The translations under genes and the position numbers were made by a program. Below are positions 1 to 60,954 of a stretch of DNA of 60,954 nt, piece by piece; positions within the stretch are counted from its first letter, which is position 1; the number at the start of each line of letters is the position of its first letter. Location of the stretch: IMG/VR virus record IMGVR_UViG_3300017776_000012, positions 1 through 60,954 of that record; one strand, written 5' to 3'. This DNA is from a virus. The notes under the pieces are model-generated. The model was not told where the DNA came from. It saw only the letters and a list, made by a program, of their open reading frames with translations, and did no database searches.

Positions 1-123
1 AGTTTTTTTAGTATAAAGGTACTGACGAATATCTGCAGTGCCTTCAAACTGATGTCCTCCAGAAGCATTGCTTCTAACAACAGCTGGAGCCTCGGCAGAT
101 CGGTCTATTTTACTTTTTAATAC
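1..123. repeat. Left copy of the 123-bp terminal overlap
   Basis: Bases 1-123 are identical to 60832-60954. The repeat lies inside the giant gene and keeps its frame when the ends are joined. This fits a circular assembly overlap better than a physical terminal repeat, since T7-type phages carry theirs in a non-coding gap between late and early genes. Confidence 0.95.
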
Positions 124-3100
124 AGAAAAGAATTCTCTTAACTCATTACCCATTCCATCAAAGGAAGAGATTCTTGACTTATACTTATTTAATCCTTCAT
201 CTGTAAGCATTCCCATAAATTCAACATTTAAAGTGGTTTCTTCATCCAACATTGATTTATGTAACGAACCCCCCTCGCTAAAGTACCCCTCCTTGTTGAG
301 GGCATCTAATCGGGCTTTGTCAATTAAAGGAGTCTCTAACTCGGATAACTTTACAAGATGATCATAAATAACAGAAGGCTGTTTGACAATAGAAGCTTTA
401 CGAATGTCCTCAACAGGCAGGATACCTGCAGCAACTAAAGTATTAGTGTCTAAAAGTCTTGACCCTTCCGGATCTTCAATAGAAGAAAGCATTTTACGTT
501 CAGTCAGCTTACCCAATGATCCGGCCCAATTGTCATAAGAAGAACCGCTATCGCTCATCATTTCTGCTCTATCTAATTTTAATTTAAGAGGAACAGGTCC
601 AGACATGTTAATAGTATGACCTTGAAGCATTCCAGACCTATAGCTTAAGTCTTGAACATACTCTGAATTAAGTTTCAGTTCTTCAGCCATCTCTTCTAAG
701 ATAGATCCTACTTCTTTCATTTTAGGATCTTCACTTTCTTTCATTGCTTTGATTTCAGATCTAGCTGAATCACCAGCACGCCCTGAGATAAGACTTTTAC
801 CTGCTAATTGCATAACATCGTCTAAGTCTCTCGATCGTTGCTCAGATCCCATAGAGTTTTCACCAAGTATTCTTCCAGATTTTCCTAATCGGCTATCATA
901 CTTTACAGTTCTAAATAAAGCTGCTCTTAACTTATCTCGATGAAAAGCCATTCTTACATTCAAGTCAGCATCTATGTTTTCTCCAATCTGAGAGAAAGTA
1001 GATAACTTGCTGCCATTGAAAGTACTTTCACTTGATAGAGAGTTATTATCGAATAGCTCAGCTATCATTTGAACAAGCATATACTTTGCATCCCCTGAGG
1101 TAAGGCTTACCTTAGAGTTAATAGTAGCCTCTGTATTAGATCCAGCCAGTGCTAGAGAGTCAATACCACCTTTAAGCTTTTGACCAATTGTTAGTTTTTG
1201 AGCCTTGGATACATAATTGCTATTTGTTGCGGCATCATACAACTCTTCCATACTATAAGTTTTTCCGCTAAGATCAGTATAATCTCCCTTTCTCATATAA
1301 GGAAGCACATGCTTTGCTAAGAATGCAATAGCCAGCTTAGGATCATCATCCACTAATTTTTGGAAATCCACTCTACCATTTGTAATTGTTTTTTGAATTC
1401 TTAGTTCAACATTATTACTAATCGCAGAGAGGGGCATAACTTCTGGCCTATCGTACTCACCGGGCTTAAGGCCTTCGCCAATGCTATTCTCTAATTCTAA
1501 AATTGCCTCATCAAGCTCTTTTACCTCTACACTATCCTTTGATTGACCAAATTCATAGATAAGAGCATCTCGTTCTTTTTTATACGCTTGAATTTGAGCC
1601 AACTTGCTTCCTGTACCCGTATTAAATTGAATGCTACCCTTACGATCCCCTAGATCGCGTAATGGCATTTCGGCCTTACCTAGAAGAACATCAGTCATGC
1701 TGTCTATTTGATTTCTATAGGAAGGATCTAAATCTAAAAATACTTTTCTAATATGCAAAATTTTAGCATATGAGAAGTTAATCATCTTCTGAAGGATGTT
1801 CTTAATAGCAGAACCAGAACCCGATACAGCTTTATCAGCATCTCTATACGCTGCTTCCATTGTTACTCGGTCTTTAAAGGTTCTTGCTTGCATATTATAA
1901 GAGAACAAAGCAGCAACAAACTCATCAGGATTCTCTAAGTAAAACTCAATCTGCCTTTTAGTCTTTCCATCTAATACGCCATTATTCATGGCTAAGACTA
2001 AACGCTTTACAAGCTCGGGAGCTTCTGGGTTATTAAGCATACTATTGGTCATATGCCATTCTGGAGATCCGTGATCATAAAGTCTAGCTTGAGCAGCATG
2101 AGCAATCTCATGAAGAATAACATCAACAGCTGTTAATTCTCTACCCAACCTACCTTTAAGAAGATGCAATGAAATGCCTGTCTTAGACGTATTGATAAAT
2201 CCAGCAGGGCTCCGTCCACCAAAGTTAGGTGCATCCAAACCTTGCTCTTTTGCGAGTTCAATGGCTTTTTGTTTAATGTTACTTGTTTCAAAGAAATCTA
2301 AGTTTTCAAGAAGATTCCCATCCATCTGAGCAAGAACAGCTCTAAGCATTTTAAGTTCTCTAACTGTAAGAGTACCGCTCTGCACTAAGGTTTCTAATTG
2401 CTTATCAATAGCCTCATGAGCTTCACTAGGCTGACCATTCTTATCTTTAATATGATTTCTAAAATTAGTCTTATTCATAAAGTACTCAGCATCACCCGGA
2501 GTACCATCTTCTTTATCGGGATACTCTCCCTTGTACAGCGGCCTATCGGTTTTAATGCCTGTATTAACATCTTGTTCGCTTCTAAGCATGATCTGCCTAG
2601 CAATCTGGACACCCTCATCAATTCTTTTCTTATGATCCTTTTGACGAGGAGTTCCGCCATCCTTGATGTTACCGGGCTCTCGGGCAGCCCGTAGCTCAGG
2701 AGATCCCGGCCTTCCCGGCTCATAATTTAACCATGCTTCATATAATTTTTGATAATCTACATTAGATAATTCTTCACCGTTTAAAATCTTAGTCTGCAGA
2801 TCAGGATCCTCTTGAAGCATCCTCAGTGCAACTGGAGCGTACCCTTGACGAGTTACACCATCACTAACAGCGATATCAATACCATGCTGCAGAATCTTTT
2901 GACTTGCTACGATTTCTTGAGCTGCTGCAAGAACTTTGTCAGTCGCCTTAATGCCATAAGCCGAAGCATATTCAGGATTGTTTAAAATCCTCATGTTAAT
3001 AAACTTAGGATTAATAAAGACAAGGCCTGCTAATCTTTTAGCATCTTTAATCTCAGCATCTGAAAGACCTCCAATCTCTTGAAGCTTCTCTATACTATTA

Positions 3101-6100
3101 CGACCAAAAATTTGCTCGCCTTCTCGGATTTCAGCCTCTTTGGCAACTATAGCTTTTCTAATTCTCTTAAAGTCATCAGCAGTAATATATTGCTTTTTAA
3201 TATCGGCTTTAATAGTTGAGGAGCGACCGCCCAAAATAGCACCTAAAGCTAGTGGTTCAATATCATCTAATCCACTAAGCATTTTTATGTCATCTAAACT
3301 CTTGACACCCAATACTTCTCTTAGCTCTTTTAAACCTACATATTCTACAGGCTCTCCGTCTTGCTTAACGCTAATGATGTATGTAGTGTCTTTGCCTTCT
3401 TTAAGGTTTAACCTGTCTTCTCCTGTAGGATCAAACATTTGACGATCTAACGTATTTAATCGCGAAGCGCTGACTTGATAAGGACTGATAAGATTTAAAT
3501 CTTCTACCCCTAATAGATCCTTTGCTGCAATCTCTTTTTGATCTAGGGTGGACATAATAACTCTATCTCTAAAGCTTTCGTCTTCCCACATTTTCTTTAA
3601 GTCTAAGTAGCGTGTCTGATGGAATGAGGATCGAGACACAACTCCGGGTTCTGCGTTTCTCTCTAAGAAGCCTAAGATTAATTGATTTTCATTATCAAGA
3701 TTTGTAGCAAACTCTCTAGTCTCATTTAAATGACTATCCATCTTAGCGTGACGAGCCTGCACTCTCTTTACATTATTATTTGCTAATGCAGAAGTAAAGA
3801 GCATATCGCCCACGTATCTATTAGAAGAAATCTGAAGAACATGTCTAGCCTGATTGGCACTAGCAACCCGTCGAGTCTGATGCCCAATGATCCTGCCTGA
3901 CATGATCTCTAATCCATTCATGGTAAATCTTACATTCTTATCAGCATTTGGAATCTCAAGATCAGAATGAACAGCTTCATGTAATCGCATGGCTTGATCT
4001 GCATTTAAAGTAAGCTCAATTAATCCATCAGTAATTTTAATCTTCTGATCTGGATACAACTCTGACATATGATTTTGTACAACTTTTCTAAGAACGGTAG
4101 CATCCTTAGCGTGAGTAATTGCAACCACAAAAGCCTCATTAGCGTCTAGGTTTTCAATATCAACATATTCACCATTTTCAGCTCTATACCCAACTGCAAA
4201 CCCTTCTTCAGGAGTGGCAAATCCCTTAACATTAAGTAACCCCCCTGCCTCAATGCGTTCACCTTGTTTCTCCTTTTTAGTAGGATCTTTAACAATAACT
4301 CTATTGTCCGAAGTTTTAAGTAAGAGAGCTCCTGTTTCTGGATCTCTGACATAGCCTATATCTTCTCCTCTAGTTGGAGCTGGCGCTGAGAATTGGGATG
4401 ATGTATCTAACTTATTGCCCTGTAAAGAACCTTGTTCGTCTACCAAGCCAACATTAGACCTACGCCGTTCGTCTTCAGATACAGACAATAAGGCTTCTCT
4501 TAGTGTGAGACGATTGCCTTGTTCGTCTCTTACTTTAAAGGTTCTGATATTCTGATAAGGATCGACAGAATTACTGTCATACGGATTATCTGCAGTGGTT
4601 TCAAAGTCCTCAACTCTTTGGTCTACAACCTTTTGCCATTTTTCTTCTAAAGCTGCAATACCTTTTGTTCTTCTAATCTTGGCTTCACTCTGAGTAATCT
4701 TGCTATCTTTAACTAGTCCGTCAAGAATTTGATCAAACTTCTTAACTTCCTCGTTAAACTTAATAACATTATTAACCCAAACCTGATGACCATAGATTAA
4801 ATCCCATCTTGGTTCTGTTTTATCGACAACTCTTTCAACAGTTCTTTCAATAGTTTTACCAGTAGGAATTTCTTCATCTACGAATTTACCAGTTCCCGCA
4901 CGGCTCTTAGCTCTTTCAGCTAACAGATAATCTAATAGAGGTTCTTTCTTTCCTCTTTTAACTTTAGCAGGAATCGTAATACCTAAGGCTTCTGCCATTT
5001 CAGTTAATTTAGTTTTAGTATATTTTCTATTACCTAAATAAGTTTCTTTAGGAAGATCTAATGTTTCTGCTTTTTCAAGATTGTTTCTTGCATCCTCTTG
5101 AGGAACCTCTCTTCGGACAGAAATCATTTCAGGCTCACTGATAGTTTCAGTAACAGTTTGTTCTCCACCTAATAAATCATCTAAGCCATACTTACGGGCA
5201 TGCTTAGTAAGAATACTTTGAACAATAATATCTGTTTGTTCAGGACTAGATTGAACACCGAGTGTTTCACTTCTACTTAGAGCTTCCATACTAATATCAA
5301 CATCAGCTAAGAATTCTTCATCCGTAAACTCAACCCGATTTCTTTCATCAATATCAAAAAGTACTCCATTCTCTTGGAGGTTTGTATCAATAGTAGTTGA
5401 ATCTCTTTCTGCCAAAAGCTTTCTCTGGACAACAGCTTTCTCGCCATCTGTTCCAGTTGCAAGCTCTTGAGTATAGCCCATAGTCTTAACTTGATGAACT
5501 TCCCTGAGTGCAGGAACACCTAATACATTATCAATATGCTGTGTGGGGTGAATAGCTCTAAAGCCAAGGCCACCGCCCATAGTTCTAGGAGTTTGAGGAG
5601 TAAGCTCCATCAATTTATTTTCAGAATTATTTTGTAATTCTCGTTCTCTTAATCTTTGCTCGATCTCAGGATTTTCTAAATCATCTAATTTTAAATTACC
5701 ATCCTCATCGTACTGCGAGCTCCAAGGATTACCAAATCTTTTACGATACTCTGAATCAGTAGTATCAACATCCTGTTCTTTAATTCTGTTAGACGCTGCT
5801 TCAATGTCATCACTTTGAGCTCTCCACTCTCTAAATGCCTGCTCTTTGGTCATAGGAGGAGTCTGAACAAGAGTACCATCCGCTGTTTTCTGCAACGGTG
5901 CATCAAACTCAGGAGAGATTGTAATAAGAGCATTCTTAAGAGCAAGCCTTCTGATCCTAATTTCTTCTAACTTAGTAGCAGCTGCAATGATATCATCTAC
6001 TGAAGCATCTGGAGAAAGAACACGTTGGCCTTTCTTAGCAAGCTGCTGATTAATCTTACGCCACTCTTCTTGAAGTTGGGTTCTATCTTTAGCCAGTTCT

Positions 6101-9100
6101 TTAATGCGATTAGCAATCTGCTCCCGCTTGGTCATATTACCCATATATTTAATATCGTAAATACCTCCAGCAAAAGCTTTACCCTGATCTACATGCTTTG
6201 CATACCAGTCTGAATGAGACAGTGCTCCTTCAGCATCAGGGTTGTTAGCATAAAGCTCTACAAGCTCAAGATCTTCTCTGGCTTCAGCCTTGCTAGTCTT
6301 AAAGGTTGCATCAGATTCTTCTACAAACTGAACGGGATCCAGAATAACTCTTCTACTTTTCTCACCCTTATGGTCCATCTCCTTAGTATGAGGAGCCACA
6401 AACCGGGTACGCCAGTCCATTAAGTTATTGATATAGATAGCATCATCTGTATTCTCTAAAGCTCTTGAAGGACTCATGCCACCAGCATCTTGACCAGTCA
6501 TCTTAAGAATATGCTTAACACTGGGGTCATCTCTAGCTACAGTAAATGCAGTTCTATTTAAAGCCTGTGTTGTACGATCAAAGAAGGTAAACTTAGATCC
6601 CGTAATAAGACTTTCAAGCTCTTTAATCTTAGGACCATCTTTACTTTCTCTTGCTTTCTGTAATTCATCAATAACAGTAAGCTCTTGCATAAACCTAAGA
6701 CGAGCGATATCCATTGCATCGTCCATAGTTTCGGGGCTTTTGGCTTTCTGTAATTTTTCGCCTACACCCGGAATAGTGCCAACTAGATCAAACTCTTTTT
6801 TACGGAGCATAGATGTTGCAAAAGCTTCAATTTGTAAAGCTCTAAAAATCACATCTACTTCTTTTGCCATAGTAGCTTTATTTTTATTGGCTAGCTTGGC
6901 AAGCTTAGTAGCGTGATCCAGCATAACCTTAATGCCATCAGGGGAATTCCACTCCAGCTTATCATCCAAGATTGCTTTAGGAAGTAAACTATTTCTTAAA
7001 CCATCAGGATCTAAAACAGCTTTCATTCTTCCTGCAGAATCTGGAATACCAGTAGCCTTTTCAACTAATCCCATTAAGGCTCTATCTTTACCGCCAAGCA
7101 TAGCAGTAGTTAATTCTTCAACAACTTGATCGTAGGTAACACCTTCTTTTTTAGCCTGAGCTAACATTGCATTTTTGTACATTGCATTATCAGGATCATC
7201 AAAGAAAGATCTAATTGAGTTTTTAACTGCTTTTCTCTTAGCGTTATAAGGAACAATCATTAAGGGCTTTTTAGCAAAGCTTCGTCCAGCTTTACTCCCT
7301 CTTACCCAGAATGGACGCTCAGTATCAGCATTATTCATTGCATATAAAGCTCGGCGTACACCTATGCTCATGCTGCTATCTCCTGCCTTATCGGGCAGCT
7401 CTGCACCAATCTCATAAGTTAAGTTCTGATAAAAGTCGATATCAGTTGAACCATCTGCTTCCACTAGATCCTTAACTAATTGTAATGCTCCTTCAGCAAC
7501 TTCAGGCTTATCAGAATTTAAAGCTTCAAATAATTGGACTCTTCGTCGGAAAGCGATACTTTCGGCAACACCGTGCTTAGAGCCATTGGTAGATCCATCA
7601 GCCTGTGCAATAAGTCGAGAGCCTTTACCCTTAGAACCCTTAGCTGCCTTAGCTACATCGTCTCCTCTTTCAAAGGCTCTTAAGATCTCAGGAGTCATTT
7701 CGGGATACAACCAAGCAGACGCATCTAAGATTGCATGGGCAATGCTATAGTTATTGTCTGGGTCTGCAAGAGGGATAGCAACAGGGAACCCACCGCTAGG
7801 ATCTGCTTCAGCCCAAGGGTTATCTCTGCCTTCTTCAATGTCATACCTGAAGTATGCTCTTGTGTTGATATCTTCCATGCGAATGCCAAACTGTCCGGGC
7901 AAGGCTTTAAGATCATCATGAATAAAGCTATAATGAGTTGGAGGTAAATCCAACATTTGTTCTACAGTTCGATCAAGGTAAAACTCAATACTCTCTACTC
8001 TATCTAAATCTGTTCTTAGTGGAGGAGGAATCTGATCAGCATGGATAGTTAAGGAAGCTCTATCTTGGGCTGTAGACATATTTTGAGTGAGATTACCATC
8101 TTGAATAAACTTAATAACGTCCTCTTCAGAAGGACCCTTAGGATCATCAAAGTCTAGTTCATTGATTCTACGGACTTTATCCTCATAGATAATCTGATCT
8201 AAAATCTTAGCAATTTGCTTATCAGTTCCGGGTTGAACCGCAGAGAAATCTTTTACTTCTTCACTATTTTTAAACTTAATGACATTAAAAGAATTAGTGT
8301 CTTCATCAAGCTCAATAACCTCAGTATTGTATCGCTTACTGCCATCTACATTATCTCTAAACAAAGAGCGAAGGGCAGCTGCCATTGTATCTGGAGTTTG
8401 GAAATCTAACTCACCATTGCCAAAGATTGCAAGTGCTTTAACGCCTTTTGCTTTTAACTCTGGGCTTATTGGCAGATAGGGAATTACTTCAGCTTCAATA
8501 TACTCAATTGCATTCTTAGTATTTAATAAAGAGCTTCTTGAGAGGTTATCTCCCTTACGGCTACTGAGAGTAATTAAACTTTCTACAAGTTTATTGACAT
8601 AATCTTCTTCATTTGCAGCACCTCTAACTTCAGTACCAGCTTTATTCTTAGCTTCCTGAGCTTCTTGTTTTCTTAACTCAGTCAATAACTGAGATTGCTC
8701 AAGACGTACTTGTTGCGGAGTCTTGCTTGCAGCTGTAGCAGCAGAACTTTGCTCTATTGCCATGTCACGTTGCAGTCCAGCTCTTTTGGCTCTTAACTTG
8801 TCTAATGCTTCCACTTCTTTATTTAGAAGATCTTTAACAGTTTCAAGAGTTTCGCCTTCTTGTAAAGGTTCTTTACCAGAAGCTCTTTTAGTTAAAGATT
8901 CTATTCTATCTTTAGATTTAGCAACACTAGCATTAATTATGGTATACCTTGCAGTGTACTCCTCATTCAGATCTTCTGCTAACTGACGAGTTTTCACATA
9001 TTGAATACCTAAGTCTCTTCTTCGTTCTAAGATCTGAAGAACTTGTTCTAAATTAAAAGTATCAAATTCTCTAGTCGTTCCTTGAGATGCTAACGCTTGT

Positions 9101-12100
9101 CCAAAGACAGCATCAATATCAATGTCAGCTAAAACACTTATGTTGTCATCAATGGCAGATTTAAACAAGGACATGACAGCAGCTCTTGTGCCAGTGCCTT
9201 CATTACCTAAAGATGCATGTTTAGTTTCAGACATCATAACATTCTTAAGTTTTAAGATGGCAGACTCAAGAGCTTGAATATCTTCGTTAATATCATAATC
9301 TAATCTGCTAGCAGCTGCTCTTGCATTTCTAGTTTCAAGGTCTGCTTTAGCATCTGATCTAACTCTAGGTGCTACAAATCTAGACGGATCTCCCATCTTA
9401 ACGTTATCAAGCATTGCTAAAAGAACAGTATTCGCTTGCTTAGCCTGACTCTTCCCTAATTCAAAATCTGCTTCAACGCTTGCTGTATCGTATAAAGTTC
9501 TACGACCAGAAATTGAATTCTGAATATCACGATCATTAACATTTCTTTCGTTAATAACGTCTTGTGCCTCTAAGAGAAGTTGACGCATATTAGCTTCATC
9601 TAATGTCTTTAACTGTAAAAGAGGGTGACTGCTAGGAAGGTATCTTCTAAACAGCTGTCTAGCAAGAGCCTGTGAAACCGTACCATTTGATTTTTCATAG
9701 GCATCTAAGATAGCTTTATTGGTTAAAACTTCAATACTATATTTATCGTAGTTTTTATTAAGCTCTACTTCACGTTGCTCTTCAATGATTCCGCTTTGAT
9801 CTCTAAAGCCAGCACTTGTAGGAATGTCTCCCTGATTATCAGGATCGATGTTTAAATCGCCTGCTTCATTCTGGGCAGCTAACTTTCTAAGTTTTTCTAA
9901 TCGTTCTTTTAAGTATTTGGTTTTCTGATCAGTAATATCTTTTGATTTTCCCCTTTTAGTTTTTCTCTTCTCAGCATTACCAAACTTAGTTTCAACATCA
10001 CTTAACTCTTCTTGGAACTCAATTAAAGTATCTAAAATTTCTCTAGTATCTTTATCCTTTGAATCGACTAATTTCAAGAGCTGCTTAAAAGCTTTTTCTT
10101 TTTTCTTAGGATCAGAGCTCTTAAGATCTTTAACAAGCTTTCTTCTTGCTCCTCTTTTATTTTTACCTATTCTATTGATAACCTTAGGATCAAAAGAAAT
10201 GCCATTAGCTTCTGCAAATGCTTTAATATCAGCAAAGCTGCTTTTAGCTGTAGCAGTTTGTTTCTCAATGCCCACATTCTTTGCCGCAATAAGTTCTTCT
10301 AAACGAGATCTTTGTTCGGCAGTTAAAGGAACTTTACGATTAAGCTCTAACTCTTTAATTGTTTCAGCTGTAAACTTAAAGTTTAAAGCTGCTTCAAAGT
10401 TATTAAGAATGAGCTGAAGCCGTCTTTTTCCTTCAGGAGTCTTTGTTAATTCTTCAGCCGTATTACCTACAGTTAAAAAATCAATCATTCTATTTTTAAT
10501 TCCACCAATAACAGCCTCATCTTCATCAAGCTTAAGTGTAATCTCTGATACTTCTGCATCTACGCCTTCTTGCCTCGTAATTGCTTCAGCAATTCTAGCT
10601 TCAATCAACTCTTGTACTTTAGCACGTCTTTCCTCAGGATCTGGATACGACTTAATGATAGTTTGAAGCTCTGCGTCAACTCCCAATGCTTCTTCTTCTG
10701 CAGCTAAAAGACCGTATTGCTTTTCTTTAAATCTTTTAATATCTTCGTCAGAGTAGAAAGTACCGTCTTTACCCCTCACTTTACTTTGAAACTCTGGGTC
10801 ATCTATAAGCATAGCTCTAAGTCCTTGAGGACCAAGCCCTGAGAAAGTTCCATCTTTTATAGAACTTGCATACTTCTTTTCAATTGATTCTACAGCTCTC
10901 CCTAGGGCCTCTTCCATATCCCCCTCATAGATGGTATTATTCATACCTTCTGTAAATCCAAACCTACTTCTAAGTTCATCTACAGTTGTAACTTGACCAT
11001 CAGTTAAGAGTGATACCATGACATTTGCTCTGGCTCTTTGTCTGGCTCCGCTAAGAAGCAGTTTTGTTCCAACATCTTCTCCTTTAAGCCATCCCATGAA
11101 TCCAACGTTTGATGCCTCATCGAAGTTGTTGTTGGCCTCTGGAGTATCTCCATATACTCTAGCCCAAAGTTCTTTTTGATTTTTAAGTTTATCTGCTGCT
11201 TTAATTCCTTTATTTCCAAATAGCGACTGCAAGTAAAACTCTTTAATCTCTACGTCTTTATTCCCCTTAATGTATTTTTCAACACCAAGGCTAACGCTAG
11301 AACCCATTCCCTTAAATGCAGCACCTAATCCCAAAGAAGCAACAGCACTGGTAAGCGTAGCTGCTGCCCAGTTATCCATAAAGTTAATATCTTCACCTTC
11401 ATTATAAAGGGTAGATAGGATAGATTTTCTTTCTGAATTGCTATAGGCATTTGCAAGGAGTCCTCCAGCAGCTCCATCGATACCCTGAGCACCAGACCAC
11501 ACTAAAGCTTTAGTGGCTCGACTCCAAGTAGTCTGGGTCTCCATTAAAACTTCAGCTAGATTGCCAGTCATGCTTAAGGATCCCGGCCTGACTTTTAACA
11601 AGAGTTCTGTAGCTCTTCCTAAACCTTTGAATTTTTTTGGATCAAGCTTTTCAAGTTGCTTAATCTTTGCTAACTTCTCTTTAACCTTTCTTGACTTATT
11701 AGCAATCTTTCCTGCACGCCGAGCCCACTTAGCGGTAAATACACTCCAGTAAGCTGTAGTTGCTGTAGCACCGATTGGAGCAGCTGCACCTGCTGTAGCT
11801 GTTGTACCTAAGATAGACCCACCTGTTACAATAGCACCTCCTAGTAACTCAATTCCCATTTCTGGAGCCATATCAGGATCTTGGACCAGCATATCTTTAA
11901 TGCTAGTAAGCATGCCTATTTCTGTGTTCCGACTTAACTGCATTTGCTCTAAGACCAACTGATGCTCATAAAGGCGTCTAGATACAGCTTCCATTCCTTT
12001 AACAAAAGCACCTGACTGGCTTTCAGAGAACATCAATGAGTTTTCTTTTGTAACTCCAGCTTGATCTAGCATTTGTTTTAAAACAGGATCTGTTGTTAAA

Positions 12101-12858
12101 GTTCCCCAAAGCCAATCATGGGTATATTCTCCGTCTACAGGAGCGTTTGAGTCTGAGGCAATAATATCTCTTGCATCTTGAACTCTTAACTTTGCTCTTC
12201 CAGTAACATCTGTAGTAGGGTCAAGACCTTTTAAACCCTCGATAAATTGAACACCATACGGATCCGCACCATAAGTAGTATCTAAATCTGCTCTAAGTGA
12301 TTCAAGTTTAGCCTGAGTCTCTTTGCTCATAGCACTCGATAAAAGACCAAGACCAATCAGAGCTTGAGCATCATTAACATTAGCTCTAATATTATCAACA
12401 GCGCCAAAAGCACCTGTTCTAGCTCCTAGCTCCTGTACGCCTGCAGCCTTAAAAGTTGCACCGCCTGTTTGGATGTCCATTGAGATATCGCGTAAACGTT
12501 CTTCTCTTTGCGCTTCTGATTTTTTAAAGGTTGCTTCAGTTAAGCCTTGGTATCCCGGACCAGTAACGTCTGTAATATCCTGTCGGATGCCGCTGTATTC
12601 CAAGCTGCTCGGCAATCCGCTATCTCTTAAAATTTCTTTAAACTCTTGACGCTCTTCTTCCTCTTTAATAAGACTTTCTCTAACAGCATTTTCTTGAGCA
12701 GCAATTGGAGAAAAGGATGATCGATAATACTCTGAAAGAATATTGTCTGCTTCTTGTTGGGCCTCTGTTGGCTGCTCTGCAGGCTCTTGAGTAGGCTCTT
12801 GAATAAAGGGATTATTGAAATTTCTAAGGACATTAATTGGACGATCTTGGTCTACCAT
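1..12858 (-). CDS. Giant ejected internal virion protein (T7 gp16 position), first 4,286 codons; continues at 58738-60831
   Basis: One uninterrupted frame starts at the ATG at 12858 (GAGGAA six bases upstream) and runs off the left edge. Because the window ends overlap by 123 bases, it continues in frame to the stop at 58738: 14,952 nt, 4,983 residues, roughly 550 kDa. It follows the gp14/gp15-like internal virion genes, so packaging in the head and ejection with the DNA is inferred. Seen in order: a disordered P/E/Q-rich start (1-50); Gly/Ala-rich hydrophobic stretches near 336-373 and 496-517; long charged coiled-coil-like stretches; a SAP-like stretch near 2608-2655; HEAVH at 2960-2964; HEIAH at 3583-3587 with candidate third zinc ligand E3646. 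The layout resembles the ejected 'polyvalent proteins' of phages. I saw no polymerase or lytic transglycosylase motif. The frame is sure; the function is inferred. Confidence 0.9.
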   Translation of the reverse strand, partial: MVDQDRPINVLRNFNNPFIQEPTQEPAEQPTEAQQEADNILSEYYRSSFSPIAAQENAVRESLIKEEEERQEFKEILRDSGLPSSLEYSGIRQDITDVTGPGYQGLTEATFKKSEAQREERLRDISMDIQTGGATFKAAGVQELGARTGAFGAVDNIRANVNDAQALIGLGLLSSAMSKETQAKLESLRADLDTTYGADPYGVQFIEGLKGLDPTTDVTGRAKLRVQDARDIIASDSNAPVDGEYTHDWLWGTLTTDPVLKQMLDQAGVTKENSLMFSESQSGAFVKGMEAVSRRLYEHQLVLEQMQLSRNTEIGMLTSIKDMLVQDPDMAPEMGIELLGGAIVTGGSILGTTATAGAAAPIGATATTAYWSVFTAKWARRAGKIANKSRKVKEKLAKIKQLEKLDPKKFKGLGRATELLLKVRPGSLSMTGNLAEVLMETQTTWSRATKALVWSGAQGIDGAAGGLLANAYSNSERKSILSTLYNEGEDINFMDNWAAATLTSAVASLGLGAAFKGMGSSVSLGVEKYIKGNKDVEIKEFYLQSLFGNKGIKAADKLKNQKELWARVYGDTPEANNNFDEASNVGFMGWLKGEDVGTKLLLSGARQRARANVMVSLLTDGQVTTVDELRSRFGFTEGMNNTIYEGDMEEALGRAVESIEKKYASSIKDGTFSGLGPQGLRAMLIDDPEFQSKVRGKDGTFYSDEDIKRFKEKQYGLLAAEEEALGVDAELQTIIKSYPDPEERRAKVQELIEARIAEAITRQEGVDAEVSEITLKLDEDEAVIGGIKNRMIDFLTVGNTAEELTKTPEGKRRLQLILNNFEAALNFKFTAETIKELELNRKVPLTAEQRSRLEELIAAKNVGIEKQTATAKSSFADIKAFAEANGISFDPKVINRIGKNKRGARRKLVKDLKSSDPKKKEKAFKQLLKLVDSKDKDTREILDTLIEFQEELSDVETKFGNAEKRKTKRGKSKDITDQKTKYLKERLEKLRKLAAQNEAGDLNIDPDNQGDIPTSAGFRDQSGIIEEQREVELNKNYDKYSIEVLTNKAILDAYEKSNGTVSQALARQLFRRYLPSSHPLLQLKTLDEANMRQLLLEAQDVINERNVNDRDIQNSISGRRTLYDTASVEADFELGKSQAKQANTVLLAMLDNVKMGDPSRFVAPRVRSDAKADLETRNARAAASRLDYDINEDIQALESAILKLKNVMMSETKHASLGNEGTGTRAAVMSLFKSAIDDNISVLADIDIDAVFGQALASQGTTREFDTFNLEQVLQILERRRDLGIQYVKTRQLAEDLNEEYTARYTIINASVAKSKDRIESLTKRASGKEPLQEGETLETVKDLLNKEVEALDKLRAKRAGLQRDMAIEQSSAATAASKTPQQVRLEQSQLLTELRKQEAQEAKNKAGTEVRGAANEEDYVNKLVESLITLSSRKGDNLSRSSLLNTKNAIEYIEAEVIPYLPISPELKAKGVKALAIFGNGELDFQTPDTMAAALRSLFRDNVDGSKRYNTEVIELDEDTNSFNVIKFKNSEEVKDFSAVQPGTDKQIAKILDQIIYEDKVRRINELDFDDPKGPSEEDVIKFIQDGNLTQNMSTAQDRASLTIHADQIPPPLRTDLDRVESIEFYLDRTVEQMLDLPPTHYSFIHDDLKALPGQFGIRMEDINTRAYFRYDIEEGRDNPWAEADPSGGFPVAIPLADPDNNYSIAHAILDASAWLYPEMTPEILRAFERGDDVAKAAKGSKGKGSRLIAQADGSTNGSKHGVAESIAFRRRVQLFEALNSDKPEVAEGALQLVKDLVEADGSTDIDFYQNLTYEIGAELPDKAGDSSMSIGVRRALYAMNNADTERPFWVRGSKAGRSFAKKPLMIVPYNAKRKAVKNSIRSFFDDPDNAMYKNAMLAQAKKEGVTYDQVVEELTTAMLGGKDRALMGLVEKATGIPDSAGRMKAVLDPDGLRNSLLPKAILDDKLEWNSPDGIKVMLDHATKLAKLANKNKATMAKEVDVIFRALQIEAFATSMLRKKEFDLVGTIPGVGEKLQKAKSPETMDDAMDIARLRFMQELTVIDELQKARESKDGPKIKELESLITGSKFTFFDRTTQALNRTAFTVARDDPSVKHILKMTGQDAGGMSPSRALENTDDAIYINNLMDWRTRFVAPHTKEMDHKGEKSRRVILDPVQFVEESDATFKTSKAEAREDLELVELYANNPDAEGALSHSDWYAKHVDQGKAFAGGIYDIKYMGNMTKREQIANRIKELAKDRTQLQEEWRKINQQLAKKGQRVLSPDASVDDIIAAATKLEEIRIRRLALKNALITISPEFDAPLQKTADGTLVQTPPMTKEQAFREWRAQSDDIEAASNRIKEQDVDTTDSEYRKRFGNPWSSQYDEDGNLKLDDLENPEIEQRLRERELQNNSENKLMELTPQTPRTMGGGLGFRAIHPTQHIDNVLGVPALREVHQVKTMGYTQELATGTDGEKAVVQRKLLAERDSTTIDTNLQENGVLFDIDERNRVEFTDEEFLADVDISMEALSRSETLGVQSSPEQTDIIVQSILTKHARKYGLDDLLGGEQTVTETISEPEMISVRREVPQEDARNNLEKAETLDLPKETYLGNRKYTKTKLTEMAEALGITIPAKVKRGKKEPLLDYLLAERAKSRAGTGKFVDEEIPTGKTIERTVERVVDKTEPRWDLIYGHQVWVNNVIKFNEEVKKFDQILDGLVKDSKITQSEAKIRRTKGIAALEEKWQKVVDQRVEDFETTADNPYDSNSVDPYQNIRTFKVRDEQGNRLTLREALLSVSEDERRRSNVGLVDEQGSLQGNKLDTSSQFSAPAPTRGEDIGYVRDPETGALLLKTSDNRVIVKDPTKKEKQGERIEAGGLLNVKGFATPEEGFAVGYRAENGEYVDIENLDANEAFVVAITHAKDATVLRKVVQNHMSELYPDQKIKITDGLIELTLNADQAMRLHEAVHSDLEIPNADKNVRFTMNGLEIMSGRIIGHQTRRVASANQARHVLQISSNRYVGDMLFTSALANNNVKRVQARHAKMDSHLNETREFATNLDNENQLILGFLERNAEPGVVSRSSFHQTRYLDLKKMWEDESFRDRVIMSTLDQKEIAAKDLLGVEDLNLISPYQVSASRLNTLDRQMFDPTGEDRLNLKEGKDTTYIISVKQDGEPVEYVGLKELREVLGVKSLDDIKMLSGLDDIEPLALGAILGGRSSTIKADIKKQYITADDFKRIRKAIVAKEAEIREGEQIFGRNSIEKLQEIGGLSDAEIKDAKRLAGLVFINPKFINMRILNNPEYASAYGIKATDKVLAAAQEIVASQKILQHGIDIAVSDGVTRQGYAPVALRMLQEDPDLQTKILNGEELSNVDYQKLYEAWLNYEPGRPGSPELRAAREPGNIKDGGTPRQKDHKKRIDEGVQIARQIMLRSEQDVNTGIKTDRPLYKGEYPDKEDGTPGDAEYFMNKTNFRNHIKDKNGQPSEAHEAIDKQLETLVQSGTLTVRELKMLRAVLAQMDGNLLENLDFFETSNIKQKAIELAKEQGLDAPNFGGRSPAGFINTSKTGISLHLLKGRLGRELTAVDVILHEIAHAAQARLYDHGSPEWHMTNSMLNNPEAPELVKRLVLAMNNGVLDGKTKRQIEFYLENPDEFVAALFSYNMQARTFKDRVTMEAAYRDADKAVSGSGSAIKNILQKMINFSYAKILHIRKVFLDLDPSYRNQIDSMTDVLLGKAEMPLRDLGDRKGSIQFNTGTGSKLAQIQAYKKERDALIYEFGQSKDSVEVKELDEAILELENSIGEGLKPGEYDRPEVMPLSAISNNVELRIQKTITNGRVDFQKLVDDDPKLAIAFLAKHVLPYMRKGDYTDLSGKTYSMEELYDAATNSNYVSKAQKLTIGQKLKGGIDSLALAGSNTEATINSKVSLTSGDAKYMLVQMIAELFDNNSLSSESTFNGSKLSTFSQIGENIDADLNVRMAFHRDKLRAALFRTVKYDSRLGKSGRILGENSMGSEQRSRDLDDVMQLAGKSLISGRAGDSARSEIKAMKESEDPKMKEVGSILEEMAEELKLNSEYVQDLSYRSGMLQGHTINMSGPVPLKLKLDRAEMMSDSGSSYDNWAGSLGKLTERKMLSSIEDPEGSRLLDTNTLVAAGILPVEDIRKASIVKQPSVIYDHLVKLSELETPLIDKARLDALNKEGYFSEGGSLHKSMLDEETTLNVEFMGMLTDEGLNKYKSRISSFDGMGNELREFFSVLKSKIDRSAEAPAVVRSNASGGHQFEGTADIRQYLYTKKT

Positions 12859-12868
12859 GCTCAGTTCC

Positions 12869-13180
12869 TCACTGTTGGTTTCTTAAGTTCTGTAATAAAA
12901 ACATGTTATTCATGTTTGCAATTTCTTGAGGCTTCTGACCTCTATCTAATAACAGATTATAATCCCGCTCATTTAATTGACCGCGACTAGAGTCTTGTTT
13001 GACATTAACATTAGCAGGAGCTGGATGCCTTTTGATTGTAGGCCTAGATCCTTCTTCTGCAATGAGCTCTACTAGTTCATCTTGCGAGTTCACTTGCATA
13101 GGCTCAATGGTAATTTTTTTACCGTCTAATGGATTTAACCATGTATTTGCGCGTGGTGTTGGTAATAAAAAAGTTCTCAT
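12869..13180 (-). CDS. Small protein of the internal virion cluster, unknown function
   Basis: This 103-aa frame starts at an ATG overlapping the stop of the gp15-like gene (ATGA) and ends 10 bases before the giant gene's ATG, so the three genes are translationally linked. The protein is soluble in appearance, rich in N, Q and P, with no membrane segment and no recognised domain. Its position between two predicted ejected proteins suggests a virion component or a partner for one of them, but nothing in the sequence proves it. Confidence 0.8.
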   Translation of the reverse strand: MRTFLLPTPRANTWLNPLDGKKITIEPMQVNSQDELVELIAEEGSRPTIKRHPAPANVNVKQDSSRGQLNERDYNLLLDRGQKPQEIANMNNMFLLQNLRNQQ

Positions 13181-16100
13181 TCTTCTTCCTCTAGGCTCCT
13201 ATTTAATCGATCAAGGTCTGCTTGGGTGTATGAACTGCCCAGCGTGGCACTCTTCTTTCTAGCCGGAGAAGAAAAGTCTACGTTACCTTTATTAATGGAT
13301 TCAATTCCCCATTGACTTACTGGGATAAACTCACCTTGTAAGGTTTTAGGGAAGTAAAAAGGAAAAGTATCTTGAATGCCTTCGTTAACGCTAGTTGTTG
13401 TTATTGAAAATGTTGTTACGTTTTGTTCAGATTGATTAACATCAAATGAATAGTTATCTGGATTTTTCCACAAACTATATCGTAATGATGGAGTACCAGA
13501 TACTCCTGCGGTAGTTCTATCTAACATGAAGTACATATTTTTCACAGATAGACCTCTTGCCATCTCTACAAGCGCCTGATCAATTTCTTTGGGACTAAAA
13601 AACTCTGGATCGGCACGCTTTCTTTTATAGATTTTAAATTCATCTAAAATATCAAGTTCTTTTGCTAAGGTTTCGTCTAAGTTGTCTTTTAAAAACATCT
13701 CAATACGAAGTGCTCTCTCTTGTCTAATTTCTGCCTCAGGAAAAACTAGAGATAACCCATGCTCTAACACAGTTGTTGTCCGTCTTACTTTGTTTTGAGA
13801 TATAGCATCAGCAATAGCACCTATGTTAGCCTGCACAAGGCGTCTGCCATAGCGAGAGTCACCTACGCCTCTACGTTGATTTCCCGTAAGGTTTGCTTTA
13901 GGGTCGGCATACTGAGCATCTAAAGCCTGCATCGTTCGATGAGCGTGCCTCAATGTACCTGCATCAGAAGCACTGTCTCGTTTAATTATTAGAGGTGTTT
14001 TATTCTCTTGATTTATAACTATAAACGTACCATTTTCTTCATTAAAAGTAGTAGATAAAGCAGCAATATGTGAATCCTGAAGGATTTGATAATAAAGCCT
14101 AGTTTCTCCGTCCACATTTTGATCTGCTTGCAGTCCAGCTAGCTCATCTTTGTTTCTACCTACATTAATCCGTATCTGTCTCTGAAGCTCTCTTTGATAC
14201 TCTTGATTCACTTCAGAGTTAACGTTTGTAAGCTCTGTAATAACTCTACGATTAATACCTTTGTCTTCAAAATGCTTTACAAGACCAGAGAACATGGACT
14301 TATCTGTTCCCTCAAATGTTTTTGTAAATTGTCTTCTAAGCTGTGCCGCGTCTGATCCTTTTGAATCAATCATTCCTAGATAGGTCCTAGCCTTTGCAAC
14401 ACCACCCTCTTGAAGTGTAGAGGGATTTTGGAGAAATGCCATACTTGCCTGCATAAAGGGATTATTATAATTATCTATATCCTGAGATAAACTCATAATA
14501 TTACTTTCTAAGGTTCCCGGAGCAGCTAGTATTAGCTTAGCAGTGACATCAACTTGTGCAGCTAAAGATGTATTTCCTGCTACTTGGCCATTAAGAAAAG
14601 TGCTTCCTTCTATGTGATTTCTATTATCCTGTTCAATAGTGATAGAAGCATCAGCTCCACTTCTGACCGCTACAGCCTCTTCTGTTATACTAAAAGTATT
14701 TCTAACCATTTGTTCATACTCGCCGAAAAAACTATAAATTTCTTCTTCATTCCCAAGCTGTCTATTTAACTGCACTAAAGCGGAGTTAATAAATACTCTA
14801 GCCTCATTGGTAGTAAATACAGCGTTATCTTGTAAAGTAGAACCATCTTTATTAAACGTAATATCTTTATTCTCGTTGCTAGCAAAACTTGCTAAGATAT
14901 CACGAAGGGCTGAAGACTGAGCATCTGTGTCCATTAATATATTGACACCGTTTTGAAGTCCGGTACTCTCACTAGCCAGTCTAGCGTTTTCTAACTCATA
15001 AACATAAGCAGCTGCGGCAATATGTCCTCTTAAGTGTGTAATTATTTCACCTTTAGTTTCAGCGATTTTTGTGATTTTATCGCTCTCGCTTAATCCTTCG
15101 GTTTGATTTATACCATTTACAGTTGTATTATATTCTTCCTTTAAAACCTTAAACAATTGAGGATCCATGCGGAGAACACCAGCAAATTCAGTTTGAACAT
15201 CATCAAACCATTGAGGACTAAGATCCCCTCCGGGGGCAACAAAGCGATTGTTAAATCCTCTTAATACCGCAATAGAGGGCCTTCCTGAATCCTTAGCTAC
15301 TCCTACAGGAGTAACATCTGTTTCTTTAGTATCTAAATTTTGATTTAAAAGCTTTGCCATATCTCCGGGCTCTGCAGTAGAACTTCCAGACATACCTCGC
15401 AGTAAACTCTCATCGTGGCTAGTTAATACTTTTACAATAGACTGCTCTAAAGGATTCAGCAAAGGCATTTCGGCCCTGATAGCTAACACAGTACCTCTCC
15501 TGTTTGGTTCTGTTTGAAGGGTATTAGCTCTAGCTTCAGTAACAAGAGCCATCTCTCTGTCAACTAAATTATCCCAAGTTTTCTTTGCTGCTTCGTAAGA
15601 ATCAAACTTAAAAATGCCTTCAATCTTAGAAGGATCATCACCAATTTGAATCTCATTTAAATCAACCTTAGAGCCATCTCGATTTGAAATGCCAGGATAA
15701 ACAAAGTATTCTCCTTCAGATTCTCCAATCTGCCAGTCATGGACCACAGGCTGACGTTCATTAGGATTAGACGTACTTTGCCATAGGTTAACTCCTACGT
15801 CTACTTTTTCACCCAATGCATCTTTAACTGAGTATTGCCTATAAAGAAAGCTGCCGTTGCTATCAGAGGCAAAAAGACCATTAACTGTATCCATCTCTTC
15901 AGGAAAATAATTGGTTAAGAGAGGAGCAATATTCTCTAAAAAGTATCCCTGAAGAGCTTCAGGATTACCTCTAAATTTGCCTTCAGATGCGTTTAATAAT
16001 GATTCTACTGTAGTCAATACAGGAGCAGCTAATTTTTTCTTAACTTCATCAACAACGCCCTGTCTAAATTCTACATACTCTGCATTAATATCACCAAGAA

Positions 16101-17424
16101 TACTTTGAAAAATATCAGCATCTTCGTTTTTATCTAAACCTGCAGCTATAAATTCATTATAGGTAGGAGAAATAGATTCTAAAGCTTTGTCGCCATAATC
16201 TTCAGTAAAGGTTGTAATGTCTTCAGGCACGAATGTAGTCAAGGCATTAAATCTATTTACGCGATCTATGCGATTAACTTCGGCTTCTTCTAAAGTAGCC
16301 CCTTCATTTGAAGGAATTCCTGTTAAATAAGGTTTATCTAATTCACCTTGTACAAGAGAGGCAAACCTTTGAGCCCAAGAAATAGATTCCCCCCTAGAGT
16401 TTATTGAGGGAGTTTCAGCTAATAAGGCAGCAGCTTCAGAACTAATATCTCTACCAGCATCAATAGCTCCCTGTAACGATAATGTCTTAGACTGCAATCG
16501 CCTGCTGTTTACTTCAGCCCGATCTGCTTCCCGGATTATTTTTTGTGCATTTTGTACAATAGGAACTAAAGCTTCATCTAAAGTACTGTTTAAAGCATCA
16601 AGAGTAAACTGATCTAAAGCTCCTTCTTGTTCTAATTGTTCTAATTCAGGCTGTACTAATGCTGTATAAAAACTATTTCCAATAGCAAGAAAATCATAAT
16701 TACCGTCTTTATCTGGAACAACATTAGTATCTGCAAAAAGGCTTCTTAAGCCTTCTGTATACGCAGGAGTACCCGGAGCCGCACCAATTTTGTCTTGAAT
16801 GCCTTGAGTAACTGCAATAGAAAGCTGCGACTGGGCAGCAGTTAAAGCTCTTTTTTGATTGTTTGCATTAATAGTATCGATTATAGGTCTTGCTTGAGGC
16901 TCTAATTGTTCCCAGACTTGTCCGCCTTCCCACGCATTCTCTAAACTTTTATACTGCTCCATAATCCCATCTTCATCGAAGGGATTGTTTTTAACATAAT
17001 CTTTAAACTCACTAAATCTAGTTTCAGCAATAGCGTCAACATTTAAGCCAGTAGCATTGGCATGCCTCTTAGAAAACTCTTTATGAGCACTGGTTCTATT
17101 AGGGATAACACCTCTACTTGCGACATCTTGATACCGATTAAGGTTCCGTGAAGCTACATCTTCTGTGGTATATCCGTCAATGATGTCTTGGTTCTTTTTA
17201 GTTTCAAGTTCATCTAATACAGAATAACCTTTATTTTCAATAGCCTTACTGAACACATCAAAGGTTCTTTGAAAGTTTTTATCAAAGGCATAGAAGTGGT
17301 CTAAGGCAGATACCTTAGGAGCAACTTGAAGAACAGGAACAGTCTCAACGCCTTGAAACGGAGTTACAGCCGTAGGAACCTTTGCTGGCGTAAATTTATT
17401 ATCTTGTCCAAAAATTATGCTCAT
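13177..17424 (-). CDS. Internal virion protein B-like (T7 gp15 position), 1,415 aa
   Basis: A long frame with a good ribosome site (AAGGAATTTAAAA before the ATG) follows the gp14-like gene by 2 nt. In T7, gp14, gp15 and gp16 are encoded consecutively, form the internal core, and are ejected to build a channel across the envelope. This gene holds the middle position and its product is large, mostly helical, acidic and repeat-poor, as expected of gp15. At 1,415 residues it is nearly twice T7 gp15 (747). No enzymatic motif was recognised. The assignment rests on gene order and general character, not on a specific motif. Confidence 0.75.
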   Translation of the reverse strand: MSIIFGQDNKFTPAKVPTAVTPFQGVETVPVLQVAPKVSALDHFYAFDKNFQRTFDVFSKAIENKGYSVLDELETKKNQDIIDGYTTEDVASRNLNRYQDVASRGVIPNRTSAHKEFSKRHANATGLNVDAIAETRFSEFKDYVKNNPFDEDGIMEQYKSLENAWEGGQVWEQLEPQARPIIDTINANNQKRALTAAQSQLSIAVTQGIQDKIGAAPGTPAYTEGLRSLFADTNVVPDKDGNYDFLAIGNSFYTALVQPELEQLEQEGALDQFTLDALNSTLDEALVPIVQNAQKIIREADRAEVNSRRLQSKTLSLQGAIDAGRDISSEAAALLAETPSINSRGESISWAQRFASLVQGELDKPYLTGIPSNEGATLEEAEVNRIDRVNRFNALTTFVPEDITTFTEDYGDKALESISPTYNEFIAAGLDKNEDADIFQSILGDINAEYVEFRQGVVDEVKKKLAAPVLTTVESLLNASEGKFRGNPEALQGYFLENIAPLLTNYFPEEMDTVNGLFASDSNGSFLYRQYSVKDALGEKVDVGVNLWQSTSNPNERQPVVHDWQIGESEGEYFVYPGISNRDGSKVDLNEIQIGDDPSKIEGIFKFDSYEAAKKTWDNLVDREMALVTEARANTLQTEPNRRGTVLAIRAEMPLLNPLEQSIVKVLTSHDESLLRGMSGSSTAEPGDMAKLLNQNLDTKETDVTPVGVAKDSGRPSIAVLRGFNNRFVAPGGDLSPQWFDDVQTEFAGVLRMDPQLFKVLKEEYNTTVNGINQTEGLSESDKITKIAETKGEIITHLRGHIAAAAYVYELENARLASESTGLQNGVNILMDTDAQSSALRDILASFASNENKDITFNKDGSTLQDNAVFTTNEARVFINSALVQLNRQLGNEEEIYSFFGEYEQMVRNTFSITEEAVAVRSGADASITIEQDNRNHIEGSTFLNGQVAGNTSLAAQVDVTAKLILAAPGTLESNIMSLSQDIDNYNNPFMQASMAFLQNPSTLQEGGVAKARTYLGMIDSKGSDAAQLRRQFTKTFEGTDKSMFSGLVKHFEDKGINRRVITELTNVNSEVNQEYQRELQRQIRINVGRNKDELAGLQADQNVDGETRLYYQILQDSHIAALSTTFNEENGTFIVINQENKTPLIIKRDSASDAGTLRHAHRTMQALDAQYADPKANLTGNQRRGVGDSRYGRRLVQANIGAIADAISQNKVRRTTTVLEHGLSLVFPEAEIRQERALRIEMFLKDNLDETLAKELDILDEFKIYKRKRADPEFFSPKEIDQALVEMARGLSVKNMYFMLDRTTAGVSGTPSLRYSLWKNPDNYSFDVNQSEQNVTTFSITTTSVNEGIQDTFPFYFPKTLQGEFIPVSQWGIESINKGNVDFSSPARKKSATLGSSYTQADLDRLNRSLEEEE

Positions 17425-17426
17425 TT

Positions 17427-18467
17427 TTAAATTCCTTGTCCGCCAATTGGCGCACTGTATGAAGTACCTGTAGGTGAGTTATATGTATAATAGCCTGAAG
17501 GTATTCCTCCGCCTGTAACTACTGAGTCACCCCCCGGTAAAGTTACTGTATTTGTTGCGGGGGATCCCCCAAAACCTTGTCCCCCTGCATTGACGTATGC
17601 TCCAACACCGCCCGCAATACTACCTGCAACGCCCATTAACATCTGAGAATTTGCAGCACTCTTAGCCGCTTGATAGCCTGTTGCGATATTCTGAGTTTCA
17701 GCTTTCTTTGCAATCTCAGCATTGCTTCTAATAAGATCTGCCATTGTTCTAATGTTTGCAGCTTCTGCATCAGCAGAGGCTCTTAAAGAGGCTGAGCTAT
17801 CATATAGGGTAGGCTTTCTACCGGGGACAAATAATGATTTTGAAGACTTTCTTGCTTTAACTTTAATGCTGCGTCTAGCATTTCTTTCAGCTGATCTCAG
17901 TTGAAGCCTTGCAGTAGTATCGTTATTTATAATCTCTTTATCTAAACTATTATAGGCTGCAGCTTTGTACCTCATGACTGAAGAAGAGTAAGGATTAAGA
18001 TTTCTTTTATTAGCAGTATTAGAGAAAGCGTTTAGAGATTTACTAAACTGTTGGTTTGCTGTAGTGTTGGCTTTTTCTTGTTGCATTAAAATGCCCATCT
18101 GCTGATCAGCAAGCTCGTCAGCTAGACCTAAAGGAATGCTTACTCCTCCGCCAGCTCCTGAAGAACTTTGAAAATTCTTCTGCATGACTGCCAGTTGTTC
18201 TCTGTGACTAGCATACTTATAGTTAGCCATAGCAACTTTATTGTTCATATTCTCTTGAGCAATAGCAGCATTAGTCTGTGCAAAGATTCCTTGAATCTGC
18301 ATAGCTTCTTCAGTATCTGCTTTTTGCATAGTCATTTGATAGTTAGCTGCAGCAGCCCGTCTTCTATTTTCTGCCTCTGCTTTTGCTGCTTTTTTAGCGG
18401 CACTGCTTCCAAAAATGCTAGAAGCAATACCTGCTCCTGCTACAATACTTGCTGCTACAATTGGCAT
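17427..18467 (-). CDS. Internal virion protein A-like (T7 gp14 position), 346 aa
   Basis: The protein begins with a hydrophobic Gly/Ala segment (residues 3-22, VAASIVAGAGIASSIFGSSA), followed by an Ala/Lys/Gln-rich helical body (about 25-115) and a Gly/Ser/Thr-rich C-terminal tail. This is the usual look of T7 gp14-type proteins, which insert in the outer membrane at the start of ejection. The start is supported by AGGAG upstream. The gene sits between the terminase region and the gp15-like gene, the normal place among T7 relatives with rearranged terminase genes. T7 gp14 is shorter (196 aa). Confidence 0.75.
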   Translation of the reverse strand: MPIVAASIVAGAGIASSIFGSSAAKKAAKAEAENRRRAAAANYQMTMQKADTEEAMQIQGIFAQTNAAIAQENMNNKVAMANYKYASHREQLAVMQKNFQSSSGAGGGVSIPLGLADELADQQMGILMQQEKANTTANQQFSKSLNAFSNTANKRNLNPYSSSVMRYKAAAYNSLDKEIINNDTTARLQLRSAERNARRSIKVKARKSSKSLFVPGRKPTLYDSSASLRASADAEAANIRTMADLIRSNAEIAKKAETQNIATGYQAAKSAANSQMLMGVAGSIAGGVGAYVNAGGQGFGGSPATNTVTLPGGDSVVTGGGIPSGYYTYNSPTGTSYSAPIGGQGI

Positions 18468-18468
18468 A

Positions 18469-18915
18469 TTAGTCTCCTAAATATGATATAATATCTTTAA
18501 TCTTATTGTCAAGCTCCTCTGTGTAACAAAAGAAATGAGGTAGCTTCATAAGCTTCTTCTTCTGCTCCAAAAAATGCTCTATAATGTCTAAATGAGTCTG
18601 CTGATTAAATCGAATCTTTTCATTTACAGTCTCCATGCTCTTTAACTGAGCTGCTTTATCTTCACGTTCAAGTATGACAAGTCGTTGTATTTTCTTCCTA
18701 AAAGGCCAAGGATCCCAGAGTTTAACGACAACATCCCTATAGTCTAGGGGCCTTATCTCCTCATCCCACGGCATTTCATAGAAGCCGTTAGGGTTGTCTT
18801 TCTTATCCACATACCAGGGGAAAGACTCACCTACTACAGGCAACCCGCTCAAATGAGCTTCGTGCATTGTAAAAGATGTACCTACTCTAGGGCCAATACC
18901 TGTCACAACTTTCAT
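18469..18915 (-). CDS. Sulfotransferase-like P-loop protein, 148 aa
   Basis: The N-terminus reads MKVVTGIGPRVGTSF, a P-loop variant like the GxGRSGTS loop of phage proteins related to sulfotransferases, which bind the 5'-phosphate of PAPS. A following GLPVVGE and a later NPNGFYE also fit that family. The rest is a charged helical tail. I take the ATG at 18915, which overlaps the terminase stop as TAATG with GGGAG in front; a GTG two codons upstream is possible. The protein is short for a catalytic sulfotransferase, so activity is doubtful. It lies between TerL and the internal virion genes and could be a virion or packaging accessory. Confidence 0.6.
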   Translation of the reverse strand: MKVVTGIGPRVGTSFTMHEAHLSGLPVVGESFPWYVDKKDNPNGFYEMPWDEEIRPLDYRDVVVKLWDPWPFRKKIQRLVILEREDKAAQLKSMETVNEKIRFNQQTHLDIIEHFLEQKKKLMKLPHFFCYTEELDNKIKDIISYLGD

Positions 18916-20666
18916 TACCACTCCCGTTTATTTGATCTCGTTTTAATTTTATCCCAACCAATGAGACGAAGAGGAGCCCTATTGTCTTTCTTAAGCACCT
19001 TAACAGCACCAGAAAGACCTCTAGAGATCATGGCGGACCTACGCCCATCATTCTCCCACCTGTCATACTCATCTTGTTTGTTCTTATGTTCCTGAGCAAC
19101 AATCATCTTATCTACATCAACGCCAAGCATGTCGGTATAGTAGCTTACAGAATGAGCTAAGGCATCAATCCGGTCATCTCGCTTCAATGCTCCTCGCCGT
19201 CTAGAGATGCGAGTTAATTGGATCTGATTCTCTTGATCGCTCAGAACCCTAGGGTCCATGACAAGTCGCCCATTGGCAATTACTGGTTCAATGGTATCTA
19301 AGATTCTCTGCTCTTTATGACCATGAACCCTAAACCCGTCGATGCCTACATGACTGCAATACTTAGCGATAATAGGATGTAGGATGGTTCCAAACATACC
19401 ATCACCAAAGTTCTCTTCATACCGAATAAGCTTGACCTTATATTGCATAGCCAGTTCGGCGATCTTGACAAGAACAGTCTCATCATATCCGCCATCTAGC
19501 CCTAACATCTCATGAATACATATGTATCCAGTAGGGGTAGCTGAGGCAACAATAACACCTGTCTCATCATGACCCCTACCTGAGGGGTCTACATGGATAG
19601 TAGTAATAGTATAATCTTCAAATGCCTCAGACTTGTACATAGGGTGATAAACTTTATCCCCAGACATCCCAACACTATTGATACTCTTATGAGGATTGGA
19701 ACGGGCATGCTGAACTTTCTGGTGGAAGGAATCTAAGCCTACATCCGTACAGATAATATCCTTCAATTTAAGAGGATACTTCTCTTCATCTGAGAGAGAG
19801 GTGTCAAGCAGGAACTGGAGCGCATAATTTGCCGGTCCAATCTTAGCCAGCCTCTCATCTAAAGTTTCTCTATCGAACCTCTCAGGCTGCGTAGGATCGC
19901 CCGGACTAGCTTCGAGCTCTACCATACGTTCTGTGATCCACGGGCTGATGTGCTCCATCCTAGTGGGTATAGTGGGGTCAGGAAACTCTGCCGGGAACTT
20001 AATGAAGGGATATCCTGAGGCTGCCAGCTTATTGTAGTTAGAATCACGGGTATGGGGAGTACCTAGGAAGATAACCCTACCGCCCTTATTACGGATAGAT
20101 TCAAATTCATGGATCCGACCTAACAGCTTGTCCCTCATCTCCTGAGTATCGCAGTTGCCCCGAACCTCAAGGTCATCGCCCACGATATAGTCAGCGTGCC
20201 GACCAATGATCTGGGAGGTAATACCTGCAGCACTTACCGACTTGTCCTGAGATACCTTAACTCGACATGCCGTATTAAAGGCCATAGCGTTATCGGTATC
20301 ATCATCCCCCGGAAGGAGATGGTTCATGAAGGGGACCGCAGTCAGAATGCTTCTCGTCATAGAGATAAAATCAATAGCCTTCTGAGCTGTAGCAGAAGTG
20401 ACCAAGATGGTTGCATTAGGGTCACGTAAGAGCCACCACGAAGCAAGCATAGATGTGATAACACTCTTACCTGTACCACGACCTGCAGCCAGAACCATAT
20501 CATTATCGTGGTTCTGAAGGGAATCCATAATGCCATACTGAATAGGGGTTGGTTCCCCAAATCCCATGTATTTCATTACGTAATAGCCGTAGTTCCTAAA
20601 GTCCTGTATAGCCTCATCAGGCACATTAGATGGGATCATTCTCTCATCTAGTTTATTGTTAATCAT
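18915..20666 (-). CDS. terL: Terminase large subunit (packaging ATPase/nuclease), 583 aa
   Basis: TerL pumps DNA into the prohead and cuts concatemers. The ATPase half has Walker A GRGTGKS at residues 62-68, an LVTSATAQKA segment after it, and an acidic DYIVGDDLE stretch near 160. The nuclease half shows TTIHVDPSGRGHDETGV, a typical first metal-binding aspartate region, and ends with RDDRIDALAHSV. Length is close to T7 gp19 (586). The ATG overlaps the small-subunit stop as ATGA. Base composition is more GC-rich than the flanking internal-protein genes. Confidence 0.95.
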   Translation of the reverse strand: MINNKLDERMIPSNVPDEAIQDFRNYGYYVMKYMGFGEPTPIQYGIMDSLQNHDNDMVLAAGRGTGKSVITSMLASWWLLRDPNATILVTSATAQKAIDFISMTRSILTAVPFMNHLLPGDDDTDNAMAFNTACRVKVSQDKSVSAAGITSQIIGRHADYIVGDDLEVRGNCDTQEMRDKLLGRIHEFESIRNKGGRVIFLGTPHTRDSNYNKLAASGYPFIKFPAEFPDPTIPTRMEHISPWITERMVELEASPGDPTQPERFDRETLDERLAKIGPANYALQFLLDTSLSDEEKYPLKLKDIICTDVGLDSFHQKVQHARSNPHKSINSVGMSGDKVYHPMYKSEAFEDYTITTIHVDPSGRGHDETGVIVASATPTGYICIHEMLGLDGGYDETVLVKIAELAMQYKVKLIRYEENFGDGMFGTILHPIIAKYCSHVGIDGFRVHGHKEQRILDTIEPVIANGRLVMDPRVLSDQENQIQLTRISRRRGALKRDDRIDALAHSVSYYTDMLGVDVDKMIVAQEHKNKQDEYDRWENDGRRSAMISRGLSGAVKVLKKDNRAPLRLIGWDKIKTRSNKREW

Positions 20667-20884
20667 GATCCATTCTTAAGCTTAAATGGGGCTTCACCCA
20701 TAGCCATTTGGATCCTTTCAGCTTGCTTCTCGGACAACTCAACGTCCTCTCTAGGAGCTAAGTCCTTGAGTACAGCTCTAGCCGCATTAATAGACTTATC
20801 TGAGACTTCAGTCTCTAAGTAATCAATGGTGCTATCAATGAGTAAATCTTTTAATTTGCTTAATCTTTCATCTAATGTTGTCAT
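20663..20884 (-). CDS. terS: Terminase small subunit-like protein, 73 aa
   Basis: I start this at the ATG at 20884, preceded by AAGGAGTTGTATC; a longer upstream frame would overlap the previous gene. The protein is a compact helical domain, LSKLKDLLIDSTIDYLE followed by SINAARAVLKDLAP, the pattern of short T7 gp18-like small terminases (a helix, a 'sxxNAARxfLKD' segment, then an acidic tail). T7 gp18 is 89 aa. Direct coupling to terL by ATGA supports the role. It would recognise concatemeric DNA and regulate TerL. Confidence 0.75.
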   Translation of the reverse strand: MTTLDERLSKLKDLLIDSTIDYLETEVSDKSINAARAVLKDLAPREDVELSEKQAERIQMAMGEAPFKLKNGS

Positions 20885-21125
20885 GATACAACTCCTTAAA
20901 TTCAATAATATTCTGTTTACAGATTTTGTGACATGTACTTGTAGTCTCACCTAGAATTGTATCAGTAAGCACCACGTATAGGGGAGTTTCGTGAAAAAGA
21001 AATCCTACAGTCTGAGCCGTAGGTAAGTCCTCTTCCGCCCATTCTTTTTGATCCTCAACTGGTTCCCAGCCCGGACCACCGTTTGATTCATGGTCTGTCC
21101 ATATAATGTGCACAATTTTCATCAT
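20868..21125 (-). CDS. Small conserved phage protein upstream of terminase, about 85 aa
   Basis: The product opens MKIVHIIWTDHESNGGPGWEP and has a central TVGFLFHETPLYVVL strand-like segment. Small proteins of this type (a W-containing strand, then 'VGWL..E...VVL') are common in phage genomes, often near terminase or replication genes, and have no known function. There are two ATGs in tandem; the second (21122) is also possible. The start overlaps the tail tube B stop and the end overlaps the TerS start. Confidence 0.75.
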   Translation of the reverse strand: MMKIVHIIWTDHESNGGPGWEPVEDQKEWAEEDLPTAQTVGFLFHETPLYVVLTDTILGETTSTCHKICKQNIIEFKELYHDNIR

Positions 21126-24100
21126 TCAATACTCACATTCACACCAATATTTGCATCTACTTGCGCTTCAACATTCGTAAGATTAACAGGAGCATGATAT
21201 GTAGATTTAAGAATAATCTCTACATCGTCAGCATTGCCTGCAATTCTTGCGCTAAATTGACCATTCTTTTGAGTATGCAAGGGGGTACTCGTATCAGCAT
21301 CGTTAATAGTAATCAGAGCATTGCTGGTCCTAGACGGATCGAATAGAAGATCACTCTTCTTATTGGTTCTACCCCGACGAGTAATATCAACTTCATACTT
21401 ACCTGTCTTGTGATGCCTCACATTCAAGCTCTTAAGTTGAACCAATGAGTCAATATGAGTACTGTTCTCATCCCTAAGGATAAAGGGGCTGAGTTCCAGT
21501 TTCATGGTAAATGGCTCCCCAATCGTTACAGATTCGCTTACATGCGTAATGCCTGACTTAGCTACAGTAGTCGTAGTGCCGTCATTAGAATAAGTAAGTC
21601 CAGTTAATGGTTCAAAGTTATTAGAATCACGAACAATAGACACTGAGTCTGTAACATACGGTACAGTCCAATTGGTATTGCCAGAGTTATTGCTACCTGT
21701 GGTTGTTACTTTCTTGTCAAGTAGAATATCAGTCTCTAAAACACGAGACATTGACATTGTTTGTACGTAATATTTATTACTTTCTTTTGTGACAATATGC
21801 AAGTCATCCGAGGTCGTCGAGATGTTTTTAATCTCAGGCGGGGATGCATCATTCTCTCCGTAAATCCAACGATAGAATGACTGCTGACCAATCTTACCGT
21901 CAGGCATAAGCCTTTGATGGAATACATAAACATGATTTTTCTTACTAGTATCATTAGTAGTAAATAAGGCGTAATCATTTGAGGGAACTAAAAGGGTCTG
22001 AGTTACAGTTGTTGGGAAATACCCAAAGACTGGTTCACTGACAGAGTAAGAATACTCTTTACCATTCTTAGTCTTGTTATAGACAAACAAACGCCCAGCA
22101 TCACTGAAGTATAAAGACTCACCAATGTTTAGGGGTTTCGCTGTCTTTGAGGTGCTGTATTCACTAGCCTTACTTAGAACAATAGTGCTAGGAGAAATGT
22201 AATCGTCAGCCCCACTAAGGATAAACTGCTGTGTACCGTCAGTACCTAAGAAACATGAAGAAGCAAACGGCACAATCCATTGGATCTTTGTTGCATCAGT
22301 CTCACTGAGGCTAAGATCAATAGGATCGTCATCAGTAGGATCATCTCCATCATCAAACCACATGTTATATGGATTGTTTCTCTGAGAACTTACAATAGTA
22401 TTACCGGAAGCCATCCACAATCTGTTCTCCCAGTATCCAATAGCACTAATAGTTCCACCAGTATTTGTAGCTGCTTGGTTAATAGTCCCTTCACCCCCTG
22501 TAAAATTACCGGGATCTAATACTAATACTGAATTTTTATAAGAAGGAGCATCATTAAGGGTTTTAACCATATCAGCACCTAAAGTAACAGTAGTATTACC
22601 TTGAGTACCAGTACTCTTTTGAGTTAATACAATCTTAGGATAATGCTCAATATCAACTAAAATAGTACCGTTATGTCCACTGCTTCCTTCAACGGCGGCT
22701 TTAAAGTTACAAGCCCATTCATGACCATTTTGACCATGATGAAAATAAACAGTATTTGAAGGAGGAGTCTGATCCATATCATAAATAGACACTTGCTTGT
22801 ATGTCTTAGTTGTAGGAGAACTTTCACCGTCAATTAATTGGATGGTAGCATTATCGCTTAACCCATAAGGATCACTGTTTGATACTGATGTATATGGATC
22901 TGCTATTTTAGGAGTTTCGCCTCCGCCAACAGGAGAAGTAAATCCAAAATAAGCTTTACCCGGATCTGCTGCAATTAATTCAAGAGAAGCGGCTTTTGCT
23001 GAAATATCATAAGGCTTCTCACTAAGAGAAATAAAAGAGGGACCCGGATTATTAAACTTATTCCCTGATAATCTAGGAGCCCAAGGACCTTCTGAAACTA
23101 AAAAGTCAGGGCTGGAAACAGTACCATCCCATGCAATTAAGTGAGGCATGGTTGTTCTATCAAACACAGATCCTAATTCTGGTGTTCTAACTCTTTGGTA
23201 ATAAGGAGCAAGTCCCTTAAAGTTTGTTAATGAAACCTCAGGATATGCATTTGTATCTGCAATTCTTGGCCCGGGTTCAGGTCTAATTGTTTGGTATACA
23301 GGGACTCCGTGGTCATTTTCACCAAAAGTACTACCGCCGCTTGGATTACCAAATCTTTTAAATTCTTTAACAATTTTGCCTTCTTCTCCTCCGTATAGAT
23401 CGTAATCAATAGGAGTTGAAATAGTTCTATAATAGCCTGAAGGAAAAGGACCGCTTTTTTCTCTAATATAAAAGATAAACCCATCACCATCAGCAGGATT
23501 TCCTAGCAAGTAATGCGCTCCAAATCGTTGTTTATAATCTAAAGATTCTCCATCTCTGAATACCCAAGTAACATCATCTACACCTTCGCTATGTAAAGCT
23601 TTCATAGCATCCCTAACTTCACTCTTATTACGAACAAAAGGTGTTCGGGTTACGGGCCAATTAGCAGTAGTAATGCCTTCAACAACACTAGAACTAAGAG
23701 CATTACTAAACCGTAAAGAGTCAGGACTACCGCCTAAGTCTAAATACTTTCCTACGCTAACTGAGTTTTGATTATCAGCAATACTAGCAAAAGTAGAGTT
23801 ATAAGTTCTATCTCTATTATCAGAAGGAATATATCCAAACTCTTCCCAGTAATCAACATTTCCTAATTGCGAAGAAGTAGCACCTGCAAAATCTGTTTGA
23901 GTAAATTGAGAATCATACCGACTAACTAATTTATAAAGAGGGAAAAATCCATAGGGATAATTAATATAGTCTATATTACCTACAGCTGGAGCAGTATCTA
24001 CGGGATCTGAACCGTCTCCTGTAGCAGCTTGATTTGCCCCATCAGATCCTATGTATATTTTTCGGCCTAATGCTTGTACAAATGATAAGTCATTTGTAAA

Positions 24101-24793
24101 GTTATACTCAAAAAATCTTTTATCGCTAGCTGAAGAGTCAGAACTAGCGTCATCTGAGCCATGATACTTAACTGCCGCTTGATCGGCCATAAAAGGAGGT
24201 GTTCCGTTAAAAAGCCTAGTTTGATTTGAATCACTCATATCTCCCTCCTCTCTAACAGTAAACCTATCCAAAGCTTCATAGGTTAACTCTTGACCTTCAT
24301 CCGTCAACTTAAACTTAGCTTCAGCTTCAGTGTTAAGAATAACAAGAGAGTCTTGAACTCTAAGAACCTTAATCTTATCACTGTAAGCTCCGGATCCAAT
24401 GTTCAAGTAGGTCTTCAACTTTGTCATGTTACCATTGGTATCATTTAAAGAAGAGGCAGTAATTTTATTACCTGTCTGCATGTTAAACAACTGAACAACA
24501 TTAGCTGCAGCAGCTGCAGGATTAACGACAACAAAGATGCTATTGTCTTTATCTAATCTAAAGTTTTCAAAGATTAGCTCTCCTGCTGTAGGCTCAGTAA
24601 TGTTTAAGTCTCCACCAGATCGGTTATCGCTTTTAACAAAGGTAGTGCCATGTCTCTTCTCACTGCTACGTTCAAGGGATAAGAATACGTTATCAGCTTC
24701 CTCTACTTGGTCAGGTCTTCTCTTACTGGGAGCAGTCTTTGCCACACCCCCAGAGAATGAGGGCATCTTAATTGTTGTCTTCTGTGTAGGCAT
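21122..24793 (-). CDS. Tail tubular protein B-like (T7 gp12), 1,223 aa
   Basis: This is the large beta-rich tail nozzle protein expected after tail tube A. Its N-terminus, with SFSGGVAKTAPSKRRPDQVEEADNV-like content in residues 10-35, matches the 'sl.gGvs.qp...r...Q...eN' opening of T7 gp12 proteins. Other typical pieces are GYWENRLWMASGNTI and the FASSCFLGTDGTQQFIL stretch in the second half. It is longer than T7 gp12 (794) but in the range of marine podoviruses. The ATG overlaps the tube A stop as TAATG. It would form the tail nozzle and anchor fibres. Confidence 0.9.
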   Translation of the reverse strand: MPTQKTTIKMPSFSGGVAKTAPSKRRPDQVEEADNVFLSLERSSEKRHGTTFVKSDNRSGGDLNITEPTAGELIFENFRLDKDNSIFVVVNPAAAAANVVQLFNMQTGNKITASSLNDTNGNMTKLKTYLNIGSGAYSDKIKVLRVQDSLVILNTEAEAKFKLTDEGQELTYEALDRFTVREEGDMSDSNQTRLFNGTPPFMADQAAVKYHGSDDASSDSSASDKRFFEYNFTNDLSFVQALGRKIYIGSDGANQAATGDGSDPVDTAPAVGNIDYINYPYGFFPLYKLVSRYDSQFTQTDFAGATSSQLGNVDYWEEFGYIPSDNRDRTYNSTFASIADNQNSVSVGKYLDLGGSPDSLRFSNALSSSVVEGITTANWPVTRTPFVRNKSEVRDAMKALHSEGVDDVTWVFRDGESLDYKQRFGAHYLLGNPADGDGFIFYIREKSGPFPSGYYRTISTPIDYDLYGGEEGKIVKEFKRFGNPSGGSTFGENDHGVPVYQTIRPEPGPRIADTNAYPEVSLTNFKGLAPYYQRVRTPELGSVFDRTTMPHLIAWDGTVSSPDFLVSEGPWAPRLSGNKFNNPGPSFISLSEKPYDISAKAASLELIAADPGKAYFGFTSPVGGGETPKIADPYTSVSNSDPYGLSDNATIQLIDGESSPTTKTYKQVSIYDMDQTPPSNTVYFHHGQNGHEWACNFKAAVEGSSGHNGTILVDIEHYPKIVLTQKSTGTQGNTTVTLGADMVKTLNDAPSYKNSVLVLDPGNFTGGEGTINQAATNTGGTISAIGYWENRLWMASGNTIVSSQRNNPYNMWFDDGDDPTDDDPIDLSLSETDATKIQWIVPFASSCFLGTDGTQQFILSGADDYISPSTIVLSKASEYSTSKTAKPLNIGESLYFSDAGRLFVYNKTKNGKEYSYSVSEPVFGYFPTTVTQTLLVPSNDYALFTTNDTSKKNHVYVFHQRLMPDGKIGQQSFYRWIYGENDASPPEIKNISTTSDDLHIVTKESNKYYVQTMSMSRVLETDILLDKKVTTTGSNNSGNTNWTVPYVTDSVSIVRDSNNFEPLTGLTYSNDGTTTTVAKSGITHVSESVTIGEPFTMKLELSPFILRDENSTHIDSLVQLKSLNVRHHKTGKYEVDITRRGRTNKKSDLLFDPSRTSNALITINDADTSTPLHTQKNGQFSARIAGNADDVEIILKSTYHAPVNLTNVEAQVDANIGVNVSIE

Positions 24794-25491
24794 TAGTATC
24801 CCCTTCTCACGCTATCTGAAATGTTAGATCCTGATCTAGGGAAATTGTTTCTACTGACAGCAAAGTACCTATTGAAGTCACCTGTAAAGAGATTTCTGCC
24901 TTTATTATTAATATCATTAGATCTACCTTGAGCTCTAGAGAGTTGAGCCCTACCGCTAAGCATAGCGTCCACATTGGTAGCACCTTGGGTAAGCATTTGA
25001 TATCGTCTTGCAGCCTCTTCCATGACCATACGTCTAGTGTTTACATTAAGGCTAGTAAAGGGGAGATACACCTTAACAACCAATCTAAATCCACCTTGAT
25101 CGCTAACCTTACTCGTATAAGCACTAAAGTCATCAGTTTGAGAAGTCACATTAAAGAGCTTACCGTCACGAACAGCGACATTCATTTGACCTTTATTTTC
25201 ACCACTAGAGTCAGTAACCTCAAGTAAGTCTTGGAGGTAAGCATCAATAGTCCCTGCTGGCAGGGTCACTGTGCTACCACCTCCTGCTGCAGCAATGATT
25301 GTTTCATAAACATTCTCATCGATGCCTCGTTCTTGGACTTCCTTAGTAACTACGTCGTTAAGAATAAACTGTGCAGTAACCGTATCAGTACCTTGATCAG
25401 CTGTCCCTAACGCTGCTACTGGCTGTTCACCAGCACTAATTAACATGTAGTTTACAGCTTCTAATTCAGTTAAGCTATCTGTTGCGGACAT
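24793..25491 (-). CDS. Tail tubular protein A-like (T7 gp11), 232 aa
   Basis: The protein opens with LTELEAVNYMLISAGEQPVAAL, the conserved 'AVN.mL..iGe.pv' start of T7 gp11-type gatekeeper proteins, and contains VKVYLPFTSLNVNTRRMVMEEAARRYQ, matching the conserved helix near the end of the family. AGAGAGG stands before the ATG. It forms the adaptor ring between portal and nozzle. It follows the capsid gene across a strong terminator, as in T7. Confidence 0.9.
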   Translation of the reverse strand: MSATDSLTELEAVNYMLISAGEQPVAALGTADQGTDTVTAQFILNDVVTKEVQERGIDENVYETIIAAAGGGSTVTLPAGTIDAYLQDLLEVTDSSGENKGQMNVAVRDGKLFNVTSQTDDFSAYTSKVSDQGGFRLVVKVYLPFTSLNVNTRRMVMEEAARRYQMLTQGATNVDAMLSGRAQLSRAQGRSNDINNKGRNLFTGDFNRYFAVSRNNFPRSGSNISDSVRRGY

Positions 25492-25509
25492 ATGTACCTC
25501 TCTTTAAAT

Positions 25510-25554
25510 AGTAAAATAAAAAATAATCCCCTTAGCCGTTAAGCCAAGGGGATT
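25510..25554 (-). terminator. Rho-independent-type terminator after the capsid gene
   Basis: On the minus strand a nine-base stem (AATCCCCTT / AAGGGGATT, arms at 25546-25554 and 25525-25533) is followed by ATTTTTTATTTT. It sits 16 bases past the capsid stop, the position of T-phi in T7, where partial termination keeps capsid mRNA far above tail mRNA. Confidence 0.85.
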
Positions 25555-25570
25555 GGGATTAAAATGTATA

Positions 25571-26899
25571 TCAGACCGAGATCTGAACGTCAGTACCAGC
25601 GTTAAACGCTTCTCTTGACGCGCGGTTATCAAAACCGTTGTTAACAAAGTTATTATTGCCGTCGGTAGTTACACCAGACAAATTCCAAATGGAAGCACAA
25701 AGCTCAGGACGCAAGATACCGCCACCCATGTAGGTGGAAGCAACCGTAAACACGGTATTTCTACGAACGTCTTCAACCGTATCAACCTTCAGACCTTGCT
25801 TACGAACCGAAGCAATAGCACCTCTAGAGAAGATAGCTCCTCTAAAGTTACCTTGAAGTGCTCGGTTTGCATCAGCTTGATCATCACCATCAGCAGGGTT
25901 AATGAATGGGCTTAATGCAACCTGATAGTTAGCATCACCAGCAACATAATTACCTTGTGCTTGAGAAATGTGGTTAGAAGCCATGATGGTGCAACCCATG
26001 TAGTCAAGGGTAGAACTCATGCTAGTAGCTTGAGCAATACCCATAAACAGAGGATCGCTGTATCCACCTTGACTAAACATAGATCCAGCCACGTTACCTA
26101 CACCGTTAGGAGCAACATGAGAAACAGAAGCGATACCCAATCGACGAATCTCGTTAAAGACATTAGCAGGGATCACACAGACCAAGCCGGTATCAGGAAT
26201 ATCTAATTCCTTGTACTTGACCATTTCTTTCTCAATGGCAGCAAGAACAAAGAGGCCTTGCTTTTCGCCACTTAAGGAATCAAAGTGAGTAGTACTATCA
26301 GGATTGTAAATACGTCCGCTATAGCGGGTATCCATACCCTCGTAATCACCTGAGGTATCAACATCTGCGGTAGGAGTTTCCCCTTCTCTCTTATGGACTC
26401 TAGAGCCCTCAATAGAGCAGCTGTGAAGAAGCCGAGCTAATTGACGATCTCTTTCATTAGCAAGCGTAAGACCAGCTTGACGAGCGAGCTCAGATCGGAA
26501 TTCGAACTGCTCACGCATTAAGTCAAGGTTATCGAGCTCGAAGTGAGCAGCGATAGGTCTACGGTCTAATGAGATCGTAAAGGTAGAGGTCGTTGAACCG
26601 CCACCTGAAAGCTCTTCGCCTGATTCCCAAGCGTCTTTAAGAGCAATGGTGCCAGTCACTGGGAACTCAATAGTAGTACCAGAGTCAATGGTTCTTTGAT
26701 CGACTAAGCCTTCAAAGACATTATAGGCATCATAAGAGTGAAGAACTTCACCAGCCCAAGTATTAAGCCAGAGATTCATATCTCCGATTCCGGCCTCTAA
26801 ACCGACTTGCTTGATAGCAGCTGTAGCATCTCCAGATTTCGCACCCCATCTAACAAGATTGAGGTTAGGTTGTGAATGTGAATTATTAAAAGTTGGCAT
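25571..26899 (-). CDS. Major capsid protein (T7 gp10-like), 442 aa
   Basis: The N-terminal half carries the T7-type capsid signature: LWLNTWAGEVLHSY (about 39-52), RTIDSGTTIEFPVTGTI (about 66-82) and a long spine helix ending LANERDRQLARLLHS (about 145-160). The fold is the HK97 shell. It is about 100 residues longer than T7 gp10A, with the extra in the middle and C-terminal parts. AAGGAAAATTAAA precedes the ATG. It follows the scaffold after a 174-bp gap holding a probable phage promoter and is followed by a terminator. Confidence 0.92.
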   Translation of the reverse strand: MPTFNNSHSQPNLNLVRWGAKSGDATAAIKQVGLEAGIGDMNLWLNTWAGEVLHSYDAYNVFEGLVDQRTIDSGTTIEFPVTGTIALKDAWESGEELSGGGSTTSTFTISLDRRPIAAHFELDNLDLMREQFEFRSELARQAGLTLANERDRQLARLLHSCSIEGSRVHKREGETPTADVDTSGDYEGMDTRYSGRIYNPDSTTHFDSLSGEKQGLFVLAAIEKEMVKYKELDIPDTGLVCVIPANVFNEIRRLGIASVSHVAPNGVGNVAGSMFSQGGYSDPLFMGIAQATSMSSTLDYMGCTIMASNHISQAQGNYVAGDANYQVALSPFINPADGDDQADANRALQGNFRGAIFSRGAIASVRKQGLKVDTVEDVRRNTVFTVASTYMGGGILRPELCASIWNLSGVTTDGNNNFVNNGFDNRASREAFNAGTDVQISV

Positions 26900-27073
26900 T
26901 TTAATTTTCCTTTTTAGGTTTAAATAATTAGCTAGAGCAAAAATAGATAAACCCAGAGCTGATTGTTCTCGTTAGAGAGTCAGCTTTACCCGGGGGAGTT
27001 GTTATATCGTAACATCTTGAATACTAATCACTAGTTTCTAGTCTTGTTATAACTCATCCGAGTCGGCGGTCGC
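26900..27073 (-). promoter_or_regulatory. Intergenic leader of the capsid gene with candidate phage promoter
   Basis: This 174-bp gap between scaffold and capsid genes is one of the few non-coding gaps in the structural block. It holds the palindromic 12-mer ACTAGAAACTAG on the minus strand (27031-27042), also found in two other intergenic gaps (48231-48242 and 52893-52904). T7 places its strongest promoter, phi10, in the same position. A GGCGGTAATTGAGCGACCGCC inverted repeat lies at the scaffold end (27061-27081 region), and a long AT-rich leader leads to the capsid ribosome site. Confidence 0.55.
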
Positions 27074-28036
27074 TCAATTACCGCCATTTGTTAACCAAGG
27101 AGTCATTGCTAATCTTTGAGAGACAAAGGCTCTATACTCAGGATCTTGAACGTATCGTTGATCCCTCATAGCGCCATTCATTTCATGCGGATTAGCAAAC
27201 CCTTGGACTGCCTCGACAGCACTTGCATTTGCAACTCTGCCGGGGACTTGTTGTGGTTCTTCAGCTCGCATAGAGACTGAATCAGCCTCATAACGCGACA
27301 TCAAACCACGCAGTACATACTCGGAACCGGGACCAGCAAGTGCTTCATTCGTTGCAACTCTTTCTTCAGCACTTAAATTTTCCGCTGCCCAAGCAATAAC
27401 TTGTTTCAATTTATCAGGAGTACCTGCAACGCTTACTGCCTTGCTAACATTCTGCTGTTCAACAGATTTCATACCCTGATAGAAGGTGTAAATCATATCA
27501 TCACTTACACCGGGAAATGATTCTTTAATAGACTGAAGGGTTTCAGATGTAAACTGTCCCTGATTCTGCATGTATTCTTGTGACCATGCATCAGTCATTT
27601 CTGTAGTAACTTCTCTTGGTTGAGAAGCATATTTTAAATCTTCCAGAGCCTTGGCCTTAAGGACCTCAGATGGATCTGGAATATTTAAGAAGCCATCATA
27701 GGATCCCTGCTCACCTTCCTGAACTTCAGGGGCTGGTTGAGCTAAAGCATCGGTAGCCATTTGGGCTTTCAATGTTGAGATCTCTTGTCTGGCTTGTGTA
27801 TATTGACCTTGGGCTTCCTTCAATGAATCAAAGTAATCTCCAAAGTCTTTAAAGTTTCCGGGCAAGTCCATGCTGCCCTGAGCACCTTTAACAAACATGT
27901 CTCGCTCATAGTTATACTGCTGAGCTTCGGCACTCAATTGAGGAGGAGCCGTAGCCTGTTGTTCAGTATTAGGTGCTTGGACTTGCTGCTCAACACTAGG
28001 CTGAGCTGGTTGTGGTACTTGTGTATTTTCTTCCAT
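27074..28036 (-). CDS. Capsid assembly scaffolding protein (T7 gp9-like), 320 aa
   Basis: The position between portal and capsid is that of T7 gp9. The product is acidic and hydrophilic, with a Q/P/A-rich disordered N-terminus (1-45), a coiled-coil-prone segment around 65-95 (SLKEAQGQYTQARQEISTL), and a helical remainder, typical of scaffolds. The start has AAGGAG at good spacing. It would fill the prohead during assembly and exit or be lost at packaging. Confidence 0.85.
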   Translation of the reverse strand: MEENTQVPQPAQPSVEQQVQAPNTEQQATAPPQLSAEAQQYNYERDMFVKGAQGSMDLPGNFKDFGDYFDSLKEAQGQYTQARQEISTLKAQMATDALAQPAPEVQEGEQGSYDGFLNIPDPSEVLKAKALEDLKYASQPREVTTEMTDAWSQEYMQNQGQFTSETLQSIKESFPGVSDDMIYTFYQGMKSVEQQNVSKAVSVAGTPDKLKQVIAWAAENLSAEERVATNEALAGPGSEYVLRGLMSRYEADSVSMRAEEPQQVPGRVANASAVEAVQGFANPHEMNGAMRDQRYVQDPEYRAFVSQRLAMTPWLTNGGN

Positions 28037-28051
28037 GTATTATCTCCTTGG

Positions 28052-29650
28052 TTACATCATTTGCTGAACAGCTTCATTGACTTGTTGAGCTGCTGCAGGT
28101 TGACCTTGTTGTTGCATTTGTGTTGCACTGTTCTGAGCATGAGCAGTAGTCATGGCATTAACGGCTTGCATCTTGGCTTGATCGGCCATTGCTGCCTCTT
28201 TCTCTTCCTCAAGCTCATCAGGACTCTTGACCCAATTTCTAGGATCAAAGCCAAGGCTTGTGATAAGAGCTCTTGCATACTCATCAAACTTAAAGTTTTG
28301 AATAGCTTCTGGTGGGAGGTTGCGAATCATCTCGCCCATAGCCATCAGACGCTCTCTGTCAGACTCTCTACTAAGAGCCTGCAGACCAGTAACAATATCA
28401 ACAGACAGAACACCTGAGTCTTCATCTTGGAATTCGGACACTAAGCGTTCATCAACTTCTTTATTATCTACCATTAAGTAGAATGTTCTTTTTACGATTG
28501 GAACCAATAAGTCTCTAGCAATAGACGAGAACACCCCACCTAAGACTTGCTCTAACTCTTGTCCAATCATACGCACTGCGGTAGCCGTCACTCTGTCACC
28601 AGATGGGATAGCACTACCAGACATGAGGAAGCTTTGAGCCACCTCTTTACGCATGGTTTCCACAGCTTGCATACTTAAAGATACTTGAGGGTTCATGGTA
28701 CTAGAAGGAGTAATAGCAAAGACGTCTTGCTGTCTTGCTGAAACCCAAGTACCATTAGGCTGGGTAGAAATATCATCAAGGGCAGTAATGCCTGATGGAT
28801 CTACAGCCATCCAGAATGCGGAGCTAGCCGAGAGGCCTTCAATAAGGGCTGCAGTGTAAGACTCTAAGGATTTGATATCACCAATATTCATCTCAACATG
28901 GGATCTACCGTAGTTCTCATTGGTAACTGACTGCCATCGCAGTGCAATAACCGGGAGAACCTTATAGATTCCTTCTGAAATAATTTCCTTATTCTTCTCT
29001 ACACTGACTTCCCAATGCTTTGCCTCGTCATTCCATACCAATCTATTAAAGATAGTATCATAACCTTTCTTAGTGACTGATGCTTGATACACCACTCCAG
29101 GGCTGTGAGCGTCTTCCATAGCACCTGTAGTGCTGGATTTAGCTGCATGCTCTAGATAGATAATCTCAATTACTTCACCTCTATGGTTACGTTTAATGAC
29201 GTAATGATCTAACCTTACAGTTCTAAAGATCATGTCATCCTCAAGAATCATTAAGGCATCACCAAGGACCAACAGTTGTTGGAGAGCTTGGTAGATGGAT
29301 TCTCTAAGATTCTTACTATTTAACTTCTTATGTAATTTAGAAGCCATTGACTCAAGGTATTCCTGAGTTTCCAGAGGAGGGTACTCACCAGTCTTAGGAA
29401 AGAACCTAAAGAATGGCAAATCATTGAGAGGCAAAAGCGCACTCATGATTCTAGAGGCTAGAGCATTGACTCCTCTAGCGGGAATGCTAGAGTATGGAGT
29501 AACCAGTTGCTCAGTCTCAGAGTAGCCAATAGGTGGTAACAACTCAGGCAATGTTAATGCAGAACAACCCCTCGCTCTGTCTAGCTTTGCTGTGCGAAGA
29601 GAATCGAATGCAAAGAAGCGATCCTCGATAGATTTTTCTGCCATTTCCAT
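28052..29650 (-). CDS. Portal / head-tail connector (T7 gp8-like), 532 aa
   Basis: The protein matches T7 gp8 in length (536) and pattern: RARGCSALTLPELLPP (25-40), a TPYSSIPARGVNALASRIMSALLP stretch in 51-74, LLVLGDALMI (about 127), and a late VDIVTGLQALSRESDRERL segment. The ATG has GAGGTACTATAA in front. The C-terminal 60 residues are Ala/Gln-rich. It forms the dodecameric vertex ring through which DNA enters and leaves. Confidence 0.93.
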   Translation of the reverse strand: MEMAEKSIEDRFFAFDSLRTAKLDRARGCSALTLPELLPPIGYSETEQLVTPYSSIPARGVNALASRIMSALLPLNDLPFFRFFPKTGEYPPLETQEYLESMASKLHKKLNSKNLRESIYQALQQLLVLGDALMILEDDMIFRTVRLDHYVIKRNHRGEVIEIIYLEHAAKSSTTGAMEDAHSPGVVYQASVTKKGYDTIFNRLVWNDEAKHWEVSVEKNKEIISEGIYKVLPVIALRWQSVTNENYGRSHVEMNIGDIKSLESYTAALIEGLSASSAFWMAVDPSGITALDDISTQPNGTWVSARQQDVFAITPSSTMNPQVSLSMQAVETMRKEVAQSFLMSGSAIPSGDRVTATAVRMIGQELEQVLGGVFSSIARDLLVPIVKRTFYLMVDNKEVDERLVSEFQDEDSGVLSVDIVTGLQALSRESDRERLMAMGEMIRNLPPEAIQNFKFDEYARALITSLGFDPRNWVKSPDELEEEKEAAMADQAKMQAVNAMTTAHAQNSATQMQQQGQPAAAQQVNEAVQQMM

Positions 29651-29660
29651 TTATAGTACC

Positions 29661-30164
29661 TCAGTTAAACATGGTTCCTTGGCCACCTTGTCCGGGCAAC
29701 CCTGAACCATCTGGAATTCTAAATGCGCTAAGTCGCTTAAACATACGGCCTCTTCTGCCGCCCTTGCCTCTACGATCAAGCATTTCTTTTCTCATAGCCT
29801 GACCTCTAGAAAGCTTAGAAACTTCTTGTTGACGTTCCTTGTTAATTCTTTGAACTTCAGCCTTGCTTGCAGCTTCTTTAGCCTTGTTGTCTCTTAACCG
29901 AGCTGCTGCCATCGCCGCCCCTTTTTGATCACTTCTTTGCTGCTTAAGTTGGGCTGCAAGGAATTCAGAGACTTCTTTAGCTTCTGCTCTCAGTGCTTCT
30001 TCATCAACTAAATCGTCAGTATCGATCATGTCTGGATCTAAGGTAGCTGGACCGGGAATCATAATGTTTCCCATCTCGTCCGTAATGCCTACCTCTTCAG
30101 CTTCCATGCCTTCGTAACCAACAATGTTGCCTTCTCTATCGTAAATTGGATCACCGTCTGCCAT
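29661..30164 (-). CDS. Late hypothetical protein upstream of the portal, 167 aa
   Basis: The N-terminal 60 residues are acidic, the middle (about 65-145) is a basic Ala/Lys/Arg-rich helix, and the end is Gly/Gln-rich. The gene is preceded by AAAGG and stands 10 bp from the portal gene. In T7 relatives this position often holds small head or connector accessory proteins (such as T7 gp7.3 or gp6.7), but no specific match was recognised. Confidence 0.75.
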   Translation of the reverse strand: MADGDPIYDREGNIVGYEGMEAEEVGITDEMGNIMIPGPATLDPDMIDTDDLVDEEALRAEAKEVSEFLAAQLKQQRSDQKGAAMAAARLRDNKAKEAASKAEVQRINKERQQEVSKLSRGQAMRKEMLDRRGKGGRRGRMFKRLSAFRIPDGSGLPGQGGQGTMFN

Positions 30165-30173
30165 AATACACCT

Positions 30174-30350
30174 TTATTTTTTCTTTTGAATTTTAAATTG
30201 GTTTTGAAGTAAAGCCACTACAGACCTCTGTCCAGCCAAATGAAAACGTTCGCTTTCACTTTTGCTTAAAACATCGTCTGTAAGTTTAAACTTTTCTTCT
30301 AGAATTTCAATCAGCCTCTTGTCGATAAAAGGCCAGTCTTGTTGTTTCAT
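30174..30350 (-). CDS. Small helical phage protein, about 58 aa
   Basis: The product reads WPFIDKRLIEILEEKF near its start and ends QKKK. A tryptophan followed by 'dkrLIeyLEe.F' is a pattern seen in small marine phage proteins of unknown role placed before head genes. I prefer the ATG at 30350, because the longer frame to 30395 overlaps the previous gene by 89 bp; even so a 44-bp overlap remains, so the start is uncertain. Confidence 0.65.
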   Translation of the reverse strand: MKQQDWPFIDKRLIEILEEKFKLTDDVLSKSESERFHLAGQRSVVALLQNQFKIQKKK

Positions 30351-30774
30351 TCTTAACTCTTTCGTATAACTCATCTGGAGTTTGGATATCATCATCCCAT
30401 ATTCTGAGTACCTGCTTACAGCAATGTACGCAGTTATTTTGAGGCTTAGGATAAAGCGCGTGTCCTGTAGATTCCCTTATAATATTAAACAGTAGTGTAT
30501 CTATTACAGGTAGACGCGTAGATTCAAGATATTTATAATCATCAATCTCTTTATCCGTAGGCCCAAAATCGAAAGCCATATCAGGCTTACTAAATCTCTC
30601 CTCGGTGGTCGGATCTTTCAAAGAAACCCAAGCATTTCCTTCAGGCCATGTGCCCAAGTACCAGTGACCCAATAGTATCGCACAATGAGCATACTTAGGG
30701 GAGGCTAAAGAAATATACCAATGGTCTACGAAAGTTTCAGGTTTCCAAAACCCCAGAATCATTCTTTTTTGCAT
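30307..30774 (-). CDS. Putative NlpC/P60-like (permuted papain-fold) protein, 155 aa
   Basis: The protein shows a histidine in a strand-like context (YAHCAILLGHWYLGTWP, residues about 28-44), then NNCVHCCKQVLRIW near 112-125 and TPDELYERV at 132-140. Histidine first, then an NC(V/T)..C helix, then TPdeLy is the pattern of permuted NlpC/P60-like amidases such as the YiiX group. The family cleaves or binds peptides, lipids or amide bonds; the substrate here is unknown. A second ATG four codons in (30762) is possible. Assignment is by pattern only. Confidence 0.6.
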   Translation of the reverse strand: MQKRMILGFWKPETFVDHWYISLASPKYAHCAILLGHWYLGTWPEGNAWVSLKDPTTEERFSKPDMAFDFGPTDKEIDDYKYLESTRLPVIDTLLFNIIRESTGHALYPKPQNNCVHCCKQVLRIWDDDIQTPDELYERVKNETTRLAFYRQEAD

Positions 30775-31003
30775 CTGTCTTTTTTCTTGGTCTTCCTACT
30801 TTAGGTTTCTTAAGTTCCTCAATCTCAGCCTTGAATTCTTCAATCTCAGCTTCTAATTGATTGATTACAGATTTGGTACTATTAAGGGCTGTCCACAAAG
30901 GGACAATCCAAGGATGGGCATTTCTTACGCCACCCGCATTACTCTTAAGAGCTTCCTCAATACCTTTAAGTAAGGATGCTCTTGGATCATACATTTCACT
31001 CAT
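30737..31003 (-). CDS. Small coiled-coil protein with AT-hook-like tail, 88 aa
   Basis: I start at the ATG at 31003 (GGGGAGAATGTA upstream), where the gene overlaps the previous stop. The centre is a heptad-like INQLEAEIEEFKAEIEELKK (about 53-72) followed by PKVGRPRKKTD, which contains the GRP core of an AT-hook. A minor-groove DNA-binding or scaffold role is possible but unproven. Confidence 0.7.
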   Translation of the reverse strand: MSEMYDPRASLLKGIEEALKSNAGGVRNAHPWIVPLWTALNSTKSVINQLEAEIEEFKAEIEELKKPKVGRPRKKTDAKKNDSGVLET

Positions 31004-32015
31004 TACATTCTCCCCATTCAGATAAAACTTTGAGTACGGCATTAAAGCCATTATTTGTCTGTGGATGATACTTAAAAGCGGCAACATCTGCAAGAACTTT
31101 TAATAAATCTTGAAATCCTACCATACCATCCTCATTTAAATCAGAAGGACAGCTGTTGTCTGGGTAGTAGTCCACGAAGTACGGCGCTCGGTCACAGTTG
31201 TAACCTTGGTTGCAGGCGAACCTTATAACCCCACCACTACCGAAGTAGTCAGGACCAGTGAAGCGGGCAATGTGGAACGAACCGGGATGCTTCTCGCTCT
31301 CCCAGTCCACGCTATAGCCCCTCCACATGATCAGATCGGCGTAGTCATTTTGGCTGGGTGAATCGCAGCAGACCTCACCCACGATGGTCTGACGGTGCGG
31401 CCAGAAGATCAGCGTGTCGGATTCAATAAGATCCGTGTACTGAGCCTGCACCTGCGGATACTTGAGTTGGCTGAAGGCTCCATACTTCTTGCCGGGTTCA
31501 CCGTGCAAGATCCAAGAGTCAGCCCAGAAGTATTCCAGTCCTACCTGATCGAAGGTATTGGGCACTCCGCTCACCGTGTCCCAGTTGACTGGGGTGTGGT
31601 TCTGACCAAGGTACATCCAACGCTGGTGCGGGTTGCCTTGGATGCAGTCCCAATATTCGCCCGGTGTAGGGCAAGCAATGCTGGTGTACTGCTCCCAGTA
31701 GTCAATACACTCAGGGCAGTTCTCAAGGAACGGGTAGGTTGCGTCGTTGCGGTTCTTGAACACGTCACCCTCAACAGTCCACGCAAACGCACGAGTAGGC
31801 ACTTCGCTGCCTCTGGTGCTGCCAATAGTGTACGGAGGGCGTGGGCTGCCATTTGGTTGGGAAAACTCAGGGTCAAACCCAGTCTGGATGTACACATCGA
31901 ACGTACGTCCAAACGGAGTAAGTCTACCTAAGTCATCTACCCACATCTCTACAGTGTCAGGGTTAGCAGGAGGACCAGCTAATACGGATAATAATAAAGT
32001 TATTAGCATTTCCAT
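30996..32015 (-). CDS. Secreted dockerin-like protein, GC-rich probable host-derived cargo, 339 aa
   Basis: A hydrophobic start (MEMLITLLLSVLAG) looks like a short signal peptide. The body (20-285) is rich in W, Y, P and C and has no domain I recognise. The last 51 residues (289-339) begin CPSDLNEDGMVGFQDLLKVL and end WGEC, a dockerin-like calcium loop (D-x-N-x-D-G) of the kind that ends many secreted Planctomycetota proteins. Two sampled 60-base stretches (31201 and 31561) are 52 and 58 percent GC against about 30 percent at 9001. It interrupts a row of tiny basic late genes. I infer recent acquisition from the host. It may be exported late in infection, but the function is unknown. Confidence 0.8.
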   Translation of the reverse strand: MEMLITLLLSVLAGPPANPDTVEMWVDDLGRLTPFGRTFDVYIQTGFDPEFSQPNGSPRPPYTIGSTRGSEVPTRAFAWTVEGDVFKNRNDATYPFLENCPECIDYWEQYTSIACPTPGEYWDCIQGNPHQRWMYLGQNHTPVNWDTVSGVPNTFDQVGLEYFWADSWILHGEPGKKYGAFSQLKYPQVQAQYTDLIESDTLIFWPHRQTIVGEVCCDSPSQNDYADLIMWRGYSVDWESEKHPGSFHIARFTGPDYFGSGGVIRFACNQGYNCDRAPYFVDYYPDNSCPSDLNEDGMVGFQDLLKVLADVAAFKYHPQTNNGFNAVLKVLSEWGECNE

Positions 32016-32266
32016 CTCCTACGAGCTTTTCTTAAGCGGCTGTTCGGATCTTTAGCAGCCTTAGGGAACTTCTTCATCTGTCCAGCTGAGCGGGCACAAT
32101 ATGATTTCTTTCTTGACCCACCCCCCGGTTGAGGTGCTTTTAAGTTAGACCCTGTTCTTTTATTAATCATGGCACGGCCCTTAGCAGTTAAACCACCAGC
32201 TTTGCTCTTACACTTGTTGCCGATGTTGCAGCCCTTCATGGCTCCCTTTTTCTTGCTCTTTGCCAT
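32003..32266 (-). CDS. Small basic Cys-containing protein (DUF6321-like), 87 aa
   Basis: Start at 32266 with AAGGAAAATAAT in front. The protein has CNIGNKCKSKAGGLTAKGR near the N-terminus, then TGSNLKAPQPGGGSRKKSY and a terminal RRWKC. This 'GLTAKGR..N..TGSNLK.PQP' pattern is shared by small proteins in marine phages and giant viruses, which I believe are collected as DUF6321. It is strongly basic. A DNA-binding or virion role is plausible; none is proved. Confidence 0.8.
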   Translation of the reverse strand: MAKSKKKGAMKGCNIGNKCKSKAGGLTAKGRAMINKRTGSNLKAPQPGGGSRKKSYCARSAGQMKKFPKAAKDPNSRLRKARRRWKC

Positions 32267-32267
32267 A

Positions 32268-32516
32268 TTATTTTCCTTTTTTCTTTTTACTCCATGAGAT
32301 TGAAGCAGGACCTTTTTTCTTGCTTTTAGCAGAGTTGCACATAGCCTTGGTAGGGCGACAGGCAGGATATGGTCTTTTGCTGCCGCCCTTTGCTGACTTC
32401 CGACCACATGTTTTACCAGTCTTGCAGTCTACCCAGCCCTTCCCTTTGTTACGAGAGAACCAGCCGTGTAGACCCTTCTTCTTCTCTGCACTAAAGTTAG
32501 CTTTTTTCTTAGCCAT
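32268..32516 (-). CDS. Small basic Cys-containing protein (DUF5872-like), 82 aa
   Basis: The product contains KKGLHGWFSRNKGKGWVDC, then KTGKTCGRKSA and YPACRPTKAMC, a four-cysteine pattern found in many marine phages and algal viruses and, as I recall, grouped as DUF5872. Function is unknown. Its ATG overlaps the previous stop as TAATG, so it is translationally coupled to the 53-aa gene before it. Confidence 0.8.
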   Translation of the reverse strand: MAKKKANFSAEKKKGLHGWFSRNKGKGWVDCKTGKTCGRKSAKGGSKRPYPACRPTKAMCNSAKSKKKGPASISWSKKKKGK

Positions 32517-32677
32517 TACTTCTTCCTACTCTTGCCTTTATTGCCCCAGTTTTTTGCCCCAACTTTACGGCATTTAACAAGAGCTCCAGAAGCATATGCA
32601 CTAGGCCACTTTGTATATCTACTCTTTACCTTGTGATAACAAGCATCCTTCTTACCACCGCTTTTCTTTTTAGCCAT
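32516..32677 (-). CDS. Small basic protein, 53 aa
   Basis: The product begins MAKKKSGGKKDACYHKVKSR and continues with YTKWPSAYASGALVKCRK and GAKNWGNK. The 'DACY.KVK.RY..WPSAYASGALVKCRK' pattern is widespread in cyanophages and other marine phages; function is unknown. Two conserved cysteines may bind a metal. It is too short to be noticed by length, but the conserved pattern and TAATG coupling to its neighbour make it convincing. Confidence 0.85.
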   Translation of the reverse strand: MAKKKSGGKKDACYHKVKSRYTKWPSAYASGALVKCRKVGAKNWGNKGKSRKK

Positions 32678-32697
32678 ATCCTGTCTCCGCTTTTAGA

Positions 32698-32796
32698 TTA
32701 CATCTTCTTACGACGAGCAACCTTCTTCTTCTTCTTAGTAACCTTTGCGTCAGCCATGATGCCCTTAGGCTTCATGCCTGCACTTTTCTTACCCAT
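32698..32796 (-). CDS. Very small Lys/Arg-rich protein, 32 aa
   Basis: MGKKSAGMKPKGIMADAKVT is followed by a run of lysines and arginines. The ATG overlaps the previous stop (ATGGGTAA) and has GGAAGAAAG upstream. It is the first of four consecutive small, very basic proteins, which suggests a shared role such as DNA neutralisation in the capsid; this is inference. Confidence 0.65.
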   Translation of the reverse strand: MGKKSAGMKPKGIMADAKVTKKKKKVARRKKM

Positions 32797-33319
32797 TTTC
32801 TTTCTTCCGCGCATGTTCAGCTCTCTTTCTAGTATTGATATAATCCATAAAATCTTTAGAACAATGATCGTAGTAGCCCTGTTTGTTGAGCATTTCCGAG
32901 TACTTGTTCAGTTCCGATAGGCTTTGTATAAACACAAGCCCGTACACAAAATCCACATGACATGGTAAATGTTCCATGTCGTAATCTGGATCCTCAACCT
33001 CGTCCTGAGATGCAGATACCATTAAGTACAGATTGTCCTGGGCTAGTGTCTTGTTACGGACATCTGCCCAGCTTTCTGCATCTTCATCTGACCACAGTTC
33101 CGGATCGTAAGCAATGCCTACCAGCTCGTAAGAAGAGTCCCAGTTAGAGATCTTTTCTTCGACAGTAGACGCATCGCCTATAATTATTTTAGTCTTATTA
33201 TCTCTCCACGCTTTTAACGCGAAAGGACAAGGCTTTAAGCCGTTATAGAATTCACTAGGAACATCAAGGTATTCTTGTATCCATTGATCAATCTCTTTGT
33301 GAATTGCCTCTATATTCAT
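32789..33319 (-). CDS. Hypothetical acidic protein, 176 aa
   Basis: The protein is acidic with a CPFALKAWRDNK segment near residues 31-42 and a basic last 15 residues. No domain was recognised and there is no membrane segment. The ATG overlaps the stop of the 39-aa gene upstream by ATGA. It sits in the lysis/small-protein cluster between DNA replication and head genes. Confidence 0.8.
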   Translation of the reverse strand: MNIEAIHKEIDQWIQEYLDVPSEFYNGLKPCPFALKAWRDNKTKIIIGDASTVEEKISNWDSSYELVGIAYDPELWSDEDAESWADVRNKTLAQDNLYLMVSASQDEVEDPDYDMEHLPCHVDFVYGLVFIQSLSELNKYSEMLNKQGYYDHCSKDFMDYINTRKRAEHARKKENG

Positions 33320-33435
33320 CGCTTCTTAGAGCCCTTTGGTGTTTTCTTCATTGGTGAGCTATTGACGTACTTCTCAGCACTCTTGCCCTGATAGCTAGTG
33401 GTTCGACCACAGGCACATGGAAATTTCTTAATCAT
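33316..33435 (-). CDS. Very small basic protein with a CACG motif, 39 aa
   Basis: The product starts MIKKFPCACGRTTSYQGKSA and ends KTPKGSKKR. It is linked by ATGA overlaps to both neighbours, which supports it despite the short length. A single CxC pair could bind metal as a dimer; the function is unknown. Confidence 0.65.
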   Translation of the reverse strand: MIKKFPCACGRTTSYQGKSAEKYVNSSPMKKTPKGSKKR

Positions 33436-33572
33436 AAGATTCTTCCAATCCAGTTTTGCAGGTCCTGTAATCTATTGACCAAGAAATCTGCTGCAGTTCT
33501 AACGGAAACTTTGATGCCTCCTACAAATCCAATGAGCCCAAGCTCCATCCATTCTACAAATTTAGTAAGCAT
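33432..33572 (-). CDS. Very small amphipathic protein, 46 aa
   Basis: MLTKFVEWMELGLIGFVGGI begins a mostly hydrophobic protein of one or two amphipathic helices. It lies between the coiled-coil membrane protein and the CACG protein, with an ATGA overlap downstream. Position in the lysis cluster suggests a membrane-active helper such as an antiholin, without direct proof. Confidence 0.6.
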   Translation of the reverse strand: MLTKFVEWMELGLIGFVGGIKVSVRTAADFLVNRLQDLQNWIGRIL

Positions 33573-33574
33573 AT

Positions 33575-33802
33575 TTAATCCTTTATCTCACCTTCAATCC
33601 GTGAGACTTTATTCTCTAAGGATCGTAATCTTTCTTCTAATGCGACAAGAGATTTATCTAATCTCCCAACCGCATTGTCTAATCTAGCAGCAGTGTCGTG
33701 CATGCATGCAAATACTCCTTGCAATTTACCCGCAGCCCATATAACACCGCCAATAACGGCTATTAATTCTAGCCAGTTGTTTACTTCTGAAATGTCAACC
33801 AT
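33575..33802 (-). CDS. Membrane-anchored coiled-coil protein of the lysis cluster, 75 aa
   Basis: A hydrophobic segment (about 11-30, WLELIAVIGGVIWAAGKLQG) is followed by a heptad-patterned coiled coil (about 38-73, ending LENKVSRIEGEIKD). One membrane helix plus a coiled coil is the layout of XhlA-type lysis helpers and of inner-membrane spanins. It is next to the lipoprotein at 33805, so the two may act together at the envelope. Confidence 0.7.
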   Translation of the reverse strand: MVDISEVNNWLELIAVIGGVIWAAGKLQGVFACMHDTAARLDNAVGRLDKSLVALEERLRSLENKVSRIEGEIKD

Positions 33803-33804
33803 GT

Positions 33805-33978
33805 TTAATCTCTATTTTGCTGAAACATCATTGCTAATAGTAGTAATAACAGTAATACTACAAAACACAAAGAAGAGTCAGGGTCGATGGTTGGCGGTAG
33901 TTTAGGGTTAAGGGTTTCATATTCTACTTGAGGTGTACTGGAACATCCAGTTGCAAGGAGTAATAATAATCTCATCAT
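33805..33978 (-). CDS. Tiny lipoprotein with C-terminal membrane helix, unimolecular-spanin-like, 57 aa
   Basis: The product opens MMRLLLLLATGCSS, a lipobox with cleavage expected before C12. A short P/T-rich linker (13-36) leads to a second hydrophobic run (37-51) and ends FQQNRD. A lipid anchor in the outer membrane plus a C-terminal inner-membrane helix is the arrangement of unimolecular spanins such as T1 gp11, which disrupt the outer membrane at lysis. At 57 residues the linker of about 24 residues looks too short to cross a normal periplasm, so an o-spanin or different role is possible. ATGA overlap with the holin gene supports a lysis role. Confidence 0.7.
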   Translation of the reverse strand: MMRLLLLLATGCSSTPQVEYETLNPKLPPTIDPDSSLCFVVLLLLLLLAMMFQQNRD

Positions 33979-34403
33979 GGTTTAGCACTGCTTGTGCCAA
34001 AGTAAAACCCAACAATAGCAAGAAGCACTTGTCGTAGCTCAGGGATAAGAACCACACCATTGATCTCAGTAAAGACCTTGGTGGTTGGTTCAGCAATTAA
34101 ACCCCACAGAACGCTAGTACCTTGTACGTCATTCTCTAAGATTACTGGGAGGCCCCATAACGGGGCAAGTAAGGGCAGGAATACCACTGCAAATAGAATT
34201 GCAATAACAATAAACCGCCTTACAAACTTACCAGCCTTAGATGAAACTCTTGCTGCTGCCTTATCAGCGGACTGATCTGAAACTTCCCTAAGTTTTAGGG
34301 AAGTCATTAATAAATCTTGCTGATTCTGAGAACGAATAGCTAAGAGTTTCATTACATAGCCAGCCAATGTGCCGCCTAGTGTAGTTAAAAGCTCTATAGT
34401 CAT
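33975..34403 (-). CDS. Holin candidate with several membrane segments, 142 aa
   Basis: I start at 34403, one base after the upstream stop. The protein begins MTIELLTTLGGTLAGYVMKL, continues with a charged stretch, then a strongly hydrophobic hairpin (about 64-90, FIVIAILFAVVFLPLLAPLW) and a C-terminal hydrophobic segment ending VGFYFGTSSAKP. This is the layout of the GTA-type 'holin of 3TMs' family. It would open the inner membrane for the endolysin. It is followed at once by the spanin-like lipoprotein. Confidence 0.75.
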   Translation of the reverse strand: MTIELLTTLGGTLAGYVMKLLAIRSQNQQDLLMTSLKLREVSDQSADKAAARVSSKAGKFVRRFIVIAILFAVVFLPLLAPLWGLPVILENDVQGTSVLWGLIAEPTTKVFTEINGVVLIPELRQVLLAIVGFYFGTSSAKP

Positions 34404-34404
34404 A

Positions 34405-34677
34405 TCAGTCCTCTGAAGACTCTTCTTCTTTTTCCTTAGTTCCGTCCTCAATTTTGCCCATTACGTCTTCAATGGCCTCGTGATACATTCCTAAGATTGC
34501 ATCAATCTGAACCGTTAAACCGATAATAAGACTTCGATCTCCTACAGGAGCCTTTGGGGTAACTTCAACTAAGGTTTGAACGCATTTAGCTAAACCATTT
34601 AATAGGTCTACTACATTTTGGCTATTTGTATTAGCCTCTGATTTAACTTCTTGCACTTCTTCCATTACTTCAGACAT
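34405..34677 (-). CDS. Small acidic helical protein before the holin, 90 aa
   Basis: The ends are highly acidic (VMEEVQEVKSEAN and KEKEEESSED) with a helical middle. No domain was recognised. CAAGGAG precedes the ATG and the gene runs directly into the holin gene. It is the first gene after a hairpin and so may begin the lysis/late transcript. Confidence 0.8.
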   Translation of the reverse strand: MSEVMEEVQEVKSEANTNSQNVVDLLNGLAKCVQTLVEVTPKAPVGDRSLIIGLTVQIDAILGMYHEAIEDVMGKIEDGTKEKEEESSED

Positions 34678-34704
34678 TTGTTTCTCCTTGATATTGTCTC
34701 TCGA

Positions 34705-34731
34705 AAGACCTTAAAGGGGGCGTGAGCCCCC
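34705..34731 (-). terminator. Probable terminator hairpin between exonuclease and lysis genes
   Basis: On the minus strand GGGGGC-TCAC-GCCCCC (34716-34731) is followed by CTTTAAGG. The stem is strong but the U-tract is weak, so it may be a partial terminator or an RNA-processing site. The 118-bp gap (34678-34795) also holds ACAACTAGT, which shares the ACTAG half of the promoter-like palindrome. Confidence 0.55.
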
Positions 34732-34795
34732 TCCAAGGGCCAAGGAGAGACTAGTTGTATGTCTTTTCGCTGTTCTTTTGTTGGAACTAAGTGGG

Positions 34796-35584
34796 CTACC
34801 ACGGCATCTTATGCGTAATAGCCTTAGTTTCCTTGTCGTATTCTTCAGGCCTAAGCAAATGAAGAGAGATGAATTGAGAATCTAAATAGTCATCAGGATC
34901 AGTAAACCCTGCTGCCATTGCGTTCTTTTTCTTCTCTTCATATTTAGGTTTAACGTTGTTCCAAGCATCTCTATTTTCCTGTCTGATCTCTTTAACCTTA
35001 TCTTCAATAGATAAAGAGCCGCTTAAAACCTTTTTAGCCCAAGCTGGGCCTCGTCCAAAGATACCCCAGATATTATCCGAGGAATCTCCTGACACTAACT
35101 GGGTCAATTCGTTTAGTTCTGCTTCTTCTTTGCTGACATAAACTGGTTCATCTTCTTTTCGAGGATTCCAATGCCAACCAGCAACAGTTCTAAAGTCTTT
35201 ATCAACACCAATAGAAGTCCAAAGCCCATTAGAAACGAGCATGGAGACGATATCATCGGCTTCCAGTCGATCAATTGCAACGCTTTTCTCCACAGAATCT
35301 GAGGCTGTAGCGTAAGCACACGCATCACCTAAGAATACTGGTTTTGGTTTGTTGTTTCTGTTATTCTTATACAAAGGCCAAAAAGCCTTACGGAAGTTAT
35401 CTTCACGACTGCATGAGAATGCAATGTATGTAGTCTCAAAGTTAGAGGATAAGTCTTTTAAGTCGTACTCAATGCGATCCTCTAAATAATCGTAGCCCTC
35501 ATTATCTGCATAGCATGCAGCAGTGTAGGCTAACCAATCTCCGTCAATTATGCATTTCGTCGGAGTCGTCTTCGTCTGGGTCAT
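34796..35584 (-). CDS. 5'-3' exonuclease / flap endonuclease-like (T7 gp6 role), 262 aa
   Basis: The protein has IIDGDWLAYTAACY at the start (metal-binding aspartate), a central RLEADDIVSMLVS and VSGDSSDNIWGIFGRGPAWA, the helix-hairpin-helix and acidic motifs of the FEN/5'-nuclease family. It would remove RNA primers and degrade host DNA, as T7 gp6 does. I use the ATG at 35584; the frame opens six codons earlier. It overlaps the kinase gene by 41 bp. Confidence 0.85.
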   Translation of the reverse strand: MTQTKTTPTKCIIDGDWLAYTAACYADNEGYDYLEDRIEYDLKDLSSNFETTYIAFSCSREDNFRKAFWPLYKNNRNNKPKPVFLGDACAYATASDSVEKSVAIDRLEADDIVSMLVSNGLWTSIGVDKDFRTVAGWHWNPRKEDEPVYVSKEEAELNELTQLVSGDSSDNIWGIFGRGPAWAKKVLSGSLSIEDKVKEIRQENRDAWNNVKPKYEEKKKNAMAAGFTDPDDYLDSQFISLHLLRPEEYDKETKAITHKMPW

Positions 35585-36371
35585 AGAAATCCAATCCTTC
35601 ATTAGTTAGAAAATCATCATTATTTTTATCAAACAGATCTCGAAGTGCAGTGTGAATCTGTCTCAACAGCTCTTCTTTTTCTTCTTCTGTTAAGTCATCT
35701 AAGTATACCTCTTCTTTATCTACTGAGGCTACAACTTTGAGTCCTAAAACAAAAGGTGCAACCAGTTTAACTAGCTGCTCAAGATCTTCTAAGGAAGTCT
35801 CGTTTGTCATCCAATACATGTCATGTTGCACTGGACCTTCCCAAGGCATCTTTACGTTAAAGAATCGTTCGATACGATGCTGTACGCCTTGAGTCTTGTC
35901 AAGAGACTTAGCTAGCTTTTCTGATTCGTGGTTTCTCCACCTTGCTTTGGGGTAAGGCAATCGTTCTCCAGCACAGATATGCATAAGCTGCCCACCTTGT
36001 TTTAGGATCATGTCTACCTCGTTCTGATACCGAACATCGTCAATGATAATAATACGTTCCCAGTACTTCTCATTACATTCAATATCAAGGTTTTCATTAT
36101 CAATAGCTGTAAGAATCTTCATTTGTGCCTCATCCAAGAAAAAGCTAGGATCTCCGGAACGTTTCTCTGCTCCAAACTTTTGGCAAAACTTTCTGTATTT
36201 TACGTGATCTTTTTCTTTTGTAAGCCCTTGCTCCTTTGCTGCATCTTTGATAGGATCAGCAAAAGAAACAAGCTCAGGTACAAACCCCTTAGAAAAGGCA
36301 ATAGCCATGAGCTGTCTAGCCACATGAGTCTTACCTGCTCTTGCTTGTCCTGTTAGTCCGATTAATCTCAT
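35544..36371 (-). CDS. Deoxynucleoside monophosphate kinase, 275 aa
   Basis: The Walker A loop GQARAGKT stands at residues 8-15. The KFGAEKRSGDPSFF and IIIDDVRYQNEVDMI segments are the typical middle of phage dNMP kinases related to T4 gp1 and T5 dnk. The enzyme phosphorylates dNMPs released from host DNA for reuse. The C-terminal 70 residues are acidic and low in order, not typical of the family. It is coupled to the DUF4406 gene by ATGA. Confidence 0.85.
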   Translation of the reverse strand: MRLIGLTGQARAGKTHVARQLMAIAFSKGFVPELVSFADPIKDAAKEQGLTKEKDHVKYRKFCQKFGAEKRSGDPSFFLDEAQMKILTAIDNENLDIECNEKYWERIIIIDDVRYQNEVDMILKQGGQLMHICAGERLPYPKARWRNHESEKLAKSLDKTQGVQHRIERFFNVKMPWEGPVQHDMYWMTNETSLEDLEQLVKLVAPFVLGLKVVASVDKEEVYLDDLTEEEKEELLRQIHTALRDLFDKNNDDFLTNEGLDFYDPDEDDSDEMHN

Positions 36372-36703
36372 ATTTCAATTCCACATAAAGGGATCTCATA
36401 GTAAATTGAGATACCTAATTCTTTAGCATATGCCCATTCCCAGTTAGCACCGGGGCTATTTTCATAACCAGACATCATGTATATTGCGTCTACAGTCTTG
36501 AGTGCTTTTAAATCTCTACGAGCTGCCTTCATGTAGTCTTCCCGTGTGAACTCTACGTCAGGCTTTAAGCCCTCTTTTAAGTCCATCTCACAAGGATTAA
36601 TGACTTCCCATCGTGCTGCTTCTAGTTCTTCTTGCTTACGAAGAAAAGCACCATAGTTATTATCAGGATGGCCCGACATAGGGCCTGCTATATAAATCTT
36701 CAT
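36368..36703 (-). CDS. DUF4406-like (nucleoside 2-deoxyribosyltransferase-fold) protein, 111 aa
   Basis: MKIYIAGPMSGHPDNNYGAF opens the protein, and WEVINPCEMD, YMKAARRDLKAL and SPGANWEWAYAKELGI follow in the right order. This is the DUF4406 pattern, related to nucleoside deoxyribosyltransferases. A role in nucleotide salvage or in host nucleotide signalling is possible. The ATG at 36703 overlaps the DNA polymerase stop as TAATG, with GGAG eight bases upstream. Confidence 0.85.
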   Translation of the reverse strand: MKIYIAGPMSGHPDNNYGAFLRKQEELEAARWEVINPCEMDLKEGLKPDVEFTREDYMKAARRDLKALKTVDAIYMMSGYENSPGANWEWAYAKELGISIYYEIPLCGIEI

Positions 36704-38514
36704 TAGTGACACTCCGACCAGTTTTTACCGATAGTTGCTTCTGCTGCAATAGGCATACGAATATTCAACAGTTTACCAGCTTCCTCAGCTGCGTCAACCA
36801 GAATATTAGACACTTCTTCAGCATATTTCTCTTGACACTCCCACTGCATTTCGTCATGGATAAAGCCAATCTGATATGCTGGGAGTCCCGCTTCTTGAAT
36901 CATACGATTAGCAGTAATGCACCACATCTTAGATACAATAGCACCTGCACCCTGAAGCAGCACATTTAGTGCCTTATGTACAGAGCGGACAGGCGTTACC
37001 CTACCATCAAGTAGTTTAATATTACCTTGCCTACCGGCTTGGGTAGTAACATTATCTATAAGCTTCTTAAGTGCTGGGATATTCTCAAAGAAACGATTCT
37101 TCATCTGACCACCCTGTTTAGAGGAGCCGTCAATGATAGAGCCGATCTTTGTATTGCCTGCACCATAGATCAAGGCATAGATAAAGACCTTAGCTTGGTT
37201 TCTTGTTTGAAGACCTGCAGCTTTCTGGTTCATAGTATGAATATCATCATTAAGAATAATATGAGCATACTGACCACCATCGTTAGGATGCATGTAATGT
37301 GCGAGGCACCTAAGCTCTAGACCAGATAGGTCTGAACCCACTTGTACCATACCTGGGCTAGGGCCCCATAGGGAGCGAGCCTCTTTGTTACTAGACACTT
37401 GCTGAATGTTAGGTTGGCTTGCACTGGTTCTACCAGTAACTGTACCTAATGTATTCAGAGAGCCATGTATTCTATTGTCCCTAGAATACTGAGCCCTAAG
37501 ATTCCAATCTTCTACTTGACCCCGAAGCTTATCTAAGTCTCGATACTCAAGCAGTAACTTGGCTTCTGGAAAATCTAGTTCCTTAAGTACCTGCACATCA
37601 CATACAGGGTTTCCAGTTTCAGGATTGTACTTGGGTTCCCAAGTGTACTTCTCCTTAAATCTCTCTACAATCTGTTGAGAGCTACCGGGATTAAAGGGAA
37701 TAAGCTTAAACTTATTAGGACCTTTAACCAAGCGTTCCTTGATAACGCTAGAACCCTTGCCCTTGACCTCTCCTTTTGTCAAGTACTGCAGGTTGGTTTC
37801 AGGATCTACGTAGTATGCTACAGACTTAAGGTACTCTTTCTTGTCAGGAAAGATTTTACGAAGGTCATCTTCAATGCCTCGCTTGTCTGAGAGCAGCTTG
37901 AATAAGATTTGCTCACCTAACTTAAAGTTGTACCACCAGCCTCTGCCGGTTTGGCCTGCAATGATCTTAGCAAAAGCATGCTCAAACTTCATCACATTTG
38001 CAGGAACATGCTTACACTTTTCAGTTAACACATTAAATAAATCTGCATTTGTTTTTACATCTTGTATGCAATACTTAAGCATAGATGCATTGAAGTCTTC
38101 CCACGATCCTTCATACTCTGATTTCTGATTATCTAATCCAAAAGCTTGGGACAATGCCTTGAGGCCATAGCCCTTTGCTTCATTGGTTTGCCTATCAGGA
38201 TACAAAAGCATAGCCATAAGCATTGTATCTATAACCTTCTTGTCCTCTAGGACTTCAGCATTGTGAAGTCTTTTGAGGACAGGAAGATCATAGTTGATGA
38301 TATTGTGACCAATTAACACATCTCCTGTGGCTAGGAAATCAATACCATCTTGAATCTGATGAGGATAGAAAACATGCTCAGCCCTTGTATTTAAATCTAT
38401 AACTACAAGGCAGTGAACAGTAGTGCATTCAGTAAACACCTGACCTTTTTGATTAATCTTTAGTTCATTGTAGCCGTTTGTTTCGATGTCAAAGACAAAG
38501 ACTTTTTGTTTCAT
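36703..38514 (-). CDS. Family A DNA polymerase with 3'-5' exonuclease (T7 gp5-like), 603 aa
   Basis: The exonuclease domain begins VFVFDIETNGYNEL (D9, E11). The polymerase domain has the T7-type motif A GSDLSGLELRCLAHYM, motif B RNQAKVFIYALIYGAG and motif C IGFIHDEMQWEC. It is about 100 aa shorter than T7 gp5 (704). The residue at the position of E. coli Pol I F762 is tyrosine, as in T7. No obvious thioredoxin-binding insert was noticed. The ATG overlaps the stop of the 52-aa gene by ATGA. It copies the phage genome together with the primase-helicase. Confidence 0.95.
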   Translation of the reverse strand: MKQKVFVFDIETNGYNELKINQKGQVFTECTTVHCLVVIDLNTRAEHVFYPHQIQDGIDFLATGDVLIGHNIINYDLPVLKRLHNAEVLEDKKVIDTMLMAMLLYPDRQTNEAKGYGLKALSQAFGLDNQKSEYEGSWEDFNASMLKYCIQDVKTNADLFNVLTEKCKHVPANVMKFEHAFAKIIAGQTGRGWWYNFKLGEQILFKLLSDKRGIEDDLRKIFPDKKEYLKSVAYYVDPETNLQYLTKGEVKGKGSSVIKERLVKGPNKFKLIPFNPGSSQQIVERFKEKYTWEPKYNPETGNPVCDVQVLKELDFPEAKLLLEYRDLDKLRGQVEDWNLRAQYSRDNRIHGSLNTLGTVTGRTSASQPNIQQVSSNKEARSLWGPSPGMVQVGSDLSGLELRCLAHYMHPNDGGQYAHIILNDDIHTMNQKAAGLQTRNQAKVFIYALIYGAGNTKIGSIIDGSSKQGGQMKNRFFENIPALKKLIDNVTTQAGRQGNIKLLDGRVTPVRSVHKALNVLLQGAGAIVSKMWCITANRMIQEAGLPAYQIGFIHDEMQWECQEKYAEEVSNILVDAAEEAGKLLNIRMPIAAEATIGKNWSECH

Positions 38515-38669
38515 ATCTTCTCATGTTCTTTTAGAGTGTTCATAATCCATGTGAATGCTGCCTTCAGGTCTCGTGTAAGAAAAGACTTACGATCAGGGTG
38601 AGTTAGAATTAACCTTAAGATCTGCATAAAGCCCATAGATACTTCATAAGTAAATTTAGGTTTAGGCAC
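38511..38669 (-). CDS. Small helical protein between helicase and DNA polymerase, 52 aa, GTG start
   Basis: A GTG at 38669 (GGAG seven bases upstream, inside the helicase end) opens a frame reading PKPKFTYEVSMGFMQILRLI and ending TLKEHEKI. It overlaps the helicase stop and the polymerase ATG (ATGA), so it fits exactly between them. No domain was recognised. A replication accessory is an easy guess from context. Confidence 0.7.
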   Translation of the reverse strand: MPKPKFTYEVSMGFMQILRLILTHPDRKSFLTRDLKAAFTWIMNTLKEHEKI

Positions 38670-40371
38670 TGGCAAACTCCGGCACTCCTCCTACGAACGT
38701 AGGATCTACTTCTTCCAGCCGATTAGTATTATGGCTGTAGAACAGACCTGTAGCAACTCCAGCCCTACCTGTCAAACGATTCTTAAGAACACGAACAACA
38801 GTAGTGTTGGCTTCATCATGGTTACTTGCTTGGCGATTACGTTCCAAACCAATAACGGTATTAGGAACGGATGAAAGAGAGCCTGAGCCACGAAGGTCTT
38901 GCAAGGTAATGCGAGAGCCTTCTTCGTAGGGCTTGTCAGTCTTCTTCAATTGTGAGATAATATCAACATGAACACCTGTCCTCACACAGAGGGAACGAAT
39001 ACCCTTCATAAGAGTATCGATCAGTAAGCGTTCGCTATTATTATCTTCTGAGGCCATCATAGCGGTAGCTGCCGCAGTAATGTGGTCAAGAACAATAACC
39101 TTGACTCCCAAGCTGGCAGCCATAAATTCCATTCTTTGCAAGAGATTTTGCATAGCGTTGTGACCTTCATGATCATAAACATAGAACCCTGTCTCCGATA
39201 GCCATTTCTTAGCACCCATATACTCATCTTCTGAGTAGTCATTGCACACAGTGTAATCAACACGTTCAACACCCATGTTTTCTCTAAGATCATTCATGGT
39301 ATTGGCTGCTCGAATAGATCGAATAGGTTTATTAATATGAAGAGAAACAATATCATCCACAGTCTCCTGCGGTGTCTCCTCTAGCATAATAGCACCCACA
39401 CTACGATTCTCATTCAAGTGGGAGTAGATTAGCTCACGCACAATGGTACTCTTGCCTGAGCCTGTACCTGATGTCCAGAGCGTAATCTCACCGCTACGCT
39501 GACCGATAAGAAACTCATTGAGTCCGGGCCAAGGAATAGACCACACTTCAGTGTTGGTATTATTATCAGCAATAACATTACTGACGTGCAAGATTTCGTC
39601 TGGGCTGTATAGCTGGGCTTCCCAGATAGCATTGATAAGACTCTTGGTTTCTCCAGCAAGCAGGTGCTCATTGGGATCCTTAAGCATGATCTTAGCAATC
39701 TTAGCTTTGCCCGGAGGCAAGACATCTGCAACAGCCTTGGCTGCTTCACGTCCTGCATCGTCGTTGTCAAAGAGTAAGACTACTTCTTCATACGATGCAA
39801 CAAAATCATAGTTGTTCTTAATGTCTCGTACAGCACTGGCTGCACCGTTAGGTAGAGAGACAACTGGCCACTTGTTCTCCATGAGCTGAGACACTGTAAG
39901 ACAGTCAATCTCGCCTTCTGTGATAACAAGTCGTTTACCGTTCATCTTGAATAGACCTTGACCAAAGAGCTCAGGGTTACGACTGTTGCCTACCCACTTG
40001 AAGTCCTTTGTGTCATTCTTACGTAGCTTCTGAGCAATGAGAGTTCCATCCTTGAAAGCATTCCAGAATTGGAAATCTTGCTCACCCACCTTAGCACACT
40101 TGTAGCCATAGAGCCTACAAGTCTTCACGTTAATCTGTCTATCTTCTAGATCAGTATAGTATCCATTGTATGGATTCCAGTTGCCTTCTACCTTAACAGC
40201 TTTCTTGACATAAGAACCGCTGGCGTTTTCATGATAACCGCAAGCAAAGCAGTGAGCATGACCGTCATTATACCTAGCAAGGTTGTCACAGGATGTGTCC
40301 TTGCCTTGACGATTGCATTCAGGGCATTGTTCCCTGTCTACAACAAAAGTAATTTCTTCTTCGTTTTTCAT
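38662..40371 (-). CDS. DNA primase-helicase (T7 gp4-like), 569 aa
   Basis: Order of parts: a zinc-binding start with CPEC at 16-19 and CFAC at 41-44; a TOPRIM primase core with LVITEGEIDCLTV (E152) and VVLLFDNDDAGRE (D202, D204); and a RecA-type helicase with Walker A GTGSGKST at about 302-309 and GVKVIVLDHITAA as the B strand. Length equals T7 gp4 (566). It unwinds DNA at the fork and lays RNA primers. Confidence 0.95.
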   Translation of the reverse strand: MKNEEEITFVVDREQCPECNRQGKDTSCDNLARYNDGHAHCFACGYHENASGSYVKKAVKVEGNWNPYNGYYTDLEDRQINVKTCRLYGYKCAKVGEQDFQFWNAFKDGTLIAQKLRKNDTKDFKWVGNSRNPELFGQGLFKMNGKRLVITEGEIDCLTVSQLMENKWPVVSLPNGAASAVRDIKNNYDFVASYEEVVLLFDNDDAGREAAKAVADVLPPGKAKIAKIMLKDPNEHLLAGETKSLINAIWEAQLYSPDEILHVSNVIADNNTNTEVWSIPWPGLNEFLIGQRSGEITLWTSGTGSGKSTIVRELIYSHLNENRSVGAIMLEETPQETVDDIVSLHINKPIRSIRAANTMNDLRENMGVERVDYTVCNDYSEDEYMGAKKWLSETGFYVYDHEGHNAMQNLLQRMEFMAASLGVKVIVLDHITAAATAMMASEDNNSERLLIDTLMKGIRSLCVRTGVHVDIISQLKKTDKPYEEGSRITLQDLRGSGSLSSVPNTVIGLERNRQASNHDEANTTVVRVLKNRLTGRAGVATGLFYSHNTNRLEEVDPTFVGGVPEFASA

Positions 40372-40381
40372 AATTCTCCGA

Positions 40382-40415
40382 TAAAAAAATCCCCTTCCAT
40401 TGCTGAAAGGGGATC
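40382..40415 (-). terminator. Rho-independent terminator between resolvase and primase-helicase genes
   Basis: Minus strand: arms ATCCCCTT (40407-40414) and AAGGGGAT (40389-40396) with a 10-base loop, then TTTTTT. It directly follows the resolvase stop and precedes the helicase ribosome site, splitting the replication operon. Confidence 0.85.
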
Positions 40416-40418
40416 TCG

Positions 40419-40763
40419 TTAATCTACTGGTTCTTGCGATAAGCCGGTTAGCTTAAATGATATGTATTCCTTGCTCTTCTCCGTCTTAACCTTAGTAACT
40501 TCAAGATAGTATATTCTATTATCGTTAAAGCCATAATGTTTTTGTAAGACATCTATGAAGGGCTTGAGGCAGTTGTCAATGTCAGAAGCTCTATTACTGT
40601 ACCCAACCCGGATACGCAAGGACAGAGGACCTGTCCTTGGTATCCTGAGCTTTGGGAGCATTTTGGGTAACTTAATTTCATAGTTTCTGTACTTAGCAGA
40701 CTTGCGTTTTCTGCCCATGAATGCTTCATTCATACTAAGCGGCTTGATAGCCAGCTTATGCAT
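40419..40763 (-). CDS. RusA-like Holliday junction resolvase, 114 aa
   Basis: The segment RIRVGYSNRASDIDNCLKPF (about 64-83), then IDVLQKHYG and NDNRIYYLEVTKV, is the core of the RusA family, where the aspartates of D-x-D-N bind metal. It cuts branched replication intermediates before packaging. T7 uses the unrelated gp3 for this, so the gene is a functional replacement. The length is normal. The ATG at 40763 lies just after the SSB stop; an ATG at 40733 is an alternative. Confidence 0.88.
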   Translation of the reverse strand: MHKLAIKPLSMNEAFMGRKRKSAKYRNYEIKLPKMLPKLRIPRTGPLSLRIRVGYSNRASDIDNCLKPFIDVLQKHYGFNDNRIYYLEVTKVKTEKSKEYISFKLTGLSQEPVD

Positions 40764-40766
40764 TCA

Positions 40767-41303
40767 TTAGAATGGCATGTCCGCGCCCTCTTCGGGCTCT
40801 GCTTCCTCAGTCATTGCGGCAGCAACCTTCTCCGAAACATAACCGCCTTCGACCTTATCGAAGCCGCTGCTCGCAGAACCTTGCTCGTTCTTTTCAATAA
40901 TTTGAACACCATCAAGATAGAGAGACATGCTGTTATCTCTTTCAAGAAGTGCTGGAACCAAACGCAAACGAACTACATCCCCACCAAAGGGAGTATCAGT
41001 AGTCTTTGTGTTTTGCGAGTCAAAGCATGGGAACATAGATGCACTAGGGTTATCCTTAGCGTACTGACTGTTCTTAACTTTGAGCAATTTGACTCCATCC
41101 CGTTCAGACACACCATTGACCTTAGATACCTTAGCGAAGTTGCATTTCTTTGCAGCATCGTTAATAAGGGTATTAAGTTCTTCTGTCAGTTCAACAGTAA
41201 TGTTATGGTTTGGATTACCAAACTTAACATCAGGCTTGTGTAAGTGGGCCCAAGTAACCGTGGCGTTAGGTGTAACAAAAGACTTTCCGTATTTGTTAGC
41301 CAT
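40767..41303 (-). CDS. Single-stranded DNA-binding protein (T7 gp2.5 role), 178 aa
   Basis: The protein is basic and aromatic in its first two thirds (VTPNATVTWAHLHKPDVKFG near residues 10-29) and ends in an acidic tail, EEAEPEEGADMPF, with the terminal phenylalanine that phage and bacterial SSBs use to bind partners. Its place before the resolvase and primase-helicase fits T7 gp2.5. Confidence 0.85.
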   Translation of the reverse strand: MANKYGKSFVTPNATVTWAHLHKPDVKFGNPNHNITVELTEELNTLINDAAKKCNFAKVSKVNGVSERDGVKLLKVKNSQYAKDNPSASMFPCFDSQNTKTTDTPFGGDVVRLRLVPALLERDNSMSLYLDGVQIIEKNEQGSASSGFDKVEGGYVSEKVAAAMTEEAEPEEGADMPF

Positions 41304-41403
41304 AAATAATCTCCTTCAGTAGAAAACAATTGAGTAGTATTATAGTGAAAGGTACTCCCAATGTGAGAGCATAATAACTTAATTTCTGTAAAATTTCTTT
41401 CAT
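41296..41403 (-). CDS. Tiny single-pass membrane peptide, 35 aa
   Basis: The frame starts MKEILQKLSYYALTLGVPFT and has a hydrophobic stretch (about 12-28) ending before LLKEIIYG. It is linked at both ends: ATGA with the phosphoesterase stop and overlap with the SSB ATG. Function is unknown. The tight fit supports translation. Confidence 0.6.
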   Translation of the reverse strand: MKEILQKLSYYALTLGVPFTIILLNCFLLKEIIYG

Positions 41404-42080
41404 AACGGCATAGGCTCAAATACAGCGAGCTCTCCGTCTATAACTACTCCGCACCCAAGAATGGGTTTCTGATTAAACTTTTTGCCATAGTTCATTGCAG
41501 CAGACTTTACATCAATACCACAACCAACTTGCATACCGAAGCATCTAAAGCGTTCATTATTATAGAACTCTACTCCGGCTTGACTGTGAAAGTGTCCTTG
41601 CACAATCGAAGAGAACTGAGCTTTTGCATTATTAAAAGCTACATTTCTCTGTCCACTAGAACCTCTGTCACCGTGTTGATACATAACGTCATCAATAACC
41701 TTACTACCAAAACGTGGAATAACTTCCCAACCTTGGACACCCCATATATCTGCGTATGATTTTAGTACGCTTAGAGGTAGACCGCAGTCTTGAGCATGCC
41801 GTTCTGTTAGGGCATCATGATTACCTACGAACCATGTAACATCAGGTCCTAATTCTGCGTATAACATTTGAACTTGTTCATACGCTTTACGATATTCTAA
41901 TTCACTGTTTTTAAGACTTGGAGCCTTAGGATGATAAGAGATACTTGCCCAATCGACAAGATCTCCAATGTGAACTACCGTGTCACACGACCATTCATCT
42001 CTCACATCGGCAAGAAACTGAACATATGTAGGGTGCATGACAGGAGCATGTGTATCTCCTACAACCAAAACTCTACTCAT
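41400..42080 (-). CDS. Calcineurin-like metallophosphoesterase, 226 aa
   Basis: All family motifs are visible in order: VVGDTHAPV, HIGDLVDW, FVGNHDALTERH, QHGDRG and VQGHFHSQAG. The enzyme hydrolyses phosphomonoesters or diesters with two metal ions; the substrate is not visible. Start at 42080 is supported by AAAGGAG. Phages of several groups carry such genes among replication genes. It overlaps the 87-aa gene upstream. Confidence 0.88.
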   Translation of the reverse strand: MSRVLVVGDTHAPVMHPTYVQFLADVRDEWSCDTVVHIGDLVDWASISYHPKAPSLKNSELEYRKAYEQVQMLYAELGPDVTWFVGNHDALTERHAQDCGLPLSVLKSYADIWGVQGWEVIPRFGSKVIDDVMYQHGDRGSSGQRNVAFNNAKAQFSSIVQGHFHSQAGVEFYNNERFRCFGMQVGCGIDVKSAAMNYGKKFNQKPILGCGVVIDGELAVFEPMPL

Positions 42081-42336
42081 TTTTTGTCTCCTTTGGTTTA
42101 ATACCATGAACAATGTAACGCCACTCTTCTAGTGTAATTTCATTTCTTGTGTACGCCTCATTAGCTTCCACGGCATCTCTATACTTTTTAGTATGAATCC
42201 GACTTGCAGAAACATGATCCCCTTTGCCCGCACTTAGTTTGCGACCTTGGGAATCCCATTTATCTAAGTCAGCATTGACCCCGCCTAGTTGACGAGCGTC
42301 TTCATTACCTCTTCTAACAAAGGTATCTTTACCCAT
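42073..42336 (-). CDS. Hypothetical protein after the RNA polymerase, 87 aa
   Basis: A charged soluble protein with GKDTFVRRGNEDARQLGG at the start and a helical YRDAVEANEAYTRNEITLEEW segment. It lies 6 bp after the RNA polymerase stop and overlaps the phosphoesterase start. No domain was recognised. Confidence 0.75.
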   Translation of the reverse strand: MGKDTFVRRGNEDARQLGGVNADLDKWDSQGRKLSAGKGDHVSASRIHTKKYRDAVEANEAYTRNEITLEEWRYIVHGIKPKETKNE

Positions 42337-42342
42337 ATTACC

Positions 42343-44826
42343 TCACGAAAAAAAGTATTCTGATGTTAACACATCATGAATATCTAAAGAACTCTTAGAA
42401 GGCGGATGAATTGTACAAGATTCCCAGTCATGTGTACCTGTTTTCTTTGCAGTAGTTTCTGCCAGTACAATAGCTGGGTTGTAATTATCATACATCTCTA
42501 CAAACGATTCCCTAATGTGCTTGTGCATCTTAGGTACATCGTTCGCATGACATCCAAATGAGTCATGAATCATAGAGAAAGAATCAATACCATCATTATA
42601 CATTCTATTAATGGTATCAAGCATATGGCTTGCATCAAGCGAATGAATAAAATTAGGGGCAATACCTGAAGTCATTTCAGATGTGCTTAACTTCGCGTCT
42701 TTCTCTGCAGGAATGGAAAAGACAACCAACTGAGCATCAACACGCAATCGAACCTTACGGTCTTCATAGTAATTGTGTTTAATGGTATTCCCAATTGGAG
42801 TCTCCCACTCTAGATAGTCATCAACCTTGTTTACCTGCTTAGCCAACTCCTTAGCCCATGCCATAAACTGGTAAGAGGCTGAGACTACTGAGGGAATAGC
42901 CTCGTTCATAAGAACAGTACCAATGTACTTAGCTGCCAATCCCTTCTTCTCCCCAGCCCAATCACAATGACCGTCTTCCTTTAAAGCTCTTACGCAACCA
43001 TGCAACGTTACACCATAGGCGTAAGTCATGCAAGGTCGCTTGGCGCACTTCCTGCTTACTCTTTCTTCTCTCCACGCTGAATGCCACTCGTCTTCTACCT
43101 TTGTAGATAGATACTTATTAGCAGCATCTGCAACCTCTGTATAGAGGTCACATGGTTCAGAAACAGGAATTAAATTTGTAGCTCTAGCTCCAACAGGATC
43201 TCTACCGATAGCTGACCAATGCTGGATACCATTACACGATCCATCCATTTGTACAGCAACGTAGTTCAATCCAGATTCATTATAATAATCTAACAATGAA
43301 GCTAACAATTGCCACTTCTTACGATCATCTCCTTGCTTTGCCCAGAATGTATTGTCAATGGGGTCTGCAGCAGAGGCTTTAAGATAGGCCTCGTTCTTGT
43401 TAAACCATTGTACACGCTCATCAAAAGAGAGTTTATCCTCGCCACACAAGTTAGCGATCTGGACCTTCATCCAGTATCGACCTTCTTGGGTGTAGGGCTT
43501 ACCCTCGGCAAAGCAACATAAAGCCTTGTCAAAGTCGGAGCCTTGAGGGCTAAGCATTTCTGTAGCAGTATAACATCTACCTCTAAAATCTACAGTGATT
43601 GGAAGATAGAATTGTTTAAAGTTAGCAAGATCCTTAGCCAAATCAAGGCGTTGAATCATACGTAACCTATCTGCCCAGAGCTTTGCCCACTCCTTGTGAG
43701 CGTTCTCTAACTGAGACAGGTGTTGAGCAAACTCTACAGTATACTTACCGTCTTCGTCTTTTGGTTCACCTTCGTAGTCTTGGAAAACAAAGTTGTCCTG
43801 AGAGTATCTAGGACAATCTGCTAGTTCTAAGTTACTGGTAAACACATGCTTCATGACTTCTAAGACATCAGCATTTACTTTATACTTGGTATTCTGCAAA
43901 GAGTTGATAGCCCGTACACTGGCATGAGACATTTGAGATAGACCAAATGAGTCATACCCCGGAGATGCAGGTCTGACGAACTTCATCTGCATGCCTGGAA
44001 CAATGTAGCCCCCCTCCCATCGACCATTCTTTTTGGTCCAAGGGTTAGGAGTGCAAATCATTGGAGCCCATTTGGGTCTTAACCATTGTCTGAATTTATG
44101 ATTATCTACCATATCAGAAACAATGTTAGGATTGACCTCAATGTATGAGGTTCGCTTCCTGCCGTCCCAATGCAAGATACGTTGAGCAAAGTAATTGCCC
44201 TCTCGTATGTCTTCATCTTTGACAGCATTGACGATACATTGCAACAAGGCTACACCAAACTGAAGCTTAACCTTCTTGGGCATAAAAGCCATAGTTGAAA
44301 CTTCTTTGATAAACCTATTGCGTTTCTTAGCAGTCCAGTTTTTAATAATTTTAGATCTATATCCCCAAATCTCTTTATGCTCGTCTCTTGCCTTGATGTA
44401 GTGCAAAAGCTGCCATGTCTGCTCAGCAATGTTTTGGGCTACAGTCTGTAGCTTAATACGATTACCTAACACAGAGACACCATGATCTCGTTTAGGGTAA
44501 GCAGAAGGGATGAGGCACTTAAAGGTGATAAGTGCTAAGTGTTCAGGGGTTAAGAATAAGGCTGGTACTTGCCAGCTAGTAAACTGTCGCATGCCTTCTA
44601 AGATGCTTACTTGCATCTCTTTAAAGGCTGGAATAAAGTAAGGACCATAATAATGAATGATCTCTTCTTCGGTAGTACGAAGCACTGAAGGGTCTTGAGA
44701 GATAGCTAATTCAGCTTCAGAAGCCGTAGACTCAAGGCCAGTAGTGCCCCAATACCTACGTAAGCCAGCTAATAGCATGTCTTCTTCTCTAGCTATTTCT
44801 AGTCCAATTAAGTATGTGTTATCCAA
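42343..44826 (-). CDS. T7-type single-subunit RNA polymerase (larger of two), 827 aa
   Basis: The catalytic set is complete: DFRGR (413-417), catalytic D528 in QMDGSCNGIQH, R592/K596/Y604 in SRKCAKRPCMTYAYG with T7 spacing, and D755 in MIHDSFG. The N-terminal domain (1-400) is present. The frame opens with TTG at 44826 (AGGAATCATAA upstream); the first ATG is 16 codons in, so the start is uncertain. The tRNA genes lie just upstream and the replication genes just downstream, so this enzyme is the likely transcriber of replication and late genes. Confidence 0.95.
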   Translation of the reverse strand: MDNTYLIGLEIAREEDMLLAGLRRYWGTTGLESTASEAELAISQDPSVLRTTEEEIIHYYGPYFIPAFKEMQVSILEGMRQFTSWQVPALFLTPEHLALITFKCLIPSAYPKRDHGVSVLGNRIKLQTVAQNIAEQTWQLLHYIKARDEHKEIWGYRSKIIKNWTAKKRNRFIKEVSTMAFMPKKVKLQFGVALLQCIVNAVKDEDIREGNYFAQRILHWDGRKRTSYIEVNPNIVSDMVDNHKFRQWLRPKWAPMICTPNPWTKKNGRWEGGYIVPGMQMKFVRPASPGYDSFGLSQMSHASVRAINSLQNTKYKVNADVLEVMKHVFTSNLELADCPRYSQDNFVFQDYEGEPKDEDGKYTVEFAQHLSQLENAHKEWAKLWADRLRMIQRLDLAKDLANFKQFYLPITVDFRGRCYTATEMLSPQGSDFDKALCCFAEGKPYTQEGRYWMKVQIANLCGEDKLSFDERVQWFNKNEAYLKASAADPIDNTFWAKQGDDRKKWQLLASLLDYYNESGLNYVAVQMDGSCNGIQHWSAIGRDPVGARATNLIPVSEPCDLYTEVADAANKYLSTKVEDEWHSAWREERVSRKCAKRPCMTYAYGVTLHGCVRALKEDGHCDWAGEKKGLAAKYIGTVLMNEAIPSVVSASYQFMAWAKELAKQVNKVDDYLEWETPIGNTIKHNYYEDRKVRLRVDAQLVVFSIPAEKDAKLSTSEMTSGIAPNFIHSLDASHMLDTINRMYNDGIDSFSMIHDSFGCHANDVPKMHKHIRESFVEMYDNYNPAIVLAETTAKKTGTHDWESCTIHPPSKSSLDIHDVLTSEYFFS

Positions 44827-44884
44827 TTATGATTCCTATGTATACCTAAGTTCCTTGCGACTGTAGTTGATACTAAGTGGTTAG

Positions 44885-44957
44885 TAGTCCCGATGGGATT
44901 CGAACCCATACTGGGAGGATTTTAAGTCCTCTGCCTCTGCCATTGGGCTACGGGACC
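44885..44957 (-). tRNA. tRNA-Leu(UAA) by anticodon, with short variable loop
   Basis: The minus strand folds as a cloverleaf: acceptor GGTCCCG with CGGGACT (one G-U pair), a 3-bp D stem, anticodon stem GAGGA/TCCTC with loop CTTAAAA (anticodon UAA), a 5-base variable loop and T arm ATGGG-TTCGAAT-CCCAT, then A73 and no encoded CCA. The anticodon reads UUA (Leu), but normal bacterial leucine tRNAs have a long variable arm, which this lacks, so its amino acid is uncertain. Confidence 0.85.
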
Positions 44958-44962
44958 TGAAA

Positions 44963-45036
44963 CGCTCTCGGCAAGACTCGAACTTGCAACCTACTGCTTA
45001 GAAGGCAGTTGCTCTATCCAATTGAGCTACGAAAGC
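44963..45036 (-). tRNA. tRNA-Arg(UCU)
   Basis: The minus strand gives acceptor GCTTTCG/CGAGAGC (one U-G pair), anticodon stem ACTGC/GCAGT with loop CTTCTAA (anticodon UCU, codon AGA), T arm GCAAG-TTCGAGT-CTTGC and discriminator G73; CCA is not encoded. AGA codons are common in this AT-rich genome, so the tRNA may help translation in a host that uses them rarely. Confidence 0.92.
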
Positions 45037-45045
45037 TAGAATCAA

Positions 45046-45273
45046 TCACTCATTTGTTGGAGCGGTTGACCATGAAACACAACACTGATTTACAAACTCA
45101 ATGTTTGGGACAGCAAACTCACGAGAGATCCATCCATCTCCCTCGCTGCGTCCGTCCATCTTAATGATGAATGCGTTTTGAATACGACGCACTGTAAAAT
45201 CATCATCAACAGACTTAAACTCTCCCATAAAATCTTGAACTTGCTCTAAACAACAGCTTTGGTTTTCACCCAT
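45046..45273 (-). CDS. Early hypothetical protein, 75 aa
   Basis: A soluble acidic protein with two CC pairs (SCCLEQ near the start, NQCCVSW near the end). It is the last early gene before the tRNAs. No domain was recognised. Confidence 0.65.
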   Translation of the reverse strand: MGENQSCCLEQVQDFMGEFKSVDDDFTVRRIQNAFIIKMDGRSEGDGWISREFAVPNIEFVNQCCVSWSTAPTNE

Positions 45274-45291
45274 AGTATTATTTCCTTGTAT

Positions 45292-45603
45292 TTAAACGAA
45301 GTACTCTTTAAGATCATCTGAAAGGGCATACCCGCATCCACAGCGGACCCAGATCCAAGTACCGTCATCTATCTCAATTATAGCATCTCTAGTTAAAGGG
45401 TGTGCTAACATTTTCTCAGCTAAATAAGAAGAAATAAGAAAATATTGCATAGGCTCAAAGTAATCGTCATCTTCAAGTTCAGGGTAATGGATTGTAACCC
45501 AAGGAACATCATCTTTCATCAGGTACTCACCAATAAGATTTGCACGGCAGTACACCTCTTGGTCTACCCGTTTTAGAAGCTGAGCCTCTTCATAACTATT
45601 CAT
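45292..45603 (-). CDS. Early hypothetical protein, 103 aa
   Basis: I start at the ATG at 45603, which overlaps the stop of the 41-aa gene; the longer frame to 45714 would overlay that gene. The product is acidic with PELEDDDYFEPMQYFLISSY and a late WVRCGCGYALSDD segment. No known domain. Confidence 0.65.
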   Translation of the reverse strand: MNSYEEAQLLKRVDQEVYCRANLIGEYLMKDDVPWVTIHYPELEDDDYFEPMQYFLISSYLAEKMLAHPLTRDAIIEIDDGTWIWVRCGCGYALSDDLKEYFV

Positions 45604-45721
45604 TATCATAAACTTCTTCCTCGATTTGTCGATCATACTCATCAAGGTGTTCTTGAACTGCGGATTGATCTGCTCGCATAACAGCTTCGACAAGATCTCT
45701 CCAGTATTCCTCATAATTCAC
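45596..45721 (-). CDS. Very small acidic early protein, 41 aa, GTG start
   Basis: A GTG with AAGGAATAAAAACC upstream opens NYEEYWRDLVEAVMRADQSA, followed by a very acidic end. It lies between two coupled genes and explains a stretch that would otherwise be a leader. Small acidic early proteins are typical anti-host candidates in phages; no direct evidence exists. Confidence 0.55.
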   Translation of the reverse strand: MNYEEYWRDLVEAVMRADQSAVQEHLDEYDRQIEEEVYDNE

Positions 45722-45845
45722 GGTTTTTATTCCTTTTTAAATATAATGCAATAAAACCTAAACTCATAAGTGATGAGTAAAGTCCTAAAGAATAGATGTG
45801 ATACTGTATTTCAGCATGATAATAAAACCAATAATACCAACTCAT
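45711..45845 (-). CDS. Small membrane protein, 44 aa
   Basis: MSWYYWFYYHAEIQYHIYSL is followed by a hydrophobic helix (about 21-37) and a basic end. GGGAGGACTA stands before the ATG, which overlaps the previous stop as TAATG. The strong ribosome site and fit support a real gene. Function is unknown. Confidence 0.6.
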   Translation of the reverse strand: MSWYYWFYYHAEIQYHIYSLGLYSSLMSLGFIALYLKRNKNREL

Positions 45846-46060
45846 TAGTCCTCCCTCGTCATGTCGCGCATTTTATCTTCATGTTCTTCTTTAAAGATTT
45901 TATATGTCTCATAAATGTAATGAAGACGTTCAATCATATGGGGAATATCCGTTGATCTTATTTTAGGTACAACTTCTTCGCCATAACAAAATCTAAAATC
46001 GCCACACGAACCATACTTAGCAGTTGATTCGTCCAATGTAATGTGATTAAATCGTATCAT
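45845..46060 (-). CDS. Early hypothetical protein, 71 aa
   Basis: Start at 46060, ATGA overlap with the DUF1281-like gene. A soluble charged protein with a helical IERLHYIYETYKIFKEEHED segment. No domain recognised. Confidence 0.65.
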   Translation of the reverse strand: MIRFNHITLDESTAKYGSCGDFRFCYGEEVVPKIRSTDIPHMIERLHYIYETYKIFKEEHEDKMRDMTRED

Positions 46061-46485
46061 TCTTCTGGCAACCAACCTGCAATTTGCATGCCGGGTTCCT
46101 TGTAGAACCATTCATTGAAATCAATGTTCCAATCATGTTCTTTAATACGTTCTATAATCTTATCATAAATAACATAAGGCGGATTCCATGCAGTATCATA
46201 ACTACCATCAAGATGAATCCACTCGTTATCATTAAACTCTTCGGTTGATGTAGCAAGAGCGTACTCTGTCATCTCCCACTTGCAGCCCCAAGCGTCACGC
46301 TGGGCTTCAATAGTAGAGAAACCAGTTTCATCTTCTTCAAAGTTACCCATAGGCGAGATCTTTTCGTATAAAAAACGATAAGAATCTTTCTGATTAGGAT
46401 CTTCTTCACAGTATGTAGCAAGAAAGTCTTCCATATCGGATTTATTGCCACTTATACTAACATCATTTTCACACCAGTTAGGCAT
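46057..46485 (-). CDS. DUF1281 / Api92-like protein, 142 aa
   Basis: The protein opens MPNWCENDVSISGNKSDMED, the hallmark 'MPNWC.N.v.i.G' of the DUF1281 (YubB/Api92-like, ferredoxin-fold) family, and contains AWGCKWE and a GSYDTAWNPP segment matching the family's 'WG.Kwd' and 'F.TaWsPP' motifs. Function is unknown; members are common in phages and plasmids. I prefer 46485 (GGAG upstream) to the ATG 14 codons earlier, because family members begin at MPNWC. Confidence 0.8.
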   Translation of the reverse strand: MPNWCENDVSISGNKSDMEDFLATYCEEDPNQKDSYRFLYEKISPMGNFEEDETGFSTIEAQRDAWGCKWEMTEYALATSTEEFNDNEWIHLDGSYDTAWNPPYVIYDKIIERIKEHDWNIDFNEWFYKEPGMQIAGWLPEE

Positions 46486-46530
46486 TTGTTCTCCATCTGC
46501 ACAATAGATTGCGCGGTTGTGGGACACAGA

Positions 46531-46977
46531 TCATTCTCCGTCAGTAGTCTTAAAGCTTTGATTGCAAGCATCTGCTTCTTGCTTTTCATGGCTTTTAAGC
46601 TGATCACGAAGATGAGTAATTACATCATTTCTTTCTTTAAGCTGACCTAGCAAGCCTTCTCGTTGGTTGACAAAACCTACAGCCATTGCAGTATGAAAAC
46701 CATCTTGACGAGAAGCGATGCAATTAATAATTCCAGTAATAAAATCATCAATCTTAGAACAACAATCTCGTTCCAGAGCTTCATTAACCTGATCAAGAAC
46801 TGGTTCAAGATCTACATGTGCAGCAATGTCACATGAAAGATCTTCTACAATACTATTACGAAGATCGTATTCACGATTGTCAAAGACATCTTCAGCAATA
46901 GTTTCAACATCCATTTGATCTTTAATTTTATCTACAAGATAATCAACTTCATAGTCATCAAACTCAACACTAGCCAT
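46531..46977 (-). CDS. Early hypothetical acidic protein, 148 aa
   Basis: Start at 46977 with ACAAGGAGAATCACG in front. The first 90 residues are very acidic and alpha-helical; a coiled-coil-prone LLGQLKERNDVITHLRDQLK lies near the end. No known domain. Such acidic early proteins often mimic DNA or bind host enzymes, but nothing specific is seen here. Confidence 0.75.
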   Translation of the reverse strand: MASVEFDDYEVDYLVDKIKDQMDVETIAEDVFDNREYDLRNSIVEDLSCDIAAHVDLEPVLDQVNEALERDCCSKIDDFITGIINCIASRQDGFHTAMAVGFVNQREGLLGQLKERNDVITHLRDQLKSHEKQEADACNQSFKTTDGE

Positions 46978-47251
46978 CGTGATTCTCCTTGTTAATTTCA
47001 AAGGTTTTAAAAGTTTTAGAGAAATCTAAAACAACATCATTTAAATCTTTATCTGAATTCTCTGTCCACTCACCGCCCCAGTCAAGAACTGTACCGTTCT
47101 CGTTGCAATGAAAGATCATAGTTTCAGGTTTATTGGTATCAAAAGCAAGAACCTTACTACAGAAAAAGTATTGTCCGTTAATAAGGTGTACTTCCTGCTG
47201 AATAGATCCCTCTTTAGTACACTCATAACAAAATGTATTGTGAGCAATCAT
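46970..47251 (-). CDS. Early hypothetical protein with CxxC, 93 aa
   Basis: MIAHNTFCYECTKEGSIQQE carries a CxxC pair, and the rest looks beta-rich (FHCNENGTVLDWGGEW). It overlaps both neighbours. A small metal-binding protein is possible. Confidence 0.7.
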   Translation of the reverse strand: MIAHNTFCYECTKEGSIQQEVHLINGQYFFCSKVLAFDTNKPETMIFHCNENGTVLDWGGEWTENSDKDLNDVVLDFSKTFKTFEINKENHDG

Positions 47252-47373
47252 CTTAGTTTAGCTCCATTGCCGGATCTGCTTGTCTTAGCTTTCCCGCGTT
47301 CTTTTGGGCCTAGCTTTGAGCGTCGAGGTTTTCCGGGTTTTACAGAACCAATAGATTTATTTTGTTTAGCCAT
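47248..47373 (-). CDS. Very small basic early protein, 41 aa
   Basis: MAKQNKSIGSVKPGKPRRSK is followed by more Lys, Arg and Gly. The gene is linked on both sides (TAATG upstream, ATGA downstream). Likely nucleic-acid binding by charge alone. Confidence 0.6.
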   Translation of the reverse strand: MAKQNKSIGSVKPGKPRRSKLGPKERGKAKTSRSGNGAKLR

Positions 47374-47561
47374 TAAAAGAAATCCTTGTATCTAGGGTGA
47401 TGCTTTAAGTCAGTCCATCTTTTCTTATCTACAATTCTTGGAACTCTTTTGCCTGTTAGGCGAGCTTTCTGTTTTGTAGTAGCAAAGTCTCTAGCTAGGT
47501 GATCAAGTCGTGCCATACGAATCATTTCACCTAAAGAAAAGTCCGAGTTTTCTTCGGTCAT
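47373..47561 (-). CDS. Small basic early protein, 62 aa
   Basis: An acidic start (MTEENSDFSLGEMIRMARLD) is followed by a basic half with TTKQKARLTGKRVPR. Its ATG sits next to the previous stop. No domain recognised. Confidence 0.65.
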   Translation of the reverse strand: MTEENSDFSLGEMIRMARLDHLARDFATTKQKARLTGKRVPRIVDKKRWTDLKHHPRYKDFF

Positions 47562-47693
47562 TTAGCTATCCTTATCTTCTTCAAACACTACTAAAGATGA
47601 GTCATTAGTTACATCGTCCCAAGGTGGTTCGATATAATAATCCTCACATTGAATATCATCCAACGGTAAATTAGGCTTCGGGGTCAAAGTCAT
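47562..47693 (-). CDS. Very small acidic early protein, 43 aa
   Basis: MTLTPKPNLPLDDIQCEDYY begins an acidic peptide ending FEEDKDS. It overlaps the end of the 58-aa gene and ends immediately before the next ATG. The packing supports translation; function unknown. Confidence 0.55.
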   Translation of the reverse strand: MTLTPKPNLPLDDIQCEDYYIEPPWDDVTNDSSLVVFEEDKDS

Positions 47694-47847
47694 ACCATTC
47701 TGTCAGCCAGTCGGGCTGCCCTTCTTCGTCGTCGAGATGATTATAATACCACTGTGTGGCCTCTTCGTCTACGTCTCCTTCGAGATCATAGACTTCTTCG
47801 TTCTTTTCCTCGTTGTCTTCAGGATCAGGATCACATGTACAAATCAT
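47671..47847 (-). CDS. Small very acidic early protein, 58 aa
   Basis: Start at 47847, with GGAGG well placed; the longer frame to 47958 overlays the previous gene and is rejected. MICTCDPDPEDNEEKNEEVY begins a protein that is acidic throughout. DNA mimicry is possible for such proteins, but no specific match exists. Confidence 0.65.
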   Translation of the reverse strand: MICTCDPDPEDNEEKNEEVYDLEGDVDEEATQWYYNHLDDEEGQPDWLTEWYDFDPEA

Positions 47848-48205
47848 TGATATCCTCCGGTACATTAGCATCATTAATACGGGATAAAGCCATACCAATA
47901 TCTTCAACTGTAACATCAACAGTTTCACCTGTGTCATCTGTCCGGAAGAGTACGGCATTGCCTACCAAGTGTGGAAAGATCTGAGATACAAAAGCGGCAT
48001 AAAAGTTAGGAGCTTTGCCGGTAAAAAGACCTTCATCGTCCATCCACATGGTTACTGTGTCGTAATTATCGTCTTCTGGGTTATTGTTCTTAACTCCAAC
48101 AATAGTGCCGCAATCGCAATCGACTGCTGCGTTAAAATCTTTGTAGTCATTTACATTAATAACTTCAAGATTACCAGATACGGGAATAAAAAGTGCTTTA
48201 GCCAT
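47831..48205 (-). CDS. DUF3846-like early protein, 124 aa
   Basis: MAKALFIPVSGNLEVINVND, then VTMWMDDEGLFTGKAPNFYA and LVGNAVLFRTDDTGE, follow the DUF3846 pattern (a small beta protein with 'vN..g......N..A..l......ivG..v'). Function is unknown. An ATG five codons upstream (48220) is possible. The promoter-like palindrome lies just upstream at 48231-48242. Confidence 0.65.
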   Translation of the reverse strand: MAKALFIPVSGNLEVINVNDYKDFNAAVDCDCGTIVGVKNNNPEDDNYDTVTMWMDDEGLFTGKAPNFYAAFVSQIFPHLVGNAVLFRTDDTGETVDVTVEDIGMALSRINDANVPEDINDLYM

Positions 48206-48230
48206 TAGTTTTACTTTCATTCTGGAAAAG

Positions 48231-48254
48231 CTAGTCTCTAGTGATAGTGACTAG
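48231..48254 (-). promoter_or_regulatory. Candidate phage promoter: ACTAG-rich palindrome with GTGATAGTG
   Basis: The minus strand reads CTAGTCACTATCACTAGAGACTAG. It contains ACTAGAGACTAG (48231-48242), one base different from the 12-mer at 27031 and 52893, and CACTATCAC (48241-48249), shared with two other gaps. It lies between a terminator and the first gene of a run leading to the larger RNA polymerase. Confidence 0.5.
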
Positions 48255-48286
48255 AAAAATGTAGATATACATTATCTCTACATATG

Positions 48287-48331
48287 AAAAAAAAAATGGG
48301 CTATCCTAGGATAATTCCTAGGACAGCCCAT
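48287..48331 (-). terminator. Strong rho-independent terminator
   Basis: A 15-base stem (ATGGGCTGTCCTAGG with CCTAGGATAGCCCAT, one G-U pair) and a 6-base loop are followed by ten Us on the minus strand. It ends the transcript of the small RNA polymerase block. Confidence 0.92.
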
Positions 48332-48347
48332 ATACGAAGTTAAATTA

Positions 48348-48533
48348 TTAGTTTACGATATTTGAGATAAACTCATTATCGTTTGCATTCTGTTCTTTGG
48401 CTTCAATAGCATCGAGACGATCTTGAGCCATCTTACGCTTTTCTTCACTAGTATTGATCATAGCGACAATATTAGTCAAGATCACTTTACCTTCAGAACC
48501 TTCCAAATGATTATAGTTTTTAGGTTGTGCCAT
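48348..48533 (-). CDS. Small protein after the small RNA polymerase, 61 aa
   Basis: Start at 48533 with AAAGGAAAG upstream. MAQPKNYNHLEGSEGKVILT is followed by a helical, acidic half. It is flanked by hairpins on both sides, giving it its own RNA segment. Function unknown. Confidence 0.75.
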   Translation of the reverse strand: MAQPKNYNHLEGSEGKVILTNIVAMINTSEEKRKMAQDRLDAIEAKEQNANDNEFISNIVN

Positions 48534-48556
48534 TTTCTTTCCTTTATAGTTTATGA

Positions 48557-48598
48557 CAAACAAATAAACAAACAAACAAAACGATCGGGACACCGATC
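48557..48598 (-). terminator. Hairpin and T-rich tail after the small RNA polymerase
   Basis: Minus strand GATCGG-TGTC-CCGATC (48583-48598) is followed by a TTTTGTTTGTTTG repeat (the AAAC-type simple repeat on the plus strand, 48557-48582). It probably acts as a partial terminator or processing site between the polymerase and the 61-aa gene. Confidence 0.6.
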
Positions 48599-48632
48599 TG
48601 TCGAGCGAAGCGAGTGGGGACAAGGTGTAATG

Positions 48633-50558
48633 TTAGGATATAAGAGATATTGACATATCATTAATATCCCATGAACCTTTATTCGGTATCGATTTAGTTG
48701 GAAGTCCATCAAGTTCATTGAATGATAATTCCATATGAGTATCAATCATGCCTTGACGTACAATTTCTTTGATTTTAATACAATCTATAATTCTTGTACC
48801 CCATGAATCATGAATAGGAGATACAGGAATATTTTCTTTAAACGCTAAACTACATGAATATAACATTACTGCTGCATCAATAGAGTGAATTCTGTTAGGA
48901 CTTTGGCCTGCGGTACTTGCTACATTTTGCAAGACTTCAGAGATGCCTCTACTTTTGCTGTATGGTACAGTAAAGTTAATATCTTTTTCTAGTGTTACTG
49001 CTTTTTGATTGAAACAGAACATACCAATAGGTGATTTCCATTGAACACTTCTGTTATGAAGATTAAATGTCTTTTGAGACACTTGTTTCATGAAATTAAT
49101 AAATTCAGTAATAGATGGGAATAACAATTGAAGAGATCTAGAATAAGCATTTGCTAGACAAAGTAAAAGATGTCCGGGTTTAACTCCAGCTTCTCTTGCT
49201 GCTTTAACAGTTTTAGGAAATGGGATTTCATTCTTATTAATGACTTGACCCCATGTTAACTTGTCAAGTACATCAATTTCTTTCTGATCTTCTTCTAGCG
49301 TATACTTTACGTCTGCGTCATTTAGCCAGCCTCTTGCAATACCCATGATTGATGAACCATAAGCAATGATCATAACTGGTTTCTTTGCAGATTTACGAGA
49401 AGACAATTCATCATAAACTTCTTTGTTTTCAAGTAATGAAGATACATCGTACTCTTTGCCATATTCTTTGTATGTAAAGAAACGATTGTTTTCTACTGCA
49501 TGAGACGCAGTAACGCTGTACAGATCTTCATTTTTATCAATCTTAGTTCTAAGTGCCGTATGGTATGCAAGTCTAGCATCTTTCATAATACAGGCCATGT
49601 GACCCATACCTGAGCATGTAGCATCTTGTTGCATGATGTATGAAGTTTCACCATACTGCAAGCACTCGTACAATGCCAGTGCTGCCCTGTAACGACACCA
49701 TACTTTATCTTTAGATTTGTATATTTTCTTTTCAATGCCGTAATACGGATCATTTAGGATATGTGCATAGTTATCTACATTGATATTATACTCATCTTGT
49801 AAATGTTGTAAGAAGAGTTTGAAGTATGCACAACTTATATCAACTGCATAATTCTCAGCATAGTCACACAAGGCTCTGTGTATATCGCCATTCTGATATG
49901 ACAACAATGAGCCTGAATCTGTGTAAATGCGACCACGCCAGTCTAAGAAACACGGAAGATAATACTCATGTTCTTGTTCTTTTTTGGCATATTCAATACA
50001 ATAACTCTCAATGTGTTGATCATCTGAAAGAACAATATGTCTTTTCATAGCTTGAAGTACATGTTGATTTATTTTGTAAGGTACTTCTTGAATAGTATTA
50101 ATAGCATCTACTTGTTTCTGAGAAGCCCATGTCATAGGTCTACCACTAATTAAATAGTCTGAACTAGTGTTTGTAATTTCTAGTTTTCTTGGTTTATTTT
50201 TCAACGGTCTAATAGGTTCTAGAGCATTATCTCGATGATCATGATCAAAGAATACCTTGTTTGTTTTACCGTTAACTAGAATGATTCCATTTTCTTGCCA
50301 TGTTCCAATGAGTTTCCATAATTGGATTTGAACATGAGCACAATCATTTGGATTCTCTAGTGCTGCAATAGTAGGTGCATGCTTTCTAATCCATTCGTAT
50401 GCTTTTAGATTAAACTTATCAAAACCTCTCATTTCTCGCCAAAAGTCTACGGATAGAGGTGTTACCCACTCATCCATATAAGATGGCATATATTTAATAG
50501 ATTTAGCAGAGTCAATTAGCTTATCTAAGGTTTTGTTCAACTTTATTCCTTTTTGCAA
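48633..50558 (-). CDS. Second, compact T7-type single-subunit RNA polymerase, 641 aa
   Basis: All catalytic motifs of the family are present: DWRGR at 206-210, D312 in QQDATCSGMGH, R388/K392/Y400 in RKSAKKPVMIIAYG with the exact 4 and 8 spacing of T7 R627/K631/Y639, and D584 in PIHDSWGT. It lacks about 200 N-terminal residues compared with the 827-aa enzyme, that is most of the domain which in T7 binds promoter and nascent RNA, so promoter recognition must differ or need a partner. The sequence is very different from the larger enzyme, so it is not a recent duplicate. It lies in the early block, between a hairpin and coupled small genes. I infer an early or middle transcription role. Confidence 0.93.
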   Translation of the reverse strand: MQKGIKLNKTLDKLIDSAKSIKYMPSYMDEWVTPLSVDFWREMRGFDKFNLKAYEWIRKHAPTIAALENPNDCAHVQIQLWKLIGTWQENGIILVNGKTNKVFFDHDHRDNALEPIRPLKNKPRKLEITNTSSDYLISGRPMTWASQKQVDAINTIQEVPYKINQHVLQAMKRHIVLSDDQHIESYCIEYAKKEQEHEYYLPCFLDWRGRIYTDSGSLLSYQNGDIHRALCDYAENYAVDISCAYFKLFLQHLQDEYNINVDNYAHILNDPYYGIEKKIYKSKDKVWCRYRAALALYECLQYGETSYIMQQDATCSGMGHMACIMKDARLAYHTALRTKIDKNEDLYSVTASHAVENNRFFTYKEYGKEYDVSSLLENKEVYDELSSRKSAKKPVMIIAYGSSIMGIARGWLNDADVKYTLEEDQKEIDVLDKLTWGQVINKNEIPFPKTVKAAREAGVKPGHLLLCLANAYSRSLQLLFPSITEFINFMKQVSQKTFNLHNRSVQWKSPIGMFCFNQKAVTLEKDINFTVPYSKSRGISEVLQNVASTAGQSPNRIHSIDAAVMLYSCSLAFKENIPVSPIHDSWGTRIIDCIKIKEIVRQGMIDTHMELSFNELDGLPTKSIPNKGSWDINDMSISLIS

Positions 50559-50808
50559 TAGCTTGATCAGCTTCTTTCAAAGCGTCATGGAATTTAAGAG
50601 TCTTTTTTATCTGATCAGCAATAACTTTTAAGTCTTTACCTTGACAGATAAAATCCCAAGTATCATAATTGTGATTCAATGCATCTTTGTTTGCTTTTTC
50701 AATAGCTCCTTCAGGATTTTCAGGGAAGTGACCTAGATATTGGAACCCTGTTTCACATTGATACACGTAATACAGGTGATCGTACTTCTTTTTAATATTT
50801 TCAATCAT
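50521..50808 (-). CDS. Small protein overlapping the small RNA polymerase start, 95 aa
   Basis: Starts at the ATG at 50808, six bases after GGAG; other ATGs lie close by. Aromatic first half (YDHLYYVYQCETGFQYLG) and helical charged end. It overlaps the polymerase start by 38 bp, so the two are made together and might interact; that is inference. Confidence 0.7.
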   Translation of the reverse strand: MIENIKKKYDHLYYVYQCETGFQYLGHFPENPEGAIEKANKDALNHNYDTWDFICQGKDLKVIADQIKKTLKFHDALKEADQAIAKRNKVEQNLR

Positions 50809-51037
50809 CATCGTCTCCAAATGTTTGTTTCCATCCCATTGGTGAGATGCCTGAAATTAGAAATTCTCTAGTTTCTGCCGATTCATTAGGAAGATAATCT
50901 TGAATCATCTTACTTGGATCTTTTTGATCAATATATTCTTGGATTACATTTGGTACTTGTACTTCAAAGTACTCCTCTGTAACAACACACGTTCCTTCAA
51001 TAAGGTAATCTCCGTTTTCCAATTGGATTACGGCCAT
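50801..51037 (-). CDS. Early hypothetical protein, 78 aa
   Basis: Start at 51037 with a perfect GGAGGTAAT. MAVIQLENGDYLIEGTCVVT begins a small acidic protein ending in GDDDD. No domain. Confidence 0.7.
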   Translation of the reverse strand: MAVIQLENGDYLIEGTCVVTEEYFEVQVPNVIQEYIDQKDPSKMIQDYLPNESAETREFLISGISPMGWKQTFGDDDD

Positions 51038-51056
51038 ATTACCTCCTAACAGTCCA

Positions 51057-51278
51057 TTAAGTGCTCTGTCCAATTTGAATCTCCATGTTTTTGATCATTG
51101 TGAAAAGAGTTTCATACGCTTTCAAATCATTGTAGGCTTTATCAGCTTCTTCATTACCACTTAGTGCAAGGTTAGTAACACGTGATAAAGCTGATTCCCA
51201 GTAATGGTTTTTAAGTTCAACAAGATCGTCCTTAGAAGGATCTTGTTTACTCTGGAGGGTTTTTACATTTACTAGCAT
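51057..51278 (-). CDS. Early hypothetical helical protein, 73 aa
   Basis: A charged helical protein (LKNHYWESALSRVTNLALSG; ending NMEIQIGQST). GAGGAA lies upstream of the ATG. It overlaps the preceding gene by 32 bp. No domain. Confidence 0.65.
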   Translation of the reverse strand: MLVNVKTLQSKQDPSKDDLVELKNHYWESALSRVTNLALSGNEEADKAYNDLKAYETLFTMIKNMEIQIGQST

Positions 51279-51528
51279 AATTTAATTCCTCTACATAAGC
51301 CATAATAACTTCGTCTTTTGCTAGACGACGTTTCATTTTAGTTTCGGCAACAGTTATAATTCTACGAATTTTGTCATAACTTAAAGGATCATCTGGATGA
51401 AGGGCATTCCAAGCAGCATGAATTTCAACTGCTTGGGCTACGGGCTTATTCCAGACAGATCTACTCCAGTTTTCTTTTTCTTTAGACATATCTAAAGCTG
51501 AATGTGGTTCATTATTTGAGATCGACAT
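51247..51528 (-). CDS. Early hypothetical protein, 93 aa
   Basis: The middle has a helix-turn-helix-like spread (PVAQAVEIHAAWNALHPDDP then YDKIRRIITVAE and MKRRLAKDEVIMAYVEEL) but no clear family. It overlaps both neighbours. A DNA-binding role is only a possibility. Confidence 0.65.
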   Translation of the reverse strand: MSISNNEPHSALDMSKEKENWSRSVWNKPVAQAVEIHAAWNALHPDDPLSYDKIRRIITVAETKMKRRLAKDEVIMAYVEELNYASKCKNPPE

Positions 51529-52009
51529 AACCTACATGCTCCTTAATATGGTCTTCGATAGTATTGACAAGTCCATACATGTCACCAAAATCAGTAGTTC
51601 CATATTTATGACGAATTAAATGAAGAATAGAACACAAGAATCCTGTACTTTTACGAGCTTCATTACGCTCATTTTGATACATATCTTTTGTATAATTCAG
51701 GCACTTGTTAAGTTCTTTAATTTCAGTTTGCTGTTTGTAATGAGAGTCTCGACAATTCGCAAGTTTCTCATTCAACTTATTAGACCAATCTCGTGCTTTC
51801 TGAAGTTCTTTTTCATGGATGGATTTGGCTACTGTATCGTCAGATTTTAAGTCTTCGTTTTCTTCAGATGCAGTATGATATCGTTTCTTTAATTCAGTAA
51901 ACGATTTATAGGCGTTCTTGATTCTTCGAGCATCTTCTTCAATCTTTTCTTGTAAAGATTCAATAAGTTTTTCTCGTTCATCATTAACAAACTCTTCGTT
52001 ATTAGTCAT
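51512..52009 (-). CDS. Coiled-coil early protein, 165 aa
   Basis: Start at 52009 (AAAGGAGAACTT in front), ATGA overlap with the lysozyme-like gene. Most of the chain (about 10-115) is a charged coiled coil with KLIESLQEKIEEDARRIKN at the start; the end is a compact segment with LCSILHLIRHKYG. No domain. Confidence 0.75.
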   Translation of the reverse strand: MTNNEEFVNDEREKLIESLQEKIEEDARRIKNAYKSFTELKKRYHTASEENEDLKSDDTVAKSIHEKELQKARDWSNKLNEKLANCRDSHYKQQTEIKELNKCLNYTKDMYQNERNEARKSTGFLCSILHLIRHKYGTTDFGDMYGLVNTIEDHIKEHVGYVDLK

Positions 52010-52413
52010 AAGTTCTCCTTTACTTTGTTCCAATGTGGCAGAGTACAAGACTTCTTGTGTCCATTAGGGCCACCATTATGCATCCTAGAAACATGCTCTT
52101 GGGTAGGTTCACATCCAAGTCTACGAGCATTGCAGTATCTTGCCATATAGGCCCGTACAATACGCTCTGCGTACTTAGGATTGAAACAATCCTCATATAC
52201 CCCTCCAATACTTGGATCGTATTCTACGGCATCCTGCCAATAACTACGGTGAATCTGATAAATGCCAATTGCATCTCCTCCATCGCCAATGGCATCTGGA
52301 TTATTGTTTGACTCTACTACGCGAATAGCAGCAAGAACCTCAGTCATCTCTTGTTCAGAGATTGACCAAGATTGAGATGTCATGACACACATTAAGATAA
52401 TAATACGAAACAT
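52006..52413 (-). CDS. Secreted i-type-lysozyme-like muramidase, 135 aa
   Basis: A signal-peptide-like start (MFRIIILMCVMTSQSWSIS) precedes VVESNNNPDAIGDGGDAIG (E34 in the catalytic position) and IYQIHRSYWQDAV. Then come C76, VRAYMARYC (C94), C101 and RMHNGGPNGHKKS, with a final HWNKV. The run 'yQI...Yw.Da ... YMaRY..C ... RiHNGGP.G ... yW.kV' is that of invertebrate-type (destabilase) lysozymes, which cut peptidoglycan. It may be the phage endolysin, exported by the host Sec system. The early location, far from the holin cluster, is unusual for an endolysin, so superinfection exclusion or entry support are alternatives. Confidence 0.75.
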   Translation of the reverse strand: MFRIIILMCVMTSQSWSISEQEMTEVLAAIRVVESNNNPDAIGDGGDAIGIYQIHRSYWQDAVEYDPSIGGVYEDCFNPKYAERIVRAYMARYCNARRLGCEPTQEHVSRMHNGGPNGHKKSCTLPHWNKVKENL

Positions 52414-52457
52414 AATTTAAATCTCCTACCTAGGTTTCCTAGGTTATAAAGGTATAT

Positions 52458-52506
52458 AGTATTATCCTTAGGACAACCTAGGTCTTAGGTCCCTATAGAT
52501 AATACT
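52458..52506 (-). promoter_or_regulatory. Large inverted repeat with CCTAGG elements (processing site, terminator or promoter)
   Basis: Nine-base perfect arms (AGTATTATC at 52458-52466, GATAATACT at 52498-52506) enclose a second GGGAC/GTCC pairing. Four CCTAGG-like palindromes lie between 52427 and 52492. The minus strand also reads TATAGGGA at the stem. There is no U-tract, so RNase III-type cutting between the 119-aa gene and the lysozyme gene is a reasonable guess. Confidence 0.5.
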
Positions 52507-52508
52507 AA

Positions 52509-52868
52509 CTAGTTTTCATCCATTTCTAGGATGGTTAAGATTTGATTCAATTGTTTACTAGTAGCAGTTGTTTCAATGAGCCTTGAGATTTTATTCCTTT
52601 GCAGTTCTTGAGCATCAGCAATAGAATTTAGAAACTCATTCATATATTCCTTGATGTGTTCAATTTCTTCTTCATACATCTTGATTTGTTCTAGGAAATA
52701 ACTATGGCTAAATTCTTGATCTATGGTATCGTGAGAAGGAATGTCACCTGTAATTGAGGAGTTTGTATTGTGTGTTAAGGAAAATGTCCAATCTGCCTTA
52801 ATGAATCGATGAATCTTACAATCCAGTTTATTGGTCAAGTGATTACGATTAAAGTAAATTCTATCCAT
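52509..52868 (-). CDS. Early hypothetical protein, 119 aa
   Basis: The N-terminal part looks beta-rich (LDCKIHRFIKADWTFSLTHN) and the C-terminal half helical (about 62-119, KMYEEEIEHIKEYMNEFLNS). AAGGA precedes the ATG. It is the first gene after the candidate promoter at 52893. No domain. Confidence 0.75.
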   Translation of the reverse strand: MDRIYFNRNHLTNKLDCKIHRFIKADWTFSLTHNTNSSITGDIPSHDTIDQEFSHSYFLEQIKMYEEEIEHIKEYMNEFLNSIADAQELQRNKISRLIETTATSKQLNQILTILEMDEN

Positions 52869-52892
52869 AATTTTACAATCCTTTCGAATTTG

Positions 52893-52904
52893 CTAGTTTC
52901 TAGT
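52893..52904 (-). promoter_or_regulatory. Candidate phage promoter, ACTAGAAACTAG
   Basis: The minus strand has ACTAGAAACTAG 25 bases before the ATG of the 119-aa gene, identical to the 12-mer before the capsid gene. A GC-rich hairpin stands immediately upstream, a usual order of terminator then promoter. Confidence 0.5.
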
Positions 52905-52917
52905 GGCAATACAACGT

Positions 52918-52954
52918 GAAAGCCCCGGACACGTGATAGTGTGCCCGGGGCTTC
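52918..52954 (-). terminator. GC-rich hairpin, probable terminator or processing site
   Basis: Arms of about 13 bases (GGAAGCCCCGGGCAC / GTGTCCGGGGCTTTC, with one bulge) enclose a loop holding ACTATCAC. The following tail has only TTTC, so termination is uncertain, but the stem is the most stable in the early region. Confidence 0.6.
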
Positions 52955-52963
52955 CGTCGTTAG

Positions 52964-53011
52964 TTACCCTTGTTCTTCACGTTGGGTAATGTATTCTTCT
53001 AAATCGTCCAT
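52964..53011 (-). CDS. Possible 15-aa peptide
   Basis: The sequence TAAGGAGAGTCAC, in which the previous stop is part of the ribosome site, is followed by an ATG and MDDLEEYITQREEQG. The site is ideal for translation and the frame ends just before the hairpin. It may be a real micro-protein or a means of releasing ribosomes. Confidence 0.4.
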   Translation of the reverse strand: MDDLEEYITQREEQG

Positions 53012-53021
53012 GTGACTCTCC

Positions 53022-53726
53022 TTAGATTGCGAGTTCTTCACTTGCAGCCTTGACATTTTCCTCTTGAGGTTCAAGCATTTGCTCTTCCTCACTTGGAATG
53101 TTCATGTCAATCTTGAATGAGGGATCAAAGGGATTGATTGCATTCTGCCGACAGTAGGCAAGGTGCTCTTGGAAATTCTCAGACCAGCAGGCCTTGCGAG
53201 GAGCACCTTTGATCCCACGACTGGCAATTGTTTTTTCGTGTCCCTTTAGAATTCGATTTTGATCTGTGGTTCGCTGAGCTTCTGGCAATGCCTTGATCTC
53301 TGCGAGTCCTTCAAGACTGAACCAAGTTGTCAATCCACGGGACCAATTAACTGGTTTCTTTTCCATTTGCATGGTATCAGGATTGAGCTCTTGTCCGCCA
53401 TCTACGAACTGGTAGATGGTTCTTGTTGTTCCAGTCTCCAAGGTTTCGTTAAGAATGACAGGGAATCCATCCTCATTCAATTGAACTTCAGGGATGATTC
53501 CAGCAATGTATGATCGTCCTTTGTCATGCTTATCCCACTTGAGGGTCATGATGTCTCCACGCTGAGGAGCCTGAAGGCCTTGGTTTTGAGGACTGCTCAT
53601 CCAGAGGGCTGTGATTCGCTTGAAAGAATAGTATCGATCAAAAGCATTGGCATGATCTTCGCTAAGGGTTTCACGGTATGTTTTTTGAGCGTTCTTGTAG
53701 TTTGCAATTTGAGGAATCTCGTTCAT
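53022..53726 (-). CDS. Early protein of unknown function, 234 aa
   Basis: One of the largest early proteins. It has a soluble mixed fold with PQRGDIMTLKWDKHDKGRSY and TTRTIYQFVDGGQELNP stretches, and an acidic end. GGAG precedes the ATG. No family was recognised. It is first after the 53.7-53.96 kb non-coding gap and so may be strongly expressed soon after entry. Confidence 0.8.
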   Translation of the reverse strand: MNEIPQIANYKNAQKTYRETLSEDHANAFDRYYSFKRITALWMSSPQNQGLQAPQRGDIMTLKWDKHDKGRSYIAGIIPEVQLNEDGFPVILNETLETGTTRTIYQFVDGGQELNPDTMQMEKKPVNWSRGLTTWFSLEGLAEIKALPEAQRTTDQNRILKGHEKTIASRGIKGAPRKACWSENFQEHLAYCRQNAINPFDPSFKIDMNIPSEEEQMLEPQEENVKAASEELAI

Positions 53727-53930
53727 TGTAATTCTCCATTAGAATTGATAAAAGCAGGTCAGACACACAACGTGTCCAACCACATGGATGCACGCCCGCA
53801 AGGGCGTATCCGTAGTCTCGGAAGATGTCAAACGTGCAACCAGTGCTCGTCGTAAAGGTCAGTCGTAGTAGTAGTCGCTAGTCTCGCGTAAGCGTAAGCC
53901 ACTATCACGCTGTCGTGCCTAGTGCAGGGC
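53727..53930 (-). promoter_or_regulatory. Non-coding gap with hairpins and motif copies, likely early promoter region
   Basis: No frame fits. It holds an ACGCCC-TTGC-GGGCGT hairpin (about 53791-53806), GAGACTAGC (53877-53885 on the minus strand) resembling the right half of the promoter-like palindrome, GTGATAGTG (53900-53908), and a repeated TACGCT/TTACGC stretch. Its place after a strong terminator and before the 234-aa gene suggests promoters and operators. Confidence 0.5.
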
Positions 53931-53957
53931 AAAAAAAGAAAGCCCCCGAAGGGGCTT
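53931..53957 (-). terminator. Strong rho-independent terminator
   Basis: Minus strand AAGCCCC-TTCG-GGGGCTT followed by TCTTTTTTT: a very stable UUCG tetraloop hairpin with U-tract. It ends the first early transcript right after the 29-aa gene. Confidence 0.92.
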
Positions 53958-53960
53958 AAT

Positions 53961-54050
53961 TTATTTCGCTGCTTTCTTTCGAGCCTGAGCCTTCTTGATT
54001 ACAGCCTTCAATGGATTACTTAATAACACTTTAAACTGATTGTGAGTCAT
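53961..54050 (-). CDS. Very small basic early protein, 29 aa
   Basis: MTHNQFKVLLSNPLKAVIKK is followed by a Lys/Ala/Arg-rich end. The ATG overlaps the previous stop by ATGA and the stop is 4 bp from the terminator. The placement supports translation; function unknown. Confidence 0.6.
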   Translation of the reverse strand: MTHNQFKVLLSNPLKAVIKKAQARKKAAK

Positions 54051-54403
54051 ACTAACTCTCCTTTTTCATACATTGTGATCAGCTTTTGAGCATGGTTCCC
54101 GATCTTGAGATTGTTGTCGTACTCCTGCCGAGCTTGTCTTCGGATCTCTTGCTCTTCTGGAGTAGGATCCTCATGCACATCGCATGAGATACGATCCTGC
54201 ACCACGTCATTAATCCAATCTATTTGGACAAGAGTAGCATCATCCAATCTCTTGTTCAAGTTCTTCCATTGTCTAGCCTCTCGCTCATCGTGACGAGTTC
54301 GAGTAGAGATGCCGGTCTTGCTTCGCTGATTTCTTCGGATATGCCGAGCATGCTCCAGTTCTCGCTTTGCAATAGTCTTTGTCATGTAAGTATGATTACG
54401 CAT
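54047..54403 (-). CDS. Early hypothetical basic protein, 118 aa
   Basis: Start at 54403 (AAGGAGATTTACA in front); an upstream extension to 54505 overlays the previous gene. The first 60 residues are strongly basic (RELEHARHIRRNQRSKTG), the rest acidic and helical (DPTPEEQEIRRQARQEYD). Possible nucleic-acid binding. Confidence 0.75.
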   Translation of the reverse strand: MRNHTYMTKTIAKRELEHARHIRRNQRSKTGISTRTRHDEREARQWKNLNKRLDDATLVQIDWINDVVQDRISCDVHEDPTPEEQEIRRQARQEYDNNLKIGNHAQKLITMYEKGELV

Positions 54404-54425
54404 TGTAAATCTCCTTGATTGAATA

Positions 54426-54749
54426 TTAACCGTTGTAAGTACCAAACTCATTCTCGTACTCTCCGATGAGCACAAGTCTTCTTGAGCAGTCTTCTTCTCT
54501 CTCAATCATCTTGCGAAGATCCCGCTCAGCTTCCTTAAATTCAGCCTTCATAAAGCATTTGAAACAGAGGCCATCAGCATCACAGTGTGTACCCTCTGGA
54601 GCTACGTCCTCAGACGAACCACACCAAGCACACAGCCCGTTCTCGTGACGGTACTCCAAGAGCTGATCCTCAGTCATGTAGCCAGTATTGACCACATCCT
54701 TAGGAACAGGACGGAAGAAGGCAAGAAACAGTTCAAATAGTTTACGCAT
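54426..54749 (-). CDS. First early gene: zinc-ribbon-like protein, 107 aa
   Basis: CAWC (about 40-43) and CFKC (about 62-65), about 20 residues apart, are typical of a zinc ribbon or short zinc finger. The N-terminus (MRKLFELFLAFFRPVP) is hydrophobic and amphipathic. CAAGGAG precedes the ATG. As the first gene after the likely genome end it should be among the first expressed, a usual place for proteins that disarm host defences or transcription. No specific family. Confidence 0.75.
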   Translation of the reverse strand: MRKLFELFLAFFRPVPKDVVNTGYMTEDQLLEYRHENGLCAWCGSSEDVAPEGTHCDADGLCFKCFMKAEFKEAERDLRKMIEREEDCSRRLVLIGEYENEFGTYNG

Positions 54750-54941
54750 GGTAGTATCTCCTTGACATGCATTAACAGACAGGATGTGTTACACTCTGCA
54801 ACACAATCATAAAAGGGCCCGCCCGCAAGGGCGGCCTGTGACGCACAAATTTCGGGGGGTGATGGGGGTCCAAATAATTACCATACTGCAGGGGGACCCC
54901 TCTTGAATACGCGACCCCATTTTAGGATGGGGCCCTAGGAC
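54750..54941. other. Junction of late and early genes; candidate physical genome end region
   Basis: This 192-bp gap divides the last late gene from the first early gene, where T7-type genomes have their direct terminal repeats and first promoters. The plus strand carries G runs (GGGGGG, GGGGG, GGGGG, GGGG) between 54852 and 54922. Inverted repeats include GGCCCCAT/ATGGGGTC and GGGGTCC/GGACCCC. TGTGTT-N9-AACACA (about 54785-54805) could be an operator near the early promoter. Confidence 0.55.
54811..54836 (-). terminator. Hairpin with short U-tract upstream of the first early gene
   Basis: Minus strand CCGCCC-TTGC-GGGCGG is followed by GCCCTTTTATG. It would stop late transcription before the early promoter region. 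Confidence 0.6.
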
Positions 54942-55205
54942 CTACTTCTTCTTAGGTCTGCCCCCAGATCCCTGTCTCGCCCTGTTCTTTGCCGGGCTCT
55001 CAAGCCTCATAGAGCCGTTCTTGGTGTGACTTAGGTCTTTGCCACCCTTGCCCATGATGCCTCTCCTGCGCCGCTCACGGGCCAGTGTGGCCCTATACTT
55101 CTTTCTAGCAGGAGATTTATGATATTCTGTATCATATTGAGCCTTTTTGGCCCTAGATTTTGGGTTCTTGGCGTAAAACGCTGCACTCTTGCTCTTCTTA
55201 GCCAT
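54942..55205 (-). CDS. Last late gene: small basic conserved marine-phage protein, 87 aa
   Basis: MAKKSKSAAFYAKNPKSRAK, then KAQYDTEYHKSPARKKYRA, DLSHTKNGSMRLESPAKNRA and RQGSGG match a small basic protein seen in many cyanophages and other marine phages ('YdteYhkt..rrkYR' and 'DmSHtk.G....ES...NR.rqG'). The function is not known; virion association has been suggested by its late placement. The ATG overlaps the previous stop. Confidence 0.8.
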   Translation of the reverse strand: MAKKSKSAAFYAKNPKSRAKKAQYDTEYHKSPARKKYRATLARERRRRGIMGKGGKDLSHTKNGSMRLESPAKNRARQGSGGRPKKK

Positions 55206-56070
55206 AATATTCTGTCAAATTATTTAAATATGCTGTTAATTCATCGCCAGACATGGCATCGATCTGCTCTTGGTCCATTAAATCAAAGCCCATACCTGTA
55301 TTGCCACCTAACTCGGCAAGATCGCTCTCTTCCATGAAGTCTCCAGCGTAATCTTCACCGTATTTCATACCAGATACTTTCTTAAAGGACTCTTCATACT
55401 GATCATAGGCAGCCTGAGCCTCGGCACTCGACTCGCCGTACTGGTCCCTCATGGCCTGTACCTGACTCGCCGCTGCGGTCAACTCGGGAGCAAACTCAGC
55501 TTGAGCTGCGTCGTAATCCTCAGAGAACTGCAACTCAGTAAACTGACGATCTTGATCCTTTAGCTTTTCAACCATTTGATTGTATTGGTCCTCACTACCG
55601 AATTGTTTCATGTTATCTAACATGCCTCGGAAATCTTCGTCGGAGTACCTATACTCGCCTGTATTCTCGCCCCTGTCTAGACGTAAATCAGCATTCTCAA
55701 TCATTCGATCAAATTGAGTCATTGCTCTATTAGCGTTATAGTCCTCTCCAAAGCCTTTCTTATAGCCTTTGGTTGAATGACCAGTGACATTACCAAATTG
55801 ATCCTTGGTTTCAACAAACATAGCCTTATTCTTAGCATCGAGTACATCAGTTCTTTGGCCTTCTAAACCTTGATACTGAGCTAATGCCTCATCATATGAA
55901 GTCTGTGCTCCACCCATACCCTCTTGTAACCCTTGCAATTGAGTCAAAGATTCAATATAATTAAGATAATCTTGCTTAGCGGTATCACTAAGACCGCTAT
56001 AGGTATCTTTAAAGCTTGTAGTCTTCTTGCCTTCTTTTCTAGCCTTTGTTCTGCTTCCACTGCTTGACAT
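55198..56070 (-). CDS. Late helical, probably virion-associated protein, 290 aa
   Basis: Helical, Q/E/D/Y-rich protein without membrane segments, with repeats of short coiled-coil stretches (LTQLQGLQEGMGGAQTSYDE; LTAAASQVQAMRDQYGESSA). It follows the fibre genes with good AGGA spacing. A tail or fibre assembly protein is possible. No domain. Confidence 0.75.
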   Translation of the reverse strand: MSSSGSRTKARKEGKKTTSFKDTYSGLSDTAKQDYLNYIESLTQLQGLQEGMGGAQTSYDEALAQYQGLEGQRTDVLDAKNKAMFVETKDQFGNVTGHSTKGYKKGFGEDYNANRAMTQFDRMIENADLRLDRGENTGEYRYSDEDFRGMLDNMKQFGSEDQYNQMVEKLKDQDRQFTELQFSEDYDAAQAEFAPELTAAASQVQAMRDQYGESSAEAQAAYDQYEESFKKVSGMKYGEDYAGDFMEESDLAELGGNTGMGFDLMDQEQIDAMSGDELTAYLNNLTEYYG

Positions 56071-56086
56071 GTCAATATTCCTTTTC

Positions 56087-57223
56087 TTATGCGTCTGGGT
56101 CTACGTACCCATCTCTAGGGATAATATCATTTAGGATCCATCCCCCTCTATTTGCGATTGTGCCAGCTACTTCGCCGACAGCCCTTTCGAGGGAGGTATG
56201 AATCCCGCCCACATGTGTCTTGTTATATGTCACTACCCAAGTATCAGTGAAGATACTTTTGATCTCACATAACTGGAGATCTCCGTGAAATTTCTTAGAT
56301 ACCCGAAGGCCAAGCTTTACATCAGCTACCTCAGCTGGTTCTAAGAAGTCTAAGTACTTTGTAAAGGTATCTACTGAGGCATCAAAGGATCCTTCAATAG
56401 TGCCAATTTTCCGGGTGGCGCCTGTGTCTACAAAGATGTCTAATACTGTGCTTCCTGCGCCACCTAAGCCCAATACGGTTACGGTGGGGGCGGCGGCTTT
56501 GTAAGTATGGTCTGCTGGCAGATTGCGGGCTAAGCCGTACTTATGGGCTAGATAACCCTCGATCTTTAAACGGTCTGCATCTGTAAGTGTGGCGCCGCCA
56601 ACCAAGATTTCAGCAATATCGCCAGTCATGGCTCCAGCACCAACAGCACGCGCACCTATGTCAAAGTTGGATGAGTTTGAAATGCTCGTCGTATTGGTTG
56701 TGCCTGTAGTACTACTTGCAGTTCCATTGACGAACCCGTTGCACGTTGCTGAGACTCGTGAGGCTGTAGCCAGCACAAACTCGATGCGGCTCCAACTGCC
56801 TGAGTTCTGCAAGGGCGTGTTTGTGGTTGCACCAAGTGTCATTTCTAACTTGCCATTTGACAGACACCGAAGCCCGAAAGCGGTAGCACCCTTTTCAAAG
56901 AAGTTCTGTGCCCCGGAATCGTCAGTTGACTTGAACACGCAAGCAAGCCAGATATCGCCTGTTCCCACATCAAGATCTGCGATGTCGCCATCGCTTACAA
57001 TGTCGTTGCTGCCGTCAAACCGAACTACCGGAAGACTGTTTAACTCACTAGTCTGAAGGGTTGGCTGTCTGGACGAAGTGGCCTGAGCAGCGTTATGTCC
57101 ATTACCACTAGAATCAGCCCATGCAGATATACTGTCACCGTCAGAGCCTGATATCGAATCGGCCTTGAACCACGCTGTTAATGTACTTCCTAAATTTGAA
57201 GGAGTCCATGCTTGACTTCCCAT
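56087..57223 (-). CDS. LamG-type fibre / receptor-binding protein B, 378 aa
   Basis: An N-terminal concanavalin-like LamG domain (about 1-250) starts WTPSNLGSTLTAWFKADSIS, has SISAWADSSGNGHNA and LPVVRFDGSND, and ends LKIEGYLAHKYGLARNLP. These are standard for secreted LamG proteins that bind glycans, common in Planctomycetota. The C-terminal 120 residues hold a second module (HGDLQLCEIKSI ... GTIANRGGWILNDIIP) that is also found at the start of protein A. The gene is GC-richer than its neighbours (52-58 percent in two sampled 60-base stretches). Probable tail-fibre adhesin. Confidence 0.75.
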   Translation of the reverse strand: MGSQAWTPSNLGSTLTAWFKADSISGSDGDSISAWADSSGNGHNAAQATSSRQPTLQTSELNSLPVVRFDGSNDIVSDGDIADLDVGTGDIWLACVFKSTDDSGAQNFFEKGATAFGLRCLSNGKLEMTLGATTNTPLQNSGSWSRIEFVLATASRVSATCNGFVNGTASSTTGTTNTTSISNSSNFDIGARAVGAGAMTGDIAEILVGGATLTDADRLKIEGYLAHKYGLARNLPADHTYKAAAPTVTVLGLGGAGSTVLDIFVDTGATRKIGTIEGSFDASVDTFTKYLDFLEPAEVADVKLGLRVSKKFHGDLQLCEIKSIFTDTWVVTYNKTHVGGIHTSLERAVGEVAGTIANRGGWILNDIIPRDGYVDPDA

Positions 57224-57233
57224 TTAATTATCC

Positions 57234-58379
57234 TTATTTATTGGGTCTAAATTCTTTATAAAGGTGTCTGGCAGATAATAAGCTGGTTAATCCAAACTTA
57301 TGACAGTGCCATCCTTCTAGTTTTTTACGTTCTAACTCTGTAGGGATGTAAGATAATAAAATAAAATCTGCCATCAGACCTGCAAAACTTTGAACACTGT
57401 TGTCTGCAATACTAGCTGTATCCCCAAGAGTAAGCTCATCGGTAGCTCCTAGTGTTTCAGCGTCCTCATCATTCGTGGTATCTGCTAAAACTGTATTTAA
57501 AAAGCCTTTAAGTTGACCCCCACCGCTATCTGGATCTCCTTCATACTCATAGGAATGAGCTACGAGGGTCCACGAATTACCGCTTACAGAGCCTAAGCTT
57601 ACGTTTCCGCTTTTTAAATTAGAATACACATTCCTGCTCCCACTGCTTAGTCCTGAAAAGTAAATTCTATTTGTAGTTCCGCCTAAGGCATAGACAGTAT
57701 CGTTACCTGTCTGACCTTCAGGTTTAGCTAAAACTTGAATAAACCGATCTGTGATGGTACTAAAATTAGGAGTGCTTAGCTCAGAAGAGTAGAAATCCTG
57801 TCCCTCATCCTCAAAGTTTAAGATTCTATTATTTTTTGTAGATGCTGAAGGCCCAAAAATACTAGAAGTCTTCTCATCTAAGGTAGGACCACCATTACCA
57901 TCATTGGTAAAGGCAGTATCTTTAAAGGTTCCTGTAGGGTACAGCACGCCTGCGTCTCCATTGAGAGAGCCTGCAGCATCATTAAAGTTCAACCACAGCG
58001 TGACCCCATTCGGCAAATCTGAAGGTGTCCACTCTTCAGGAGCATCAAAGCCATTCTTGGCAATAACGGCGGATAAAAGCCATCCTCCCCTTCGAGCAAA
58101 AGTACCGTTAGCCTTACCTAAAGCCTTGTAGATCGAATCAAACTTTCCGCCATAAATAACCTCATTAAATTTTAATACGTACTGAGTACTGGTTACTTCA
58201 GTAATAGTAAAACGATTTAACGGGCCATGAATAGGCACAGATAATCTAGAAGTACTTAAAATCTCATCTACATTTTCACTAGTTAAGCTATTCAGCCAAT
58301 CATTGTAGTTATCGTAATCAGTGGTTACTTCAATTTCGCCCAGGACTCTAGATCCAACTTTAACTTCTAATGTGCTCAT
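57234..58379 (-). CDS. LamG-type fibre / receptor-binding protein A, 381 aa
   Basis: The order of modules is reversed relative to protein B. The N-terminal 115 residues hold the shared module (HGPLNRFTITEV ... GTFARRGGWLLSAVIA) and the rest is a LamG domain starting EEWTPSDLPNGVTLWLNFND and ending KKLEGWHCHKFGLTSLL. The start overlaps the Pro-rich gene by ATGA. The shared N-terminal module would be the part that docks to the virion, with LamG as the binding tip. Confidence 0.75.
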   Translation of the reverse strand: MSTLEVKVGSRVLGEIEVTTDYDNYNDWLNSLTSENVDEILSTSRLSVPIHGPLNRFTITEVTSTQYVLKFNEVIYGGKFDSIYKALGKANGTFARRGGWLLSAVIAKNGFDAPEEWTPSDLPNGVTLWLNFNDAAGSLNGDAGVLYPTGTFKDTAFTNDGNGGPTLDEKTSSIFGPSASTKNNRILNFEDEGQDFYSSELSTPNFSTITDRFIQVLAKPEGQTGNDTVYALGGTTNRIYFSGLSSGSRNVYSNLKSGNVSLGSVSGNSWTLVAHSYEYEGDPDSGGGQLKGFLNTVLADTTNDEDAETLGATDELTLGDTASIADNSVQSFAGLMADFILLSYIPTELERKKLEGWHCHKFGLTSLLSARHLYKEFRPNK

Positions 58380-58735
58380 TCTTCAAAGAGAGCGTCAGCC
58401 CTCGTATCCTTTCTAACAGGACCTGACTGGAGCCCTCTCATAGGATCTCTAGGAGGAGCCGGAGCCGGTCTTTGGGGAGCAGGCGGTTGAGGAGATGGCG
58501 GCACAGGCTGTACTTGGGGTTCCTGTTCTATGGTTGGAACTTCTTCGACAGGGGGCTGCATAATAGAAGGCTCTGCCATAGGTGCAGGAGGACCTGCAAA
58601 TCCTTCAGGAAGGTTTAAAGGCTCCATTGGCGTATCGTTATCAAAGAAAGTAGGATCCATTTTTAAGATCTCTTCTTCCATTACATCAAAAACAAGGCGA
58701 AGATCAATATCATCTCTTAATCCTAAAGTATCCAT
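58376..58735 (-). CDS. Proline-rich late protein, 119 aa
   Basis: Acidic N-terminus (about 1-50), then a proline-rich stretch (about 60-98, including PPSPQPPAPQRPAPAPPRDP) and a short charged end. It lies between the giant and fibre genes. Such linkers often bridge virion parts, but nothing direct is known. AGGAG lies in the end of the giant gene. Confidence 0.75.
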   Translation of the reverse strand: MDTLGLRDDIDLRLVFDVMEEEILKMDPTFFDNDTPMEPLNLPEGFAGPPAPMAEPSIMQPPVEEVPTIEQEPQVQPVPPSPQPPAPQRPAPAPPRDPMRGLQSGPVRKDTRADALFEE

Positions 58736-58737
58736 AA

Positions 58738-60954
58738 TTAGTTACTCCTAAATTTATCTACGTTTTGTTGCATACGATCAATTATCTGTTGCCGCATTTC
58801 ATTGGCTTTTGCTCGATTGTGCTTTCTAACTTGCTCTCGATCTAAGAACATCATATTTCTTTGATTATCATATTTCATCTGTTCTCGCAACGTACGCGGT
58901 TTAGTACGATCTCGGTAGATTCTTGAAAACATTGAAGAAAGAATTGGAAGAGTTTCATAGAAAGAGTCAGTAGTCGATCGGCTATACGGTGAGTCACCGC
59001 CTATAGCGGTTTCACCTAAGAAATCAACACCAGTTCCAATGAGGTTAAAGGTTTTATCAAAGACTCCTTCAGCTGGGCTTCCAAAAGGATCAAAAGGAAT
59101 TAAGTCATTTGTGTAATAAGGCTGCTTACGCCCCAAAACATCTTCATTAATAAAACGACTTTTTTGAGCTTGCTGTGCTAGATATCCTAAAACTGCCGTT
59201 CCATACTTACCCCCAAATATAGGCATTCGCATCGCTTTTTTAGCTGCAAAGAAACCGTAATCATTCTTAGCCTCGTGTATAACTTGCTCTGAGCTCTTAC
59301 CTCTAGCCATTTCCATAAGTGTTGTATAAACGGTATCCCAAACTAGGTGACTGAAATAGATTCCCGCTAATCTACCGATGCCTTTACTAGCCAGTCTTGA
59401 TGCCCCTATGAAAGTTTTTTGCTCATAGAAAGCTCTGACCCAAGACATGTAAATGTTTTGGAATGCATTGAATCCGGTATTGTTTAATAGCGGTCTATCA
59501 AAAATACGGGGTTCCACATTAAAAGCATCTACACGCATCACAACAAAGGTGTTCATAGCATTTCTAAATCTGTCCTGTAACGCCGCATCTTTCCGTAAGA
59601 CGCTAGCTTGAGCCTGTAAAGACCTAGAGTCGCTAGCATCCATAGTATGTCCGATTCTAGCCTTTCTGTTTAATTCAGTAGCTCTTTGGCCTTTAAGTCT
59701 AGCTTCTTTAAATGTTCTAGCATAATCAATATATCTAGTTTCTACTGCGTTAGAGTTTTTTATGGTAGCTTCTAAGATAGGTAATAATTCTCTATCCAAT
59801 AAACCGGATTTTTGTAATTCTAAGGCTGTTGAATAGTCAATACCAGCTTTAGTAGTAGCCTGTTTAAATCTCTTCTGAGCTGCTTTTCTATTAGCCCTAT
59901 CTGAAGACATAATGTTATCCATATTAGACTCAGGTAAACCAGTTGTTGACAATGAGTCCTTAATGCTTTCTAACTCTGTAATAAGCTTTTCCAAACGACC
60001 ATCGATGACATACCCAATAATCTTATCATGAGCTTGTAATCCTACTAATTCTTTATTCGCATTAATCATCATTTGAGAAGGTTTTCCGATTAAACCTACA
60101 GCAGCTTTAGCTCCTTTTGCTAAAGAACTTCTATCTCTGCCGCCTAGCTCATGCTCACGGGTGTCAACTTCTAAGTTAATATTAGTCCTACTTATAGCTT
60201 CTGCTCTTAAAGTTTGTAGAACAATTGAAGTTTGTTTTAAGGCTCTTGACCTGTCAATAGGTCGCAATCCTTGAGTAAGACCTTTAGCTATCAGGCTAAA
60301 TGCTGCTACAGGATGTGTGACCATCTTGCGCATTAGGGGAAGAGTACTTTGGCCTGTTTCTTCTAACAAAGCTCCGGGTAAGTTAGCACCATAATAAATA
60401 AATGTCAGAGGATTTAATACAGACAAAGCGGTATCATATGCTGCATCAGATTTATCAAAAGATGAGCGATAGCCTAAAATATTTTCTCTAGCTCTATTAA
60501 AGTATTCTAAACTTTTTCTCAAAGATTCTTTTGTTTCAGGCTCCATAGGAACTTGATCAGTAAAATCACTTAATGCTTTAGTAAGTGTTCTTGTGTTTAA
60601 ATTCTTCACACCTACTTTATTACCTTTATCTCCTATTTCAATACTCTTACCTATTGCAGCAGTAAAGTTTAAGGAATCTGCAGCATCTGCCCCAATACCT
60701 CTTGCCATACCTGAGGATAAAATAACAGGATTATAATCAAGCATTGCTGATAAAGTTTCATCTTCAAAGATATCATTAATTTCAAAATAATCTAAATCTC
60801 CCGGATCAAAACGAACTGAGTTTTTAGCTACAGTTTTTTTAGTATAAAGGTACTGACGAATATCTGCAGTGCCTTCAAACTGATGTCCTCCAGAAGCATT
60901 GCTTCTAACAACAGCTGGAGCCTCGGCAGATCGGTCTATTTTACTTTTTAATAC
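58738..60954 (-). CDS. Giant ejected internal virion protein, C-terminal part; joined to 1-12858
   Basis: Continuation of the giant gene; unique sequence is 58738-60831 (698 codons including stop), since 60832-60954 repeats the left end. The frame passes through without a stop (TVAKNSVRFDPGDLDYF, then SAMLDYNPVILSSG), and joins the left part in register. It holds hydrophobic helices (LNPLTFIYYGANLPGALLEE, GRLAGIYFSHLVWDTVYTTL) and basic helices, and it reminds me of the LPD38-type C-terminal region of large polyvalent phage proteins, a link I cannot test here. It could anchor the protein in, or cross, a membrane during DNA entry. Confidence 0.9.
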   Translation of the reverse strand, partial: VLKSKIDRSAEAPAVVRSNASGGHQFEGTADIRQYLYTKKTVAKNSVRFDPGDLDYFEINDIFEDETLSAMLDYNPVILSSGMARGIGADAADSLNFTAAIGKSIEIGDKGNKVGVKNLNTRTLTKALSDFTDQVPMEPETKESLRKSLEYFNRARENILGYRSSFDKSDAAYDTALSVLNPLTFIYYGANLPGALLEETGQSTLPLMRKMVTHPVAAFSLIAKGLTQGLRPIDRSRALKQTSIVLQTLRAEAISRTNINLEVDTREHELGGRDRSSLAKGAKAAVGLIGKPSQMMINANKELVGLQAHDKIIGYVIDGRLEKLITELESIKDSLSTTGLPESNMDNIMSSDRANRKAAQKRFKQATTKAGIDYSTALELQKSGLLDRELLPILEATIKNSNAVETRYIDYARTFKEARLKGQRATELNRKARIGHTMDASDSRSLQAQASVLRKDAALQDRFRNAMNTFVVMRVDAFNVEPRIFDRPLLNNTGFNAFQNIYMSWVRAFYEQKTFIGASRLASKGIGRLAGIYFSHLVWDTVYTTLMEMARGKSSEQVIHEAKNDYGFFAAKKAMRMPIFGGKYGTAVLGYLAQQAQKSRFINEDVLGRKQPYYTNDLIPFDPFGSPAEGVFDKTFNLIGTGVDFLGETAIGGDSPYSRSTTDSFYETLPILSSMFSRIYRDRTKPRTLREQMKYDNQRNMMFLDREQVRKHNRAKANEMRQQIIDRMQQNVDKFRSN
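60832..60954. repeat. Right copy of the 123-bp terminal overlap
   Basis: Identical to bases 1-123. Removing one copy gives a circle of 60,831 bp in which the giant gene is intact. Confidence 0.95.

What the first reader, a model, noticed from the sequence alone, without database searches (positions are those of the whole stretch)
48633..50558. Second complete single-subunit RNA polymerase in the same T7-like phage
The 641-aa protein keeps every catalytic residue of the T7 family with exact spacing (D312; R388/K392/Y400; D584), yet lacks most of the N-terminal domain and is very different from the 827-aa enzyme at 42343-44826. T7-type phages normally have one such enzyme. N4 phages have two short subunits plus a virion polymerase, but those are not arranged like this. 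A two-step cascade with two promoter classes is a natural hypothesis.
Basis: partly seen in the sequence, partly recalled or inferred. Interest (0 to 1): 0.85.

Follow-up and report, generated by a model that had tools for sequence, protein, structure and literature searches.

The report
Phage with three T7-type RNA polymerases
This short-tailed phage makes two ordinary T7-type RNA polymerases, which a few known phages also do, and also carries what looks like a third inside its giant injected protein, where the polymerase's conserved blocks come in a shuffled order not found described for this enzyme family in the papers searched.

Summary
The second polymerase is real. It lies on the minus strand (50540-48633, 635 aa from a conserved TTG start), keeps all T7-family catalytic motifs, is under purifying selection (dN/dS about 0.11) and has an 89% identical, equally intact ortholog. 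It lacks most of the N-terminal domain and half the thumb, as N4 RNAPII does. By itself it is not unprecedented: Tawavirus and Foturvirus phages also carry a short early and a long T7-type polymerase. Its phylogenetic placement is unresolved. Its operon lies between two strong terminators, upstream of the 827-aa enzyme, which suits a relay; no step of that relay was shown.

The bigger finding lies outside the given coordinates. The giant ORF (4983 aa across the circular junction, no cysteines, T7/N4 ejection-protein position, HExxH motif downstream, as in N4 vRNAP) contains a third single-subunit RNAP core. Its modules run motif C, then A-fingers-B, then thumb-DxxGR: the reverse of T7 and N4. 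Profile-profile hits to all three modules beat 100 shuffles, recur in two other assemblies, and N4 vRNAP scores collinear. I propose ejected polymerase, then the short enzyme, then the full enzyme. Permuted order about 80% likely; catalysis and cascade inferred.

The parts
48633..50540 (-). Short T7-family RNA polymerase ('small RNAP'), 635 aa, TTG start (open frame runs to 50558)
   Evidence: Pfam RNA_pol 1.4e-29; all catalytic motifs; start and Shine-Dalgarno conserved in G001 ortholog; dN/dS 0.11
42343..44826 (-). Full-length T7-like RNA polymerase, 827 aa ('large RNAP')
   Evidence: phrog_414 6e-173; RPOL_N and RNA_pol domains; relatives (88-100% identical over the matched part) in 8 other contigs
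1..12858 (-). Giant virion-type protein, first 4286 of 4983 residues; continues across the circular junction at 60831-58738
   Evidence: one uninterrupted 4983-aa frame in the circularised record; 0 Cys; 73.9% identical 5011-aa homolog in G001
58738..60831 (-). Giant virion-type protein, C-terminal part
   Evidence: 123-bp identical ends 1-123 / 60832-60954
7891..7938 (-). RNAP motif C in the giant (THYSFIHDDLKALPGQ, aa 1641-1656, Asp 1648), N-terminal of motif A
   Evidence: aligns to T7 791-821; IHDD invariant in 3 homologs
7573..7620 (-). RNAP motif A in the giant (SRLIAQADGSTNGSKH, Asp 1754)
   Evidence: aligns to T7 536 onward; DG..NG..H invariant
7231..7287 (-). RNAP motif B in the giant (GRSFAKKPLMIVPYNAKRK; R1859, K1863, Y1871)
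   Evidence: score 11.1 against 2.4 maximum in 200 shuffles; same R/K/Y spacing as T7
6403..6564 (-). Thumb-end plus DxxGR block in the giant (DWRTR at aa 2148-2152), C-terminal of motif B
   Evidence: aligns to T7 322-445; G011 homolog reads DWRTRMYVSSAILNPKG
13177..17424 (-). 1415-aa cysteine-free protein directly upstream of the giant, probable second ejection protein
   Evidence: T7 gp15 / N4 gp51-like position; no family match
17427..18467 (-). 346-aa cysteine-free protein, possible further ejection protein
   Evidence: Position and composition only; phrog_20153 (unknown function) 1.9e-6
52918..52955 (-). Strong intrinsic terminator, 5' border of the operon that carries the small RNAP
   Evidence: 15 pairs, 10 GC; a hairpin in the same place in G001
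48296..48331 (-). Strong intrinsic terminator, 3' border of the small-RNAP operon
   Evidence: 16 pairs, then a run of T; the same stem in G001
52893..52903 (-). Candidate phage promoter CCACTAGAAACTAGC just after the terminator, upstream of the small-RNAP operon
   Evidence: 3 exact CTAGARACTAG sites, 0.16 expected; counterpart in G001
48231..48241 (-). Candidate phage promoter CACTATCACTAGAGACTAGC after the terminator, upstream of the genes leading to the large RNAP
   Evidence: conserved in G001 at the same place
27031..27041 (-). Third candidate promoter ACTAGAAACTAGT, in the gap upstream of the major capsid gene
   Evidence: conserved in L014, L020, L113
25571..26899 (-). Major capsid protein (context: T7-like morphogenesis)
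   Evidence: phrog_267 3e-27
18915..20666 (-). Terminase large subunit, T7 type
   Evidence: phrog_38 4e-86, Terminase-T7_RNaseH-like 2.6e-27
28052..29650 (-). Portal / head-tail adaptor, T7 type
   Evidence: phrog_449 5.5e-104

Best explanation
The 635-aa protein is an active, minimal single-subunit DNA-dependent RNA polymerase. It is made early in the cell from an operon bounded by two terminators, and it works as the intermediate polymerase of a three-polymerase programme. Step 1: the giant cysteine-free virion protein, ejected with the DNA, carries an ssRNAP core with rearranged module order and starts early transcription, as N4 vRNAP does. Step 2: the small RNAP, which lacks the AT-rich recognition loop and most of the N-terminal domain, transcribes past the terminator into the region of the large RNAP, perhaps with a cofactor as N4 RNAPII needs. 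Step 3: the 827-aa T7-like enzyme transcribes replication and late genes. Shown: three ssRNAP-related sequences, intact catalytic residues, purifying selection, terminators, virion-type composition of the giant only, rearranged motif order. Inferred: catalytic activity of each, ejection, promoter assignments, order of action.
For: Small RNAP. Large RNAP. The giant contains an ssRNAP core: phrog_414 1.6e-5 in the window, Pfam RNA_pol 7.4e-9 above gathering in homolog G011. Three module hits at E 4.7e-9, 7.4e-5 and 0.0028, against a best of 0.081 in 100 shuffles. The order is the same in the window alone and in independent assemblies G001 and G011. Catalytic residues of all motifs are invariant over homologs down to about 30% identity. 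dN/dS is 0.11 for both the small RNAP and the giant block. Virion type: 0 Cys in 4983 aa against about 51 expected; N4 vRNAP has 0 in 3500; small and large RNAP have 13 and 16. HExxH downstream of the core, as in N4 vRNAP C1. Operon borders. N4 precedent for vRNAP then minimal RNAPII: PMC4496689.
Against: No expression data, no cultured phage, no host known. Both AlphaFold models failed (pLDDT 36 and 39), so the rearranged core has no structural confirmation. In the window's own giant the motif C and DxxGR hits are weak (E 0.08 and 0.009, single sequence) and its motif B has YN in place of YG; the strongest signal is in homolog G011. PHROG's vRNAP profile does not match the giant. Only one promoter motif was found, with three sites, so distinct promoter classes are not supported. 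No N4 gp2-like cofactor was recognised.
Confidence: 0.5

Rival explanations
1. Two-step relay without a virion polymerase: host RNAP transcribes the early operon, the small RNAP then the large RNAP follow, and the giant is only an ejection/channel protein with a relic polymerase fold, as in the two-RNAP phages of the genera Tawavirus and Foturvirus.
For: Tawavirus and Foturvirus have the same short-early plus long RNAP set and their internal virion proteins show no RNAP signal. The window's giant motif B has YN instead of YG.
Against: All catalytic residues of the giant's core are invariant across distant homologs and its dN/dS is 0.11. Sigma-70-like sites in 42000-58800 are no more frequent than in shuffles (35 found, 43.4 expected), though one or two real promoters could hide there.
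Confidence: 0.28
2. The giant holds only the A-to-B part of an RNAP, and the C-like and DxxGR-like segments are chance or unrelated, so there is no rearranged polymerase.
For: AlphaFold gave no model; motif A segments alone did not beat shuffles; the third alignment has E of only 0.0028.
Against: Motif C and DxxGR profiles find their best place in the whole 4236-aa homolog G011 close to motif B (165 and 220 residues away), both above all 200 shuffles. Segment-only comparisons give E 1.8e-4 and 2.8e-6. The window alone repeats the order, and no competing C or DxxGR candidate was found in the normal places.
Confidence: 0.18
3. The small RNAP has a special duty other than a temporal class, for example priming replication, driving packaging, or acting as a selfish or exclusion gene acquired recently.
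For: Low GC (34% against 41-45% for core genes), very long branch, absent from the more distant relative G017.
Against: It sits in an operon bounded by terminators upstream of the large RNAP, conserved in G001; the two-RNAP phages have the short enzyme in the same early place.
Confidence: 0.12
4. The small RNAP is decaying or inactive.
For: Motif A reads DATCSGMGH instead of DGSCSGIQH; very long branch.
Against: Intact frame and catalytic residues in both known copies, dN/dS 0.11. N4 RNAPII, an active enzyme, also has DAT in motif A.
Confidence: 0.04

Closest known systems
Two-RNAP Autographiviridae (Tawavirus JSF7 / phiV141, K385-type Vibrio phages; Foturvirus H4/4)
   Same: T7-like structural genes; a short (673-708 aa) early RNAP without the AT-rich loop plus a full-length (796-802 aa) RNAP
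   Different: Their large RNAP sits just before the structural genes, after the DNA polymerase, while here it precedes the replication genes; their internal virion proteins (1412-1683 aa in the three Vibrio phages) give no RNAP signal; the small enzymes share only about 20-22% identity with this one and common ancestry is not shown
N4 RNAPII (gp15 + gp16), Schitoviridae
   Same: Minimal ssRNAP (673 aa together against 635): truncated N-terminal domain and thumb, early gene, accompanied by a giant virion polymerase
   Different: Split in two subunits in N4, one chain here; no recognised gp2 cofactor; not placed together by the tree (not rejected either, AU p 0.27)
N4 virion RNA polymerase (gp50, 3500 aa)
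   Same: Giant, cysteine-free, at the end of the ejection-protein genes, ssRNAP core followed by an HExxH motif
   Different: N4 order is collinear with T7 (DxxGR-A-B-C); here C-A-B-DxxGR. 4983 aa instead of 3500; set in a T7-type virion; no match to the PHROG vRNAP profile
Permuted RdRPs of birnaviruses and permutotetraviruses
   Same: Motif C precedes motifs A and B in the palm
   Different: RNA-dependent enzymes of RNA viruses, unrelated to the T7 family; no displaced DxxGR/thumb module
T7 RNA polymerase (gp1)
   Same: Family, motifs, catalytic residues
   Different: T7 has one enzyme; the small RNAP lacks about 220 N-terminal residues and the AT-rich recognition loop

Membership tests
T7-type single-subunit RNAP (small RNAP, 50540-48633) | DxxGR, motif A Asp, motif B R/K/Y, motif C Asp in order | tested here: met
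   DWRGR 200, D306, R382/K386/Y394, D578 (635-aa numbering)
T7-type single-subunit RNAP (small RNAP, 50540-48633) | Significant family profile match | tested here: met
   Pfam RNA_pol 103.7 bits against cutoff 22; hhalign E 6.5e-39
T7-type single-subunit RNAP (small RNAP, 50540-48633) | DNA-dependent RNA synthesis | not testable with these tools
   Needs purified protein
N4 RNAPII | Two subunits split between DxxGR and motif A | tested here: not met
   One uninterrupted chain in both copies
N4 RNAPII | Truncated N-terminal domain and thumb | tested here: met
   Thumb 38 residues against 57 in N4 RNAPII and 86 in T7; no residues at the AT-rich loop in either
N4 RNAPII | Common clade | tested here: inconclusive
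   AU p 0.27, very long branch
N4 RNAPII | ssDNA-binding recruiter (gp2) encoded nearby | tested here: inconclusive
   No match among early ORFs in PHROGs
Two-RNAP Autographiviridae (Tawavirus/Foturvirus) | Two complete ssRNAP genes, the short one early | tested here: met
   Searches compared; 'early' is judged from gene order, not expression
Two-RNAP Autographiviridae (Tawavirus/Foturvirus) | Short RNAPs form one clade | tested here: inconclusive
   AU p 0.17
N4 virion RNAP (giant ORF) | ssRNAP core with motif A, B, C and DxxGR residues | tested here: met
N4 virion RNAP (giant ORF) | Motif order DxxGR-A-B-C | tested here: not met
   Order C-A-B-DxxGR in window, G001, G011; N4 control collinear for the DxxGR-to-B part
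N4 virion RNAP (giant ORF) | Giant cysteine-free ejection protein with HExxH motif after the core | tested here: met
   profile similarity of the HExxH segment to N4 itself was not significant (E 0.12)
N4 virion RNAP (giant ORF) | Match to vRNAP family profile (phrog_2206) | tested here: not met
   No match at E 0.01
N4 virion RNAP (giant ORF) | Present in virions, ejected, recognises hairpin promoters | not testable with these tools
   Candidate CTAG-ARA-CTAG inverted repeats exist but are unassigned

The most novel reading that the evidence does not exclude
A lineage of T7-like phages encodes three single-subunit RNA polymerases, one of them an ejected giant whose polymerase core has been rearranged into C - A/fingers/B - thumb/DxxGR order: the first DNA-dependent RNA polymerase of the T7 family with a permuted active site, making the phage's transcription potentially independent of host RNA polymerase.
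Probability: 0.5. Interest if true: 0.92.

Novelty: new variant of a known kind. Interest (0 to 1): 0.75.

Why it matters
N4 is the textbook case of a virion-carried RNA polymerase followed by a minimal second one; T7 is the textbook case of one self-sufficient enzyme. This genome combines both plans, which bears on how the two evolved from each other. If the rearranged core is active, it would be a natural topological variant of the T7 polymerase fold, comparable to the permuted RNA-dependent polymerases of birnaviruses, and would show that the thumb/DxxGR and motif-C parts of the palm can be moved around the A-B core without losing catalysis. That is testable with one protein fragment. The small enzyme would be a single-chain analogue of the two-subunit N4 RNAPII.

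Tried and rejected
AlphaFold of the giant's core (3 sequences, pLDDT 36) and of the small RNAP (7 sequences, pLDDT 39): too poor to use; the Foldseek search with the second model returned T7 and mitochondrial RNAPs in all 50 listed matches, which is only consistent. More homologs of the small RNAP: one in viral contigs, none in genome contigs; more homologs of the giant core: none beyond G001, G011 and weak G017, none in phage isolates apart from ordinary RNAPs. Phylogeny: placement of the small RNAP unresolved; union with N4 RNAPII, with Tawa/Fotur short enzymes and with its own large enzyme all not rejected. G017's 653-aa ORF beside its RNAP was checked as a possible small RNAP; its sequence reads as a ribonucleotide reductase (my reading; the family scan errored). 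T7-like promoter CTATAGGGA: no more frequent than chance. General intergenic motif search returned mainly ribosome-binding sites. Candidate motif C at IHPTQHIDN...HQVK (giant aa 2436-2460) was considered and dropped: the Asp is missing and it is not conserved in G011. Pseudogene idea rejected by dN/dS.

Full report
WHAT WAS CHECKED. The frame at 48633-50558 is open on the minus strand only. Its product matches Pfam RNA_pol at 1.4e-29 and the PHROG RNA polymerase family at 1.7e-51. The true start is very probably the TTG at codon 7 (window 50540): a Shine-Dalgarno sequence precedes it, and the 89% identical ortholog in IMG/VR contig 3300030406_006306 (G001) opens its frame only there. The protein is thus 635 aa. 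The 827-aa enzyme at 44826-42343 (minus) is an ordinary full-length T7-like RNAP. The window is a complete circular record: its first and last 123 bases are identical. Structural and packaging genes are of T7 type.

THE SMALL RNAP. Against a profile of 28 other phage ssRNAPs it aligns over T7 residues 261-878 with E 6.5e-39. It has no residues at the T7 AT-rich recognition loop, and 38 thumb residues where T7 has 86. N4 RNAPII is reduced in the same two places, and a review describes N4 RNAPII as minimal, with truncated thumb and N-terminal domain, recruited by the ssDNA-binding protein gp2 (PMC4496689). dN/dS between the two known copies is 0.11, so it is not decaying. Its place in the ssRNAP tree is unresolved: the branch is 3.5 substitutions per site, and union with N4 RNAPII, with the short enzymes of Tawavirus/Foturvirus, or with its own large partner is not rejected (AU p 0.27, 0.17, 0.56). 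It was found in G001 but not in the more distant 62-kb relative G017, which has one T7-like RNAP besides its giant. Its GC (34%) is below that of core genes (41-45%).

PRECEDENT. Two ssRNAPs in a T7-like phage is not new. Vibrio phages phiV141, JSF7 and the K385 group, and Alteromonas phage vB_AspP-H4/4, each have a 673-708 aa early RNAP and a 796-802 aa RNAP. The H4/4 announcement lists 'two DNA-dependent RNA polymerases' without comment (PMC5658483). I found no paper in the library that studies such a pair.

POSITION. Genes run on the minus strand. The small RNAP is in a group of small genes between two strong intrinsic terminators, 52955-52918 and 48331-48296; both hairpins recur in G001. 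Downstream come further small genes, two tRNAs, the large RNAP, SSB, primase-helicase and DNA polymerase. The motif CTAGARACTAG occurs three times (0.16 expected, 0 of 100 shuffles reach 3): right after each of the two terminators and upstream of the capsid gene. The first two have counterparts in G001 and the third in L014, L020 and L113. It can be read as a T7-type promoter core (CACTA) or as a short hairpin; I cannot assign it to an enzyme.

THE THIRD POLYMERASE. The giant ORF from 12858 through the circular junction to 58738 encodes 4983 aa without a stop. It lies after terminase and a 1415-aa cysteine-free protein, where T7 and N4 keep ejection proteins. It matches phrog_414 (RNA polymerase) at 1.6e-5, and its homolog in G011 (4236 aa) passes the Pfam RNA_pol gathering cutoff (E 7.4e-9). 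Profile-profile comparison of the conserved block with 30 ssRNAPs gives three separate alignments: block residues 194-223 to T7 791-821 (motif C), 302-468 to T7 536-732 (motif A, fingers, motif B), 545-617 to T7 322-445 (thumb end and DxxGR), with E 0.0028, 4.7e-9 and 7.4e-5. The best E in 100 column-shuffled controls was 0.081. The three modules are therefore in the reverse of the T7 order. N4 vRNAP in the same test is collinear (229-706 to 204-691). Motif profiles scanned over the whole proteins independently pick the same places in the window, G001 and G011; for G011 the C and DxxGR scores (11.3 and 13.8) exceed 200 shuffles (maxima 2.6 and 6.5), while motif A by itself does not stand out. 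The window sequence alone repeats the order with weaker scores (1.5e-6, 0.0091, 0.078 for A-B, DxxGR and C). The catalytic residues are invariant in all three (IHDD, DG..NG..H, R...K.......Y, DWR.R). Large internal proteins of the two-RNAP phages and the rest of the giant give nothing (E at least 0.1; the H4/4 protein was translated out of frame in that run and is not a valid control).

VIRION CHARACTER. The giant has no cysteine in 4983 residues (about 51 expected from the phage's other proteins); N4 vRNAP has none in 3500; the small and large RNAPs have 13 and 16. Absence of cysteine has been used before as a mark of virion polymerases (PMC10747016). Downstream of the core all four giants have an HEI[GA]H motif, and N4 vRNAP has HELVH in its C1 domain, although that segment is not significantly similar to N4 by profile (E 0.12). 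So the giant is probably ejected, whereas the small and large enzymes are made in the cell.

INTERPRETATION. Best reading: the ejected giant, then the small RNAP, then the large RNAP. Shown: the three ssRNAP-related sequences, intact motifs, purifying selection, terminator-bounded operon, compositional split, rearranged order. Inferred: activity, ejection, promoters, timing. My estimates: small RNAP is an active polymerase 0.9; giant contains a true ssRNAP core 0.9; its order is rearranged 0.8; it is active and starts infection 0.5. I know of no permuted T7-family polymerase, and searches of the paper library for one found none; permutation of the palm motifs is known in RNA-dependent polymerases of birnaviruses and permutotetraviruses (PMC4666646).

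LIMITS. Both AlphaFold models were unusable. Only three homologs of the rearranged core are known to me, plus G017, where only motif B is clear. No host, expression or virion data exist for this record.

Noticed in passing
window 1-123 and 60832-60954: Identical 123-bp ends: a complete circular assembly of 60,831 bp; the giant gene is split by the arbitrary cut.
   Followed up: yes
giant protein aa 3583 (window about 2100): HEIAH zincin-like motif; HExxH is present in all four giants and in N4 vRNAP C1; a possible metalloprotease in an ejected protein.
   Followed up: partly
window 44884-45036: tRNA-Leu(taa) and tRNA-Arg(tct) directly upstream of the large RNAP gene.
   Followed up: no
window 52006-52413: Destabilase/SLT-type lysozyme gene near the head of the operon that ends with the small RNAP, an unusual place for a muramidase.
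   Followed up: no
window 54750-54941 and 53727-54046: Long non-coding gaps with several GC-rich hairpins; possible site of genome ends or further promoters.
   Followed up: no
window 56087-58379: Two adjacent proteins (378 and 381 aa) of similar length and LamG-like appearance that share a duplicated module (C-terminal in one, N-terminal in the other: ...GT[IF]A[NR]RGGW[IL]L...), possibly tail-associated.
   Followed up: no
G017 (IMG/VR 3300001419_000005), 62,311 bp, giant 1268-15289: More distant relative with one T7-like RNAP, a ribonucleotide-reductase-like ORF beside it and a 4674-aa cysteine-free giant with a clear motif B (KRPVMTRSYGAG) and an upstream IHDD.
   Followed up: partly
window 50521-50820: 99-aa ORF between the small RNAP and its upstream neighbour is absent in G001, an insertion or deletion next to the RNAP start.
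   Followed up: partly
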